A DNA stretch of 38,085 nucleotides, from IMG/VR virus record IMGVR_UViG_3300050014_000198, positions 1 to 38,085 of that record. One strand, given 5' to 3'. Shown piece after piece: positions 1 through 38,085 of this stretch. Position 1 is the stretch's first letter, and every line of letters starts with the position of its first letter. The stretch is from a virus. The notes beneath the pieces were generated by a model that was not told where the DNA came from, did no database searches, and saw nothing but the letters and a program-made list of their open reading frames with translations. A program made the translations under genes and the position numbers.

Positions 1-120
1 TTCTGTAGTAAGTTCAGTAGTTCTGGTAATAAATTTATAAAGTAAACTTCGTCTGTTGTTGTTAAATGTAACAATTACATACTGAACATACTCTATTATC
101 GGACAAGCTGGATTACTCAT
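1..120 (-). CDS. Hypothetical protein, 3' end outside window
   Basis: An ATG at 120 opens a frame that stays open for 40 codons to the window edge, so only the N-terminal part is visible. It starts one base after the stop of the preceding minus-strand gene, as expected in a tight operon. The visible part has a beta-strand-like run (YVQYVIVTF) followed by a basic stretch. No family is recognised. Ribosome-binding sequence is weak (AAAGAA about 8 nt upstream). Confidence 0.55.
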   Translation of the reverse strand, partial: MSNPACPIIEYVQYVIVTFNNNRRSLLYKFITRTTELTTE

Positions 121-121
121 A

Positions 122-541
122 TTAATTCTTTATTTCAGTTATAACACCATTTTCCAATTTAAAAATTTCACCTTTGATTGTAACATACTGAGGAACATTG
201 AATAATACCGCAGTATAAGGAGCAGCAGGGTCATTGTAACCTTCTTTTGGAGTAATATCATTTTTTAACTTTTCTAATGCTTCCTCATGGTTATGGTAAG
301 TGCCAGAACTTATTGCTACATGTCCAAATTTATCATATACAATATAATGCCATCCTGGAAAATCATTTATACTTATTTCCATCATATTAGTAATTGATTG
401 TAATTCGGGAGTATAAGGTTCACCTTCCCAAATACACCCCATTTCATTTTCGTCACGACAATATTGACGAAGCATTCTACCTTTAGTCCATATTTCCCCA
501 AGGTCATTACATCCACATTTTGGACAAGATTTAAGTTTCAT
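122..541 (-). CDS. Small zinc-ribbon protein
   Basis: The N terminus carries CPKCG followed by YCRDE and a later Cys (MGCIWEGE), a pattern like the small treble-clef or zinc-ribbon proteins often written Lar-like in phages. The C-terminal half (WHYIVYDKFG, then HNHEEALEKL) looks like a small alpha/beta domain that could bind another molecule. The ATG at 541 puts the zinc motif right at the N terminus (MKLKSCPKCG), as usual in this type. An upstream in-frame ATG at 568 would overlap the previous gene by 11 bases and has no properly spaced Shine-Dalgarno. Function unknown; a role in blocking host restriction is only an analogy. Confidence 0.75.
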   Translation of the reverse strand: MKLKSCPKCGCNDLGEIWTKGRMLRQYCRDENEMGCIWEGEPYTPELQSITNMMEISINDFPGWHYIVYDKFGHVAISSGTYHNHEEALEKLKNDITPKEGYNDPAAPYTAVLFNVPQYVTIKGEIFKLENGVITEIKN

Positions 542-557
542 ATAATTTATCAATCCG

Positions 558-968
558 TTAAAGTTCATCCTTTAATTTAACAGCATCACAAATATATGTG
601 TCCGATGGTATTTCCCAACAACATAAGTATGGGTCGATACTATTAAATGCCGTTTTCCAAAATCTTTTAATCATCGAAGAAGCATCGTTTGTATATATAT
701 TTTTTAAATCTAATATGGAATTAAACTTTGGTCGTATTGGGGTTTCACATTCACATTTAAATATTTTATATTTTATGCCCCATCCATTATTATTTCTAAC
801 CATACTTCTGGCAGATATTAACGAACCATATACAAATAGTTTTCCTGAAACAGGGTAATTCCATTCATTAGTTTTATAACATACTTTCAATGGATTGTTG
901 TGTATCTCCGATGTGGATACCAACAATCCATCTGGTTTCTGTATTACTACTTTGTAGTATGTTTTCAT
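558..968 (-). CDS. Paralog family protein A (YYKVV/GKLFVF/CEC family)
   Basis: First of four paralogs in this window (others at 972-1379, 4765-5166 and 20955-21422). The shared frame is YYKV near the N terminus, an N-x-W-x-x-P motif, GKLFV(F/Y)-x-SL-x-x-A, a FxCEC-x-x-P segment, FW in a variable region, and a C-terminal P-(S/T)DTYICDAVKL. The protein is 136 residues, with no signal peptide or membrane segment. It lies 3 nt downstream of copy B in a tandem pair. Similar small proteins of unknown function are known from large phages and some bacteria. The invariant C-E-C and terminal Cys could bind metal; that is inference. Confidence 0.85.
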   Translation of the reverse strand: MKTYYKVVIQKPDGLLVSTSEIHNNPLKVCYKTNEWNYPVSGKLFVYGSLISARSMVRNNNGWGIKYKIFKCECETPIRPKFNSILDLKNIYTNDASSMIKRFWKTAFNSIDPYLCCWEIPSDTYICDAVKLKDEL

Positions 969-971
969 ATA

Positions 972-1379
972 TTAATCAGCTTTGATTTCATTTGTTAATT
1001 TAATGGAATCGCAGAGGTATGTATCAGTCGGTATATACCATACTCTCCAAATAGGAATATCCGTTTTATCTTCTTTCTCCCAGAAGCATTCAATATCTTC
1101 ACCAATGGCTCTGTCCAAATCTACTATACGATCAAATTCTGGCTTTATAGGATTTTTACATTCACATTCAAATAGTTTGTATGTTGTATCCTTATCAGTA
1201 AGCTCTCTAACCGTTTCCATAGCTGTTAATAATGAATCAAATACAAATAGTTTTCCCACCGAAGGAGTAATCCACTTGTTTGGTTCATATGTTATTTTAA
1301 ATGGATTATTATGAACATCTGATATGGATACCATCAATCCATCCGACTTTACAAGTAAAACTTTGTAATATGTTTTCAT
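972..1379 (-). CDS. Paralog family protein B (YYKVV/GKLFVF/CEC family)
   Basis: A 135-residue protein closely similar in layout to its downstream neighbour copy A: MKTYYKV start, HNNPFKITYE, KWITPSVGKLFVF, FECECKNP and IPTDTYLCDSIKL near the C terminus. The shared MKTYYKV start and HNNP segment mark A and B as the most recent duplication within the four-member family. Variation is concentrated in the stretch between the CEC motif and the C-terminal motif. Function unknown. It is followed by a 36-base gap before the next upstream gene. Confidence 0.85.
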   Translation of the reverse strand: MKTYYKVLLVKSDGLMVSISDVHNNPFKITYEPNKWITPSVGKLFVFDSLLTAMETVRELTDKDTTYKLFECECKNPIKPEFDRIVDLDRAIGEDIECFWEKEDKTDIPIWRVWYIPTDTYLCDSIKLTNEIKAD

Positions 1380-1415
1380 ATTAAAATAGTTTATTTATCT
1401 TTCTCTATATGAATT

Positions 1416-1607
1416 TTATTTTTCAATTGCGGTTAAACAAATGTAATTTCCGCAATTTTTTGTTGGGCAACTACATGTATTTTCCTTGCCACGATTACTA
1501 ATACCAAGTAGATCTTCATCAACACATTCAACCACCGCTCCACAATTTTTACACGTTCCATTATAATGTGGACTTGGGGGCAGTTTACCTTTTTTAAGTA
1601 TTTTCAT
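1416..1607 (-). CDS. Small cysteine-rich zinc-finger-like protein
   Basis: A 63-residue protein with a central CKNCGAVVEC motif and a second cluster CSCPTKNCG, i.e. enough Cys pairs for one or two zinc sites. The N terminus is basic (KILKKGKL). It lies 12 bases downstream of the RNA ligase gene, in the same direction, so it is probably co-transcribed from the ligase promoter. No specific family is recognised; a structural-zinc nucleic-acid or protein binder is the best guess. Confidence 0.75.
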   Translation of the reverse strand: MKILKKGKLPPSPHYNGTCKNCGAVVECVDEDLLGISNRGKENTCSCPTKNCGNYICLTAIEK

Positions 1608-1619
1608 AAGTTTAATATA

Positions 1620-2723
1620 TTATTTCTTCAAGCACTGATATAACAATTTCTTAACCTGTTCATTACCAAGCACTTTCCCGTCCAAAATTGTGAATACCAT
1701 CGAATTTCTTCCAGAACTGCCGTATGCAGACAATACTTTAACTGCCTGATCTTTACGAGTAGGCAATGGTTTAAGCACATCATTAACAAATACATTCATA
1801 CCCTGAATGATACGTTTAACATCCTTATACGCATCGCATATATTACTCATATGTCCTATAACCATTTGTACACATTCCCAATCGTATAGTTCACCAATCT
1901 TTTGTTGGAAATCTACAAACTCAGGACAACCGAATGTTAGAAATATTTCCACGGTATTCTCTAATGATGCCTCTGATTTGAAAGCGTGGAGTTTCTTATA
2001 GAAATCAGACTTAATCTTGTGAAGCATCTGCCCTTCCTTAGTGTACAGAACTATTCCTTCCCTACCTTTCCATTCAGAAACTTCTTTTAGTAATTCATCA
2101 ATAGTATTAAATGTAAAATGCTCAGGACGGTTGAATCCGTGCATCTTAGCATAGACATCCAATACATCTTGTGGGAACAAAGAATAATCTCCGTGGTTCA
2201 CTGCACCAACAAGAATCCAGTTGGGGACGTTCTCATATTTTAATACAATTTCCTTACCTGCTACCGCAGTCAACCATTCAAATAAGAAACTGGTTTCCCA
2301 AGTATCGGCATTATAACACGAATCATTAAGAATATTTAAATACAAATTCTTGAATACTTCCAATTCAAATCCATTTTCAAATTTGGTAGCATCCACAGTA
2401 CCACGAGTACGAAGAATGTATTGACCCTTGTATCGAGAGACTATTAATAATGACCCATCTAACTTGTTTGTTATTACTGAGTTACGCAAATCGGTTGGGG
2501 TAGGAAATATGTCAGGTTTTTCTCCAAAGTTCACGAATTTAGGGAATGACGCCGAAATAAGGTCGCCAGTGTCGGACCATACGCTAGATCTGAAGATTTT
2601 ATTCTCTTGGCTCCATTTACAATTAATATGGGTCGGTTGAACCAAGTGGACTACTTCACCATTTAATACATGCTGGTGAACCATAAAGGACTCCAAGTCT
2701 ATTTTTGATAGGTCAATTTTCAT
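1620..2723 (-). CDS. RNA ligase, T4 Rnl1-like
   Basis: Joins RNA 3'-OH and 5'-phosphate ends through an enzyme-adenylate. Nucleotidyltransferase motifs are in order: KLDGS around residue 87 (motif I, nucleophile Lys), RTRGT near 105, FLFEWL near 147 (motif III), EGIVLYT near 222 (motif IV) and HKIKSDFY near 235 (motif V). At 367 residues it matches T4 RNA ligase 1 (374). The longer frame starting at a TTG (2744) begins at the -10 box of a strong promoter; transcription would start around 2725-2726, so ATG 2723 is the real start with almost no leader. Family members repair tRNA cut by host anticodon nucleases. No polynucleotide kinase partner is in this window. Confidence 0.92.
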   Translation of the reverse strand: MKIDLSKIDLESFMVHQHVLNGEVVHLVQPTHINCKWSQENKIFRSSVWSDTGDLISASFPKFVNFGEKPDIFPTPTDLRNSVITNKLDGSLLIVSRYKGQYILRTRGTVDATKFENGFELEVFKNLYLNILNDSCYNADTWETSFLFEWLTAVAGKEIVLKYENVPNWILVGAVNHGDYSLFPQDVLDVYAKMHGFNRPEHFTFNTIDELLKEVSEWKGREGIVLYTKEGQMLHKIKSDFYKKLHAFKSEASLENTVEIFLTFGCPEFVDFQQKIGELYDWECVQMVIGHMSNICDAYKDVKRIIQGMNVFVNDVLKPLPTRKDQAVKVLSAYGSSGRNSMVFTILDGKVLGNEQVKKLLYQCLKK

Positions 2724-2732
2724 AATGGGAAC

Positions 2733-2760
2733 ATTATACAGCAATTAACTGTATTGTCAA
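2733..2760 (-). promoter_or_regulatory. Promoter for RNA ligase, near-leaderless
   Basis: TTGACA (2755-2760), 16-nt spacer, TATAAT (2733-2738), then 9 nt to the ATG at 2723. The TGA stop of the upstream gene (2757-2759) lies inside the -35 hexamer. The position decides the ligase start. Confidence 0.8.
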
Positions 2761-3656
2761 TCATCCGCCCCGATTTCTTTTTCTCGTTTCTCAATGTGTT
2801 TATTCATACCAGAAACAAGAATTTTATTAAAAGAAAGTTCTTCTGATTGACTTCCTTGACCAGTTTGCGGAATCCATAATTTACGAAGATACGTCATTGC
2901 GGTGGCAAATGCTTTACTCTCTTTAAATTTTTTAAAGAAATCATCCAATGATAATTCATTTAAACATAGAATGGATTTATAATGTTTAAATGCATAATTT
3001 TCATCAAATGAACTCCGAAGCATTAAATCAATATAAATGTCATTTACGATAGGTAAATTAGAAAATATCTTATCCGTTCTTATTTTATTGAGTCTTTCAA
3101 TCAAATTATTATATTCTTCTACATCTCGGTCGTAATAATATTTATTTTCTTTTAAAGCAAGAACCCTATTATATTCGTTAATTAAATCATTGAATATATT
3201 ATCCAGTACCATGAATATACCAATTTTTAAATATCCCATTTCAGGAATCCACGGTTCTGTCTCACCGATTGAGTGTCCATCAGATTTAACTACTAATGCA
3301 CCCCGTTCAACACAGTCAAATACATCTTGTAATTTTTTAAACTTGCTGATTTCTGGTGAATTTATTTCCACATCCTTTCCCCCAAGTATTTTTACGTCAC
3401 CATTTTTCAACCACGTTTGGAAAGTTTTTAACATATATTTAGAATTCCAATCTTCTGCAATATGTTCTATACTTCCATAATCATTATATTCGGCAGTAAC
3501 AGGAAAGAACCAAGGGCGGAAGTATTGAGTATTATAACAACTTCCAGATCCACAAACTTCTTTGCTTCGAGATTGAAGCATAAGATATGCTTTAACCTTT
3601 GTTCCACCAGTAATAGGCAATTGACTTACTCCACATGTTCCATTCCAGCAACCCAT
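2757..3656 (-). CDS. Conserved phage protein of unknown function (MGCWNGTC family)
   Basis: A 299-residue protein starting MGCWNGTCGVSQLPI, an N terminus I recognise from hypothetical proteins of large phages. Gly-Cys-rich at the start, with a second Cys pair in VCGSGSCYN near residue 37, then a mostly alpha-helical charged body (NEYNRVLALKENKYYY and similar). An N-terminal Cys directly after Met-Gly could act as a nucleophile after processing, as in Ntn hydrolases, but nothing else supports this. No signal peptide or membrane helix. Its stop codon lies in the -35 box of the ligase promoter. Confidence 0.8.
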   Translation of the reverse strand: MGCWNGTCGVSQLPITGGTKVKAYLMLQSRSKEVCGSGSCYNTQYFRPWFFPVTAEYNDYGSIEHIAEDWNSKYMLKTFQTWLKNGDVKILGGKDVEINSPEISKFKKLQDVFDCVERGALVVKSDGHSIGETEPWIPEMGYLKIGIFMVLDNIFNDLINEYNRVLALKENKYYYDRDVEEYNNLIERLNKIRTDKIFSNLPIVNDIYIDLMLRSSFDENYAFKHYKSILCLNELSLDDFFKKFKESKAFATAMTYLRKLWIPQTGQGSQSEELSFNKILVSGMNKHIEKREKEIGADD

Positions 3657-3667
3657 AAATAATCTTT

Positions 3668-3892
3668 CTATTTAATTAATGACAATAACGCTCTTTGCGG
3701 AAAAGCGACGGATGCCATTACCAACCAATTTCTATCTTCAATATTTAAAGTTTTCATCCACAAAGATACAAACGGATTTGTTTGTGGTGGCAGTTTCCCG
3801 TCTAACACGATTTTCTTGGACATTTCCAATAACTCGCTTTTTTCGGAATCGGTCAATTCTTCAAACAACATTGTGTTATAATTTACTTTCAT
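3668..3892 (-). CDS. Hypothetical small protein
   Basis: A 74-residue, mostly helical protein (FEELTDSEKSELLEMSKKI, then a hydrophobic end NWLVMASVAFPQ). It overlaps the 3' end of the preceding gene (3876-4187) by 17 bases and sits 11 bases before the MGCWNGTC gene, so it is part of a continuous operon. No family recognised. The C-terminal segment is amphipathic rather than a clear membrane helix. Confidence 0.7.
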   Translation of the reverse strand: MKVNYNTMLFEELTDSEKSELLEMSKKIVLDGKLPPQTNPFVSLWMKTLNIEDRNWLVMASVAFPQRALLSLIK

Positions 3893-4187
3893 AATTATAT
3901 TTAAATTTAAATTCTTTTAATTCTTCTGGTGTTGGATTAAGATATAAATCTTCTTCTTTAAAAGACTCAAATGGACCAACATAGTTTCCCCACTCACCAG
4001 TTGACCATTCTGCCTTTCTGTCAAACCCATTACCAGTATCTTCATCTACAATTGAATAATAGCTGCCCCACCAGCATACTTTAAGATCCCCCTCACATAA
4101 TGGTTTACTGACATCACACACATAAACCAAACGCTTAATGCCGTTTGGCTCAAACCATTCATATACTCCTTCTTTATTGGGTATCAT
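3876..4187 (-). CDS. Hypothetical protein, Trp/Gly-rich
   Basis: A 103-residue protein from ATG 4187 (MIPNKEGVYEWFEPNG). An ATG 36 bases upstream would run into the lipoprotein gene, while 4187 begins directly after that gene's stop. The motifs GVYEWFEPNG, KVCWWGSYYS and the 20-residue stretch ending WGNYVGP suggest a small all-beta domain, perhaps SH3-like. It contains an intact GAGGGGGAT run (4086-4094 region), useful as a control for the frameshifted genes at 10425 and 30180. Function unknown. Confidence 0.75.
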   Translation of the reverse strand: MIPNKEGVYEWFEPNGIKRLVYVCDVSKPLCEGDLKVCWWGSYYSIVDEDTGNGFDRKAEWSTGEWGNYVGPFESFKEEDLYLNPTPEELKEFKFKYNYESKL

Positions 4188-4188
4188 A

Positions 4189-4497
4189 TTATTCCTTTTC
4201 CACGGCAATAAATTTCTTTCCATTAATCATAACTTCTACTTTATTGACGGTAGATTTTCCTTGTGTTTCAGTACGATTAACAGTGACCGTTGGATTTGTA
4301 TCAAAAAAGTACACCCAATGGTTGGGTTTATTACCTGGTCTTACAATTTCAACTCTATATAGAGTATGGCCGTTCAGTTGTCCTATAACTTCGGGGTTAT
4401 CCAGATTGGATTGTGTTAAATTCTTAGATTCTTGTTCAGAAAAAGTACATCCAACAAGACAAAGAGATAAAGCAATAATGGCAACGATATTTTTCAT
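4189..4497 (-). CDS. Small lipoprotein
   Basis: A 102-residue protein with a signal peptide (KNIVAIIALSLC) and lipobox LVGC at about residues 14-17, so it should be lipidated and anchored in a Gram-negative membrane. The mature part (about 85 residues) is polar with likely beta strands (TLYRVEIVR, WVYFFDTN, EVMINGKKF). It has its own promoter and is the first gene of the operon running to the MGCWNGTC gene. A phage lipoprotein made during infection could act in superinfection exclusion or lysis; this is inference. Confidence 0.85.
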   Translation of the reverse strand: MKNIVAIIALSLCLVGCTFSEQESKNLTQSNLDNPEVIGQLNGHTLYRVEIVRPGNKPNHWVYFFDTNPTVTVNRTETQGKSTVNKVEVMINGKKFIAVEKE

Positions 4498-4506
4498 ATG
4501 TCATCA

Positions 4507-4534
4507 ACTATACAGTGTATTTTGAGTTTGTCAA
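4507..4534 (-). promoter_or_regulatory. Promoter for lipoprotein gene, near-leaderless
   Basis: TTGACA (4529-4534), 16-nt spacer, TATAGT (4507-4512), 9 nt to the ATG at 4497. Confidence 0.8.
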
Positions 4535-4544
4535 CTGAATGGGG

Positions 4545-4763
4545 TTATTTTTGAAGAGGATAATTTGTTTCAGTATATTTTTTCTTCTCTTCCTCGGTGG
4601 TAGGAGATATTTTATACCATTCGGGGTCAACCTTTTCAAGTTCTATACCAAGTTTGGCAGGACTTACAGTGGCATAACTATCTCCAATAACATCATGATT
4701 GGATGTTAATAATGCCACGGCTTTAAAAAATGCTTCCAATTTTGCTACGCTATGTGGATTCAT
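4545..4763 (-). CDS. Hypothetical small protein
   Basis: A 72-residue protein with a helical N-terminal half (SVAKLEAFFKAVALL) and an acidic-charged C-terminal half ending YPLQK. It starts one base after the stop of paralog C, so it is translated from the same transcript. No recognised domain; no signal peptide. It is the last gene before the lipoprotein promoter. Confidence 0.7.
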   Translation of the reverse strand: MNPHSVAKLEAFFKAVALLTSNHDVIGDSYATVSPAKLGIELEKVDPEWYKISPTTEEEKKKYTETNYPLQK

Positions 4764-4764
4764 A

Positions 4765-5166
4765 TTATTTAACTTCTTTTATTAATTTTACAGCATCACA
4801 TACATACGTGTCTGTTGGCACTGTCCAAGGTTGTTCGGTTCCTTCCCAAAAATCAACCATATTTGTAAAGTCCATATTCCAAAACTCTCGTAAGACTTCA
4901 TCGGAAGAATATAAAGAAGGAATGTGGGTGCCGTTAAAAAGAACAGGATTTAAACATTCACATTCAAATATATGACTAGCTGACCAACTCAAATCAAATT
5001 TCTTTGCCGCTTCCAATGAACCAAATACAAATATTTTTCCTACTTGGGGATAATCCCACATACCTGGAGTATATGTTAATTTATGTACATATCCAAATGA
5101 AGTAGCAGCACAAGATACAAGTTTATTATTTATCTGTCTTACAACTTTATAGTATATATCACTCAT
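4765..5166 (-). CDS. Paralog family protein C (YYKVV/GKLFVF/CEC family)
   Basis: A 133-residue member of the four-copy family: IYYKVVRQ start, MWDYPQVGKIFVFGSLEAA, IFECECLNPV, EFWNMDF, and VPTDTYVCDAVKLIKEV at the end. It is closer to copy D (20955-21422) than to A and B in its N terminus (MSDIYYKVV against MSEIYYKVV) and in the CECLNP motif. Overlaps the preceding zinc-finger gene by 4 bases (ATGA type), indicating translational coupling. Function unknown. Confidence 0.85.
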   Translation of the reverse strand: MSDIYYKVVRQINNKLVSCAATSFGYVHKLTYTPGMWDYPQVGKIFVFGSLEAAKKFDLSWSASHIFECECLNPVLFNGTHIPSLYSSDEVLREFWNMDFTNMVDFWEGTEQPWTVPTDTYVCDAVKLIKEVK

Positions 5167-5399
5167 GCTATATCACCCGCTCCTTCTGTTCCAGTAGGTC
5201 CATCTAAATCCATTGGTGAATGTCCTTCAGCAATATCTTCTCTACGGATCCACTGTACCTTTGTTGGAATATCCTTCTGTTCAGCAAGTGCGGCACATTT
5301 ATCACATAAAGCAATAAATGTCCTTGTCCAATATTCTGTATCTTTCCTACAAATACAGCATCGTTCATCATTGCCTTTATCAAAATATACATTAACCAT
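5163..5399 (-). CDS. Small zinc-finger protein
   Basis: A 78-residue protein with two Cys pairs, CCIC around residue 14 and CDKC around residue 33, separated by an aromatic stretch (YWTRTFIAL). This is a classic four-Cys zinc-finger arrangement. The C-terminal part is acidic and Gly-rich (DLDGPTGTEGAGD). It overlaps paralog C by 4 bases. A frame nested inside it (5204-5392) has no independent support. Function unknown. Confidence 0.75.
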   Translation of the reverse strand: MVNVYFDKGNDERCCICRKDTEYWTRTFIALCDKCAALAEQKDIPTKVQWIRREDIAEGHSPMDLDGPTGTEGAGDIA

Positions 5400-5470
5400 A
5401 ACTTTATTTTACTTTCTCTAGGTCCACCGATACTGATTTAGTAATATTGGTAACATAATGATATTTAATA

Positions 5471-5725
5471 TTAAACTTTAAATGTTACCCAAACAAATGA
5501 GTCTTTGGCAGAACCAGTCTCTGCTCCACCTACAAATACATGTTGGTGGTCTCCTTGATCTGTAATAACTGCCGTGGGAATCTTTTCCTTCACATTGTTT
5601 ACCAGTGTTTCGGGAGTCAACCCGTGACGATAATAATATGACTTATGATAACGAAACTGTCCTTTATACTTTCGGACATGTTTATCAGTTACCCCGAGCA
5701 AAGTTGCGACTTCAATTGTTTTCAT
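5471..5725 (-). CDS. Putative small HTH-containing protein
   Basis: An 84-residue protein. The N terminus (MKTIEVATLLGVTDKHVRKY) fits a helix-turn-helix of the type that selects DNA by an excisionase/MerR-like helix pair, followed by a basic Tyr-rich stretch (HKSYYYRHG). The C-terminal half is beta-like (HVFVGGAE, FVWVTF). It could be a transcription regulator, but only the N-terminal pattern supports that. It has its own promoter, with the ATG 8 nt from the -10 box. Confidence 0.7.
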   Translation of the reverse strand: MKTIEVATLLGVTDKHVRKYKGQFRYHKSYYYRHGLTPETLVNNVKEKIPTAVITDQGDHQHVFVGGAETGSAKDSFVWVTFKV

Positions 5726-5733
5726 ATGCTATC

Positions 5734-5761
5734 ACTATACAGACGTTTTATAATTTGTCAA
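5734..5761 (-). promoter_or_regulatory. Promoter for HTH-like gene, near-leaderless
   Basis: TTGACA (5756-5761), 16-nt spacer, TATAGT (5734-5739), 8 nt to the ATG at 5725. The TAG stop of the upstream gene (5735-5737) lies inside the -10 hexamer. Confidence 0.8.
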
Positions 5762-6040
5762 ATTACTTCGTTTTTCAAGAATCTCACAAAGTTTCGCCCT
5801 TACCCAACCAGAATAAAGAGTATCAACCAAAGATTGAAGGTCAAGAATATCCATCGTGTCTGCATTCTTTAATTGTTCATTTTCCCATGCCGTAAGTTCC
5901 AACATCTTATCTGTCTGAGACATGATGAAAGAAACCAACCCTGGCGGAAAATCATCCGAACAAAGACCAGTAGTGTTAATCGTATGACGAGTAATACGGG
6001 CCACATTAGCCACCAATATCCACTTGGGAGTTGTTTTCAT
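5735..6040 (-). CDS. Hypothetical protein
   Basis: A 101-residue, mainly alpha-helical protein. The N terminus MKTTPKWILVANVARITR resembles a short helix-turn-helix start but is not a clear match. The rest (MLELTAWENEQL, MDILDLQSLVDTLYSGW, LCEILEKR) is helical and mildly amphipathic. It has a dedicated promoter whose ATG distance (8 nt) matches its neighbour's, and its first residues (MKTTP against MKTIE) echo those of the downstream gene. Function unknown. Confidence 0.75.
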   Translation of the reverse strand: MKTTPKWILVANVARITRHTINTTGLCSDDFPPGLVSFIMSQTDKMLELTAWENEQLKNADTMDILDLQSLVDTLYSGWVRAKLCEILEKRSNLTNYKTSV

Positions 6041-6048
6041 ATGCTTAC

Positions 6049-6076
6049 ACTATACAGACTTTCTGTTGGATGTCAA
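6049..6076 (-). promoter_or_regulatory. Promoter for gene 5735-6040, near-leaderless
   Basis: TTGACA (6071-6076), 16-nt spacer, TATAGT (6049-6054), 8 nt to the ATG at 6040. It begins two bases after the AAA+ gene's stop. Confidence 0.8.
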
Positions 6077-6077
6077 A

Positions 6078-7610
6078 TTACTCCATTTTGTGGGGAAAAA
6101 ATTCCGCAATCAATTTACTTTGATCTCCAAGCAATCCAACCTGTTTTTCAAATTTATCATTTGTCGAATCAAAATGCATAACCTCATTGTACTCTTTTAC
6201 TTTGGTAAGAAACTTTTCATCATTCCAAAACTTTTCAAGTGCCAACGTTGCACACCTATTTTGGAACTGTGCCGCTGTTTCACCTTCTCCAAGCAATGTA
6301 GTTTCATCTATTAGTTCAGGATAATCAGACAAAATATGTTGAGCCAGCAGTTTCCGTTGTGGTTCAGCCATAAGACCTAAATTAATAGCTTTATCAATAC
6401 GTCCTGGTCTTGAACTTTTACCATTGCTATCAGGAACCCCCAAAGCAGGATCTAACTTATCAATATGATTAGTAGTAACAATAAGAAATACACCATCTGC
6501 TTGTTTTACACCACTAATACAATTTAATAAACAATCAAATGTAAGATGTGATATATTAACATTTTTAGCACCAATATATTCTCGTCCATTGAAAATAGCA
6601 TCAATATCCTCAATGAGTGCAATACAAGGAGTGTTTGACATCATTGCTTCCCACGAGTCAACTAAATCATTATTAGTCATTCCAGACAAATCAAAAATAT
6701 ATACTGGTAAATCAAATGACATACCTAATGCTCTAGTTAATGTACTTTTACCAGTTCCTGGAGTTCCATATAAAAGCCAACCACGTCTCCAAGGAATAGA
6801 TTTGGACCTGAACCATTTTTCATTCGTAAGCCATCCATTTAACTCTTTAATCGCTTCACCAACTTCATCAGGGAACGGATACCCCGTAAATGGGGACTGC
6901 CCTTCTTCAGGTTTAATTTGTAAATCTTCTCTTGACCATTTTAGAAGTTTAAAAACTCCCAACATAATCATTTTCATATTTCTCGAATCATCATTCATGG
7001 TAATTGAAGCAGGCACTGAATTAGATGAATCTTTACTTAAAGTTTCTTGTTGTTTATTTCCACTAGATATTCCAGCATACCGAACTATTTTAAATCTACT
7101 GATACAATTTAGTTTTTTATCTCCTTTTTGCTGACGTTTTTCGGAATTATAATACTCAATAGCATCGTTAACAAAACTTTCAACATTAAAAAACCATCTA
7201 AAGTATTTAATACTAATTAATCCAGACCTGGAATCATATTCTCCAACATCATACGTAGAAGTATTTCCATTGCCACTGGAAAGAGATAACAACGCATATT
7301 GTTTATTATATTTAATTAAAACTGGGTCACTATTAACCGATTCATAAGCGACTGATTCTGTCCATCGTTTAGGATGTACATAACATTCATATCCACCAAA
7401 AACTCGTTTACCAAGTGGTGAATGAATTCCACGAGTAAATGCATATGCCATTGCTGCTTGTCCCGCATCATCCTTTAAAATAGTTGTGCCTATGAATATT
7501 CCAACAAAGTATCTCCATCCAGTAGCAATATAACTCCAAGCACCAACAACAACTGCAAATGCGGCGGCAATTCCTCCACCTTGAAGTATAAATTTAGGTA
7601 TTTCTATCAT
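6078..7610 (-). CDS. Membrane-anchored AAA+ ATPase, BCS1-like
   Basis: A 510-residue protein. An N-terminal hydrophobic helix (about residues 11-42, with AAAFAVVVGAW) is followed by a beta-rich BCS1-N-like middle domain and a C-terminal AAA+ module. Walker A is GTPGTGKST (282-290), Walker B IALIEDIDAIF (330-340), sensor 1 TTNH (379-382) and the arginine-finger region RPGRID (401-406). BCS1 proteins are ring ATPases that move folded proteins across mitochondrial membranes; bacterial and phage relatives exist but their roles are little known. The gene overlaps the upstream small gene by 4 bases. An inner-membrane remodelling or translocation role during infection is inference. Confidence 0.88.
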   Translation of the reverse strand: MIEIPKFILQGGGIAAAFAVVVGAWSYIATGWRYFVGIFIGTTILKDDAGQAAMAYAFTRGIHSPLGKRVFGGYECYVHPKRWTESVAYESVNSDPVLIKYNKQYALLSLSSGNGNTSTYDVGEYDSRSGLISIKYFRWFFNVESFVNDAIEYYNSEKRQQKGDKKLNCISRFKIVRYAGISSGNKQQETLSKDSSNSVPASITMNDDSRNMKMIMLGVFKLLKWSREDLQIKPEEGQSPFTGYPFPDEVGEAIKELNGWLTNEKWFRSKSIPWRRGWLLYGTPGTGKSTLTRALGMSFDLPVYIFDLSGMTNNDLVDSWEAMMSNTPCIALIEDIDAIFNGREYIGAKNVNISHLTFDCLLNCISGVKQADGVFLIVTTNHIDKLDPALGVPDSNGKSSRPGRIDKAINLGLMAEPQRKLLAQHILSDYPELIDETTLLGEGETAAQFQNRCATLALEKFWNDEKFLTKVKEYNEVMHFDSTNDKFEKQVGLLGDQSKLIAEFFPHKME

Positions 7611-7834
7611 ATTTTTTTATTCCACACTTTAGCCAACTTTTGACGGAACGATTCTTCTTCTTGAGCTATTACTTTAAGTTTATCCCACCCCGCAGTAGAA
7701 TTGGTTTTTGGTTTAATTAATTTGGATTTTCTTTTTTTATCAACTATTATTGCCTCCGCTGTTTTGGCAATATCAATCACTTCTTCATTTTCAAGAATTT
7801 CTTTGATTGTTTTGTTACGTATATTTTTATTCAT
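7607..7834 (-). CDS. Small basic protein, possible partner of the AAA+ ATPase
   Basis: A 75-residue Lys-rich protein (KKRKSKLIKPK) with helical ends (IKEILENEEVIDIAKTAEAI, then FRQKLAKVW). It overlaps the start of the BCS1-like gene by 4 bases and abuts the preceding membrane protein gene, so the three are translationally linked. A role as substrate or adaptor of the ATPase is only suggested by position. No family recognised. Confidence 0.7.
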   Translation of the reverse strand: MNKNIRNKTIKEILENEEVIDIAKTAEAIIVDKKRKSKLIKPKTNSTAGWDKLKVIAQEEESFRQKLAKVWNKKI

Positions 7835-8005
7835 TTATTTAAAATATTTTATTACTTGTTCTTTCAAGTCATAATATGAATAACACCAAAGATATGCTAT
7901 AACCCATACCGAAGAAGCATAATAGTCTCCAGTAATAAGACAAGAAATAAATACTAGTAGCATAATAATAGTATTAAGAATGAAATATATTTTATTAGTA
8001 CTCAT
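7835..8005 (-). CDS. Small membrane protein
   Basis: A 56-residue protein with two hydrophobic segments (about residues 7-25, ILNTIIMLLVFISCLI, and 31-45, SVWVIAYLWCYSYY) and a short charged tail. ATG at 8005 is chosen because the longer frame reaching 8170 would run deep into the PRPP synthetase gene. It lies 4 bases downstream of that gene and directly abuts the next one. Function unknown. Confidence 0.7.
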   Translation of the reverse strand: MSTNKIYFILNTIIMLLVFISCLITGDYYASSVWVIAYLWCYSYYDLKEQVIKYFK

Positions 8006-8009
8006 ATGA

Positions 8010-8954
8010 TTAATCAAATAAAGAACTGACACTTTCATTGTTATGAATAGAAGTAATTGCGTCACTAAATACAGGAGCAACATCCACTTCTGTCCAACAC
8101 GAAGATGATAAATTTGTATTGGTTGTATTAGACATAAAAAACTCAGTAATAATACCCGCAGCAATTGCATCTTTTATTCTATTTATTCCAATTACAGTCA
8201 ATGCAGAATGGGTGACTGCACAATAAATCTGTTTTGCACCTTGTTTCTCACATTCCTTTGCTGCTTCAATTAATGTTCCAGCAGATTCAGTTAAATCATC
8301 AAGAATAAGAACATTTTTATCTTTAACGTTACCAACAAACTGCATTACTTTGACTTCAGTATCATTATTCCGTTTTTTAGCAATAAACGCAAAATCAGCG
8401 TTAATTTTTTCTGCAAAAGAACTAGAACGTTTAACAGATCCAATGTCTGGAGCAACAACTACATCAATATTCTTATTCTTAAGTGCCTTTACCAATGTAG
8501 GACGAAATTGTAAACAATCAATTGGAAGGTTGGTAAATCCTGCAATTTGTTGAGCGTGCAAATCCATTGTCAAAATACGATTAATACCCGATGCAGCCAA
8601 AATATCCATTACTAATTTGGCAGAAATAGGAACCCGACTCTTATCTTTTCTATCTTGTCTCTCATAGAAAAACATAGGTATAACCGCAGTAATACGTTTG
8701 GCACTCGCTCGTCTAGCAGCATCTGCCATAATGAGTAATTGCATCAATGCATTATTACTATTCATTGTGCCACAACTGGATTGAATAAGAAATACATCCG
8801 ATCCACGAATATTCTCTTGGAATTGAACATAATACTCGCCACTAGGGAAAGTATGATGATATATTTTTCCGAGCACAGTTCCACAAGAAACAGCAATCTT
8901 GTTAGATAACTCCAAACTATTTTCCCCACTAAAAATTTTTAATTCGTTATTCAT
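8010..8954 (-). CDS. prs: Ribose-phosphate pyrophosphokinase (PRPP synthetase)
   Basis: Makes PRPP from ribose 5-phosphate and ATP. At 314 residues it has the normal family length. Signatures: FPSGEYYVQFQENIRG near residue 36, the flexible-loop FYERQDRKDK near 96, MDLHAQQIAGF near 130, and the PRPP-binding loop LDDLTESAGT near 218 (usual form DDxxxTGGT, here ESAGT). PRPP is the co-substrate for nicotinamide or nicotinate phosphoribosyltransferases, so this gene fits the NAD genes at 16851, 26769 and 27698. It has its own promoter with the ATG 10 nt from the -10 box. Confidence 0.95.
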   Translation of the reverse strand: MNNELKIFSGENSLELSNKIAVSCGTVLGKIYHHTFPSGEYYVQFQENIRGSDVFLIQSSCGTMNSNNALMQLLIMADAARRASAKRITAVIPMFFYERQDRKDKSRVPISAKLVMDILAASGINRILTMDLHAQQIAGFTNLPIDCLQFRPTLVKALKNKNIDVVVAPDIGSVKRSSSFAEKINADFAFIAKKRNNDTEVKVMQFVGNVKDKNVLILDDLTESAGTLIEAAKECEKQGAKQIYCAVTHSALTVIGINRIKDAIAAGIITEFFMSNTTNTNLSSSCWTEVDVAPVFSDAITSIHNNESVSSLFD

Positions 8955-8962
8955 ATGTACCC

Positions 8963-9292
8963 CTATGATACTGATTTTTCAGGAGTTGTCAATATGTGTG
9001 CCAATAATTCTGGGTCAACCATTACGTCATGCTCAGAAATATAATGTGAATAACCTTCTGGCCACTTAAATACCCCATCTGTCATACAACAAGATCCGTT
9101 TGGTGCGTATCCACAAATGCGACACGCAGAGAAACCTCTGGCTTGATCTATACAATCTCCACGGACCAAATAAAGTATAACTTTATGTTTTATGTCGTCG
9201 GGAAGTTTTCTTATTTTATCTGGCCAAGGCAAATCTTCCGTGGAGTCTTCGTGTTTTCTCCAGTAACCAACCGCTTTAAGTTCATTTTCCAT
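8963..9292 (-). CDS. Hypothetical protein with Cys-rich centre
   Basis: A 109-residue protein from ATG 9292 (MENELKAVGYWRK), overlapping the previous gene by 11 bases; an in-frame upstream start at 9370 would overlap by 89 and is less likely. The order is a helical N terminus (WPDKIRKLPDDIKHKVILYL), a central CRICGYAPNGSCC motif that may bind zinc, and a C-terminal FKWPEGYSHYISEHDV segment. Similar proteins are widespread hypothetical proteins in phages. The last codons double as the PRPP synthetase promoter. Confidence 0.75.
   Translation of the reverse strand: MENELKAVGYWRKHEDSTEDLPWPDKIRKLPDDIKHKVILYLVRGDCIDQARGFSACRICGYAPNGSCCMTDGVFKWPEGYSHYISEHDVMVDPELLAHILTTPEKSVS
8965..8992 (-). promoter_or_regulatory. 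Promoter for PRPP synthetase, near-leaderless
   Basis: TTGACA (8987-8992), 16-nt spacer, TATCAT (8965-8970), 10 nt to the ATG at 8954. The whole element is inside the last codons of the upstream gene. Confidence 0.72.
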
Positions 9293-9578
9293 GTTTAACT
9301 TCTTTATATTGTCCATTAGGAAATTCTTGTTGAATTTCAACCGACCAACCAAATTTAAACCAGTAAACATTCTTATCAGTTTTGACGTAATAGTATCTAT
9401 ATCCTTTTAGTGGAATGATATATGGTCCAACATCTACCATTCTAAAATCTACTTTTTCTACAACTTCGCCACGACTCTTAACCCATAATTCAATATCAGA
9501 TTCTTCGTTTCCTACATCCCATAGAACAAAAACAATTACAAAAAGTATTATTAATAGTAAAAATATTGATTCTTTCAT
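9282..9578 (-). CDS. Small membrane-anchored protein
   Basis: A 98-residue protein with one strong N-terminal membrane helix (IFLLLIILFVIVFVLW, about residues 5-20). No lipobox. The rest is soluble with likely beta strands (GYRYYYVKTDKNVYWFKF). The expected form is N-in or uncleaved signal-anchor with a periplasmic domain. Starts one base after the stop of the downstream-listed Cys-rich gene. Function unknown. Confidence 0.75.
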   Translation of the reverse strand: MKESIFLLLIILFVIVFVLWDVGNEESDIELWVKSRGEVVEKVDFRMVDVGPYIIPLKGYRYYYVKTDKNVYWFKFGWSVEIQQEFPNGQYKEVKHGK

Positions 9579-9579
9579 A

Positions 9580-9993
9580 TTATTTTTGAAAGGAACTATC
9601 CATAGGATCTATACGTCCATCCCAATTATCTTTATAAAATTCCTCGAATTCTCCCGCCATCTTTTTACAATTATCTTTCTGTTCTTTAATTACTAGTTCA
9701 GATAACCGTTTAGCTTGTGCTTTTCGTTGTTCGTCACTACCATAAGAGCAGCAGCAATAACATCCTCCAGAATATAATCCGTTCGCACAAGTACACCGAG
9801 AATGACAAGGAGTACCATATTTACAAGGACAACTTTCCGATTGATCATTATAATTATTACCAATGGTTAACATTGCTTTTTCACCCATTGTAATGCCAGA
9901 TATACTTTCATCACATTTAACTCTAATAGTTTTTTCGGTAGAGTCTCCACCAACAATTATTCCATTCAATTTCATATTTAATTCTTTATTCAT
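9580..9993 (-). CDS. Cysteine-rich protein
   Basis: A 137-residue protein with twelve Cys residues packed into about 40 positions (CPCKYG, CHSRCTCANG, GGCYCCCSYG), flanked by a beta-rich N terminus and a charged helical C terminus (EQRKAQAKRL, KEFEEFYKDN-like). The cluster could hold several zinc or iron ions. It overlaps the upstream gene by 4 bases. It is not a typical metallothionein because Cys are mixed with Gly, Tyr and Ser and confined to one segment. Function unknown. Confidence 0.75.
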   Translation of the reverse strand: MNKELNMKLNGIIVGGDSTEKTIRVKCDESISGITMGEKAMLTIGNNYNDQSESCPCKYGTPCHSRCTCANGLYSGGCYCCCSYGSDEQRKAQAKRLSELVIKEQKDNCKKMAGEFEEFYKDNWDGRIDPMDSSFQK

Positions 9994-10418
9994 AACTTTA
10001 TATTTTTCAAAGCAGTTTCTATTGCGCTTATTTTATCAAGGCATTTTTGGCCAACATTATCTTTTTGGGATTTGACAAATTGTTGATAGATATCCTGATT
10101 ATTTACTTTCATCATAAACAATCGTTGACGATATTCCGCATCGATTTCCAACCTATATCCCTTGGCATCCAATCCCTGTTCAGCAGGAATATAATTATTA
10201 TCTTCTCCATCAGTATAACTTTCATCATAGTATGGTACAATAACCCAATCTTTATATGAATATTTTTCCGCCTTATCTTTTGCTTCAGTTAAAAATGCTT
10301 GAAGTTCTTTATAGTTTCGTTCAACATTATTTTCACGAAAAGAATAAGTCGTAAATGTATCATATACATAAACCTTCTCCAAAGCCATTGGATTAGTATT
10401 AAAATTTGTTTTTTTCAT
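9990..10418 (-). CDS. Hypothetical protein
   Basis: A 142-residue soluble protein. The central part (ELQAFLTEAKDKAEKY, YKDWVIVPYYDESY, DGEDNNYIPAEQGLD) mixes helices with an acidic loop. The C terminus is helical (CLDKISAIETALKNI). No recognised family. It overlaps the Cys-rich gene by 4 bases and is preceded by a 6-base gap from the frameshifted gene. Confidence 0.7.
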   Translation of the reverse strand: MKKTNFNTNPMALEKVYVYDTFTTYSFRENNVERNYKELQAFLTEAKDKAEKYSYKDWVIVPYYDESYTDGEDNNYIPAEQGLDAKGYRLEIDAEYRQRLFMMKVNNQDIYQQFVKSQKDNVGQKCLDKISAIETALKNIKL

Positions 10419-10424
10419 ATTATA

Positions 10425-10734
10425 TTATCCTAATGCCCAGTTTGATACGTTAAGATGTGGCGGAACATCGTCTTTATTTGTAAATTCCCACGTTCGAAGT
10501 GCAACATTCCATCTAAACCATTGATTGCCCCATACGTGAGGATGTATTCCAGGTTCCATATATTCAACAATTAAATAATCATAAAGGCATTCATGCATAT
10601 CCCCCTCGGTTATCATTAACTGCCTCCGAAGCTTCACAATAAGTGTTATAGAATCCAAATGTACGACTACACAATGGATTACATTTCCGATCCTTCACCT
10701 CTTTACTTACAATTGCTGTAATAAACCATGCCAT
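10425..10734 (-). CDS. Conserved hypothetical protein, split by a frameshift at a GGGGG run
   Basis: Two reading frames together form one protein. The first (ATG 10734, stop 10591) gives MAWFITAIV, RTFGFYNTYCEASEAV, then NDNRGG. The second, offset by one base, continues DMHECLYDYLIVEYMEPGI and ends in SNWALG at 10425. The join recreates a familiar small family: WFxT start, RTxGY/F-x-x-x-x-EA-x-x-AV-x-x-N-x-x-D, then Y-x-Y-x-VIE-x-x-x-x-GI. The break is at a G5 run (+ strand C5, 10601-10605); skipping one G gives 102 residues. It may be a sequencing error, a real mutation or +1 programmed frameshifting. The ATG at 10598, with GAGGGGG upstream, might also allow independent translation of the second half. 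Confidence 0.75.
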
Positions 10735-10735
10735 A

Positions 10736-10915
10736 TTATTTCTTTATATTTTTAGGTTTCCTACGCTCGCAACCTTCACAAACACAAACTGGTTCTCCAG
10801 ATTCAATTTTCCATCCTATAATTTTCCAATGGGCAAACGTAATATCTTTTGCATCAATAAAAGTATGTTTTTCATTACATTCACAACATTGGATGTTCCA
10901 TTTACTTAATGCCAT
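10736..10915 (-). CDS. Small four-Cys zinc-finger protein
   Basis: A 59-residue protein: MALSKWNIQCCECNEKHTF, then a central amphipathic region (HWKIIGWKIESGEP) and VCVCEGCERRK near the C terminus. The CxxC-type pairs at both ends suggest a zinc ribbon. It starts almost at the predicted transcription start (6 nt after the -10 box), so its mRNA should be leaderless. The stop is one base before the start of the frameshifted gene. Function unknown. Confidence 0.75.
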   Translation of the reverse strand: MALSKWNIQCCECNEKHTFIDAKDITFAHWKIIGWKIESGEPVCVCEGCERRKPKNIKK

Positions 10916-10921
10916 CCAAAT

Positions 10922-10949
10922 ACTCTACACTATTTTGAGAATATGTCAA
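10922..10949 (-). promoter_or_regulatory. Promoter for zinc-finger gene, leaderless
   Basis: TTGACA (10944-10949), 16-nt spacer, TAGAGT (10922-10927), 6 nt to the ATG at 10915. The TGA stop of the upstream gene (10946-10948) lies inside the -35 hexamer. Confidence 0.75.
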
Positions 10950-11356
10950 TTTTTAAAGCATTGAGGGAATATCTTTGCCAATTCTATATTTTCTAATCTT
11001 AATTCTTCTTTTTTCTTTTCAACAATTTGTTTTTTATAAATTACATTAATTTCATTCCAAATTGAAGTCTGTTCATGTTGAGTAAATTCAGTCTGATTAA
11101 AATTGAAAAGTTTAAGTGTTTTCTTCTCGTTAGGATAAGAGTCGTGTAAAAATGTTGTGATAACATAATTAATCTTTGGATGTTTTATTAAATATAATTG
11201 TGGAAAATAACCTCCGAGGAATTCTACCTCAAAACTCCATTCTTGGAAATTAAGTTCTGTTAAATCTTTTATTATAGATTTAGCAATACACCCCAATTCG
11301 GGTGGTGGAACTGGTAATTTGGATTCATTAACTATTTTCTTTTTAAATGGCCACAT
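10946..11356 (-). CDS. MWPFKKK-family protein, copy 1
   Basis: A 136-residue protein, tandem paralog of the next upstream gene. Both start MWPFKKKI, have a CIAK(S/T)I segment near residue 23 or 14, a WxxE/K-type aromatic middle, an HPxINY motif, a Q-x-x-IW segment, a charged helix and a C-terminal FPxCF. The hydrophobic-basic N terminus may touch the membrane. Starts 4 bases downstream of copy 2. Function unknown. Confidence 0.75.
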   Translation of the reverse strand: MWPFKKKIVNESKLPVPPPELGCIAKSIIKDLTELNFQEWSFEVEFLGGYFPQLYLIKHPKINYVITTFLHDSYPNEKKTLKLFNFNQTEFTQHEQTSIWNEINVIYKKQIVEKKKEELRLENIELAKIFPQCFKN

Positions 11357-11360
11357 AAAT

Positions 11361-11771
11361 TTATTCTTTAGAATTATTAAAACATTTTGGAAAAAATTCC
11401 GTCAACCTCTTTTCATCTCTTTCACTCTGTTTTTCTTCTTCAAGAGAATAAACTTGGTTAAAAATATCAATAAGTTTTCTCCAAATTAGACGTTGTTCAT
11501 CCCAAGTTAGGGTAGAATCATCAACTCCAATTATGCTCACTCCATCCCAAAAGTCAGTGTATTTTTCATTGGCATATGAAGAAAGTCCATAATTTATTCC
11601 AGGATGATAAAAATTATATTTATGGTATATATTACTGTGAGTGTTAAGCAGTGTATCAGTTGCCCATGATTTAATTACCCATGATTTATAATCAAGAGTT
11701 TCCAACTCTGCAAGGATTGTCTTGGCAATACAACTTAATTCTGGTTTAATTTTCTTTTTAAATGGCCACAT
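11361..11771 (-). CDS. MWPFKKK-family protein, copy 2
   Basis: A 136-residue tandem paralog of 10946-11356. It shares the MWPFKKKI start, CIAKTI, HPGINYG, RLIWRKLIDIFNQ and the C-terminal FFPKCF. The first codons of the two copies are identical at the DNA level, while the middles have diverged, in particular around the acidic loop DFWDGVSIIGVDDS found only here. A single-gene tandem duplication explains the pair. Function unknown. Confidence 0.75.
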   Translation of the reverse strand: MWPFKKKIKPELSCIAKTILAELETLDYKSWVIKSWATDTLLNTHSNIYHKYNFYHPGINYGLSSYANEKYTDFWDGVSIIGVDDSTLTWDEQRLIWRKLIDIFNQVYSLEEEKQSERDEKRLTEFFPKCFNNSKE

Positions 11772-11777
11772 ATTATT

Positions 11778-12041
11778 TTAAGTGTGAGGGTTGAATCCGT
11801 TCTTTGAAATATATCCGTTTTGTTTGCCACCGACACGAGTCATCTCACATTTATTTCCGCCAATGGTAGCAGATTTCTGCCGCCATACAACGGCATCTTT
11901 ATCGGCAGGAACAATATCATGCCATCCAATAACGGAAGGAATACGAGCATCCCGATAATTCTCACATTTACATAATTTGTCTATCATTATGCATTTTAAC
12001 TTGTGCTTGGATTTTCCAAACATTAATTTAAATAATTTCAT
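11778..12041 (-). CDS. Hypothetical basic protein
   Basis: An 87-residue Lys-rich protein (FGKSKHKLKC) with four Cys (two in KLCKCENY). The C-terminal part is Gly/Asn-rich (GGKQNGYISKNGFNP). It is the most upstream minus-strand gene before the plus-strand island. No promoter of the common type is clear in the 49-base divergent gap. No recognised family. Confidence 0.7.
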   Translation of the reverse strand: MKLFKLMFGKSKHKLKCIMIDKLCKCENYRDARIPSVIGWHDIVPADKDAVVWRQKSATIGGNKCEMTRVGGKQNGYISKNGFNPHT

Positions 12042-12042
12042 A

Positions 12043-12071
12043 TTTACAGATTAATTCTATTATGGTATAGT
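12043..12071 (+). promoter_or_regulatory. Possible promoter for the LAGLIDADG gene
   Basis: TTTACA (12043-12048), 17-nt spacer, TATAGT (12066-12071), 19 nt before the ATG at 12091. The -10 matches the common box of this genome; the -35 is one mismatch off and the spacer one base longer. Confidence 0.4.
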
Positions 12072-12090
12072 AACTACATATTTATCTGAT

Positions 12091-12975
12091 ATGAACAATA
12101 CACCAATTCTAAGGTATAGTCAAATTCAAAATGAATTCTTGTTAACCAATTATCCAATTTATGGAGCAGCATATTGTGCGAATGCACTTCAACGAACAGT
12201 AGTTTCTGTTAGATCACGCATCCAAAAAATGAAATTACATGTTAAAAATATGTCGGAAATTATGTTAAATCATTATATTAAACCGAATAAAGAATTTAAT
12301 ATAAATGCCGATTTATTTATTAACCCATTACTCCCCGAAGTTATTTATACAATGGGACTTTTATGGGCAGATGGAAACATTCATATAGATAAAAATGTTA
12401 GAGAGGTTGAACTTACTTCAACATATCCAGATGGAGACGAGTTTTATAAAATTATGTCATCATATGGAAAATGGAACTATTATAAATACAATAAACAACA
12501 CAAGAATTATAAACATCTTAAACCAAGAATTATAATTAAAACAAACAATAGACCGTTAACAACATTTTTTTCATTATATGATTACAAATCAAAATCTGTA
12601 AACTCTGCGGATAAAATATTAAACATTATACCAACACATTTACATTATTATTGGTTTAGAGGATTATTTGATGGGGATGGTGGAATTTATATTAAAGATA
12701 AACGGGTTCAAATAACTATTTCTGGACCATATGAACAATCGTGGAATTATTTAACTTCAATGTTAACCAACGTTGGAGTAACATTTCATTTATATCGTAG
12801 AATTTCTAACAAAAATCATAAGTGTTCATATATTCAGATTAATGGTGCAAAAAATTCTTCCAAATTTTTATCATACATTTATAAAAATGCAGAAACGGAT
12901 AAAATTTATTTAACAAGAAAATATAAAAAATGGAAACAATTAAAACAACATTATCAATTAGATAACAATGTATAA
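12091..12975 (+). CDS. LAGLIDADG homing endonuclease
   Basis: A 294-residue protein with two LAGLIDADG helices: YTMGLLWADGNIH near residue 88 and YWFRGLFDGDGGIY near 191, the usual spacing of a single-chain two-domain enzyme. The N-terminal about 60 residues (ILRYSQIQNEFLLTNY, then TVVSVRSRIQKMKL) look like a helix-turn-helix targeting segment. It is free-standing, with no intron or intein signs, and runs opposite to most genes. Its AT content appears high even for this genome. Such genes copy themselves into homing sites during mixed infection. Confidence 0.9.
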   Translation: MNNTPILRYSQIQNEFLLTNYPIYGAAYCANALQRTVVSVRSRIQKMKLHVKNMSEIMLNHYIKPNKEFNINADLFINPLLPEVIYTMGLLWADGNIHIDKNVREVELTSTYPDGDEFYKIMSSYGKWNYYKYNKQHKNYKHLKPRIIIKTNNRPLTTFFSLYDYKSKSVNSADKILNIIPTHLHYYWFRGLFDGDGGIYIKDKRVQITISGPYEQSWNYLTSMLTNVGVTFHLYRRISNKNHKCSYIQINGAKNSSKFLSYIYKNAETDKIYLTRKYKKWKQLKQHYQLDNNV

Positions 12976-13004
12976 ATCAATATTTTATATACTTTTTAAA
13001 AATG

Positions 13005-13263
13005 TTAATCAATAAAAATAAATTTAATACAATTAGTTATATAAGAAAAATTAAAAATATATAATGTAATTAAATACAAAAGAACAATAGGCCACATAAA
13101 AAGTATTGATATCAAAAATATGATATCACCATAATTAAAAATCTGTTTAGTCTTCGTATTAAATTTTTTAATTCCAATAAAAGCACATACAGAAAAAAAT
13201 AATCCCATTATAAAATATAAATGCATAAAATTAAAAATAATCAGTTTTAATAACAAGTTTCAT
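13005..13263 (-). CDS. Small membrane protein, probable frameshift near the start
   Basis: The body (about 70-80 residues) has two membrane segments: FIMGLFFSVCAFIGI and the longer IIFLISILFMWPIVLLYLITL region. A promoter of the common type ends 9 nt before an ATG at 13263, but that frame reads MKLVIKTDYF and stops. Removing one T from the TTTTT run (+ strand A5, about 13233-13240) joins it to the body (next residues NFMHLYF), giving 85 residues. Alternatives are internal starts at Met codons near 13226 or 13208, without a good ribosome site. The same one-base shift is needed in two other genes of the window. Confidence 0.6.
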
Positions 13264-13272
13264 AGTGACCAT

Positions 13273-13300
13273 ACTCTACACTATTTATATGGGATGTCAA
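13273..13300 (-). promoter_or_regulatory. Promoter for small membrane gene, near-leaderless
   Basis: TTGACA (13295-13300), 16-nt spacer, TAGAGT (13273-13278), 9 nt to the ATG at 13263. Divergent from the plus-strand promoter 17 bases away. Confidence 0.75.
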
Positions 13301-13316
13301 GACTATCAGTTTAAAT

Positions 13317-13344
13317 TTGACAATTCATCAATTGACTGTATTAT
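13317..13344 (+). promoter_or_regulatory. Plus-strand promoter for small membrane protein gene, near-leaderless
   Basis: TTGACA (13317-13322), 16-nt spacer, TATTAT (13339-13344), 9 nt to the ATG at 13354. The same geometry as on the minus strand selects 13354 rather than 13348 as the start. Confidence 0.75.
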
Positions 13345-13353
13345 AGGATGAAG

Positions 13354-13485
13354 ATGAAAAAACTATGGAATAAGATAAAATGGAAATTGGAGTGCATATT
13401 TGTACTCTGTATTATCGTACCCACTGTAATATTATTCCTTTGGAATAAGACTGAATATGATGAAAACCGTGAGCAATATGATTGA
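13354..13485 (+). CDS. Small single-pass membrane protein
   Basis: A 43-residue protein with a basic N terminus (KKLWNKIKWK), one membrane helix (IFVLCIIVPTVILFLW) and a short acidic tail (TEYDENREQYD), predicted to insert with the N terminus in the cytoplasm. An ATG at 13348 is also in frame but lies only 3 nt after the -10 box, upstream of the expected transcript start. Its stop overlaps the start region of the next plus-strand gene. Function unknown. Confidence 0.65.
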   Translation: MKKLWNKIKWKLECIFVLCIIVPTVILFLWNKTEYDENREQYD

Positions 13486-13732
13486 TTTAACCCGTATCCG
13501 AAGCATCAAATCCCTTGAGGAAATGAAGAAGGATATAATAGAATTTATAAATAATCCCCTAATGTTAGAAATATATAGGGAAGATGTATCTTTAGGGGAA
13601 GATGCCTATGCCGATGATAAAGAACAAGCAGAACAATTGCTTGTGAAAATTGAAAAAAGAAGTGTGAGCCTTACTAAATTTAATCAGCGGGAAGCAAAAC
13701 AGAAATCTCAAACTAAAAAATTATCGGACTAA
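13478..13732 (+). CDS. Hypothetical helical protein
   Basis: An 84-residue charged, helical protein (SIKSLEEMKKDIIEFI, then DKEQAEQLLVKIEKR), ending Lys/Gln-rich. ATG 13478 overlaps the stop of the membrane protein gene (ATGATTGA), which suggests coupled translation; an ATG at 13457 is also possible. Its 3' end overlaps by 12 bases the 3' end of the convergent minus-strand gene. Function unknown. Confidence 0.65.
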   Translation: MIDLTRIRSIKSLEEMKKDIIEFINNPLMLEIYREDVSLGEDAYADDKEQAEQLLVKIEKRSVSLTKFNQREAKQKSQTKKLSD

Positions 13733-14251
13733 AGAAAACGGGTCAATTCCTCTATCAGATGTTGGATATATTAATATCCATCCTGGTAATTCTATTGTTT
13801 TAGGATCTCCATTAACGTTATACAATAATAAATATTTATTATCACTGCGTTTTTCTATTATAACTCCTTCTTTGTGAAGATAATTTACTATTACAAAATC
13901 TCCTACTGCATAAGATTTTTTTTGTTCAAATAAAGGATTACTTATAACATTAGTAAGATTAGGTATAACTGATTTACCCGTATTATTGTTTGTTTTCTCG
14001 TTTATAAAAAATTGATTTATTCCATTCGGAAACAATCCATTATATGCGGTATTATTAAGTTTTCCAGTACTTGTATCAAACAAAACAATGGGAATTGGTC
14101 TATTCAAAGCATCATCGGTCTTCTTCTCTATATAAACTATCATCCCAACAGTCCACAAGACTATAAATACAACCAATATACTAAGCCAACGGTTTAAATT
14201 GTTTATTTCTTTGCTATTGTCTTTATCTGGAGAAGTTATAATATCACTCAT
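13721..14251 (-). CDS. Membrane-anchored protein with C-terminal SH3-like barrel
   Basis: A 176-residue protein: a polar N terminus of about 23 residues, one membrane helix (LSILVVFIVLWTVGMIVYI, about 24-46), a Asn-rich linker, and a C-terminal beta-rich segment (YAVGDFVIVNYLHKEGVI, KYLLLYNV, IELPGWIL) resembling a small SH3-like or KOW-type barrel. The orientation should put the barrel outside the cytoplasm. It converges on the plus-strand gene. Function unknown. Confidence 0.72.
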   Translation of the reverse strand: MSDIITSPDKDNSKEINNLNRWLSILVVFIVLWTVGMIVYIEKKTDDALNRPIPIVLFDTSTGKLNNTAYNGLFPNGINQFFINEKTNNNTGKSVIPNLTNVISNPLFEQKKSYAVGDFVIVNYLHKEGVIIEKRSDNKYLLLYNVNGDPKTIELPGWILIYPTSDRGIDPFSLVR

Positions 14252-14291
14252 ATTATATAAATATATGAATGATAATCGTAATCTTACTAAT

Positions 14292-14966
14292 TTACGGATT
14301 GGCAGAAGAATTATTTAATACGTATTTCTTTTTTATATGTTTAACTTCTTCTCTTGGAACGGTACATCCAATATATACTTGTCCATCACTTAGATTATAA
14401 TGGAATGATTTGTCAAATCCACCCTCTTTATGTATTCTGGTTAAGTACTTACGTACGGTGTCGGCGGTTCCACCATCCTTAATTTCATTTTCTTTCCCAA
14501 ATGTACATGCTAAAATAAAATCAGATTTAGCAACTAATGCATTTCGGGCATAAAATCCTTTTGTCACTTCTATCAATTCAGCACCTTCATTTTTAGATAT
14601 TTGTATCTCAGATAGTGAATTTATATGAGTAACTGTTTGAAATTTTTTATGATAATAATTCGCAGTTCCACCAGGATTTGCAAATGGATCTTTTACTCCC
14701 GTATCGTGGAATATACCATCATCCCATTTAGCAGGAAGGAAAAGACGAAGATGTGGTACTTTTCTATCAAGAAATAATCTAACAGCAACGTGGTCTGCAT
14801 ATGCTGCCCCACCACTAACTAAATGAGTAATTGAATATCCACTCTCATTAAATTGCTCTATTAATCCTGATGCAACGATACACATTGCCTGAAAATGATT
14901 TCTTGATAACTTTTTACCATCATCTTCTCTCCCCGCCGTTCCAACTATAGAAAATGTAATTTCCAT
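14292..14966 (-). CDS. SLOG/DprA-like Rossmann-fold protein
   Basis: A 224-residue protein. The N-terminal FSIVGTAGRED, the glycine-rich VSGGAAYADHVAV near residue 49 and LRLFLPAKW near 72 fit the SLOG superfamily (DprA, YpsA, TIR-linked nucleotide sensors), which bind nucleotides or nucleotide-derived signals. A further FILACTFGKEN and a GGTADTVRKYL segment complete the fold. SLOG domains sense or process NAD- and ADP-ribose-derived molecules in several defence systems; with NAD genes nearby this protein may bind such a signal, but that is inference. It starts 4 bases downstream of a membrane protein gene. Confidence 0.78.
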   Translation of the reverse strand: MEITFSIVGTAGREDDGKKLSRNHFQAMCIVASGLIEQFNESGYSITHLVSGGAAYADHVAVRLFLDRKVPHLRLFLPAKWDDGIFHDTGVKDPFANPGGTANYYHKKFQTVTHINSLSEIQISKNEGAELIEVTKGFYARNALVAKSDFILACTFGKENEIKDGGTADTVRKYLTRIHKEGGFDKSFHYNLSDGQVYIGCTVPREEVKHIKKKYVLNNSSANP

Positions 14967-14970
14967 TAGT

Positions 14971-15384
14971 TTACATTAATTTATGGATAATGTATCCGAA
15001 AATAAACATTGCCCAAGGAAGAAGAACTACACCAATATAATATCCCCAAGTATCAGCAGTTGTCTCAGTTACATTTTTTACTGGTTTACTTGGGACATAA
15101 ACAAACAATCTTACAAAGATAAATATACCAGCACATTGTAGTATGGTAATGGGATTCATATGGAATATAGGAATAATAAACCATTCCCATAAACGCATAC
15201 CAACATAACCATATGAAAACGTTGTATATGCAAATGATGCAATTGCTATAGGCATAACAAACAACAATCCTAATATCATATAGAAAAACTTTTTATACCA
15301 AGGATATGTATTCTCTTCATTATGGTAATGTTTATTCAGTTTATTTAAAATATCATCTATTTCTTTATCAGTTGGCGTACTCAT
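14971..15384 (-). CDS. Multi-pass membrane protein
   Basis: A 137-residue protein with four likely membrane segments: FFYMILGLLFVMPIAIASF, LWEWFIIPIFHMNP (weaker), ILQCAGIFIFVRLFVYV and YYIGVVLLPWAMFIFGYII. The N terminus is soluble and charged. No transporter or channel motif is recognised. It lies between the SLOG gene and a small barrel-like protein in the same direction. Confidence 0.72.
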   Translation of the reverse strand: MSTPTDKEIDDILNKLNKHYHNEENTYPWYKKFFYMILGLLFVMPIAIASFAYTTFSYGYVGMRLWEWFIIPIFHMNPITILQCAGIFIFVRLFVYVPSKPVKNVTETTADTWGYYIGVVLLPWAMFIFGYIIHKLM

Positions 15385-15395
15385 AAATTTTTAAT

Positions 15396-15638
15396 TTAAA
15401 ACGATATTAATGTAGGACTATTTCGTGTAAGTCGGTTTCGGGAAAATGTTTTGAATTGTCCATCCTTTTTTGAGCCTGGAGAATCCAATTCATATCCTTT
15501 GATATAATCTGCATCCGCAGATACCAACCTCAAATACCGAAGTTTCATTGTTTGATCATTACTACTGGGGTATTCGAATTCAACCACGGGTAGTTGTGGA
15601 GTTGGAGTTACGTTAATATATGGGTTTTGTGTATTCAT
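15396..15638 (-). CDS. Small WYL/SH3-like protein
   Basis: An 80-residue protein. After a Pro-rich N terminus, VEFEYPSSNDQTMKLRYLRL, DADYIKGYELDSPG and FKTFSRNRLTR follow the strand pattern of the WYL domain or a similar SH3-like barrel (Y-R-x-V, xGYxLD, R-TF-x-x-xRI). WYL domains bind nucleic-acid or nucleotide ligands and often regulate phage or CRISPR genes. Here only the barrel is present. Confidence in the family is moderate. Confidence 0.65.
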   Translation of the reverse strand: MNTQNPYINVTPTPQLPVVEFEYPSSNDQTMKLRYLRLVSADADYIKGYELDSPGSKKDGQFKTFSRNRLTRNSPTLISF

Positions 15639-15647
15639 AATTTATAT

Positions 15648-16424
15648 TTAACTTTCATCTAATGTTACATTACATTTTTTTATAAAATAAGGTGTCATGT
15701 CATTATCGTAGAGTTTAGATTGGGGCATCAATAAATTTTTTATATCGAACGATATGAAATTAATAAAACTAAACACTGATTCAGAGGTTGCTCTAAAATC
15801 CAACGGAGTATTCAACCTATTTCTAGTTTTAATTACATATTTCGAAAGAATATTAAAATCAGTTTTATTTAATAAGTGTCCAGTATTATGATGTAAATCC
15901 AATACTCGGTCACACCACCATACTTTTTTATGAATGGTGTTTATATTTTTGGATTCAATTAACATTTTGGTTGCTTTTGCCCACTTCTTTCCACCATAAT
16001 TATAATCCCAAATTCCCTTATCAAATATAGTATATGCTAAACAAAAATTTTTTTCAACATCTTTTTTTACAATTTTAACATCCTCTTTAGATACATTATT
16101 AATTCTACAAAAATGATTCATAGAAGAATGACAACAATATGGAAAATGTCGTAACTCCGATTGAATAGAATATACCAATGCTTTATATGTTTCGGAATAC
16201 ATATTATTCACTACATCATTATATTTTTCTTCAATTTTATCAAATCCCCGTTGATTAATAATAACTGGATAATTTGTATATCCAATTTCACGATACCCAC
16301 CGCAACGAAGATATAAATCATAAATTGAATAAAAATCAAAAAATAATATCATTGTACGTTTTTGATCGGGTGTCATAACTTTGATAACCTTTTTAATGTT
16401 TCCGTAGTAATGGTGTGTTGACAT
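15648..16424 (-). CDS. Hypothetical protein
   Basis: A 258-residue, mostly helical protein. Features are MTPDQKRTMILFFDFYSIYD, CCHSSMNHFCR near the middle, KVWWCDRVLDLHHNTGHLLNKT and a C-terminal aromatic region. The LDLHHNTGHLLNKT segment resembles one found in other phage proteins of unknown function. ATG 16424 overlaps the HAD-like gene by 32 bases but has a good AGGAG 8 nt upstream; a later ATG at 16376 lacks one. Function unknown. Confidence 0.7.
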   Translation of the reverse strand: MSTHHYYGNIKKVIKVMTPDQKRTMILFFDFYSIYDLYLRCGGYREIGYTNYPVIINQRGFDKIEEKYNDVVNNMYSETYKALVYSIQSELRHFPYCCHSSMNHFCRINNVSKEDVKIVKKDVEKNFCLAYTIFDKGIWDYNYGGKKWAKATKMLIESKNINTIHKKVWWCDRVLDLHHNTGHLLNKTDFNILSKYVIKTRNRLNTPLDFRATSESVFSFINFISFDIKNLLMPQSKLYDNDMTPYFIKKCNVTLDES

Positions 16425-16854
16425 TCCATTCTCCTATAGATATAAGTTCATTTTTAATAAGTTTCCAATCAGTCTTTGGTTCAAACCCTGCTCGGTCATC
16501 AATCAATACATTAAAATAGAATTTCTTCGAAAAGTCACTTCTCTCAGTATCCTGAGCATGTGAATTGCTATTGAGATAATCAAAATAAATTCCATTATCA
16601 TCTAACCAAAAAAATACATTTATAATTCGTTTAATAGGAGTACTGGTCCATAAAATCATTATAATATCTTTACGCCTAGACATCCACTGAAGGACTTCTT
16701 TGGCATATGGATAGAATACCAGTTTCTCAGTCTTATCTTTGGATGTTTTACCACTTGGAATGATAGTACCGTGAAGGTCAATACAGAAGTAAACTTCTGG
16801 CCAACCCCGTTCTTTCTTCATTTCAAATGTTTTTCTAATATTAAAAATATTCAT
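16393..16854 (-). CDS. HAD-like hydrolase family protein with altered motif I
   Basis: A 153-residue protein with the small HAD layout: motif I CIDLHGTII near residue 26, motif II ILWTSTP near 66, and a C-terminal FNVLIDDRAGF near 117. In active HAD phosphatases motif I is usually DxDGT; here the second Asp is His (DLHGT), so the general acid is missing and phosphatase activity may be altered or lost. It overlaps the NAD synthetase gene by 4 bases, so both are on one transcript. The role is unknown. Confidence 0.78.
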   Translation of the reverse strand: MNIFNIRKTFEMKKERGWPEVYFCIDLHGTIIPSGKTSKDKTEKLVFYPYAKEVLQWMSRRKDIIMILWTSTPIKRIINVFFWLDDNGIYFDYLNSNSHAQDTERSDFSKKFYFNVLIDDRAGFEPKTDWKLIKNELISIGEWNVNTPLLRKH

Positions 16855-17921
16855 TTAATATATTTTTCCAATTCTTTTAACTCTTCAGCATATCCACCAG
16901 TCAGAATCGGAGTCCTGCACCAAGTCCTCGGATCTAGATTGTGGTCATCCATATGAAAACTTAATGCATACCGTTCACGTTTCCACTGGTTCATAGAAAA
17001 CAACTTAAAAAATTTAGTAATATCTTTAATAAGTTGATTATTATCTTCACCACTTTTTACAAAACTGGTATTTACCTTAATAGCGTGATAGATTTCAACT
17101 GGCGTATAACGATTCTTTACCACCATTGTCTCAATCATATGCAATAACCAATACGGCATCAAATCATCTTCATCCGTTTGATTACATTCCTTTGGTCGTA
17201 ATTCAGCAGTCGGTTGCTGTTCATTAACATATTTTAATGCAGGACATACTCCCAATGGTGCTGGACCTAACTTTTCTGCCCAATCAAGAAACTTTTTAAT
17301 ATATACCTTTGGAAGTCCTCCAATTGGAGCAACACATCCAGCAGTATCACCATCCATAGTAGCATATCCAACCGCTGCCTCACTCATATTGCTTGTGGTA
17401 AGCAATAACTTGCCTTGCATATTTGCGATAATCCAAATTCCAGGAGCACGAACCCTCGCTTGCAAATTCTGCAATACAATATCGTTATCTTTAAAATTCA
17501 ATGGCGAACCTTGAATAACCTCTCCAAGCTTGGAATATTCTTTCATTAATGGTTCAACATCAAATTCATAATGAGGAATACCCAATTGTTTTGTCAATTT
17601 TTCAGCAGCATTTCTAGTTACTTCACCACTTTGTGCGGTCGCTTGGTATGCAGTTGTGATTAACTTTTTAATCAATAATCCTACATTAGGATAATCTTTC
17701 AAATGTGGGCAGTATTTTTTAATGAATAATTCTTCCCCAAGTTCATAAACTCCTAAACGAATTCCTGATGCACAAAGATATGTCACCATAGAAGAATCGG
17801 CACCACCACATATTAACACTTGTCCACCACAATGAGAACAATATTCTGTATCACACCCAGGTATATGTGTAAACCCAGGATCAACTTCACAATCATGGCA
17901 CTTTTTTAAATTATTTAACAT
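16851..17921 (-). CDS. nadE: NAD synthetase (ammonia-type, long NadE-like), with N-terminal zinc ribbon
   Basis: Adenylates and amidates nicotinate adenine dinucleotide to NAD+. Signatures are CGGADSS (PP-loop, usually SGGxDS), NLQARVRAPGIW, TSNMSEAAVGYATMDGDTA, API-GGLPK, PTAELRP and QTDEDDLMPY. It lacks the glutaminase domain, so it would use ammonia. An extra N terminus of about 35 residues (CHDC, H, GCD, CSHCGG) looks like a zinc ribbon that runs directly into the PP-loop. Length 356 residues. It belongs with the nicotinamidase and NMN adenylyltransferase genes further right. Confidence 0.9.
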   Translation of the reverse strand: MLNNLKKCHDCEVDPGFTHIPGCDTEYCSHCGGQVLICGGADSSMVTYLCASGIRLGVYELGEELFIKKYCPHLKDYPNVGLLIKKLITTAYQATAQSGEVTRNAAEKLTKQLGIPHYEFDVEPLMKEYSKLGEVIQGSPLNFKDNDIVLQNLQARVRAPGIWIIANMQGKLLLTTSNMSEAAVGYATMDGDTAGCVAPIGGLPKVYIKKFLDWAEKLGPAPLGVCPALKYVNEQQPTAELRPKECNQTDEDDLMPYWLLHMIETMVVKNRYTPVEIYHAIKVNTSFVKSGEDNNQLIKDITKFFKLFSMNQWKRERYALSFHMDDHNLDPRTWCRTPILTGGYAEELKELEKYIK

Positions 17922-17928
17922 AGAATAT

Positions 17929-17956
17929 ATTCTACCGATATTCTGTGATATGTCAA
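17929..17956 (-). promoter_or_regulatory. Promoter for NAD synthetase, near-leaderless
   Basis: TTGACA (17951-17956), 16-nt spacer, TAGAAT (17929-17934), 7 nt to the ATG at 17921. The TGA stop of the phosphoesterase gene (17953-17955) lies inside the -35 hexamer. Confidence 0.75.
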
Positions 17957-18573
17957 GCTACGGGAGGATTATTTTTTAAAGATTGAAAATATGTTCCCGA
18001 CTTTCCACGCAACCCTTTAAATTCACTATTTAATTTATTATACGCCACCCATACATCTTCATCATAATAATCAGATATTGCTTTAAGATGAAAAGGAATA
18101 GAATCCGAATCAACTGGTTTATAATGATTAGCATCTACTCCCACATTAAACATATTTAACTGATATTTCCAAGCTGCATGGATATGTCCAACAATATTAA
18201 ACGCAGATGAAATGCCTCTCGTTGGATAATGAGTAATATAACATTCAACTCCCCATGCTTCCATATTAATTCCATCCCCATCTGGAATAATTTCAATAAA
18301 ATATGGTTTTAATTGTTCATCAGTAAACACTCTATCATGATTGCCACGGACCAATGTTTTCCTTCCATTAAACTGTTCAACAAAAGGAAGATATTCTGGC
18401 GTTTTCTGATAACAAACATCACCAACAACAATGACAGTATCCTCGGGTGATACCAATTCATTATGATTTTTAATCATTGTTTGAATCATATCATTTGTAG
18501 TTTTAAATGGTCTTCCCATTACATCCATTCTATTATCTCCCAAATGCCAATCTGCTGTAAACCAAGTGCTCAT
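17953..18573 (-). CDS. Calcineurin-like metallophosphoesterase
   Basis: A 206-residue protein with the five family motifs: DWHLGD near residue 8 (D-x-H), VVGDVC near 49 (GD), RGNHDR near 75 (GNHD), ITHYP near 113 and GHIHAAW near 127. This layout binds two metal ions and hydrolyses phosphodiesters or phosphomonoesters. Compact phage and bacterial relatives include YfcE-like and 2',3'-cyclic phosphodiesterases. The substrate cannot be told from sequence; cyclic-nucleotide signals or RNA ends are possible. Confidence 0.9.
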   Translation of the reverse strand: MSTWFTADWHLGDNRMDVMGRPFKTTNDMIQTMIKNHNELVSPEDTVIVVGDVCYQKTPEYLPFVEQFNGRKTLVRGNHDRVFTDEQLKPYFIEIIPDGDGINMEAWGVECYITHYPTRGISSAFNIVGHIHAAWKYQLNMFNVGVDANHYKPVDSDSIPFHLKAISDYYDEDVWVAYNKLNSEFKGLRGKSGTYFQSLKNNPPVA

Positions 18574-18575
18574 AT

Positions 18576-19031
18576 TTAATTAATTAAAGGAACAATTTTT
18601 AACCCTTTACTATCTGCCCAAGCACGATAATAATTTTCAATACACCCTCCAGGTTGGAAATGTCTATCATAATGATAATTTCCAAGTTTTTCAATAAACC
18701 ACTTTGTTTTTGTCCATATTTGATATACTTTATACATTTCAGGAAAACGTTCTTTAAGTGAATCATCTTTTGGTACGAACATAAATTGAGTTGGTTCGGG
18801 TGGAGTGTAAACACCAACATCATCTACTGTCCCAAAAGAAACCACTTCAAATCCATTCCAATCTCCGTTATGAACAATAAAATATAATGTTTCACCATTG
18901 TAATCAATATGACCAGACAAAGTATGATTACAAGCATTATGTTGATAAATATCAGTAAACGTTACACCATACCCCCCACCATTCCAATGAGATTCGGTAA
19001 TGCGTTCGGCAATTTCATCAGGCATTTTCAT
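18576..19031 (-). CDS. Hypothetical protein
   Basis: A 151-residue soluble protein. It is rich in Trp, Gly and His (SHWNGGGYGVTF, VHNGDWNGFEVVSFG, KTKWFIEKLGNYHYDRHF), suggesting a mixed alpha/beta domain. A G6 run inside it (18972-18977) is read in frame. The start codon lies in a 13-bp tandem duplication that offers a second, out-of-frame ATG at 19044. Function unknown. Confidence 0.7.
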   Translation of the reverse strand: MKMPDEIAERITESHWNGGGYGVTFTDIYQHNACNHTLSGHIDYNGETLYFIVHNGDWNGFEVVSFGTVDDVGVYTPPEPTQFMFVPKDDSLKERFPEMYKVYQIWTKTKWFIEKLGNYHYDRHFQPGGCIENYYRAWADSKGLKIVPLIN

Positions 19032-19041
19032 CAGGCATTTT
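19016..19041. repeat. 13-bp tandem duplication at a start codon
   Basis: The unit CATCAGGCATTTT occurs twice in a row (19016-19028, 19029-19041) and is followed by CAT. On the minus strand this doubles ATG AAA ATG CCT GATG; the upstream copy opens an 8-codon frame ending at TGA, the downstream copy is the real start of 18576-19031. Confidence 0.85.
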
Positions 19042-19388
19042 CATATTTTAATCATGTTAGGTGCCATAGATGTTTCATCACATCCATATGTAAATTTATA
19101 TCCCATATTTTTAAGAAAGGGAATAAGTCTTGGTTCTAATATACTTTCAACGTATATTCCCCTTTGTAAATTTATTGCTTCAGTTTCAAATCGTTTAAGA
19201 AATCCTGTAAAAATACCTCTTCCTCGTTGTTCCTCAATAACTTCTACTGAACCAATATCTAAAAAATTATATAATCTATCTTCATATATTCTTGAAGATC
19301 TCCGAACATATACTTGAATATGTTTTTCAAAAATCCACGAGTTGCGCAATTGGGTATTAGAAAGAAATAATTCCAAATCCATTTTCAT
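19041..19388 (-). CDS. GNAT-family N-acetyltransferase
   Basis: A 115-residue protein. The core is VEVIEEQRGRGIFTGFL near residue 48, with the R-G-x-G acetyl-CoA binding loop (QRGRGIF), followed by IYVESILEPRLIPFLKNMGY, a typical GNAT motif B. It is short for the family (usually 140-170 residues) and lacks part of the N-terminal region. It overlaps the preceding gene by 4 bases. The substrate is unknown. Confidence 0.78.
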   Translation of the reverse strand: MKMDLELFLSNTQLRNSWIFEKHIQVYVRRSSRIYEDRLYNFLDIGSVEVIEEQRGRGIFTGFLKRFETEAINLQRGIYVESILEPRLIPFLKNMGYKFTYGCDETSMAPNMIKI

Positions 19389-19843
19389 ATAATTGCTTCT
19401 TTCAATAATGTATTTAAAGTGTTATGAATTGGTTTATTATTAAACTTTTTATAAAACCAATCTAAATATATACATTTAACTGCCCAATCAGGTCTTCCAT
19501 AAAATGTATTGCTATATGACGCATACTTACCAAATTCTACATTGGTTGTTAATCCTGGCATAGTTTTCATGTTTCTAGGTACCCAGAAAACAATGCTTTT
19601 ACAATGAGTAAGTCCAAACAGTTCCCATTCAACCTGACCAATATAATCTATATGTTCCGCTTTATCTTTTCGTTCAGGAACTATTACTTGACCATCATAT
19701 TGAAGATAATTAAGAACATCTATTGCTATGGGTCTCCATGAATATATATCTTTCGATCTTGGTGTTGGACCAGCAAGAAATATACTATGTATATTTAACT
19801 TCAGTCTTTCTTCAATTGGTTCATCTGAATAGATAATATTCAT
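19385..19843 (-). CDS. Nucleoside 2-deoxyribosyltransferase-like protein
   Basis: A 152-residue protein from ATG 19843. The pattern is IFLAGPTPR near residue 15, SWRPIAIDVLNYL, VIVPERKD near 50, QVEWELFGL near 64, IVFWVPRN near 80 and TTNVEFGKYASY near 97. This matches the nucleoside deoxyribosyltransferase-like fold that binds nucleosides or nucleotides (related to SLOG/TIR folds). ATG 19843 lies 3 bases after the upstream stop; a longer frame to 19930 would overlap the previous gene by 85 bases. It may cleave or bind an N-glycosidic substrate; not certain. Confidence 0.8.
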   Translation of the reverse strand: MNIIYSDEPIEERLKLNIHSIFLAGPTPRSKDIYSWRPIAIDVLNYLQYDGQVIVPERKDKAEHIDYIGQVEWELFGLTHCKSIVFWVPRNMKTMPGLTTNVEFGKYASYSNTFYGRPDWAVKCIYLDWFYKKFNNKPIHNTLNTLLKEAII

Positions 19844-19845
19844 TA

Positions 19846-20157
19846 TTAAAACTTTGGTTGCTCTGTAACTTTTTGTGTAACATTTTCGGTGTATTGAACT
19901 TCTCCACAATTCATACATTTTCGTTTCCACCTTTTAGTTATTTTAGTAGGTACATCAAATGGTAATTGCCTATCTACTCCCATAGTACCTGGAGGATCAC
20001 CTGGATCCCGATATCCTTTTAAAACAATATCATCTCTTACAGGTTCAGTCCATTCATGTTTACAATTATAAATTGCCTCTGCCAATTTCTCTTTGGCCTT
20101 CATATATTCCAAGTGCGCTTGATCAAGCGCATCTCTCAACTGTGGTATAGCATTCAT
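19846..20157 (-). CDS. Zinc-ribbon-like hypothetical protein
   Basis: A 103-residue protein. An N-terminal helix (QLRDALDQAHLEYMKAKEKL) leads to a possible zinc site formed by CKHEW near residue 32 and KCMNCGEVQ near 80. Small proteins with this helix plus split Cys/His ribbon (C-x-H ... C-x-x-C) are common in phages. It overlaps the methyltransferase gene by 4 bases. Function unknown. Confidence 0.72.
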   Translation of the reverse strand: MNAIPQLRDALDQAHLEYMKAKEKLAEAIYNCKHEWTEPVRDDIVLKGYRDPGDPPGTMGVDRQLPFDVPTKITKRWKRKCMNCGEVQYTENVTQKVTEQPKF

Positions 20158-20921
20158 TTATGTTTCCTTAAAATAAGTTTTAAATGTGTTGGATCTTTGA
20201 TTTCAATCCCTAAATCATCCCGCACAATCTGAAGAAGATACGGCAATGTATAATGCTCGTGGAAAATAATATCATATTCTAATGGTATCTTTGCCAAAAG
20301 AGTTTCCCGTGTAATAGGCATATAATTCTCCCTAACTTCCCGTTCCCAATTTGGAGTCAAATACCTATATTTAAGCAAGAAATGAATGAGTTGTTTATTG
20401 TTTTCAATGCTTCCCCACATTTGTTCAAAATCATTCAATGCCTTGGTTCCAAGGAACTTATAATATACTTTCTTAACGTCATTGACATTACTTGCTCTGT
20501 CAATCGCTTTACCTGGAATCATATCCCGAATGACAATGAATTCAAATCCAGTATTAAATACTTTATTCCAAAAATCATCAATATCTGCTTTGCTTCCATA
20601 GTGGAACACTTCATGAATAACAGAAGATAATATAATTGCAGGATGTTTAGATTCTCCAACCAGTTTTTCAACGCTTCTCCAGTCAGAATAAATCGGACAA
20701 TCTTTCGCCATACGTGCCATTGCAGGATCAATATCGTATCCCGCAAGAACAACGTCCGACTTCATTGTACTAATGGCATTTAACAATGCTCCGTTGGCAC
20801 AACCGAAATCAATAATAGCATCCGCATTAATCTTATCCAGAAAGAATGCCTTATCCATCATTGATAGTTCCATCCGCTTGTTATAAGCGGTATAATCTGT
20901 AATGCTAGGTGCTTCATTCAT
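20154..20921 (-). CDS. Class I SAM-dependent methyltransferase
   Basis: A 255-residue protein. Motif I IIDFGCANGALL near residue 36, an acidic end of strand 2 in LAGYDIDPAMARMA near 58, and a strand-4 segment AIILSSVIHEVFHYG near 94 fit the Rossmann methyltransferase fold. There is no NPPY or DPPY motif, so it is unlikely to be an N6-adenine DNA enzyme; a small-molecule, RNA or protein substrate is more likely. It has its own promoter and heads the run down to the phosphoribosyl-independent NDRT-like and GNAT genes. Confidence 0.85.
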   Translation of the reverse strand: MNEAPSITDYTAYNKRMELSMMDKAFFLDKINADAIIDFGCANGALLNAISTMKSDVVLAGYDIDPAMARMAKDCPIYSDWRSVEKLVGESKHPAIILSSVIHEVFHYGSKADIDDFWNKVFNTGFEFIVIRDMIPGKAIDRASNVNDVKKVYYKFLGTKALNDFEQMWGSIENNKQLIHFLLKYRYLTPNWEREVRENYMPITRETLLAKIPLEYDIIFHEHYTLPYLLQIVRDDLGIEIKDPTHLKLILRKHK

Positions 20922-20930
20922 ATTTCACCA

Positions 20931-20958
20931 ACTATACCGATGTTTTATGGAATGTCAA
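20931..20958 (-). promoter_or_regulatory. Promoter for methyltransferase, near-leaderless
   Basis: TTGACA (20953-20958), 16-nt spacer, TATAGT (20931-20936), 9 nt to the ATG at 20921. The TGA stop of paralog D (20955-20957) lies inside the -35 hexamer. Confidence 0.8.
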
Positions 20959-21422
20959 TCCATCTGCCGAATTAATTTTACTCCATCACATATTACAGTA
21001 TTAGCGGGTGCAATCCAATAATCTACTGCATCAGGTACTTCTTCGGGTATGGACGAAACAGACGCAATCCAAAACGTTTTAATAAAATTATCCCTTACCT
21101 TATTAATAGGTTCATCTATATGATTATATTCTTGAAATAAGTTAGGAATATAAACAAATGGAATAACCGTTGGATTTAAACATTCACATTCAAAAATAAA
21201 TTTATCATAATTACAAAATTTATTCCTTCTTGCTTCAAGAAGTGAACTAAATACAAATAATTTTCCAACTTTAGGATATGTCCACTCATTAAGTTTATAT
21301 TCAACCTTCATAGAATCAGGAATGAATTTACCCATTGACGATTCCAATTTACATGTAGATACATTTAACTCTTTTAAATCTTTGTGAGTTCCCAATACAA
21401 CTTTATAATATATTTCACTCAT
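20955..21422 (-). CDS. Paralog family protein D (YYKVV/GKLFVF/CEC family)
   Basis: A 155-residue member, the longest of the four. It has IYYKVVLG at the start, EWTYPKVGKLFVFSSLLEA, IFECECLNPTV and APANTVICDGVKLI at the end, with an insertion after the first strand and a longer variable region. It lies 16 kb from the others, 3 bases downstream of the kinase gene, so it is co-transcribed with the kinase. Whether that means a functional link is unknown. Confidence 0.85.
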   Translation of the reverse strand: MSEIYYKVVLGTHKDLKELNVSTCKLESSMGKFIPDSMKVEYKLNEWTYPKVGKLFVFSSLLEARRNKFCNYDKFIFECECLNPTVIPFVYIPNLFQEYNHIDEPINKVRDNFIKTFWIASVSSIPEEVPDAVDYWIAPANTVICDGVKLIRQMD

Positions 21423-21425
21423 AAC

Positions 21426-23147
21426 TTATTTACGTTTAATCTGGTGCAAACTATTTCCATTAATAAAAAACAATCCATCGGGTGTCGCAATTAATTTCAT
21501 TGTAGAATCCAATGGAGGATTCGATATTGTTTCACATTTAAATGCAGTGGTAAATAATTCCAATTCCGTTGGATTTGCCAATAACGCACACAATCCATTA
21601 TCCATGACTGCAAAGTTAATAGTATCATACGATACGTCATCAACCTTCCTAATATCACATTTAGAGTATTGTTTGTCAAATACAATGATAAACCTATCAT
21701 ATTGACCATTCTTTTCACCTAATACCACCGTGACATATTTATCCGATTTGGCACCGACCACCCTATACCCATCCAATTGTGGCATATGTTTAGAGAAACA
21801 ACTTCCCAATTTATATGGTAATGTTAAATATATCTTTCCCAATAGATTTTGTATAACACATCCATCATACATTTCCGCTGAAGTAGTTGATACATTCTCT
21901 ACTTCATTAATACGATGCACAATTTTATGACCAAAAGAAGTAAACGAGTTCTCTACCAATTTGCCTCTACTTATGGTATAGATGGCATTGTTGCGAGCAA
22001 ACATATTATTACTTGTGGCAGTACCAATTGGTTCGCTCTTGGTTAATTCATTAAATAGTATTTTATTACTAAACCCCTGTTGTGCTGCAATAAGAGTTCC
22101 ATCCGATGAAGCACAAAGTAATGTTTTCCATTTTACATCGTGAGTTTCAATTTCTTTTTTGCTGGCATATATATGTGATTTAGTAGCAATGTAGTAAATA
22201 CCCATTATTGTAAATACACATTGAATATTACTATCGTAGGATGCTATTTCCTCTACTCCAATATTATCAGTACCTTGTATGGTAATGACTTGTGTAGGAA
22301 CCAACAAAGGAACACTACTATCGGGATCAGGAGGAACGGAACGGTTTTTAGTATCAGAAAATATAAACTTATACCAATCCAATAATCGTTTCGGAATAAT
22401 GTTGAATGGTGTAACAGAAGGAGGCATTCTAGATTTTGGATCAAATACAGATATATTATCATCCATTTGCTGTTTTTTTTGATTAGGTTTATAATTGGGA
22501 TGAGTCCCCCTATAAGGATGAATATTAACTAATGCATTGAAAGATAATACGCCCCAAGAAAACCAATCGGATAATTCATCTGGATTATATACTAAATGTC
22601 CATTTAAATTACTTGATACACGTCTATCCATTATAGATTGCATCACCGCTGATGATTTATAACTTGGAGTTTGATAACTATCACAATCTATGAAATAAGG
22701 CTCTAACGTTCCCGACGAGTCTTTAATCAATATATTTAACTCATTATAATCAACTATAAGACATTTACATCCATGTATTTCCGATGTAATTATTCGCATT
22801 TTCTTTATTAAGTCAATCATCATTGTCATACTAACATTATTATTGTCCTTAAATGTTTTAGTAAAGTATTTTACAAACGGTTCAACATTATCTATGAAAG
22901 TAGTGGTATATCCTATAGGTTTATCACCGGCATTACTATAAATAATTTCTTGTGGAGTAATTACCGATGGGTTTGGAATTAATGATAGTTCTTGTATCTT
23001 TTTTAATGGTAGTACATGTGTATCATTATGATAAATCTTAAATGCTTTTCCGCCATTAACATAAATACTTCCTTCTCCACCAGATGCTAAGTATGATTTA
23101 TCATTTAATACGAGTGTTGTTCCATTAACCTTAATCTTTAAATTCAT
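21426..23147 (-). CDS. Ser/Thr protein kinase-like protein with C-terminal propeller-like domain
   Basis: A 573-residue protein. The kinase part (about 1-290) keeps the catalytic residues: Gly loop SGGEGS (22-27), Lys37 in AFKIY, D133 and N138 in DYNELNIL (spacing as in HRDxxxxN), D154 in IDCDS (in place of DFG), and SDWFSWGVLSF near 193. The C-terminal 280 residues are short repeating strands (GIYYIATKSHIYA, RNNAIYTISRGKL, MDNGLCALL, TPDGLFFING) like a beta-propeller. Together with PP2C (23951) and vWA (24786) it matches the TerY-P triad. It has its own promoter, separated from PP2C by a homing endonuclease. Confidence 0.85.
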   Translation of the reverse strand: MNLKIKVNGTTLVLNDKSYLASGGEGSIYVNGGKAFKIYHNDTHVLPLKKIQELSLIPNPSVITPQEIIYSNAGDKPIGYTTTFIDNVEPFVKYFTKTFKDNNNVSMTMMIDLIKKMRIITSEIHGCKCLIVDYNELNILIKDSSGTLEPYFIDCDSYQTPSYKSSAVMQSIMDRRVSSNLNGHLVYNPDELSDWFSWGVLSFNALVNIHPYRGTHPNYKPNQKKQQMDDNISVFDPKSRMPPSVTPFNIIPKRLLDWYKFIFSDTKNRSVPPDPDSSVPLLVPTQVITIQGTDNIGVEEIASYDSNIQCVFTIMGIYYIATKSHIYASKKEIETHDVKWKTLLCASSDGTLIAAQQGFSNKILFNELTKSEPIGTATSNNMFARNNAIYTISRGKLVENSFTSFGHKIVHRINEVENVSTTSAEMYDGCVIQNLLGKIYLTLPYKLGSCFSKHMPQLDGYRVVGAKSDKYVTVVLGEKNGQYDRFIIVFDKQYSKCDIRKVDDVSYDTINFAVMDNGLCALLANPTELELFTTAFKCETISNPPLDSTMKLIATPDGLFFINGNSLHQIKRK

Positions 23148-23156
23148 AATTATTTT

Positions 23157-23184
23157 AGTTTATTACAGAATTATCATGTGTCAA
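23157..23184 (-). promoter_or_regulatory. Promoter for kinase gene, near-leaderless
   Basis: TTGACA (23179-23184), 16-nt spacer, TAAACT (23157-23162), 9 nt to the ATG at 23147. The -10 is the weakest of the set, but the geometry is identical. The TGA stop of the endonuclease (23181-23183) lies inside the -35 hexamer. Confidence 0.6.
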
Positions 23185-23906
23185 ATTGATTGTTTTAATG
23201 CTGCTCGTAAAATATCTTCAATCCGATTTCTATCGGTATATTTTATTCTCAACAAACCAATTTTATTATCTTCGGCATATTTAGTCTTTATGCCATCTCT
23301 ATATTGGGTATCTTTCAATTCTTCCTCCGACGACTCATATCCTTTAAACTTTCCATTGGAGAAATGTTGAGGACCATCATATTCTATTAAAAGATTATGT
23401 TGAGGTAAATAAAAATCATATTTAAAGAGATTTCCACTTTTAGGATTTCTACAGTCATCAAACATTTTTTGATAAAAATATTTTATATTATTTCTAATTA
23501 ACACTTTTATAACTTCTATTTCTCCACGAGAAATTTTACACCGTGGGCAACCTTTTCCACTTAAATGAGAATTTGGGATCTGAAAAAATGACCCATGTTT
23601 AGGACAAATAATTTCTACTTTAATTCTATTACCAGTATAACATGCTTTCTTATAAGAGTACTTGTTATTGTGTATCTCCATTGACTCTCGTATAAAATCT
23701 ATGGTAGATTTTCCAACCCCGGCACATGTGGGACATCCATGCCCTGCTAAATGACTATTTGGAGATTGTAAAAACTCTCCGTGGTGATTACATACTATTT
23801 TAACTTTAGTTCTAATATTAGTATAATCTACAAAAGAGTAAGAATATCTATGATTATGTACTTTATTAGCTTTCTCAACAAACTCATTATATGTTGCTCT
23901 TTTCAT
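23181..23906 (-). CDS. Homing endonuclease-like protein, zinc-ribbon repeats plus PD-(D/E)XK/Vsr-like nuclease
   Basis: A 241-residue protein from ATG 23906 (MKRATYNEF), matching the start of its relative at 26722. Two N-terminal repeats, each F-x-x-K/ES-x-x-(V/I)HN-x-(R/K)YSY, then K-I-x-C-x-x-HG-x-F-x-Q-x-P-x-SHL-x-G-x-GCP-x-C, form DNA-binding zinc modules. The C-terminal nuclease has a GEIEV start, YDFYLPQHNLLIEYDGPQHF and a final LLRIKYTDRN, as in EDxHD/Vsr-like homing nucleases. It is inserted between the PP2C and kinase genes. Its stop codon is in the kinase promoter. Confidence 0.85.
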   Translation of the reverse strand: MKRATYNEFVEKANKVHNHRYSYSFVDYTNIRTKVKIVCNHHGEFLQSPNSHLAGHGCPTCAGVGKSTIDFIRESMEIHNNKYSYKKACYTGNRIKVEIICPKHGSFFQIPNSHLSGKGCPRCKISRGEIEVIKVLIRNNIKYFYQKMFDDCRNPKSGNLFKYDFYLPQHNLLIEYDGPQHFSNGKFKGYESSEEELKDTQYRDGIKTKYAEDNKIGLLRIKYTDRNRIEDILRAALKQSI

Positions 23907-23950
23907 TTTATATACCATTTATAAACTACTGAGAATAATCAAAATCAAAA

Positions 23951-24727
23951 TTACACAATAATACTCGCAACGCTTATGTCATCACTATGAGTAATACCTT
24001 CTTTTAAACACTTTCGTTTAAAAGCAGATACCCTTCTTAATACAAATTCACCTTCAAAATTCTTATATCCGGTAAATTCATCAATTAATTCCTTCCACGG
24101 AATCGGTGTATAATCCGATTTTCTAAAACTATTAATACCATCGGATATGACTGAAATAACATCACCTTCTTCTACTGGTTTTGTTATAACCACTGGATAA
24201 AATGGTGAATAACATGCTACATTATTATCAAATTCTACTATTTTTTGATTATCTTTCATTCCATGATATGCTGCCGTTCTTAATGTATCAAGTTGATAAG
24301 AAAGATAATCTGGTGCTCCACTTGTTAGATTAATATGAACTGTATTTACTTTATCTTTAGTTTTATGAATAAGCACTCCATCACCAAACAAAAAAGCAGT
24401 CAATTGTTTATTCTTAACCCACGCTGCCAACAATGTGGCATCTAATGATTGTGCGTGAATTGTAGGAAAGGATAAAAACATCTGTGTGGATTTCCTAATT
24501 GCTTCTTTTCCAAACTCAATACAATCTTTTGTATGAAAATCTGTAATAATACATTCTCTTGCTGCCAGTGCTAAGAACCTTGCACCAATATCAACATCAG
24601 GAGAAGCACTGCAACCATCACATACAATAGCATATGATAAATCAAATTGTGGTTTAACACCACTCAAAGCATAGTCTTGACAAACAGTGTGATCGTGTCC
24701 AATCCAAAATGTACTATTGGTATTCAT
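23951..24727 (-). CDS. PP2C-like protein phosphatase
   Basis: A 258-residue protein with PP2C metal-site motifs: VCQDYAL near residue 15, AIVCDGCSAS near 33, LDATLLAAW near 97, LFGDGVLI near 114, SVISDGINSF near 197 and HSDDISVASIIV at the C terminus. It dephosphorylates Ser/Thr and is the expected counterpart of the kinase at 21426. The upstream neighbour is the vWA gene, with a hairpin between them, and the downstream neighbour is the homing endonuclease. Confidence 0.88.
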   Translation of the reverse strand: MNTNSTFWIGHDHTVCQDYALSGVKPQFDLSYAIVCDGCSASPDVDIGARFLALAARECIITDFHTKDCIEFGKEAIRKSTQMFLSFPTIHAQSLDATLLAAWVKNKQLTAFLFGDGVLIHKTKDKVNTVHINLTSGAPDYLSYQLDTLRTAAYHGMKDNQKIVEFDNNVACYSPFYPVVITKPVEEGDVISVISDGINSFRKSDYTPIPWKELIDEFTGYKNFEGEFVLRRVSAFKRKCLKEGITHSDDISVASIIV

Positions 24728-24739
24728 ATATAACTTATT

Positions 24740-24768
24740 AAAAGAGGGGATGGTGTTTAGCCATCCCC
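24740..24768 (-). terminator. Stem-loop between vWA and PP2C genes, terminator or attenuator
   Basis: An 8-bp perfect stem (GGGGATGG/CCATCCCC, 24746-24753 with 24761-24768) and a 7-nt loop, followed on the minus strand by CTCTTTTAAT. It lies 13 bases before the PP2C ATG, so it could reduce read-through from vWA into PP2C or tune PP2C translation. Confidence 0.65.
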
Positions 24769-24785
24769 ATTGAGGTATAACTTAA

Positions 24786-25541
24786 TTAAAACTTGAACTG
24801 ACTCGTAGGCAAAGGATTACTGGCTTGTCCATTACTCAATGCTGTGCTTGTGGAACTGATAGACTGACTGATAAAATCAGCCAATTTTGCAATGCGTCCT
24901 GGAGAAGCCTGACCAATACTCACATATTGATCAAATCCACCATCATCCTTGACAGTCTGAAGATACATATTAAGATTGACATCATCACCTGTAACGCCAA
25001 CCAAAATAAGGAGAATGGATTCGAGGTTTTCCGAACGACGAGCAGCCAATAGAGATTTCTTAATCTGTGCGGCATCCATAATACTACCAGAGTTATTTTC
25101 CCCATCGGTAATAACTACAATAATACCATTACACAAGAAATCTTGTGATGTAAGTTGCTTACCATAAGTAGCAGTAGCTTGAATGGATTCATCAACTGCA
25201 TCAAACAATGCAGTAGTTCCTCCAATTTGGAGAATGTTATCATAATCCTTTTCAACAATAGATCCAAGCAACTTGAACCCGTGGAGTTCCGACAAATTAC
25301 TGGTGAATTGTGTAAGCCGAAGCATAAGGTTATCCTTACGTGGAGACTTATCACAAGCCTTAAACACAGTCTTCAATGCTTGTTCCAATTGCACCGCATA
25401 CCCTTGAACAGAACTACTTGCATCCACCACAATACTGGCGAGTGTATATTCTGCCGCACCAAGTTTTGCAATCTTGGTTGCACTAAACTTATAATTTGAA
25501 CTGGTGTTCAACGTTTCAATATCTTTATCCATTAAACTCAT
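24786..25541 (-). CDS. vWA-domain protein, TerY-like
   Basis: A 251-residue protein. The metal-ion-dependent adhesion site is complete: VVDASSS (D40-x-S42-x-S44), GGTTAL with Thr near 109-110, and VITDGENN with Asp146. TerY proteins are stand-alone cytosolic vWA proteins encoded with PP2C and a kinase in tellurium-resistance-type stress systems. The C-terminal 40 residues are Ser/Gln-rich and likely disordered. Its promoter gives a normal leader of about 30 nt with a purine-rich site, unlike most in the window. Confidence 0.88.
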   Translation of the reverse strand: MSLMDKDIETLNTSSNYKFSATKIAKLGAAEYTLASIVVDASSSVQGYAVQLEQALKTVFKACDKSPRKDNLMLRLTQFTSNLSELHGFKLLGSIVEKDYDNILQIGGTTALFDAVDESIQATATYGKQLTSQDFLCNGIIVVITDGENNSGSIMDAAQIKKSLLAARRSENLESILLILVGVTGDDVNLNMYLQTVKDDGGFDQYVSIGQASPGRIAKLADFISQSISSTSTALSNGQASNPLPTSQFKF

Positions 25542-25578
25542 AACTCATATCTTTCTTTTTTATTGTTGTCTTTCAATT

Positions 25579-25606
25579 ATTATAACACAGTTTGATAACA
25601 AGTCAA
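25579..25606 (-). promoter_or_regulatory. Promoter for vWA gene, with leader
   Basis: TTGACT (25601-25606), 16-nt spacer, TATAAT (25579-25584). The ATG is 37 nt downstream of the -10 (25541), with AAAGAAAGA as ribosome site. Confidence 0.75.
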
Positions 25607-25615
25607 CCCGTCATC

Positions 25616-26722
25616 TTATAATAAATTTGTTGTTAATATTTGTTCTATCTGATTAAACTTCGTATATTTTATTCTTAACAATTTTATATTATTATTTTTG
25701 GAATATTCATTGCGTAGTTTATCTCTAAATTGTATTTCTTTAAACTCATGTTCTGTAGTTAAATGTTTGCCCTTTATTAAGGCACCCATTTTGTAATGTT
25801 GTTCTCCGTCATATTCTATTAAAATATTTTGATTTGGTAAATAGAAATCAAATTTCAACTTTGTGTTAGATTTTGGATTTATACAATCAACAAATGTCTT
25901 TTGAGAAATAAATTCTATATTATTATTTTTTAAAAAATTTAATATTTTTATTTCTCCATACGAACTATTACAATGTGGGCATCCTTGACCTAATAGATGT
26001 CCATCAGGTCTTTGTAAAAATTTTCCATGTTTTGGACATTTAATACACACTTTTGATTTATTATCTTTATATTCCGTGATAAATGAATAATCATATTTTT
26101 TATTATGAATAATGTTTGATTCGTTAATAAAAGAATTTATTGTATATCGCTTATTTCTGGAGCACACATTACACCCAGTACCTTGTAAATGGCTGGCTGG
26201 GGTCTGACTAAATTCTCCATGTATTTTACAAATAATTTTGACTTTTTCATGAGTGGATAAATAAACCACATTAGAATAATCATACTTATTTCCATGAACT
26301 TTCTGAGCCTTTTCTATAAATTGACTTGTTGTTAGTTTTGGAGTTCCAAAACAATATGGACATCTACAACCATTTAAATGAGAATTTGGTTTTTGTAAAA
26401 AAATACCATGTAGCGGGCATTTTATTTCTACTTTGGAAAACGCATTTAAATAAACCACATTAGAATAATCATACTTATTTCCATGAACTTTCTGAGCCTT
26501 TTCTATAAATTGATTCGTTGTTGATTGCTCCGTGCCGCCACATATGGGACATCCATGACCCCCAAGATGATCGGTTGGCATTTGAAAAAATAAACCATGT
26601 ATTAGGCATTTTATTTCTATTTTAGTATAGTTATTTTTATAAATTACATTAGAATAATCATACTTGTGGTTATGAATAATATTTGATTTTTCAATAAATT
26701 TTTCAATAGATTGTCGTTTCAT
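25616..26722 (-). CDS. Homing endonuclease-like protein, four zinc-ribbon repeats plus Vsr-like nuclease
   Basis: A 368-residue relative of 23181-23906 with four N-terminal repeats (F-IEK-x-x-x-(V/I)H-x-(H/N)KYDYSNV, then K-I-x-C-x-x-HG-x-F, HL-x-G-x-x-C-x-x-C) and a C-terminal nuclease containing GEIKIL, FDFYLPNQNILIEYDGEQHY and LLRIKYTKFN. Repeats 2 and 3 contain a 67-bp identical stretch. The ATG lies inside a 16-bp perfect hairpin that may hide it in read-through transcripts. It sits between nicotinamidase and vWA genes. Confidence 0.85.
   Translation of the reverse strand: MKRQSIEKFIEKSNIIHNHKYDYSNVIYKNNYTKIEIKCLIHGLFFQMPTDHLGGHGCPICGGTEQSTTNQFIEKAQKVHGNKYDYSNVVYLNAFSKVEIKCPLHGIFLQKPNSHLNGCRCPYCFGTPKLTTSQFIEKAQKVHGNKYDYSNVVYLSTHEKVKIICKIHGEFSQTPASHLQGTGCNVCSRNKRYTINSFINESNIIHNKKYDYSFITEYKDNKSKVCIKCPKHGKFLQRPDGHLLGQGCPHCNSSYGEIKILNFLKNNNIEFISQKTFVDCINPKSNTKLKFDFYLPNQNILIEYDGEQHYKMGALIKGKHLTTEHEFKEIQFRDKLRNEYSKNNNIKLLRIKYTKFNQIEQILTTNLL
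26258..26324. repeat. 67-bp direct repeat, copy 1, in endonuclease gene
   Basis: Identical over 67 bases to 26447-26513. It encodes the YKNKYD-type region (EKAQKVHGNKYDYSNVVYL) of repeat 3. The spacing of 189 bases (63 codons) equals one protein module. Confidence 0.9.
26447..26513. repeat. 67-bp direct repeat, copy 2, in endonuclease gene
   Basis: Identical to 26258-26324; encodes the matching part of repeat 2. The zinc-motif parts of the modules differ, so either duplication is recent with diversifying change elsewhere or gene conversion is acting on this part. Confidence 0.9.
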
Positions 26723-26759
26723 ATTACTAATAAATATAGTTCGGTAATATGAAACGACA
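26712..26759 (-). promoter_or_regulatory. 16-bp perfect inverted repeat over the endonuclease start codon
   Basis: TGTCGTTTCATATTAC (26712-26727) and its exact reverse complement (26744-26759) flank a 16-nt loop. On the minus strand the ATG (26722-26720) and first codons are in the downstream arm. RNA extending from the nicotinamidase gene would fold and hide the start; a transcript starting within the loop would not. Confidence 0.75.
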
Positions 26760-26768
26760 TATATATTT

Positions 26769-27581
26769 TTACCAATCGATCGATTTACAAATTTTCATTC
26801 CTCGCTTGGACATATTTAAGACAAAATCTTGTCCCAACTTCTCAAATCCAGTTACAGAACTACTACAATCAGTCAAAAGTGTAAATTTTTTAATATTATC
26901 ATCGCCAAAATTATTAGCAATATCAGTAATAGACGAAGCAACGCAATGACTTAAAGCTTCGCCAGTGATAAGAATCTCATCAGCTTCAGAAAGAGTATCT
27001 AACAAATTCGTATTGAGTTTTGTACTTGGATCATTATCATCAGGACAGTCCGCCATCAAAATAGAATAATGTTCACTCGCCATATTACTACCTTTAGCAA
27101 CGAAGTTAATACGACTAAAGGTATCCTTTTCCCACTTATACAATGCCTCTGCAACCACAGGAACGATACTATGTCCCCATGATCCAATCAAACAATGTAC
27201 TGGCCAGATAACAAGAACATACCGACCATTTTTCTTAAGTGTCTCCACATACGACAATGCCTTACCTTGCCATTGTGGATTAAATGCCCTCCAAACTCCA
27301 TTCTTGACATCGTCAACGGAAATCATTGTAAATGGATTGGGGTGCTCTCCTTTGGAATTAACCCAAAACGATGGGTGAGCAATATGCACATATTGATGAG
27401 AATCCAATGTACAGTGAATTTCTGTAATACGTTTTTGATTTTTATTGATAAAACTTCCCAAGCGAGTCATATCTGCTTCGGCACCTGCAACAACAAGTTG
27501 CCCTTTTTCTCCACCTGGACCCTTTGCAATACAAAAATCATTTTGCGGGTCAATTGTAATTAGATGAACTGTCTTTGCCAT
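26769..27581 (-). CDS. pncA: Nicotinamidase/isochorismatase-family hydrolase
   Basis: A 270-residue cysteine hydrolase that would deamidate nicotinamide to nicotinate. The catalytic triad is visible as D11 (IDPQNDF), K163 (FVAKGSN) and C213 (GEALSHCV); the metal site is D60, H62 and H66 (CTLDSHQYVHIAH). WPVHC near 127 is another family hallmark. It lies upstream of the endonuclease and 116 bases downstream of the NMN adenylyltransferase gene. The product would enter the Preiss-Handler route, completed here by NadM-like and NadE-like enzymes, given a phosphoribosyltransferase from host or phage. Confidence 0.9.
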   Translation of the reverse strand: MAKTVHLITIDPQNDFCIAKGPGGEKGQLVVAGAEADMTRLGSFINKNQKRITEIHCTLDSHQYVHIAHPSFWVNSKGEHPNPFTMISVDDVKNGVWRAFNPQWQGKALSYVETLKKNGRYVLVIWPVHCLIGSWGHSIVPVVAEALYKWEKDTFSRINFVAKGSNMASEHYSILMADCPDDNDPSTKLNTNLLDTLSEADEILITGEALSHCVASSITDIANNFGDDNIKKFTLLTDCSSSVTGFEKLGQDFVLNMSKRGMKICKSIDW

Positions 27582-27647
27582 AACTTTATCTTTCTCTTTT
27601 TAGTTTATTCTGTAACTTTTTTACTTTTTCTCTCTAACCGTGACTTT

Positions 27648-27675
27648 ACTATACCGCTACAGTATAAAAAGTCAA
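27648..27675 (-). promoter_or_regulatory. Promoter for nicotinamidase, with leader
   Basis: TTGACT (27670-27675), 16-nt spacer, TATAGT (27648-27653). The leader of about 60 nt is purine-rich and ends in AAAGAGAAAGATAAAGTT before the ATG at 27581. Confidence 0.75.
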
Positions 27676-27697
27676 ATTTATTTTACAAGTTGCTTGT

Positions 27698-28621
27698 TTA
27701 TCCCTTGTAATGATTGAACCAATTTTTAAACATACCAAAAATTGGTCTGTGAGTTGGATTTATATCAGTATCTTTAAGATCATTAATATTTTTCCATTGA
27801 ACAAAACTTAAATCATCTGCTGCAACTGGTGTTCCAGTAAAATATCTCATTGCATATAAAAATGTCATTATTTTATCAATTTCATTTCTATATCGAACAT
27901 CATCAACCACCATACTTCCAATATAAGTTTCAACACCGACTAACAAACTTGTTTCTTCCAAAGTTTCTCTCACTGCCGCAGTTTCAGCACTCGTATCCTT
28001 TAATGGATCCATAAATCCACCTGGGAATCGTAAAAGTGTTTCTCCTGATTTTTGTCCGAGCAATATTTCATCGGTATCAAAATTGATAATAGCCATATCC
28101 ACCGTTGGCTTAAAAGAAGGATATTGATTCTCCATGGCATGAACAACACCCTTGCGCCAATCTTCTGTAGGAAGTCCTTTAATACCAATACGTTTGCGAA
28201 TTTCACTTGCGGAAATAAACTTATTAGGCACCAATTCAACGGTAGGAAACTTACCTTTATATGAATCAATAAAGCTACTCCTGCTTCCATATAATACTAC
28301 TTTATTGGATGGTCCAATAAGTTTACTTATTTGGCGGTCAAGATTTTTGCTCCAGATATCATCATCAAAAACATCTTCAATATAATAAGTTTCAACATCT
28401 GGATATTTCTCCTCCAGCATTGCTTTGCGAGCAGCAAAATCCAATGGGTTTCTCATTGTGCATTTAAGATGTGCAAGACCTAAGAATACTAATACTCTTG
28501 GATGATTGGATGTGACACGATTGAGAATATCAATGTGTCCTTCGTGAAGGAATGGACTCTGGAAACGGGCGATAATAACACCCACTTCAGCAACTTCGGC
28601 AACTGTCTTTAGTTCGTTCAT
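27698..28621 (-). CDS. nadM: Bifunctional NMN/NaMN adenylyltransferase-Nudix hydrolase
   Basis: A 307-residue two-domain protein. The N-terminal adenylyltransferase has ARFQSPFLHEGH (19-30) and ISASEIRKRI (136-145). The C-terminal Nudix domain has the box PGGFMDPLKDTSAETAAV then RETLEETS (200-225). The first joins ATP and (nicotinamide or nicotinate) mononucleotide; the Nudix half can hydrolyse ADP-ribose and return ribose 5-phosphate for PRPP. The same fusion is known from cyanobacteria and several large phages. A 100-nt leader precedes it. Confidence 0.93.
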   Translation of the reverse strand: MNELKTVAEVAEVGVIIARFQSPFLHEGHIDILNRVTSNHPRVLVFLGLAHLKCTMRNPLDFAARKAMLEEKYPDVETYYIEDVFDDDIWSKNLDRQISKLIGPSNKVVLYGSRSSFIDSYKGKFPTVELVPNKFISASEIRKRIGIKGLPTEDWRKGVVHAMENQYPSFKPTVDMAIINFDTDEILLGQKSGETLLRFPGGFMDPLKDTSAETAAVRETLEETSLLVGVETYIGSMVVDDVRYRNEIDKIMTFLYAMRYFTGTPVAADDLSFVQWKNINDLKDTDINPTHRPIFGMFKNWFNHYKG

Positions 28622-28721
28622 AGTACCTTTATCTTTATCTAGGTTTAACTACTTTCACCACACAAACCTTATTGTATCTCAGTTTGTATGATCAACAATA
28701 CATATCATTGATTATGTGAAA

Positions 28722-28750
28722 AGCATATCAGGTTTTACATTTCGTGTCAA
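28722..28750 (-). promoter_or_regulatory. Promoter for NadM-Nudix gene with long leader
   Basis: TTGACA (28745-28750), 17-nt spacer, TATGCT (28722-28727). The leader of about 95 nt contains a possible 6-bp stem (AGGTTT/AAACCT) before AAAGATAAAGG at the ribosome site. An alternative start, TTGTTG-16-TACAAT, lies within this leader. Confidence 0.5.
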
Positions 28751-28757
28751 ATAAATA

Positions 28758-29903
28758 TTACCACTGTCCATATCTGAAACTTCGTTTTGAATATTCATTA
28801 ATATGAAAATAATAATATAATCCTCCTTGAGTTAATATCATTAACATAAAATAAACCCCATATGACCATCCTGGAGGAGTAATAGAAATATAATCAAATT
28901 TATGCCAATCTTTCTTGGTATAATGATTTCGTACTTCTTTATCAATAAGAGGAATTAAATTATCATTAACTGGATTTTCCATTAGTAATGATTCAATATT
29001 CTTTTTCACAAGTTCGTTCTCTGTCCATCCGAAGACATATGCCCACTGTGCAGGTTTTGTCAATGTTGCTCCACCGAATGTAATAACTAAATCATTTTTC
29101 TTTCCACCAATCCATTTGGATTGTTGCCAATGCCCATAGTCTGGTCCATTATTTCCAAACCCAACCATAATGAGATTCACTTTCTTTGTAGGACCAAGAG
29201 ACGTATTTAGACAATCCCATTTATAATGATTAATTAATACATTTGCAGTACCCATTAATCGGTCTGAATGTCTCCAGTCGGGATTATCTGGCCAAGGATA
29301 TACATTGATATTTGTTGGGACTTTACTGAATGAAAACACTGATGGGGACGCTTTAATTCTATTTTCAAATGTTTGTGTCATTGTAACTGGTTCCATATAT
29401 CCAGTGACATTATTAATAGAATATATATTTCTATCACCACCATCAAAACTCCCTCCGAAATGAGAAGTGGATTGGGTTCCATCAGTAAATATTTTTCCTC
29501 CAAATTTCTTTCCAATTTCATTAAAATCTGAATGTGAAATATTACTTTCATTTATATCAGAACCAAAATCTCGAGTAGCTACCCAATGTTCATCATGAGT
29601 TTCGTGTTCAGTAGTATAATATGTTTCAGTATGAGCATCCTCACCACTTCCAACAGTACGAGTATGACTTTCCTCATACTCTTCAACCCATCGTGGATGA
29701 TGCGATACCTTTACAATTTGTCCAGACCAAGTCTCAACATCTGAAGTCATTCCTGATATGACTCCCATATGCATTACTCCAGCAAGTAAAAATGCTGCGG
29801 CGGAACTAAGAATCCATTCCCACCATACTACTTCTACATCTTGTAAGAATAGATATGCACCAATGGCAACGGGTATTAAAGCACAAATGTAAAATATCCA
29901 CAT
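28758..29903 (-). CDS. Membrane protein of unknown function
   Basis: A 381-residue protein with two N-terminal membrane helices (IFYICALIPVAIGAYLFL; WILSSAAAFLLAGVMHMGV), a large soluble domain of about 280 residues and a C-terminal helix (GVYFMLMILTQGGLYYYF). The soluble part is rich in His, Trp and Thr (HTRTVGSGEDAHTETYYTTEHE) and includes the segment VYPWPDNPDW. Such proteins occur in other large phages. No catalytic motif is recognised; a periplasmic domain would follow if the N terminus is cytoplasmic. Confidence 0.8.
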   Translation of the reverse strand: MWIFYICALIPVAIGAYLFLQDVEVVWWEWILSSAAAFLLAGVMHMGVISGMTSDVETWSGQIVKVSHHPRWVEEYEESHTRTVGSGEDAHTETYYTTEHETHDEHWVATRDFGSDINESNISHSDFNEIGKKFGGKIFTDGTQSTSHFGGSFDGGDRNIYSINNVTGYMEPVTMTQTFENRIKASPSVFSFSKVPTNINVYPWPDNPDWRHSDRLMGTANVLINHYKWDCLNTSLGPTKKVNLIMVGFGNNGPDYGHWQQSKWIGGKKNDLVITFGGATLTKPAQWAYVFGWTENELVKKNIESLLMENPVNDNLIPLIDKEVRNHYTKKDWHKFDYISITPPGWSYGVYFMLMILTQGGLYYYFHINEYSKRSFRYGQW

Positions 29904-29914
29904 ATTAGTATTAT

Positions 29915-30136
29915 TTATTGTTTCTCTACGTTTCCGTAATTATTTATAAATTCTTTATGTTTTAAATTATTATCATACATTGTCGCAGCGAGAACAGTAA
30001 AAATAATAGCACCAGCTAATAACACTCCTAATTCAGGTTTATTATTCTCAATTTGACCATTCAAATATGTCACTATTCCAACAAAAATGAATATTAACCA
30101 TAACGCAATAACTAAAATAAATAAAAAAGGATTCAT
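29915..30136 (-). CDS. Small two-helix membrane protein
   Basis: A 73-residue protein from ATG 30136 (MNPFLFILVIAL). Two membrane helices: FLFILVIALWLIFIFVGIV and LGVLLAGAIIFTVLAATMY, then a polar tail. A longer frame to 30169 would begin within a hairpin-forming GC-rich spacer and has no better ribosome site. The GGGGAGG hairpin 13 bases upstream may protect the message or block read-through. Function unknown. Confidence 0.72.
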   Translation of the reverse strand: MNPFLFILVIALWLIFIFVGIVTYLNGQIENNKPELGVLLAGAIIFTVLAATMYDNNLKHKEFINNYGNVEKQ

Positions 30137-30148
30137 ATTATGTAGGGT

Positions 30149-30167
30149 GGGGAGGAAATTCCTCCCC
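30149..30167 (-). other. Stem-loop upstream of small membrane protein gene
   Basis: GGGGAGGAAATTCCTCCCC can form a 7- to 9-bp stem and lies between the LemA-like gene and the membrane protein gene. There is no run of T after it on the minus strand, so a terminator is less likely than an RNA-stability or ribosome-access element. The stem hides a GGAGG sequence. Confidence 0.55.
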
Positions 30168-30179
30168 AATTAAATGTTA

Positions 30180-30753
30180 TTAAGGTTTCTCTGCGTTGGT
30201 AGGTGTAGGAGTAAACAACTTGGTGTCATCATCCTTACCCGATTTGAACGCTTCTTCCGTACGAGTACTGGTAACAATAATAACATCAATCTTGCCACGA
30301 CTACCAACAAATAGACTGGAAGGAAATAGGTCAATCAAATTATCGTGCTCCCGCTTAAGATCAAGCAATTCCTTCTGGCGAAACTTAAACCCATCACGTT
30401 GAGAAACAATGATATTCATCAACTGCCCGAACAACTTGCTACTGACCTTGGGACAAGCTTCCTTAATCCAATTGAAAATAGCTTTGCTTTCCCCCACCAC
30501 CCTGGCGATTTTGAGCGTAACCATTAAAGATTTCCATAAGAGAAGAACGATCCTTTTCAGCAACTTGTGCTGTCTGAGAAATATTCTTCCACATTGCATC
30601 CATTTCATTCTGGTTGTCTCGTTGCTTGGCAACAATAGTATTGCGAAGACGATGTTCGGCATTGGAGTATGATACCCACATAATGCCAATAATCAAGATA
30701 CCAAGAAGAAATGTTCCAACCAACCCAATAACTGCAATTAGCGTTTTATTCAT
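30180..30753 (-). CDS. LemA-like membrane protein, split by a frameshift at a GGGGG run
   Basis: Frame 1 (ATG 30753, stop 30463) gives an N-terminal membrane helix (LIAVIGLVGTFLLGILIIGI) and a coiled, LemA-type segment (SNAEHRLRNTIVAKQRDNQ, IFNGYAQNRQGGG). A one-base shift at the G5 run (+ strand C5, 30491-30495) continues with ESKAIFNWIKEACP, SSKLFGQLMNIIVSQR, FRQKELLDLKREHDNL and VTSTRTEEAFKSGKDD, which is the typical C-terminal half of phage LemA proteins. The joined product is 190 residues. Either half alone is incomplete. The start follows a promoter with a 39-nt gap. Confidence 0.8.
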
Positions 30754-30792
30754 AAATATTTAACTGTTTTTGTTTTAACTAACGATGTCCAT

Positions 30793-30820
30793 ACTCTACC
30801 GTATTTTTGAAGAATGTCAA
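30793..30820 (-). promoter_or_regulatory. Promoter for LemA-like gene, with leader
   Basis: TTGACA (30815-30820), 16-nt spacer, TAGAGT (30793-30798), 39 nt to the ATG at 30753. The TGA stop of the upstream gene (30817-30819) is inside the -35 hexamer. Confidence 0.75.
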
Positions 30821-31047
30821 TGGGGCTTTCCAACATTTTGTGGTGATCTACAATTAATAATTTCAGGAGTTATCCCAAGATTTTCTTGGCACCAAGAAAC
30901 ACCACAATCATATGCTGCATCAATTGTTGCAGTAGATTCATATTTTGTTATAGGATAAGAAGATGGCATATCTAAATGCATAACAATTTTATCAGTTGCA
31001 TCGGTAATCAATACAACTACTTTTCTAACATTTAATGTAACATTCAT
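30817..31047 (-). CDS. Hypothetical protein
   Basis: A 76-residue protein with a beta-rich first half (VTLNVRKVVVLITDATDKIVMHL) and a C-terminal half carrying two Cys (AAYDCGVSWCQENLG). Segments like YDCGVSWCxxNLG may form a small metal or disulfide site. The ATG is 9 nt after a -10 box. Its stop is part of the downstream gene's -35. No family recognised. Confidence 0.72.
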   Translation of the reverse strand: MNVTLNVRKVVVLITDATDKIVMHLDMPSSYPITKYESTATIDAAYDCGVSWCQENLGITPEIINCRSPQNVGKPH

Positions 31048-31056
31048 ATGAACACA

Positions 31057-31084
31057 ACTATACAGATGTTTTATAATATGTCAA
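31057..31084 (-). promoter_or_regulatory. Promoter for gene 30817-31047, near-leaderless
   Basis: TTGACA (31079-31084), 16-nt spacer, TATAGT (31057-31062), 9 nt to the ATG at 31047. Confidence 0.8.
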
Positions 31085-31090
31085 GTGGGT

Positions 31091-31133
31091 GTACAAAAAT
31101 AAACGGCATATCCACCCGAATAGATATGCCGTT
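31091..31133 (-). terminator. Rho-independent terminator after the ACP-like gene
   Basis: An 11-bp perfect stem (AACGGCATATC, 31102-31112, with 31123-31133) and a 10-nt loop, followed on the minus strand by TTATTTTTGT. It lies between the ACP-like gene (31191-32171) and the next promoter, where a strong terminator is expected. Confidence 0.85.
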
Positions 31134-31190
31134 CTAATAAGGTACCGAAACGCTAGAAGCGGAAACCTTAGTCTTCAGTAATGAAGATGT
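31134..31190 (-). other. Structured 3' region ahead of the terminator
   Basis: This 57-base stretch can form two more stem-loops on the minus strand: CTTCA-TTAC-TGAAG, and a longer imperfect one with AAGGT/ACCTT outside and CGCT-TCT-AGCG inside. With the terminator they form three hairpins in a row with no coding potential. It could be a structured 3' UTR or a small RNA. No known RNA family is recognised. Confidence 0.4.
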
Positions 31191-32171
31191 TTAAAATAGA
31201 TTATTATATCCTTGAACATAACCATCAATATACCATGCATGATAATCACTATCTGCTGCTTTGCGATCATCTTTCTGATATACATTACTAACGTTATGGA
31301 GCCTATCATATCTCCCCGCAACAACTCCTTTACTAAAAGATTCGGTTAATTTTTGTTGTTTAATAATATATACAATAGTATCATCCAAAGATTTGTAACC
31401 ACTCATGTCAAAATTATCCATATCAACACCAAACTCTTGTTCAATCATCATTGAGAGATCAAAAATATCCAATGTATCCAAATTTAATTCTGTATATGTC
31501 GTTGTAGGTTTAACTATTACAATCTTTACATCCAGATCACTAATCAAATAATCAATGATCTTATTATAAATATAATCTTTATTACTACCAAGTATCTTTT
31601 TCTTAATATCATCAAACGATAATGATTTAACTTTTTTCAATGGCAGTAAACAATCTTCACATTGATCTAATCCTTTTACCAACCGTTTCCCACATTTACA
31701 TGTAAGTGGTTTCTTAGGTACAAGACTTTCTTCTGCCATTTGTTTTGCTTGATGTTGACATATTTCACAGTTACAATTAACATTAGTAATTCCATCAATT
31801 AAATCACTCATTAATTTACCTACTGTTTTTTCATCCTCTGGAGCAGCATTGCTCCCGTCACAAGAACATTCGTCTGACCCACAATTCTTGCAACAAACGT
31901 GACTCTTATTCTTCTTTGAAGTAGGTGCCTTTTTAATAGAAGGTTCCAGTTGACCAGTTTTAACAAAATTTTGAAGTAGTGGTATAAGCATTTGAACGTG
32001 CTCTTGTGTAAGATGCATTCGGTCTTTACCTGCTCCTAACCAAATACATTCATCCATTGGACCATCGGGTATCCGACTACTTTTTTGAAGAGAACAGTCC
32101 GCACCATATTTATCTTTGAATGTAATACATCCAAATCCACGATTAGTTACTTGAAATTTAAATTTTTCCAT
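31191..32171 (-). CDS. Multidomain protein: phage N-terminal domain, Cys clusters, ACP-like domain
   Basis: A 326-residue protein. Residues 1-75 (RGFGCITFKDKYGADCSLQ, IWLGAGKDRMHL) match a small phage domain of unknown role. The middle holds Cys clusters (CCKNCGSDECSC, CNCEIC, CKCG, CEDC), probably zinc sites. Residues about 190-275 look like an acyl carrier protein: DIKKKIL..., TTTYTELNLDTLDIFDL, IEQEFGVDMDNF. At the phosphopantetheine site the usual D-S-L is D-T-L. The C terminus (AWYIDGYVQGYNNLF) is a short aromatic tail. It has its own promoter and strong terminator. Confidence 0.72.
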   Translation of the reverse strand: MEKFKFQVTNRGFGCITFKDKYGADCSLQKSSRIPDGPMDECIWLGAGKDRMHLTQEHVQMLIPLLQNFVKTGQLEPSIKKAPTSKKNKSHVCCKNCGSDECSCDGSNAAPEDEKTVGKLMSDLIDGITNVNCNCEICQHQAKQMAEESLVPKKPLTCKCGKRLVKGLDQCEDCLLPLKKVKSLSFDDIKKKILGSNKDYIYNKIIDYLISDLDVKIVIVKPTTTYTELNLDTLDIFDLSMMIEQEFGVDMDNFDMSGYKSLDDTIVYIIKQQKLTESFSKGVVAGRYDRLHNVSNVYQKDDRKAADSDYHAWYIDGYVQGYNNLF

Positions 32172-32182
32172 ATTTGTAAACC

Positions 32183-32210
32183 ATTATAATGATTTTCTAA
32201 ATTATGTCAA
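32183..32210 (-). promoter_or_regulatory. Promoter for ACP-like gene, near-leaderless
   Basis: TTGACA (32205-32210), 16-nt spacer, TATAAT (32183-32188), 11 nt to the ATG at 32171. It directly abuts the stop of the upstream gene. Confidence 0.8.
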
Positions 32211-32429
32211 TTATTTTTTATCGTCTTGTATAACTGTTATTCCAATAGCACATATTAATGTATTCAACACTGTTAAAAACAAAAAGAAAATTGCAGGCAT
32301 CCAACGTTCATCCACTATAGCAATATATGTCATTAACATGGTGATTATTGCTGAAACACCATTTATTGTTATCATAACCAATCTATCCGCCTTGGTCGGA
32401 TTAAATAAAAATCTTTTGATAGTATTCAT
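32211..32429 (-). CDS. Small two-helix membrane protein
   Basis: A 72-residue protein with two membrane helices (VMITINGVSAIITMLMTYIAI and IFFLFLTVLNTLICAIGITV) and a basic N terminus (KRFLFNPTKADR), so both ends are predicted in the cytoplasm. It begins 3 bases after the stop of the next gene upstream. Function unknown. Confidence 0.72.
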   Translation of the reverse strand: MNTIKRFLFNPTKADRLVMITINGVSAIITMLMTYIAIVDERWMPAIFFLFLTVLNTLICAIGITVIQDDKK

Positions 32430-32432
32430 ATT

Positions 32433-32591
32433 TTACCAGAGTTTAGAAATGAAGTGCCACGCCACATATATAAGTCCGCCGAGACACGTTAAAGAAATAA
32501 TTGCACCAATTGCCCATATCATCCCAATTGCAATAAAAGTTCGGGCAACCATCTTTTCAGTGGAACAAGATTTACAAAATTTATCATTCAT
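32433..32591 (-). CDS. Small zinc-motif membrane protein
   Basis: A 52-residue protein. The N terminus has CKSC, then one or two membrane segments (ARTFIAIGMIWAIGAIISL and LGGLIYVAWHF) and a short end (ISKLW). The ATG is 8 nt after a -10 box. It pairs with the next membrane protein gene (32211-32429), three bases downstream. Function unknown. Confidence 0.7.
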   Translation of the reverse strand: MNDKFCKSCSTEKMVARTFIAIGMIWAIGAIISLTCLGGLIYVAWHFISKLW

Positions 32592-32599
32592 ATACGGTA

Positions 32600-32627
32600 A
32601 CTATACCGCATATGTTAAATTTGTCAA
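32600..32627 (-). promoter_or_regulatory. Promoter for gene 32433-32591, near-leaderless
   Basis: TTGACA (32622-32627), 16-nt spacer, TATAGT (32600-32605), 8 nt to the ATG at 32591. The TAG stop of the upstream gene (32601-32603) is inside the -10 hexamer, and its last codons cover the rest of the promoter. Confidence 0.8.
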
Positions 32628-32846
32628 GCCACCACGACCAAAATAAATGCAGTATGCCTCATGACATCTATGTTCATTAAATTCCCATTCTGCTCCACAC
32701 CGTTTACACATAAATCCATAAGGAATACCATCAGCTTTACCTGTAACTAATGATATTCTTTTAAGTATTTTTATATCTGCTTCTTCAAATGGTAATGGAA
32801 TTGCTAATTTGGGAACTTCACCAATTTCAATATTTTTAAATATCAT
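32601..32846 (-). CDS. Small zinc-ribbon protein
   Basis: An 81-residue protein with FMCKRCGAEWEFNEHRC followed by EAYCIYFGRGG, a CxxC plus H/C site typical of a zinc ribbon. The N-terminal half is acidic (EIGEVPKLAIPLPFEEAD). The ATG overlaps the lipoprotein stop by 4 bases. Its 3' end doubles as a promoter for the next gene. Function unknown. Confidence 0.75.
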   Translation of the reverse strand: MIFKNIEIGEVPKLAIPLPFEEADIKILKRISLVTGKADGIPYGFMCKRCGAEWEFNEHRCHEAYCIYFGRGGLTNLTYAV

Positions 32847-33052
32847 CGGTGATGGGGATAAAATGGCCGTGGACCATACATAGGACGATATATAGGACGA
32901 AAAACTGGACCATAATATGGATATACCACAATAGGTGGTGGTGCAGGAGAAACATATACTACTGGTGGTGGTGTAGAAGGATAATATGCTACTTCAGTAG
33001 CACACCCACCAAGTAACATAAGACCTAAAAGTATTGGTAATAATTTTTTCAT
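32843..33052 (-). CDS. Pro/Tyr-rich small lipoprotein
   Basis: A 69-residue protein with signal peptide KKLLPILLGLMLLGG and lipobox Cys17 (LLGGC). The mature part is only about 50 residues, dominated by Pro, Tyr, Arg and Val (VYVSPAPPP, YYGPVFRPIYRP), and likely extended. Such short proline-rich lipoproteins can cross the periplasm or bind peptidoglycan or an outer-membrane partner. It overlaps the next gene by 4 bases. Function unknown. Confidence 0.82.
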   Translation of the reverse strand: MKKLLPILLGLMLLGGCATEVAYYPSTPPPVVYVSPAPPPIVVYPYYGPVFRPIYRPMYGPRPFYPHHR

Positions 33053-33057
33053 ATATT

Positions 33058-33507
33058 TTATAAATATTTCAAAGCCATATAATTGATAAATAAATGTAAT
33101 GAATTATCGGTGATAATATACAACCATATTGTTATATAATTAAGACGAGCACCATATCCATTATATGTAGTTTCCCATTGTGATTTCATTACATCAGTGG
33201 CTTCATTTTTTATATTATCATAATATCCTGTAATATCACATTTCTCAAAAGGAACATAGGATAACTCAGGATTAAGATGGTTCTTCAACCATATGATACG
33301 TTTAATGATAATTGGCCACCTATCCATGATAAAATGTGTTGCTCCAATTACCAACAGTGCTTTCCAACTTGTTGTAAGTATAAGAAAACATGCTGTATAA
33401 AGCAATACATGTACTAAACAAGGCCAAGTGCGCTTGCTCTTGTTCATCGCACAGTAATCACTTTGTAGCCAATAGTCCCCGAATAAATGAGTTAATAGTT
33501 GTTCCAT
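33058..33507 (-). CDS. DUF3307-like membrane protein
   Basis: A 149-residue protein with the DUF3307 pattern: HLFGDYWLQSDYCAMNKSK at the N terminus, HVLLYTACFLIL as a membrane helix, ATHFIMDRW, and a C-terminal TDNSLHLFINY. Two to four membrane segments are likely. DUF3307 proteins are common in phages and bacteria, with no settled function. It lies 2 bases downstream of the short methyltransferase gene. Confidence 0.82.
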   Translation of the reverse strand: MEQLLTHLFGDYWLQSDYCAMNKSKRTWPCLVHVLLYTACFLILTTSWKALLVIGATHFIMDRWPIIIKRIIWLKNHLNPELSYVPFEKCDITGYYDNIKNEATDVMKSQWETTYNGYGARLNYITIWLYIITDNSLHLFINYMALKYL

Positions 33508-33509
33508 AA

Positions 33510-33980
33510 TTAAAAAACATCTCCATTCTCTATTTGTTCATTCCAATGTGCCATAATATCCATTACAGTTTTGGGCAATCCTTCCCGGTCCCAGTAAAAC
33601 CCTACTTTAGACCAACCGGGATGGTTGGGGTCTAGGGCATCTGCACAAACTATATTATTTTCAAGGATTTTTAATATATCGGGATCTTTAGAACCAAGGG
33701 ATAATCGTTCTCTACATTCTTTTGCATTAGTATCATCCAACTCAACTCCATAAATAGTTGACAATGCTTGATTATGAGAAATACCATTTTTCATTTTTAT
33801 TTCTAGCACCGCAGATAAAAACTGACCGTTGCCACAAGAGTTATCCAAAAACGTTTTTTCAGGGTTAGTGAACAACTCGGGAGGAATTTTGCCCAACATC
33901 TCATTAACTAGCGGAGTTGGTGTAAACACTTCCCCACGTTGCTTAATGGCTTGTTTAGAATGTTTACGAATGTGACTCAT
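33510..33980 (-). CDS. N6-adenine methyltransferase-like protein, short, lacking NPPY
   Basis: A 156-residue protein. GEVFTPTPLVNEMLGKIPP near residue 17 and the SAM motif FLDNSCGNGQFL near 44 are typical of restriction-type N6-adenine methyltransferases, as is VCADALDP near 111, but the chain ends before the catalytic NPPY motif. It overlaps the giant gene by 17 bases. The giant protein has its own copy of the same layout (HTPMKLVNEIMGK, DPHCKTGTFL, NPPY). It could be a partner or SAM-binding regulator, or a remnant of a second methyltransferase. Confidence 0.78.
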   Translation of the reverse strand: MSHIRKHSKQAIKQRGEVFTPTPLVNEMLGKIPPELFTNPEKTFLDNSCGNGQFLSAVLEIKMKNGISHNQALSTIYGVELDDTNAKECRERLSLGSKDPDILKILENNIVCADALDPNHPGWSKVGFYWDREGLPKTVMDIMAHWNEQIENGDVF

Positions 33981-36900
33981 TGGGGAGAAAATCCTTCCAG
34001 AAATCTTTACGAAAAGTTGCTAAAATATCTCTATTTAACTCAGTTTGAGCCACAACACACATTTCCATAATAGTACGAAATTTGGAAGTATTCATAGCAA
34101 AAGCAATTAGAGGAACATTTTCTGGTGTATCTACAATACCCTTAGCAAACTGCGTCATACCATATTCTCCTTTGTTATCTGCCATATATCCAACCGATTT
34201 TATAACCCCACCAGCAAATATAACTTTCGGAACACCAAAATGTCCTCTATCATTTTTTGATGAATACCATAATGTAGGATTTCCTTGTTTATCTATGTAG
34301 TACACACATGGATATTTAAATATATCTGTTTTTACATGAGACATCCATTCACCGTTTTTATGGTGATATGCACTATCACTTAGTATTTCGCAGTTTTCTT
34401 CACCGTTTTTTGCAATTAACTTTTCAATAACATCAAACATGCCATTAGGAATAAACTTCCACTTTTTTAAATCAATATTCCACGTTTTTCCATCTTCACC
34501 TTTAACGGTGGTGGTCTTAGTTGGACTAGTGTTTTGCCATACATACCAATCATATCGGGTTGTGGCACCAAAAGTTTTTAATCCATCATCTGCATTATGT
34601 ATTTCTAAATAATACATTTGTCCATTATTTAAAGTAGCAGTTACTTCTTCCATTCTAACTCCCAATCCCCTCCAACCAGCGGGATGAACTAAACACATAT
34701 ATCCATTATCTTTTAGTAATGATTTATTTAAAACAACAAACTTATCCCATAATGTATGACCTCTACTTTTATTTTCATTAGAATTAGCATTATAGGGTGG
34801 ATTTCCAACAATTGTATCAAACTTTTTCATATTCTTGCTAATAAATATAGCAAGTTCGTTGTCATTATTCAAGTTTTTATATTGAATATTTATAAGTCCT
34901 GATATATGACGAGCAATCACAAGATACACTGGATCATTTTCGATACCCATTATTTGGAGTTGAATATCAGTATCTAGAACTCCCCGTTCTTTTAACATTT
35001 GATGCACCCATCTTAAAAATGTTCCAGTCTTACAATGAGGATCTAAAAAACACATTCCATTAATATCATTTTTATGAATTTTGGCAATAGATGCCCACTT
35101 ACCCATAATCTCATTCACCAATTTCATGGGGGTGTGGATTTTACCTTCATCAGTATTAGCATAGAAATAACTATTGATGTCATCCTCACCCAAGTCCTTA
35201 CCAAAAGTAGTTTCAAGAATGACACTATGAAGGTTAGCAGTCAACTTGTCATCGAGTGGCCATCGTTGAATGCACCCGATAATTTTCTTGGCTTGTTCGT
35301 CGGAAGAGAACCCGAAATGTTCCACAAACAGCATGAATGCTTTTGGGTTGGTCTTGATAGTTTCTAGGATATCACTATACTTTATGTTGTGTTTCTCAAT
35401 GTCTCGCAACTCCATTCCCTTCACTGAGCAATAAATAGATGCCATGTTCAAGACACTCTCATAAAGCAATCGGCGAGCAAGGACAACTGCTTGGGTGAAG
35501 TGGTCAGTTGGGGTCTTTTCGTCATCATTACTATCATTGATGGTATTGATTGTCTGAGCATCGCTAAAAGCTGCCGTATTCACAAAATGCTTTAATGTAT
35601 CACGCTGTTGCTTGGTAAGTGACTTCTTAGTAGATGCCCATTTGACGAACTCCATGAAGTCATCCATATCTCCCATACCAAGAACCATATCCCTAATTTC
35701 AGTGCGAGCATACATTGACCTACCCGCCTTAACAAAGGACGAATAATCAGTATCAGAAAAAGATACTTTCTTCTCAACAAGACCAAGTTGGTTCATCTGA
35801 AATACATCTATGACTTCATATAACCGAGTAGCAGCAATTTTTACGGGAATCCCGGCTCGGGATTGCTCATTGATTTCACTATAGATATAATTATCAATAA
35901 GAGATGAGTTTGGTGTCAGAGATAAATCAAAAATATGACCCTGTAATTTGTCATTTCCATAATAATCTTTACCAGGAGTAAGTACCCGTGACAATTTTTG
36001 CTCTGCTGAGTCCACGGGAAGATCGTCTCTGTAGAATACCGTGGCATCAATTTGAGATACGCTAAAACTTCGCTGGGCCAAGGTCATAGCCAAAAACACT
36101 ACACCTTTACCATCGATTTTGGACCTATCAATCTCACGATTAGCAAACTTTTCTGCCTTTTTGTTGTTTGTAGCGGGAGTACCTCCTTTGGAAAATGCTC
36201 CCCACTTTTGCCAGTGCCCCATACTGTCTTTCTTTACCTCTCCACAAACAGGTATGAAGTTCCAACAGGCGGATAACTCTGGGTCGTTGTTAAGCACTTC
36301 TGCCAACTCCCGCAAATGCTTCTTTGTCATTCCGCCTCCTGCACTCACCCACGCTATGACAACCCGAATTTCTTTTCCTTTAGTACACTGACGATAATCA
36401 ATCCGACATCCTTTAAGTTTACCAATTCCGAGAAATTGTTTCCATATATTCTGATGAACTGATGCATACTTTAATGGCATTTTGTTAATCTTAGTATAGG
36501 AAAACCCAATACGAAGGTCGTCATCACCCATCTCACGATGTACTTTCTCAATATCTTGGATAATATCCTGCCCCACACTGAGACCATAGAACACGGGGTT
36601 TACGAGTTTGTCTGCCGTATGATAATTACTAGTTGGAAGACTATCAATAAAATCTATCTCACACTTATTCCTAACAACATCTAGTGTCTTGCGATACTGA
36701 GGTGTAAAAAGATAATGACTTCTGTTTCTGATATGCAAAAGTTCAATATAGCTAATACGAATAGCTAACGCCTTAACCCTGTCGCTCAGTTCCATTTTAA
36801 AATTGACCTTATCCTCTCCTGTTCCTGAGAAAATATCTATTTTTACGCCGGGCAATGCTTTTTGCAACTGTTTTAACTTGTACTGGCTCTTATCCGTAGC

Positions 36901-37767
36901 AGACCCAAAATCAACTTCATCCATTTTAATGACAGTCTTGGATGCGACGGCATGTTGTTTAAGATATTCGCAGATTTCAATGTTTTTATCTCGCTCTTTA
37001 TCCCCACAAAGAGAAACCGCAATAACCTTTTTGCCGCTTGTCAAATTAGTGGGTAAATTGACAATTTCAACCGAGGAGTCTGTGGCATCGTACATTTCAA
37101 TGTCTGCAAACTCTGCCCAAGATTCAAGTTCGGTTACGAATGATGTCACAGGACTTAAATTGTACTGAACAAGGACAAGTAAAGTATCATCGCTCTCAAG
37201 GAATTCAGACAACTCTCTAAGGGTTTTACCAAACCGAGGACATGAGAACTCAGCAATGATATCCTCACCAACAAGCGTTCGACGAGTATCAGCACGCCTT
37301 GCCTTGTTCCATGCTTGCCACAAATAAGGAATAAAAGACGGCTTCTTAGAGATAATAGCTTTCTTACATACTTGCCATTTCCATTTATTATTGATAGCAA
37401 TATTAATACAGTTATCAATCTCTTTCCAGTCTAAATTAATAAACACTTCGCTGTTAGTATGCTTGCCTTTAGCGTTCCCTTTATCTGGGTTCTTATATCC
37501 TTTGAGGCGAAGCATTTTGTGAATAAATTCATCAGGTTCGACATTTTTACCACCAATAGTTTCCACCAAAAACGTATTTGTCTTTGTTAATCGGAATAAA
37601 GTAGAATCAAATTTAATATCTCGCTTATGAATAGAAGACAAATCAAGGTCGGGTCTATGACCAAGCATGTCATTAAATCTCTTAGTTAAGTCTAATGTAA
37701 CACCTACTTTAATTCTCGATTTTTCTGTGGGTAACGGATGCTCTGGACAACCATATATTGTAATCAT
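33964..37767 (-). CDS. Single-chain restriction-modification-like protein: GIY-YIG-like, SF2 helicase, N6-adenine methyltransferase, target recognition
   Basis: A 1,267-residue protein. Residues about 1-115 resemble T5orf172/GIY-YIG (IYGCPEH, IKVGVTLDLTKRF, EFIHKMLRLKGY, SEVFI). An SF2 ATPase follows: PRFGKT at 177-182 (motif I), DEVDFG at 283-288 (motif II), FSGTGE at 313-318 (motif III-like) and AEQKLSRVLTPGK at 588-600 (motif VI-like). Then a helical coupler, a methyltransferase with HTPMKLVNEIM (878-888), FLDPHCKTGTFL (907-918) and NPPY (989-992), and a C-terminal region that may recognise DNA sequence. The order nuclease-translocase-methyltransferase-recognition is that of Type ISP enzymes (LlaGI), which instead carry an Mrr-like nuclease. 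Confidence 0.85.
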   Translation of the reverse strand: MITIYGCPEHPLPTEKSRIKVGVTLDLTKRFNDMLGHRPDLDLSSIHKRDIKFDSTLFRLTKTNTFLVETIGGKNVEPDEFIHKMLRLKGYKNPDKGNAKGKHTNSEVFINLDWKEIDNCINIAINNKWKWQVCKKAIISKKPSFIPYLWQAWNKARRADTRRTLVGEDIIAEFSCPRFGKTLRELSEFLESDDTLLVLVQYNLSPVTSFVTELESWAEFADIEMYDATDSSVEIVNLPTNLTSGKKVIAVSLCGDKERDKNIEICEYLKQHAVASKTVIKMDEVDFGSATDKSQYKLKQLQKALPGVKIDIFSGTGEDKVNFKMELSDRVKALAIRISYIELLHIRNRSHYLFTPQYRKTLDVVRNKCEIDFIDSLPTSNYHTADKLVNPVFYGLSVGQDIIQDIEKVHREMGDDDLRIGFSYTKINKMPLKYASVHQNIWKQFLGIGKLKGCRIDYRQCTKGKEIRVVIAWVSAGGGMTKKHLRELAEVLNNDPELSACWNFIPVCGEVKKDSMGHWQKWGAFSKGGTPATNNKKAEKFANREIDRSKIDGKGVVFLAMTLAQRSFSVSQIDATVFYRDDLPVDSAEQKLSRVLTPGKDYYGNDKLQGHIFDLSLTPNSSLIDNYIYSEINEQSRAGIPVKIAATRLYEVIDVFQMNQLGLVEKKVSFSDTDYSSFVKAGRSMYARTEIRDMVLGMGDMDDFMEFVKWASTKKSLTKQQRDTLKHFVNTAAFSDAQTINTINDSNDDEKTPTDHFTQAVVLARRLLYESVLNMASIYCSVKGMELRDIEKHNIKYSDILETIKTNPKAFMLFVEHFGFSSDEQAKKIIGCIQRWPLDDKLTANLHSVILETTFGKDLGEDDINSYFYANTDEGKIHTPMKLVNEIMGKWASIAKIHKNDINGMCFLDPHCKTGTFLRWVHQMLKERGVLDTDIQLQIMGIENDPVYLVIARHISGLINIQYKNLNNDNELAIFISKNMKKFDTIVGNPPYNANSNENKSRGHTLWDKFVVLNKSLLKDNGYMCLVHPAGWRGLGVRMEEVTATLNNGQMYYLEIHNADDGLKTFGATTRYDWYVWQNTSPTKTTTVKGEDGKTWNIDLKKWKFIPNGMFDVIEKLIAKNGEENCEILSDSAYHHKNGEWMSHVKTDIFKYPCVYYIDKQGNPTLWYSSKNDRGHFGVPKVIFAGGVIKSVGYMADNKGEYGMTQFAKGIVDTPENVPLIAFAMNTSKFRTIMEMCVVAQTELNRDILATFRKDFWKDFLPNESHS

Positions 37768-37804
37768 ATTTAATGTAATTATGTAAATTTTTAACTATGA
37801 CTCA

Positions 37805-37832
37805 ACTATACCGGCATTTTATAATATGTCAA
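37805..37832 (-). promoter_or_regulatory. Promoter for the restriction-modification-like gene, with leader
   Basis: TTGACA (37827-37832), 16-nt spacer, TATAGT (37805-37810), 37 nt to the ATG at 37767. The TGA stop of the upstream gene (37829-37831) is inside the -35 hexamer. Confidence 0.8.
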
Positions 37833-38085
37833 GTGTTGGAGATAGTTATTTTACATTGAGTATTTTCAACAACTTCACCATCACATTCAAAAGTGCCTTT
37901 AAGAAACATATCATTATATCCTTTAAAAGACATAGACTCTATATTACGATATAATCCTACCCCATGCAATGTCAATCTATTCATATCATCACAAACCCAA
38001 GTATCAACAAAAGTTTGTTTATATACTTTCTTTGGTCCAGTGAAAAATTGTGTGATACAAGAACGTTTGAAATATGTTTCTTTAT
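37829..38085 (-). CDS. Hypothetical protein, 5' end outside window
   Basis: The frame is open from the window edge for 84 codons and ends at TGA 37829. The visible part is ETYFKRSC, FFTGPKKVYKQTFVDTWVC and a C-terminal FECDGEVVENTQCKIT, with four Cys and likely beta strands. No family recognised. It ends within the promoter of the giant gene. Confidence 0.6.
   Translation of the reverse strand, partial: KETYFKRSCITQFFTGPKKVYKQTFVDTWVCDDMNRLTLHGVGLYRNIESMSFKGYNDMFLKGTFECDGEVVENTQCKITISNT

Follow-up and report, generated by a model that had tools for sequence, protein, structure and literature searches.

The DNA analysed here, hereafter the window, is a 38,085-nucleotide stretch of the IMG/VR virus record IMGVR_UViG_3300050014_000198. 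Between positions 21426 and 25541, three complete open reading frames encode a TerY/YegL-like vWA protein (24786..25541), a PP2C_2-family protein phosphatase (23951..24727) and a predicted Ser/Thr kinase with a C-terminal propeller-like domain (21426..23147), the last assigned from a structure model, a family profile and hhalign. All three lie on the minus strand, in agreement with the first-pass annotation, which had described them as a co-directional set. The genes of that set are present and complete, but they are not adjacent: a free-standing homing endonuclease of the DUF4379/HNH type (23181..23918, minus strand; phrog_559 E 8e-57, PF14311 E 1.3e-5) is inserted between the PP2C and the kinase. 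Nor is the set a triad, as a nicotinamidase of the isochorismatase superfamily (26769..27581, minus strand) belongs to it as a fourth member and is the first gene of a conserved four-gene cassette. The nicotinamidase and the vWA gene are kept apart by the other free-standing homing endonuclease (25616..26722, minus strand), which carries DUF4379 zinc fingers (PF14311 E 1.5e-8; phrog_559 E 1.7e-82). When neighbouring ORFs were compared, the window's virus and loci L003 and L012 were the only cases with an endonuclease of the DUF4379/phrog_559 type inside the cassette.

The product of 26769..27581 is a predicted nicotinamidase, in which the catalytic and metal residues of PncA/Pnc1 occur on a matching modelled fold. 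Its profile matches nicotinamidases, among them yeast Pnc1 (2h0r, E 3.7e-14), and its model (pLDDT 95.2) retrieves exclusively nicotinamidase or pyrazinamidase entries at Foldseek ranks 1 to 15. Residues D11, K163 and C213 and the metal site D60, H62, H69 and H129 are all intact, and we take them to correspond to the catalytic Asp-Lys-Cys and the Asp-His-His metal positions of PncA/Pnc1. The vWA protein (PF00092 E 4e-7) has the intact MIDAS that had been read from its sequence (D40-S42-S44, T110, D146), with these residues kept in 77-78 of 78 viral rows. The metal motifs of the PP2C (PF13672 E 3e-10) are likewise intact, with all the metal-binding Asp residues present (D18, D37, D196, D249/D250) and kept in 79-80 of 80 viral rows. 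Across relatives, the active-site residues of the four cassette proteins are almost invariant; in the alignment used for residue conservation, the "genome" group takes in the window row.

The kinase, searched as a single sequence, has no HMM match in Pfam, PHROG, NCBIfam or PADLOC, and phmmer searches of the PDB with the kinase or the PP2C returned nothing. A 48-row family profile of the kinase, in turn, matches solved Ser/Thr kinases (best E 7e-5), and residues 1-282 of its predicted structure (mean pLDDT 91.8) align to known kinases with a Z of about 19. The catalytic Lys, Asp, Asn and Asp reported earlier are identified as K37, D133, N138 and D154, which are conserved among the viral relatives. 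The C-terminus, residues 296-572, contains 28 beta strands in the predicted model, and this pattern of about 280 residues, judged from the whole-protein model, exceeds the size of one OB-fold. Foldseek places LRRK2, which we take to be a kinase with a WD40 domain, at the top and gives one match to BamB, presumably a propeller. A propeller-like C-terminal domain is predicted from the strand count, from LRRK2 and from the one BamB match, the structural realignment concerning mainly residues 1-282.

The cassette is widespread in viruses. Eighty kinase loci on viral contigs, detected by phage-seeded patterns (80 of 85 loci retained in one set, 80 of 105 in another), form 71 clusters at 95%. Within about 10 kb of the viral kinase, a PP2C occurs at 80/80 loci, a vWA protein at 78/80 and a nicotinamidase at 77/80, as counted with cassette HMMs that were iterated on these very loci. 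The order nicotinamidase-vWA-PP2C-kinase is kept in 63 of the 71 clusters, and the four genes are co-stranded in 68. Searches anchored on other members recover the same arrangement, with all four genes at 42 of 44 vWA-anchored and 69 of 80 nicotinamidase-anchored loci. The linkage seen across 71 viral clusters, together with these reverse anchors, rules out coincidence as the reason for the three genes standing together. Related phages keep the linkage, the absence of which the first-pass annotation had named as a reason to abandon its reading, at 78-80 of the 80 viral kinase loci. Pairwise distances of the four proteins are correlated (r 0.52-0.77; permutations reached at most 0.17-0.26), which could be explained by inheritance as a single linked block, with no need for physical interaction. 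Very large phages commonly carry the cassette, on contigs of up to 619 kb.

The cassette is also present on bacterial contigs, in unrelated phyla, and one of its carriers is a cultured bacterium, Paraliomyxa miuraensis (locus L250). Among 47 genome loci, the kinase stands alone in 13, some of them on cut contigs, and the PP2C is missing in 7, so that both can function outside the full set. The quick tree of the family (LG+G4, without bootstrap or mixture model) is unrooted, so that transfer from phages to bacteria and the reverse would both be compatible with it.

The genes surrounding the cassette belong to NAD salvage rather than to tellurium resistance. In the window, a NadM-type adenylyltransferase-Nudix fusion (27698..28621, minus strand; PF00293 E 7e-12) lies 116 bp upstream of the cassette, and its best NCBIfam model, NF003786 (NMN adenylyltransferase/Nudix), is matched with E 6.5e-15, under the model's cut-off; a homologue is found upstream of the cassette in L003 too. 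The NAD synthetase NadE (16851..17921, minus strand; TIGR00552, 83.6 bits, cut-off 63.65) lies 3.5 kb downstream of the kinase. A ribose-phosphate pyrophosphokinase (8010..8954, minus strand; TIGR01251, 309.9 bits, cut-off 113), which passes the cut-off of ordinary Prs models, could supply PRPP. No NAPRTase was found in the 38-kb window, which holds three of the four members of the Preiss-Handler set (nicotinamidase, adenylyltransferase and NadE).

The association is recurrent. Among the 50 non-redundant cassette contigs of at least 66 kb, NadE is detected in 33, NAPRTase in 29, both in 26, and PF01467 in 26 (E<=0.001), a broad family that takes in non-NAD cytidylyltransferases as well. These contigs are fragments, and therefore the failure to find NadE in 17/50 and NAPRTase in 21/50 is weak evidence of absence; among the 21 contigs of at least 200 kb, 3 are without NadE and 4 without NAPRTase. 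Of the 33 contigs with NadE, 25 have it no more than 10 kb from the kinase (mean 4.0, maximum 12 in 5,000 uniform placements), and of the 29 with NAPRTase, 17 have that gene equally near (mean 3.6, maximum 11), the null being one of uniform placement that leaves the general clustering of phage genes outside it. A single best match per contig was used for these distances, with the split matches of G026 and G031 merged and the weak second matches of G034 and G035 excluded. In bacteria, NrtR, an NAD repressor that responds to ADP-ribose, adjoins the cassette at 10 of the 22 loci surveyed. These 22 loci were drawn from the 29 nicotinamidase-containing ones among the 47 genome loci, leaving aside L213, L217, L225, L235, L247, L248 and L254. 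The survey used 116 of 124 neighbour ORFs and lists 25 of 98 neighbour families, so that a lone TerD among the bacterial neighbours is possible.

The locus had initially been compared with the TerY-P triad, whose kinase is defined by a C-terminal zinc ribbon (PMC11090510). The resemblance extends to the three protein classes, a vWA protein, a PP2C and a Ser/Thr kinase encoded in one direction with MIDAS and catalytic residues intact. The TerY-P kinase ends in a zinc ribbon, or in an OB-fold in stand-alone defence variants; the phage kinase ends in the predicted 28-strand propeller-like domain, and two CxxC motifs after residue 280 occur in 0/48 family rows, with one such motif in 2/48. The phage cassette further differs in having the nicotinamidase as a fixed fourth member and NAD genes alongside. 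TerD and TerC, reported as not visible near the set, are indeed not there, and searches for PF02342 and PF03741 returned 0/50 related cassette contigs, most of which are fragments. Membership in TerY-P as defined is rejected on the missing zinc ribbon and the missing Ter linkage; the kinase set is TerY-P-like yet outside TerY-P, given the predicted propeller-like C-terminus in place of the zinc ribbon. The Ter-based reading fails on these points, the recurrent partners being NAD genes, and the proposed host Ter-linked response finds no support here as a target; that of a phage-borne phospho-signalling switch is retained as an inferred role.

A second related set is YegI-PphC(YegK)-YegL of Escherichia coli, which shares a homologous kinase domain and a related vWA protein. 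In hhalign comparisons, the kinase matches the YegI kinase domain at 98.5% (E 3e-15), the rest of YegI remaining unaligned, and the vWA protein matches YegL at 85.5% (E 6e-6). The earlier concern that the proteins might fall into unrelated families does not hold for these two; the PP2C matches PphC weakly, at 46.8% probability over 48 columns. The yegI region has alkA, yegD, yegJ and mdtABC as neighbours, and no nicotinamidase is annotated within the 15-kb stretch.

Taken together, we consider it an even call (probability about 0.5) that the four genes form a phage module coupling a reversible Ser/Thr phosphorylation switch to NAD+ salvage via the module's own nicotinamidase. What the sequences show is the gene content, its order, the intact active sites and the physical proximity of NAD genes; the enzyme activities, the phosphorylation target and a counter-defence role are inferred. 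The nicotinamidase would convert nicotinamide, freed by the consumption or destruction of NAD+, to nicotinate, from which the nearby Preiss-Handler enzymes (NAPRTase, adenylyltransferase and NadE, fed by PRPP synthetase) would remake NAD+. The kinase may phosphorylate a target picked via the propeller and the Mg-binding vWA protein, the PP2C would undo this phosphorylation, and the switch might act on salvage itself, or on host NAD-consuming enzymes, during infection. The likely benefit would be a lasting supply of NAD+, both when infection is long and when the host deploys NAD-depleting defences.

An unlikely alternative is that the kinase, PP2C and vWA protein form a TerY-P-like conflict system that excludes competing phages, with the nicotinamidase as an effector or helper outside salvage. 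The bacterial TerY-P system (vWA, phosphatase and kinase) is listed as an antiphage system acting on T7-like phages in a passage of PMC7699616 citing Gao et al. 2020, and both the relationship to YegI/YegL and the occurrence on bacterial contigs would suit such a role. Exclusion does not, however, predict NadE and NAPRTase clustering around the cassette or NrtR in bacteria; the zinc ribbon is missing, and the window proteins match none of the PADLOC models for systems of this kind, the coverage of TerY-P in that library being uncertain. Nicotinamide, as a reaction product, inhibits ADP-ribosyltransferases and sirtuins, and yeast Pnc1 regulates Sir2 through nicotinamide removal. Rather improbably, then, the nicotinamidase could serve to lower nicotinamide, and the module would regulate NAD-dependent protein modification, not NAD+ supply. 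This would fit with the nearest solved relatives by sequence, which are Pnc1-type nicotinamidases, and with the ART and SIR2 proteins noted for large phages in part of PMC7824862, but salvage enzymes acting after nicotinate are present too. Phage kinases such as T7 gp0.7 phosphorylate host proteins broadly, and a similar take-over, with the PP2C limiting damage and the nicotinamidase linked by operon position only, would suit the kept kinase and phosphatase active sites but is very unlikely given the nicotinamidase at 77/80 kinase loci, the complete sets at 69/80 nicotinamidase-anchored loci and the bacterial sets adjoining NrtR.

The proposed salvage module resembles NARP1 (Adps and Namat) and NARP2 (NAMPT and NMNAT), phage-borne genes that rebuild NAD+ out of nicotinamide-containing breakdown products, but differs from them in its nicotinate route (nicotinamidase, NAPRTase, NadD/NadM and NadE) and in the kinase-phosphatase switch. 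NrtR-controlled bacterial salvage, in which a nicotinamidase and NAD genes are tied to the ADP-ribose-responsive repressor, is similar as well; a phosphorylation triad inside the operon is a feature of the cassette loci, and no case of an NrtR-type operon with one is among the literature entries listed. The four-gene cassette is not described in the open-licence papers searched; in a term search, the main text of PMC7162821 contained none of nicotin-, kinase, phosphatase and NAD, and a nicotinamidase is entered for gut phages in a table of PMC10607447, with no cassette in that passage.

The recurrence of the cassette close to NAD-rebuilding genes suggests a phosphorylation switch over NAD supply in infection. 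If so, it would join TerY-P-type Ser/Thr phospho-triads with the contest over NAD+ between bacteria and their phages, usually separate lines, and a testable question is whether nicotinamide, ADP-ribose or NAD+ elicits a response of the kinase and phosphatase and whether these two act on the nicotinamidase. More speculatively, huge phages and some bacteria might share an unnamed mobile four-gene system whose kinase, PP2C and vWA protein sense or gate NAD+ breakdown (nicotinamide/ADP-ribose), control nicotinamidase-fed salvage and counter NAD-depleting immunity; TerY-P-type triads elsewhere may then answer NAD-derived signals. A nicotinamidase-vWA fusion was also considered as proof of contact and rejected: the sole one-frame case, L094, joins the N-terminal half of a nicotinamidase, without the catalytic Lys and Cys, to the vWA protein, and looks like a deletion or an assembly join.

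The open reading frames of the vWA protein (24786-25541), the PP2C phosphatase (23951-24727) and the kinase (21426-23147), all on the minus strand, lie where the first-pass annotation had placed them, and every residue that it named in the three proteins was found. The three-gene set it described is real and linked, but the unit contains a fourth gene, a nicotinamidase, which lies within about 10 kb of the kinase at 77 of 80 viral kinase loci. These loci were retained from 85 identified by a profile search of viral contigs with the kinase; the linkage, checked for absence from related phages, proved to be present, with PP2C at 80/80 and vWA at 78/80 over the same distance. At 95% identity they collapse into 71 clusters, of which 68 carry all four genes on a single strand and 63 keep the canonical order nicotinamidase, vWA, PP2C, kinase (median span 5.3 kb). 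Searches anchored on vWA and on the nicotinamidase recovered the complete set in 42 of 44 and 69 of 80 loci, respectively, and a contig end truncates several of the 11 incomplete nicotinamidase-anchored ones. The order is repeated in L003, a related contig (identity to the window: kinase 59%, PP2C 58%, vWA 76%), and in the huge-phage records LR745208, LR756511 and LR756500, the last with all four genes contiguous and insert-free. Viral contig L011 agrees with the window at every position of their overlap; it is the same virus and no independent case.

In the window, a homing endonuclease (DUF4379/phrog_559, 23181-23918) separates PP2C and kinase, and a second (25616-26722) lies upstream of vWA, with the nicotinamidase (26769-27581) upstream of it. 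Both look like recent invaders, since endonucleases of this type occur inside the cassette only in the window's virus and L003/L012. A LAGLIDADG-type endonuclease is encoded on the opposite strand (12091-12975, +), giving at least three homing-type endonucleases in the 38-kb window.

Several loci deviate from the common arrangement. L065, L079, L082 and L235 show the rotated order PP2C-kinase-nicotinamidase-vWA, and L033 reads vWA-PP2C-kinase-nicotinamidase. In L094 (9635-10750), vWA shares a single frame with an N-terminal nicotinamidase half that lacks the catalytic Lys and Cys, apparently through a deletion or an assembly join. In the gut phage PV036457 (L010, 5854-6507), a relative of vWA (32% over 104 aa) neighbours a gene annotated as a metal-dependent phosphohydrolase; in the stretch of this phage covered by blastp, the window proteins matched no kinase, PP2C or nicotinamidase.

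The active sites are intact across the viral rows: in the kinase, Lys in 78/80 and catalytic Asp, Asn and DFG-type Asp each in 80/80; PP2C Asp in 79-80 of 80; MIDAS residues in 77-78 of 78; and in the nicotinamidase, Lys and Cys in 77/77 and Asp in 73/77, the remaining four being gaps. Profile and model both rank nicotinamidases first for the nicotinamidase, and a PDB search with the kinase family profile returned Ser/Thr kinases. The kinase model (pLDDT 91.8) comprises a kinase followed by 28 beta strands, a predicted pattern that is that of a seven-bladed propeller. Its top Foldseek match is LRRK2, a protein that combines a kinase with WD40. Profile alignments to E. coli proteins relate the kinase domain to YegI (probability 98.5%, E 3e-15), vWA to YegL (85.5%), and PP2C only weakly to PphC (46.8% over 48 columns).

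The neighbourhood of the cassette is that of NAD, not tellurium. Among 50 non-redundant cassette contigs of at least 66 kb, NAD synthetase is present in 33, NAPRTase in 29 (28 above cut-off) and PF01467 nucleotidyltransferases in 26 (25 above cut-off), while TerD and TerC are each absent (0/50). In 25/33 contigs NadE is at most 10 kb from the kinase (uniform-placement mean 4.0, maximum 12 in 5,000), as is NAPRTase in 17/29 (mean 3.6, maximum 11); in the 21 contigs of at least 200 kb, they occur in 18 and 17. In the window, the nicotinamidase has a NadM-Nudix gene 116 bp upstream, and the kinase is followed after 3.5 kb by NadE; PRPP synthetase is also encoded, and NAPRTase was not found in these 38 kb.

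The proposed resemblance to the TerY-P triad holds for the joint presence of three protein classes and fails for the zinc ribbon and the Ter genes. TerY-P by definition includes a kinase-zinc-ribbon fusion (PMC11090510), a feature that the cassette kinase lacks. The putative working is similar to that of TerY-P/YegI-type phospho-triads, from which the cassette differs by its fixed nicotinamidase, propeller kinase and NAD context. NAD+-synthesis genes and Ter parts are known in jumbo phages (PMC7824862), and a term search of the main text of that paper gave no PP2C, isochorismatase, TerY or "protein kinase". No description of the four-gene unit was found in the open-licence papers searched.

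In antiphage defence, bacteria destroy NAD+, and phages rebuild it via NARP1/NARP2 (PMC13232231, PMC12774641, PMC11984713). Alongside the composition, order, intact sites and NAD neighbourhood demonstrated for the cassette, a working model can be proposed: the nicotinamidase would supply nicotinate to salvage, vWA or the propeller would present a target whose state the kinase and PP2C fix, and NAD+ might be protected while the phage infects.

The cassette genes travel together, which by itself is no proof of contact: pairwise protein distances correlate for all six gene pairs over 86 loci (r 0.52-0.73; permutation maxima 0.17-0.24), and when the comparison is confined to 68 viral rows, r is 0.56-0.77 against maxima of 0.21-0.26. 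In a quick tree of the 86 loci, Acidobacterial and Myxococcal clades are interspersed with viral rows, and the viral/genome labels require 9 changes, against a shuffled mean of 16.5; this unrooted tree fits repeated exchange of the cassette between phages and bacteria.

The genome collection holds 47 kinase loci (22 four-gene, 7 without PP2C, 13 kinase-only, 5 other), with contig ends at many. Among 116 neighbouring proteins of 22 selected bacterial loci, 10 carry an NrtR winged-helix domain, and NAPRTase and NadE account for 2 each. The ten NrtR-domain proteins, assigned by identity to a protein of L242, are spread over ten different loci, including Acidobacteriota, Myxococcota, Pseudomonadota and Parcubacteria; the ADPR-responsive NrtR model is the best match for 9 of the 10 checked, with scores below the model cut-off. 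PP2C was undetected beside nicotinamidase-vWA-kinase in L232, L236, L240, L241, L244 and two more genome loci (7/47). Sulfur-cycle bacteria, Beggiatoa and Thiomargarita among them, have a stand-alone version of the propeller kinase (L222, L223, L234, L237), with vWA, PP2C and nicotinamidase missing from the flanks examined.

Elsewhere in the window, an IMG/VR virus record of 38,085 bp, lie genes for a tail-fibre attachment catalyst and for a virion protein. A Nuc_deoxyri_tr2 protein is encoded downstream of the kinase (19385-19930), with a similarly placed homologue in L007 (6012-7229). Two consecutive frames (33510-33980 and 33964-37767) each match N6 DNA methylase models and are possibly one split methyltransferase.

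What the first reader, a model, noticed from the sequence alone, without database searches (positions are those of the whole stretch)
33510..37767. Single-chain GIY-YIG/SF2 helicase/N6-methyltransferase protein with a short methyltransferase-like partner
Seen: one 1,267-residue frame with a GIY-YIG-like N terminus, helicase motifs PRFGKT/DEVDFG/FSGT/Q-x-LSR, methyltransferase motif I and NPPY, and a C-terminal extension; downstream, overlapping by 17 bases, a 156-residue protein with motif I but no NPPY. Known: Type ISP enzymes (LlaGI, LlaBIII) fuse an Mrr-family nuclease, translocase, methyltransferase and recognition domain. Inference: this is an ISP-like enzyme with a different nuclease module, carried by a phage, perhaps to attack competing phages or host DNA while methylating its own. 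Motif I reads DPHCKTGTF instead of DPxCGTGTF, which may matter.
Basis: partly seen in the sequence, partly recalled or inferred. Interest (0 to 1): 0.85.

Follow-up and report, generated by a model that had tools for sequence, protein, structure and literature searches.

The report
Phage-carried three-part restriction-modification machine
A large bacterial virus carries a DNA-cutting and DNA-marking machine of a kind so far described only sketchily in bacteria (named after the enzyme DrdVI): one long protein joins the cutter, the motor and half of the marking enzyme, and the small neighbouring gene supplies the other half; the same kit, in several arrangements, turns up in many other large viruses.

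Summary
The 1,267-aa protein (33964-37767, minus strand) and the 156-aa protein (33510-33980) are the R-M2 fusion and the M1 subunit of a DrdVI-type ("split methylase") Type IIG-like restriction-modification system. Bacterial relatives (plasmid pDrdVI; 80 loci read here) encode M1, M2 and a GIY-YIG/SF2 R protein side by side. M1-2.DrdVI makes m6A at GCAGCC (PMC6430315). The two "oddities" are the family signature: M2 reads DPxxK[ST]G plus NPPY in all readable bacterial loci; M1 keeps GxG but has no NPPY. So the K in DPHCKTG is no defect, and M1 most likely supplies the SAM site. Fused R-M2 plus M1 also exists on Firmicutes plasmids. A 61%-identical copy in another phage keeps gene order and the 17-base overlap, but its target-recognition region falls to 35%. 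Similar operons occur in cyanophage S-CAM7, Lak phages, LR756508 and dozens of viral contigs; 13 of 42 distinct R proteins there are single chains. Motor residues are universally kept. The nuclease call rests on a sub-threshold T5orf172 match, profile alignment and family conservation; structure prediction failed. Activity, specificity and benefit to the phage are untested.

The parts
33964..37767 (-). R-M2 fusion protein, 1267 aa: GIY-YIG-like domain, SF2 motor, helical linker, M2 methyltransferase half, target-recognition region
   Evidence: ORF; homologue L003 61%; Pfam; DrdVI-family profile alignments
37393..37767 (-). Residues 1-125: T5orf172/GIY-YIG-like nuclease domain (Y5, K20-V-G22, R30, D79, H83, E107)
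   Evidence: T5orf172 sub-threshold E=0.0056; hhalign to nine DrdVI-type R proteins 4.8e-6 over residues 2-303; columns conserved
35848..37335 (-). Residues 145-640: SF2 helicase-like motor (Q151, RFGKT 178-182, DE 283-284, SGT 314-316, RSFSV 566-570, Q590/R594)
   Evidence: Conserved across 46 viral R proteins; blastp to S-CAM7 R 4e-15 and hhalign 3.5e-13
35158..35847 (-). Residues 641-870: helical linker between motor and methyltransferase (predicted, low confidence)
   Evidence: Mostly helical in a low-confidence model; 69% identical to L003
34783..35157 (-). Residues 871-995: M2 methyltransferase core with motif X, degenerate motif I (DPHCKTG) and catalytic NPPY
   Evidence: N6_Mtase/Eco57I; hhalign to bacterial M2 1e-16
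35023..35043 (-). DPHCKTG: family-wide K-type motif I of M2
   Evidence: K in 73/73 readable bacterial M2; DPHCKTG also in L003
34792..34803 (-). NPPY catalytic motif
   Evidence: NPP in 77/77 bacterial M2
34018..34782 (-). Residues 996-1250: target-recognition region, highly diverged between the two phage homologues
   Evidence: Identity drops from 68-69% to 35% here, then 88% in residues 1251-1267
33510..33980 (-). M1 subunit, 156 aa: motif X (GEVFTP) and intact motif I (DNSCGNGQF), no NPPY
   Evidence: N6_Mtase 9.5e-7; hhalign to bacterial M1 7.7e-25; 77% in L003
33964..33980 (-). 17-nt gene overlap, also present in L003

Best explanation
This is a phage-borne DrdVI-type restriction-modification system. 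M1 and the M2 half of the long protein together form one adenine-N6 methyltransferase: M1 contributes the SAM-binding half (motifs X-I-III), M2 the catalytic NPPY and the target-recognition region. The same recognition region directs the fused SF2 motor and the N-terminal GIY-YIG nuclease, so that unmethylated sites trigger ATP-dependent translocation and cutting, while methylated phage DNA is spared. Shown: both genes, motifs, family membership, conservation, diverged recognition region. Inferred: that M1 is the SAM-binding partner (about 0.65), that the nuclease is active (about 0.65), and that the target is competing phage/plasmid or host DNA (about 0.5).
For: Bacterial loci carry M1 + M2 + GIY-YIG/SF2 R, including pDrdVI. 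M1-2.DrdVI methylates GCAGCC, m6A (PMC6430315); M1/M2.MaeIV 'split methylase' gives GCACY (PMC10113651); DrdVI is described as 'a fused translocase and REase' with a GIY-YIG relative (PMC4996451). Fused R-M2 with separate M1 occurs on three Firmicutes plasmids, one (L020) in the window's gene order. Profile matches: M2 1e-16, M1 7.7e-25, GIY-YIG-to-motif II 4.8e-6. Complementary signature: M2 = K-type motif I + NPPY; M1 = GxG without NPPY, and in viral loci M1 keeps [DE]xxCGxG in nearly all readable cases while M2 often lacks any readable motif I. M1 pairs with NPPY halves that have no motif I in PTm1 and P-SSM2, is permuted behind one in Aeh1 and fused ahead of one in FNU4. Motor residues K181, E284, Q590, R594 in 46/46 viral R proteins. 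Recognition region diverges while the rest is conserved.
Against: The T5orf172 match to the window itself is below Pfam's cut-off. With the 80-member R profile the window aligns only in three weak collinear pieces (P 0.006-0.39). AlphaFold models had pLDDT 43 and 52 and settle nothing. In L003 the catalytic motif reads NAPY. Some viral M2 have GGG in motif I instead of K, so M2 may bind SAM itself in some lineages. No activity data for any phage member.
Confidence: 0.8

Rival explanations
1. Modification or anti-restriction only: the phage uses M1+M2 to methylate its own DNA against host restriction, and the nuclease/motor part is silent or serves another role (for instance protection at DNA entry, as proposed for P1 DarB-type proteins).
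For: M1+M2 without R occurs in several phages (PTm1, Aeh1, P-SSM2, S-SKS1; 750-aa M2-M1 chains L113-L115). Some contigs carry up to five M2 genes per R and M1, which would suit broad self-protection.
Against: Motor residues are kept in 46/46 viral R proteins and the GIY-YIG-like Y and G also; residues 1-650 are as constrained as the MTase core. No DarB-like phage hit in tblastn.
Confidence: 0.2
2. Type ISP-like single-chain enzyme (LlaGI/LlaBIII kind) with a swapped nuclease.
For: Same overall order: nuclease, SF2 motor, helical coupler, N6-MTase, recognition domain (ISP architecture from established knowledge).
Against: No profile match to any PDB chain at E<=10; nuclease is T5orf172-like, not Mrr; needs a separate M1 by family analogy; clear DrdVI-type relatives.
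Confidence: 0.03
3. Defective remnant acquired from a bacterium and decaying.
For: Motif I of M2 is non-canonical; L003 has NAPY for NPPY.
Against: Intact full-length ORFs in two phages under purifying selection, same overlap; K-type motif is universal in readable bacterial M2.
Confidence: 0.04

Closest known systems
DrdVI system of Deinococcus wulumuqiensis NEB 479 (plasmid pDrdVI; M1.DrdVI, M2.DrdVI, DrdVI; Type IIG-like)
   Same: Same three functional parts: short M1 with GxG and no NPPY, M2 with DPxxKSG + NPPY + recognition region, R with GIY-YIG and SF2 motor.
   Different: DrdVI has three genes (M1-M2-R); the phage fuses R to the N terminus of M2 and puts M1 last; sequence identity is low (16-20%); carrier is a phage.
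Fused R-M2 plus M1 systems on Enterococcus, Staphylococcus and Companilactobacillus plasmids (compare PADLOC model PDLC03626, 'REase_MTase_IIG')
   Same: Same fusion order GIY-YIG/SF2-M2 with a separate M1; Companilactobacillus L020 has M1 downstream.
   Different: 1445-1481 aa; in the R tree they sit apart from the window lineage, so the fusion may have arisen more than once (long branches make this unsure).
Synechococcus phage S-CAM7 genes 53-56
   Same: Phage-borne R, M2, M1 in one operon; closest isolate relative of the window's motor (blastp 4e-15).
   Different: R split in two genes, M2 separate with GGG motif I.
Huge phage LR756508 and Prevotella phages Lak-A2/Lak-C1
   Same: Single-chain GIY-YIG/SF2/M2 of 1255 and about 1438 aa with an M1 gene nearby.
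   Different: Motif I of M2 lost; Lak carries extra catalytic/recognition halves on the other strand.
Type ISP enzymes LlaGI, LlaBIII
   Same: Works similarly in outline: nuclease, SF2 translocase, coupler, N6-MTase and recognition in one chain.
   Different: Mrr-type nuclease, complete MTase without M1, no detectable sequence kinship here.
OspHL35III-type systems (PMC4752239)
   Same: GIY-YIG nuclease, translocase and MTase/recognition parts.
   Different: MmeI-like MTase and three separate proteins by that paper's description.

Membership tests
DrdVI-type split-methylase R-M | M1 subunit: motif X and GxG motif I, no NPPY, adjacent to M2 | tested here: met
   hhalign 7.7e-25 to bacterial M1; DNSCGNGQF; no NPPY; 17-nt overlap
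DrdVI-type split-methylase R-M | M2: DPxxK[ST]G, NPPY, C-terminal recognition region | tested here: met
   DPHCKTG, NPPY; hhalign 1e-16; diverged region 996-1250
DrdVI-type split-methylase R-M | R: T5orf172/GIY-YIG nuclease domain | tested here: inconclusive
   Sub-threshold Pfam 0.0056, profile alignment 4.8e-6, conserved columns; AlphaFold model unusable
DrdVI-type split-methylase R-M | R: SF2 motor with intact motifs I, II, III, VI | tested here: met
   RFGKT, DE, SGT, QxxxR aligned with relatives
DrdVI-type split-methylase R-M | m6A methylation needing M1+M2, and ATP-dependent cleavage | not testable with these tools
   Needs expression and long-read sequencing
Type ISP (LlaGI/LlaBIII) | N-terminal Mrr-type PD-(D/E)XK nuclease | tested here: not met
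   Only T5orf172 matched at the N terminus; no PD-(D/E)XK hit
Type ISP (LlaGI/LlaBIII) | Sequence kinship with ISP enzymes of known structure | tested here: not met
   No PDB chain at E<=10 for the window/L003 profile; presence of LlaGI/LlaBIII in that copy was not separately checked
Type ISP (LlaGI/LlaBIII) | Single polypeptide sufficient for methylation | not testable with these tools
   Conserved M1 partner argues against
BREX (PglX) or Type III | PglX or Mod/Res family assignment | tested here: not met
   No PglX or Type III model for either window protein in PADLOC at E<=1; best are generic MTase_I/II

The most novel reading that the evidence does not exclude
Large phages as a group carry complete restriction-modification machines built from exchangeable cartridges: one motor-nuclease, one SAM-binding subunit (M1) and one or several catalytic/recognition halves (M2), sometimes fused, in tandem arrays of up to five, or on inverted segments that could be switched. 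The functional methyltransferase is assembled in trans from M1 and whichever M2 is present, so a phage could change or multiply its restriction specificity by swapping M2 alone.
Probability: 0.4. Interest if true: 0.75.

Novelty: new variant of a known kind. Interest (0 to 1): 0.55.

Why it matters
Phages are usually discussed as targets of restriction; here a complete, conserved cut-and-mark machine sits on the phage side, and the same kit appears in a cyanophage isolate, Lak megaphages and many metagenomic large phages. If active, it would be a weapon between phages or against host DNA. The family also offers a testable rule for split methyltransferases: the subunit with the intact SAM motif lacks the catalytic motif and vice versa. 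I found no paper describing this in phages in the library searched, which lacks most subscription papers.

Tried and rejected
Two AlphaFold jobs (residues 1-680 and 630-1267) gave pLDDT 42.9 and 51.9, so no fold search was run on them. A pattern scan of viral contigs from a short window/S-CAM7 motor alignment found only the window's own phage. Direct tblastn of the long protein finds nothing in plasmids and one phage: distant kinship needed intermediates. Considered and dropped: BREX/PglX, Type III, DarB-like antirestriction, ISP, remnant. No convincing inverted or tandem M2 cassette was found near the window's genes. The R tree has long branches; only its well-separated groups are used.
Full report
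OBSERVATION. The two reading frames are real: 33964-37767 (1,267 aa) and 33510-33980 (156 aa), both on the minus strand, overlapping by 17 nt. The window is a 38,085-base virus record. A second viral contig, IMGVR 3300036766_000806 (L003), carries both genes in the same order with the same 17-nt overlap, at 61% and 77% identity. Another contig, L002, carries the identical pair. Substitutions are strongly purifying.

DOMAINS. Pfam finds N6_Mtase (5.5e-10) and Eco57I (2.3e-9) in the C-terminal half of the long protein and N6_Mtase (9.5e-7) in the short one. The N terminus gives only T5orf172, a GIY-YIG subfamily, below the curated cut-off in the window (E=0.0056) and in L003 (0.021), but over almost the whole domain. 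The SF2 motor is not recognised by Pfam; its motifs are readable and align with those of relatives.

RELATIVES. Following the short protein and a huge-phage hit led to a three-gene arrangement in MT835565 and phage NatCom_35866: a short M1, an Eco57I-type M2 (DPACKTG and NPPY in MT835565), and a 960-974-aa protein with clear T5orf172 (3e-10, 2e-9) and ResIII domains. tblastn of that R protein finds 79 plasmids. One is pDrdVI of Deinococcus wulumuqiensis NEB 479, with M1, M2 and R genes side by side. [quoted passage not shown] On Enterococcus, Staphylococcus and Companilactobacillus plasmids R and M2 are one 1,445-1,481-aa chain beside a separate M1. PADLOC has a 1,359-position model, PDLC03626, that spans both a motor and an M2-like half; the R and M2 proteins of MT835565 match it at 1.4e-27 and 5.7e-57.

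SIGNATURE. The window shows exactly this split: DPHCKTG + NPPY in the long protein, DNSCGNGQF without NPPY in the short one. Profile alignment of window/L003 to these bacterial sets gives 1e-16 for M2 and 7.7e-25 for M1. For the N-terminal part, a nine-sequence set gives 4.8e-6 across residues 2-303, through GIY-YIG and motor motifs I-II; the 80-locus set gives only three weak collinear pieces. Bridging phage sequences strengthen the case: window to S-CAM7 R 4e-15 (blastp in a small set), S-CAM7 to LR756508 1.7e-9, Lak to bacterial R 4e-34.

WHO BINDS SAM. In the viral loci M1 keeps motif I in nearly all readable cases ([DE]xxCGxG), while M2 has K, GGG, or no readable motif I, with NPPY, NPPF or a close variant (regular-expression reading). 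M1 occurs next to catalytic halves that start at the NPPY segment and have no motif I: PTm1 gp277/gp279, P-SSM2 36/37; LR756508 has such a free-standing half; Aeh1 ORF084c has the NPPY half then M1 in one chain; FNU4_28 has M1 then the NPPY half. The simplest reading is that M1 and the NPPY-recognition half make one active site; the K-type domain in M2 is a degenerate copy. This is inference from sequence.

SPECIFICITY REGION. Between window and L003, residues 1-995 are 68-69% identical in every domain, residues 996-1267 35%, and the last 17 residues 88%. That pattern is expected of a recognition region that has been exchanged or diversified in a restriction-modification protein.

DISTRIBUTION IN PHAGES. 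In the 80 contigs read, R-M2-M1 operons are common. Of 42 distinct R proteins, 13 are single-chain fusions with M2, 20 separate, 9 split in two. Across 46 viral R proteins including the window, the Walker lysine, the motif II glutamate and the motif VI glutamine and arginine are invariant; Y5 and G22 of the GIY-YIG-like domain too, K20 in 39 (the alignment is at low identity). Isolates or curated genomes with it: S-CAM7, Lak-A2/C1, LR756508. The R tree puts the window with S-CAM7 and LR756508 and apart from Lak and the Firmicutes fusions, but long branches make this unsure.

FUNCTION. Best explanation: an ATP-dependent restriction-modification enzyme of DrdVI type, run by the phage, which marks phage DNA and cuts unmarked DNA, of competitors or host. 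Retention of motor and nuclease residues argues against a pure protective methylase; phages with M1+M2 only show that this role probably also exists. No activity, recognition sequence or cut position is known for the phage members, and the papers read report methylation for DrdVI, not a cleavage assay.

LIMITS. No usable structure. IMG/VR calls of 'viral' were not re-checked contig by contig. The literature search covers open-licence papers only.

Noticed in passing
L024 (Lak-A2) 10539-13399; L010 (Lak-C1) 5270-6612: Lak phages carry extra catalytic/recognition half-proteins on the opposite strand behind the main gene, with inverted repeats (108 nt, 95%, at 10539-10646 and 13292-13399 in Lak-A2), and Lak-A2 and Lak-C1 differ in the recognition part of the main protein; looks like switchable specificity cassettes.
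   Followed up: partly
L117 2463-8966; L130 3-8947; L163 11621-17236: Viral contigs with up to five tandem M2 (NPPY plus recognition) genes beside one R and one M1.
   Followed up: partly
L013 3292-5450 (Vibrio phage phi-ST2): A LEM-3-like GIY-YIG domain fused directly to an NPPY half without a motor, followed by M1, inside a 7-deazaguanine biosynthesis gene cluster.
   Followed up: partly
L012 5134-6381 (Aeromonas phage Aeh1 ORF084c); L113-L115 7153-9402: Circularly permuted methyltransferase (NPPY-recognition half, then M1) in Aeh1; single-chain M2-M1 proteins of 750 aa without R in long viral contigs (one of 365 kb).
   Followed up: partly
L004 9006-9773: 256-aa protein of unknown family between the stand-alone NPPY half and M1 in huge phage LR756508; no Pfam or PADLOC match.
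   Followed up: no
window 16851-17921, 26769-27581, 27698-28621, 1620-2744: NAD synthetase, nicotinamidase-like (by eye), cytidyltransferase/NMN adenylyltransferase-Nudix and RNA ligase genes: an NAD-salvage set of the kind seen in large phages.
   Followed up: partly
L003 16392-17582: A second N6-methyltransferase-like protein with motif I and NPPY in the phage that carries the closest homologue.
   Followed up: no
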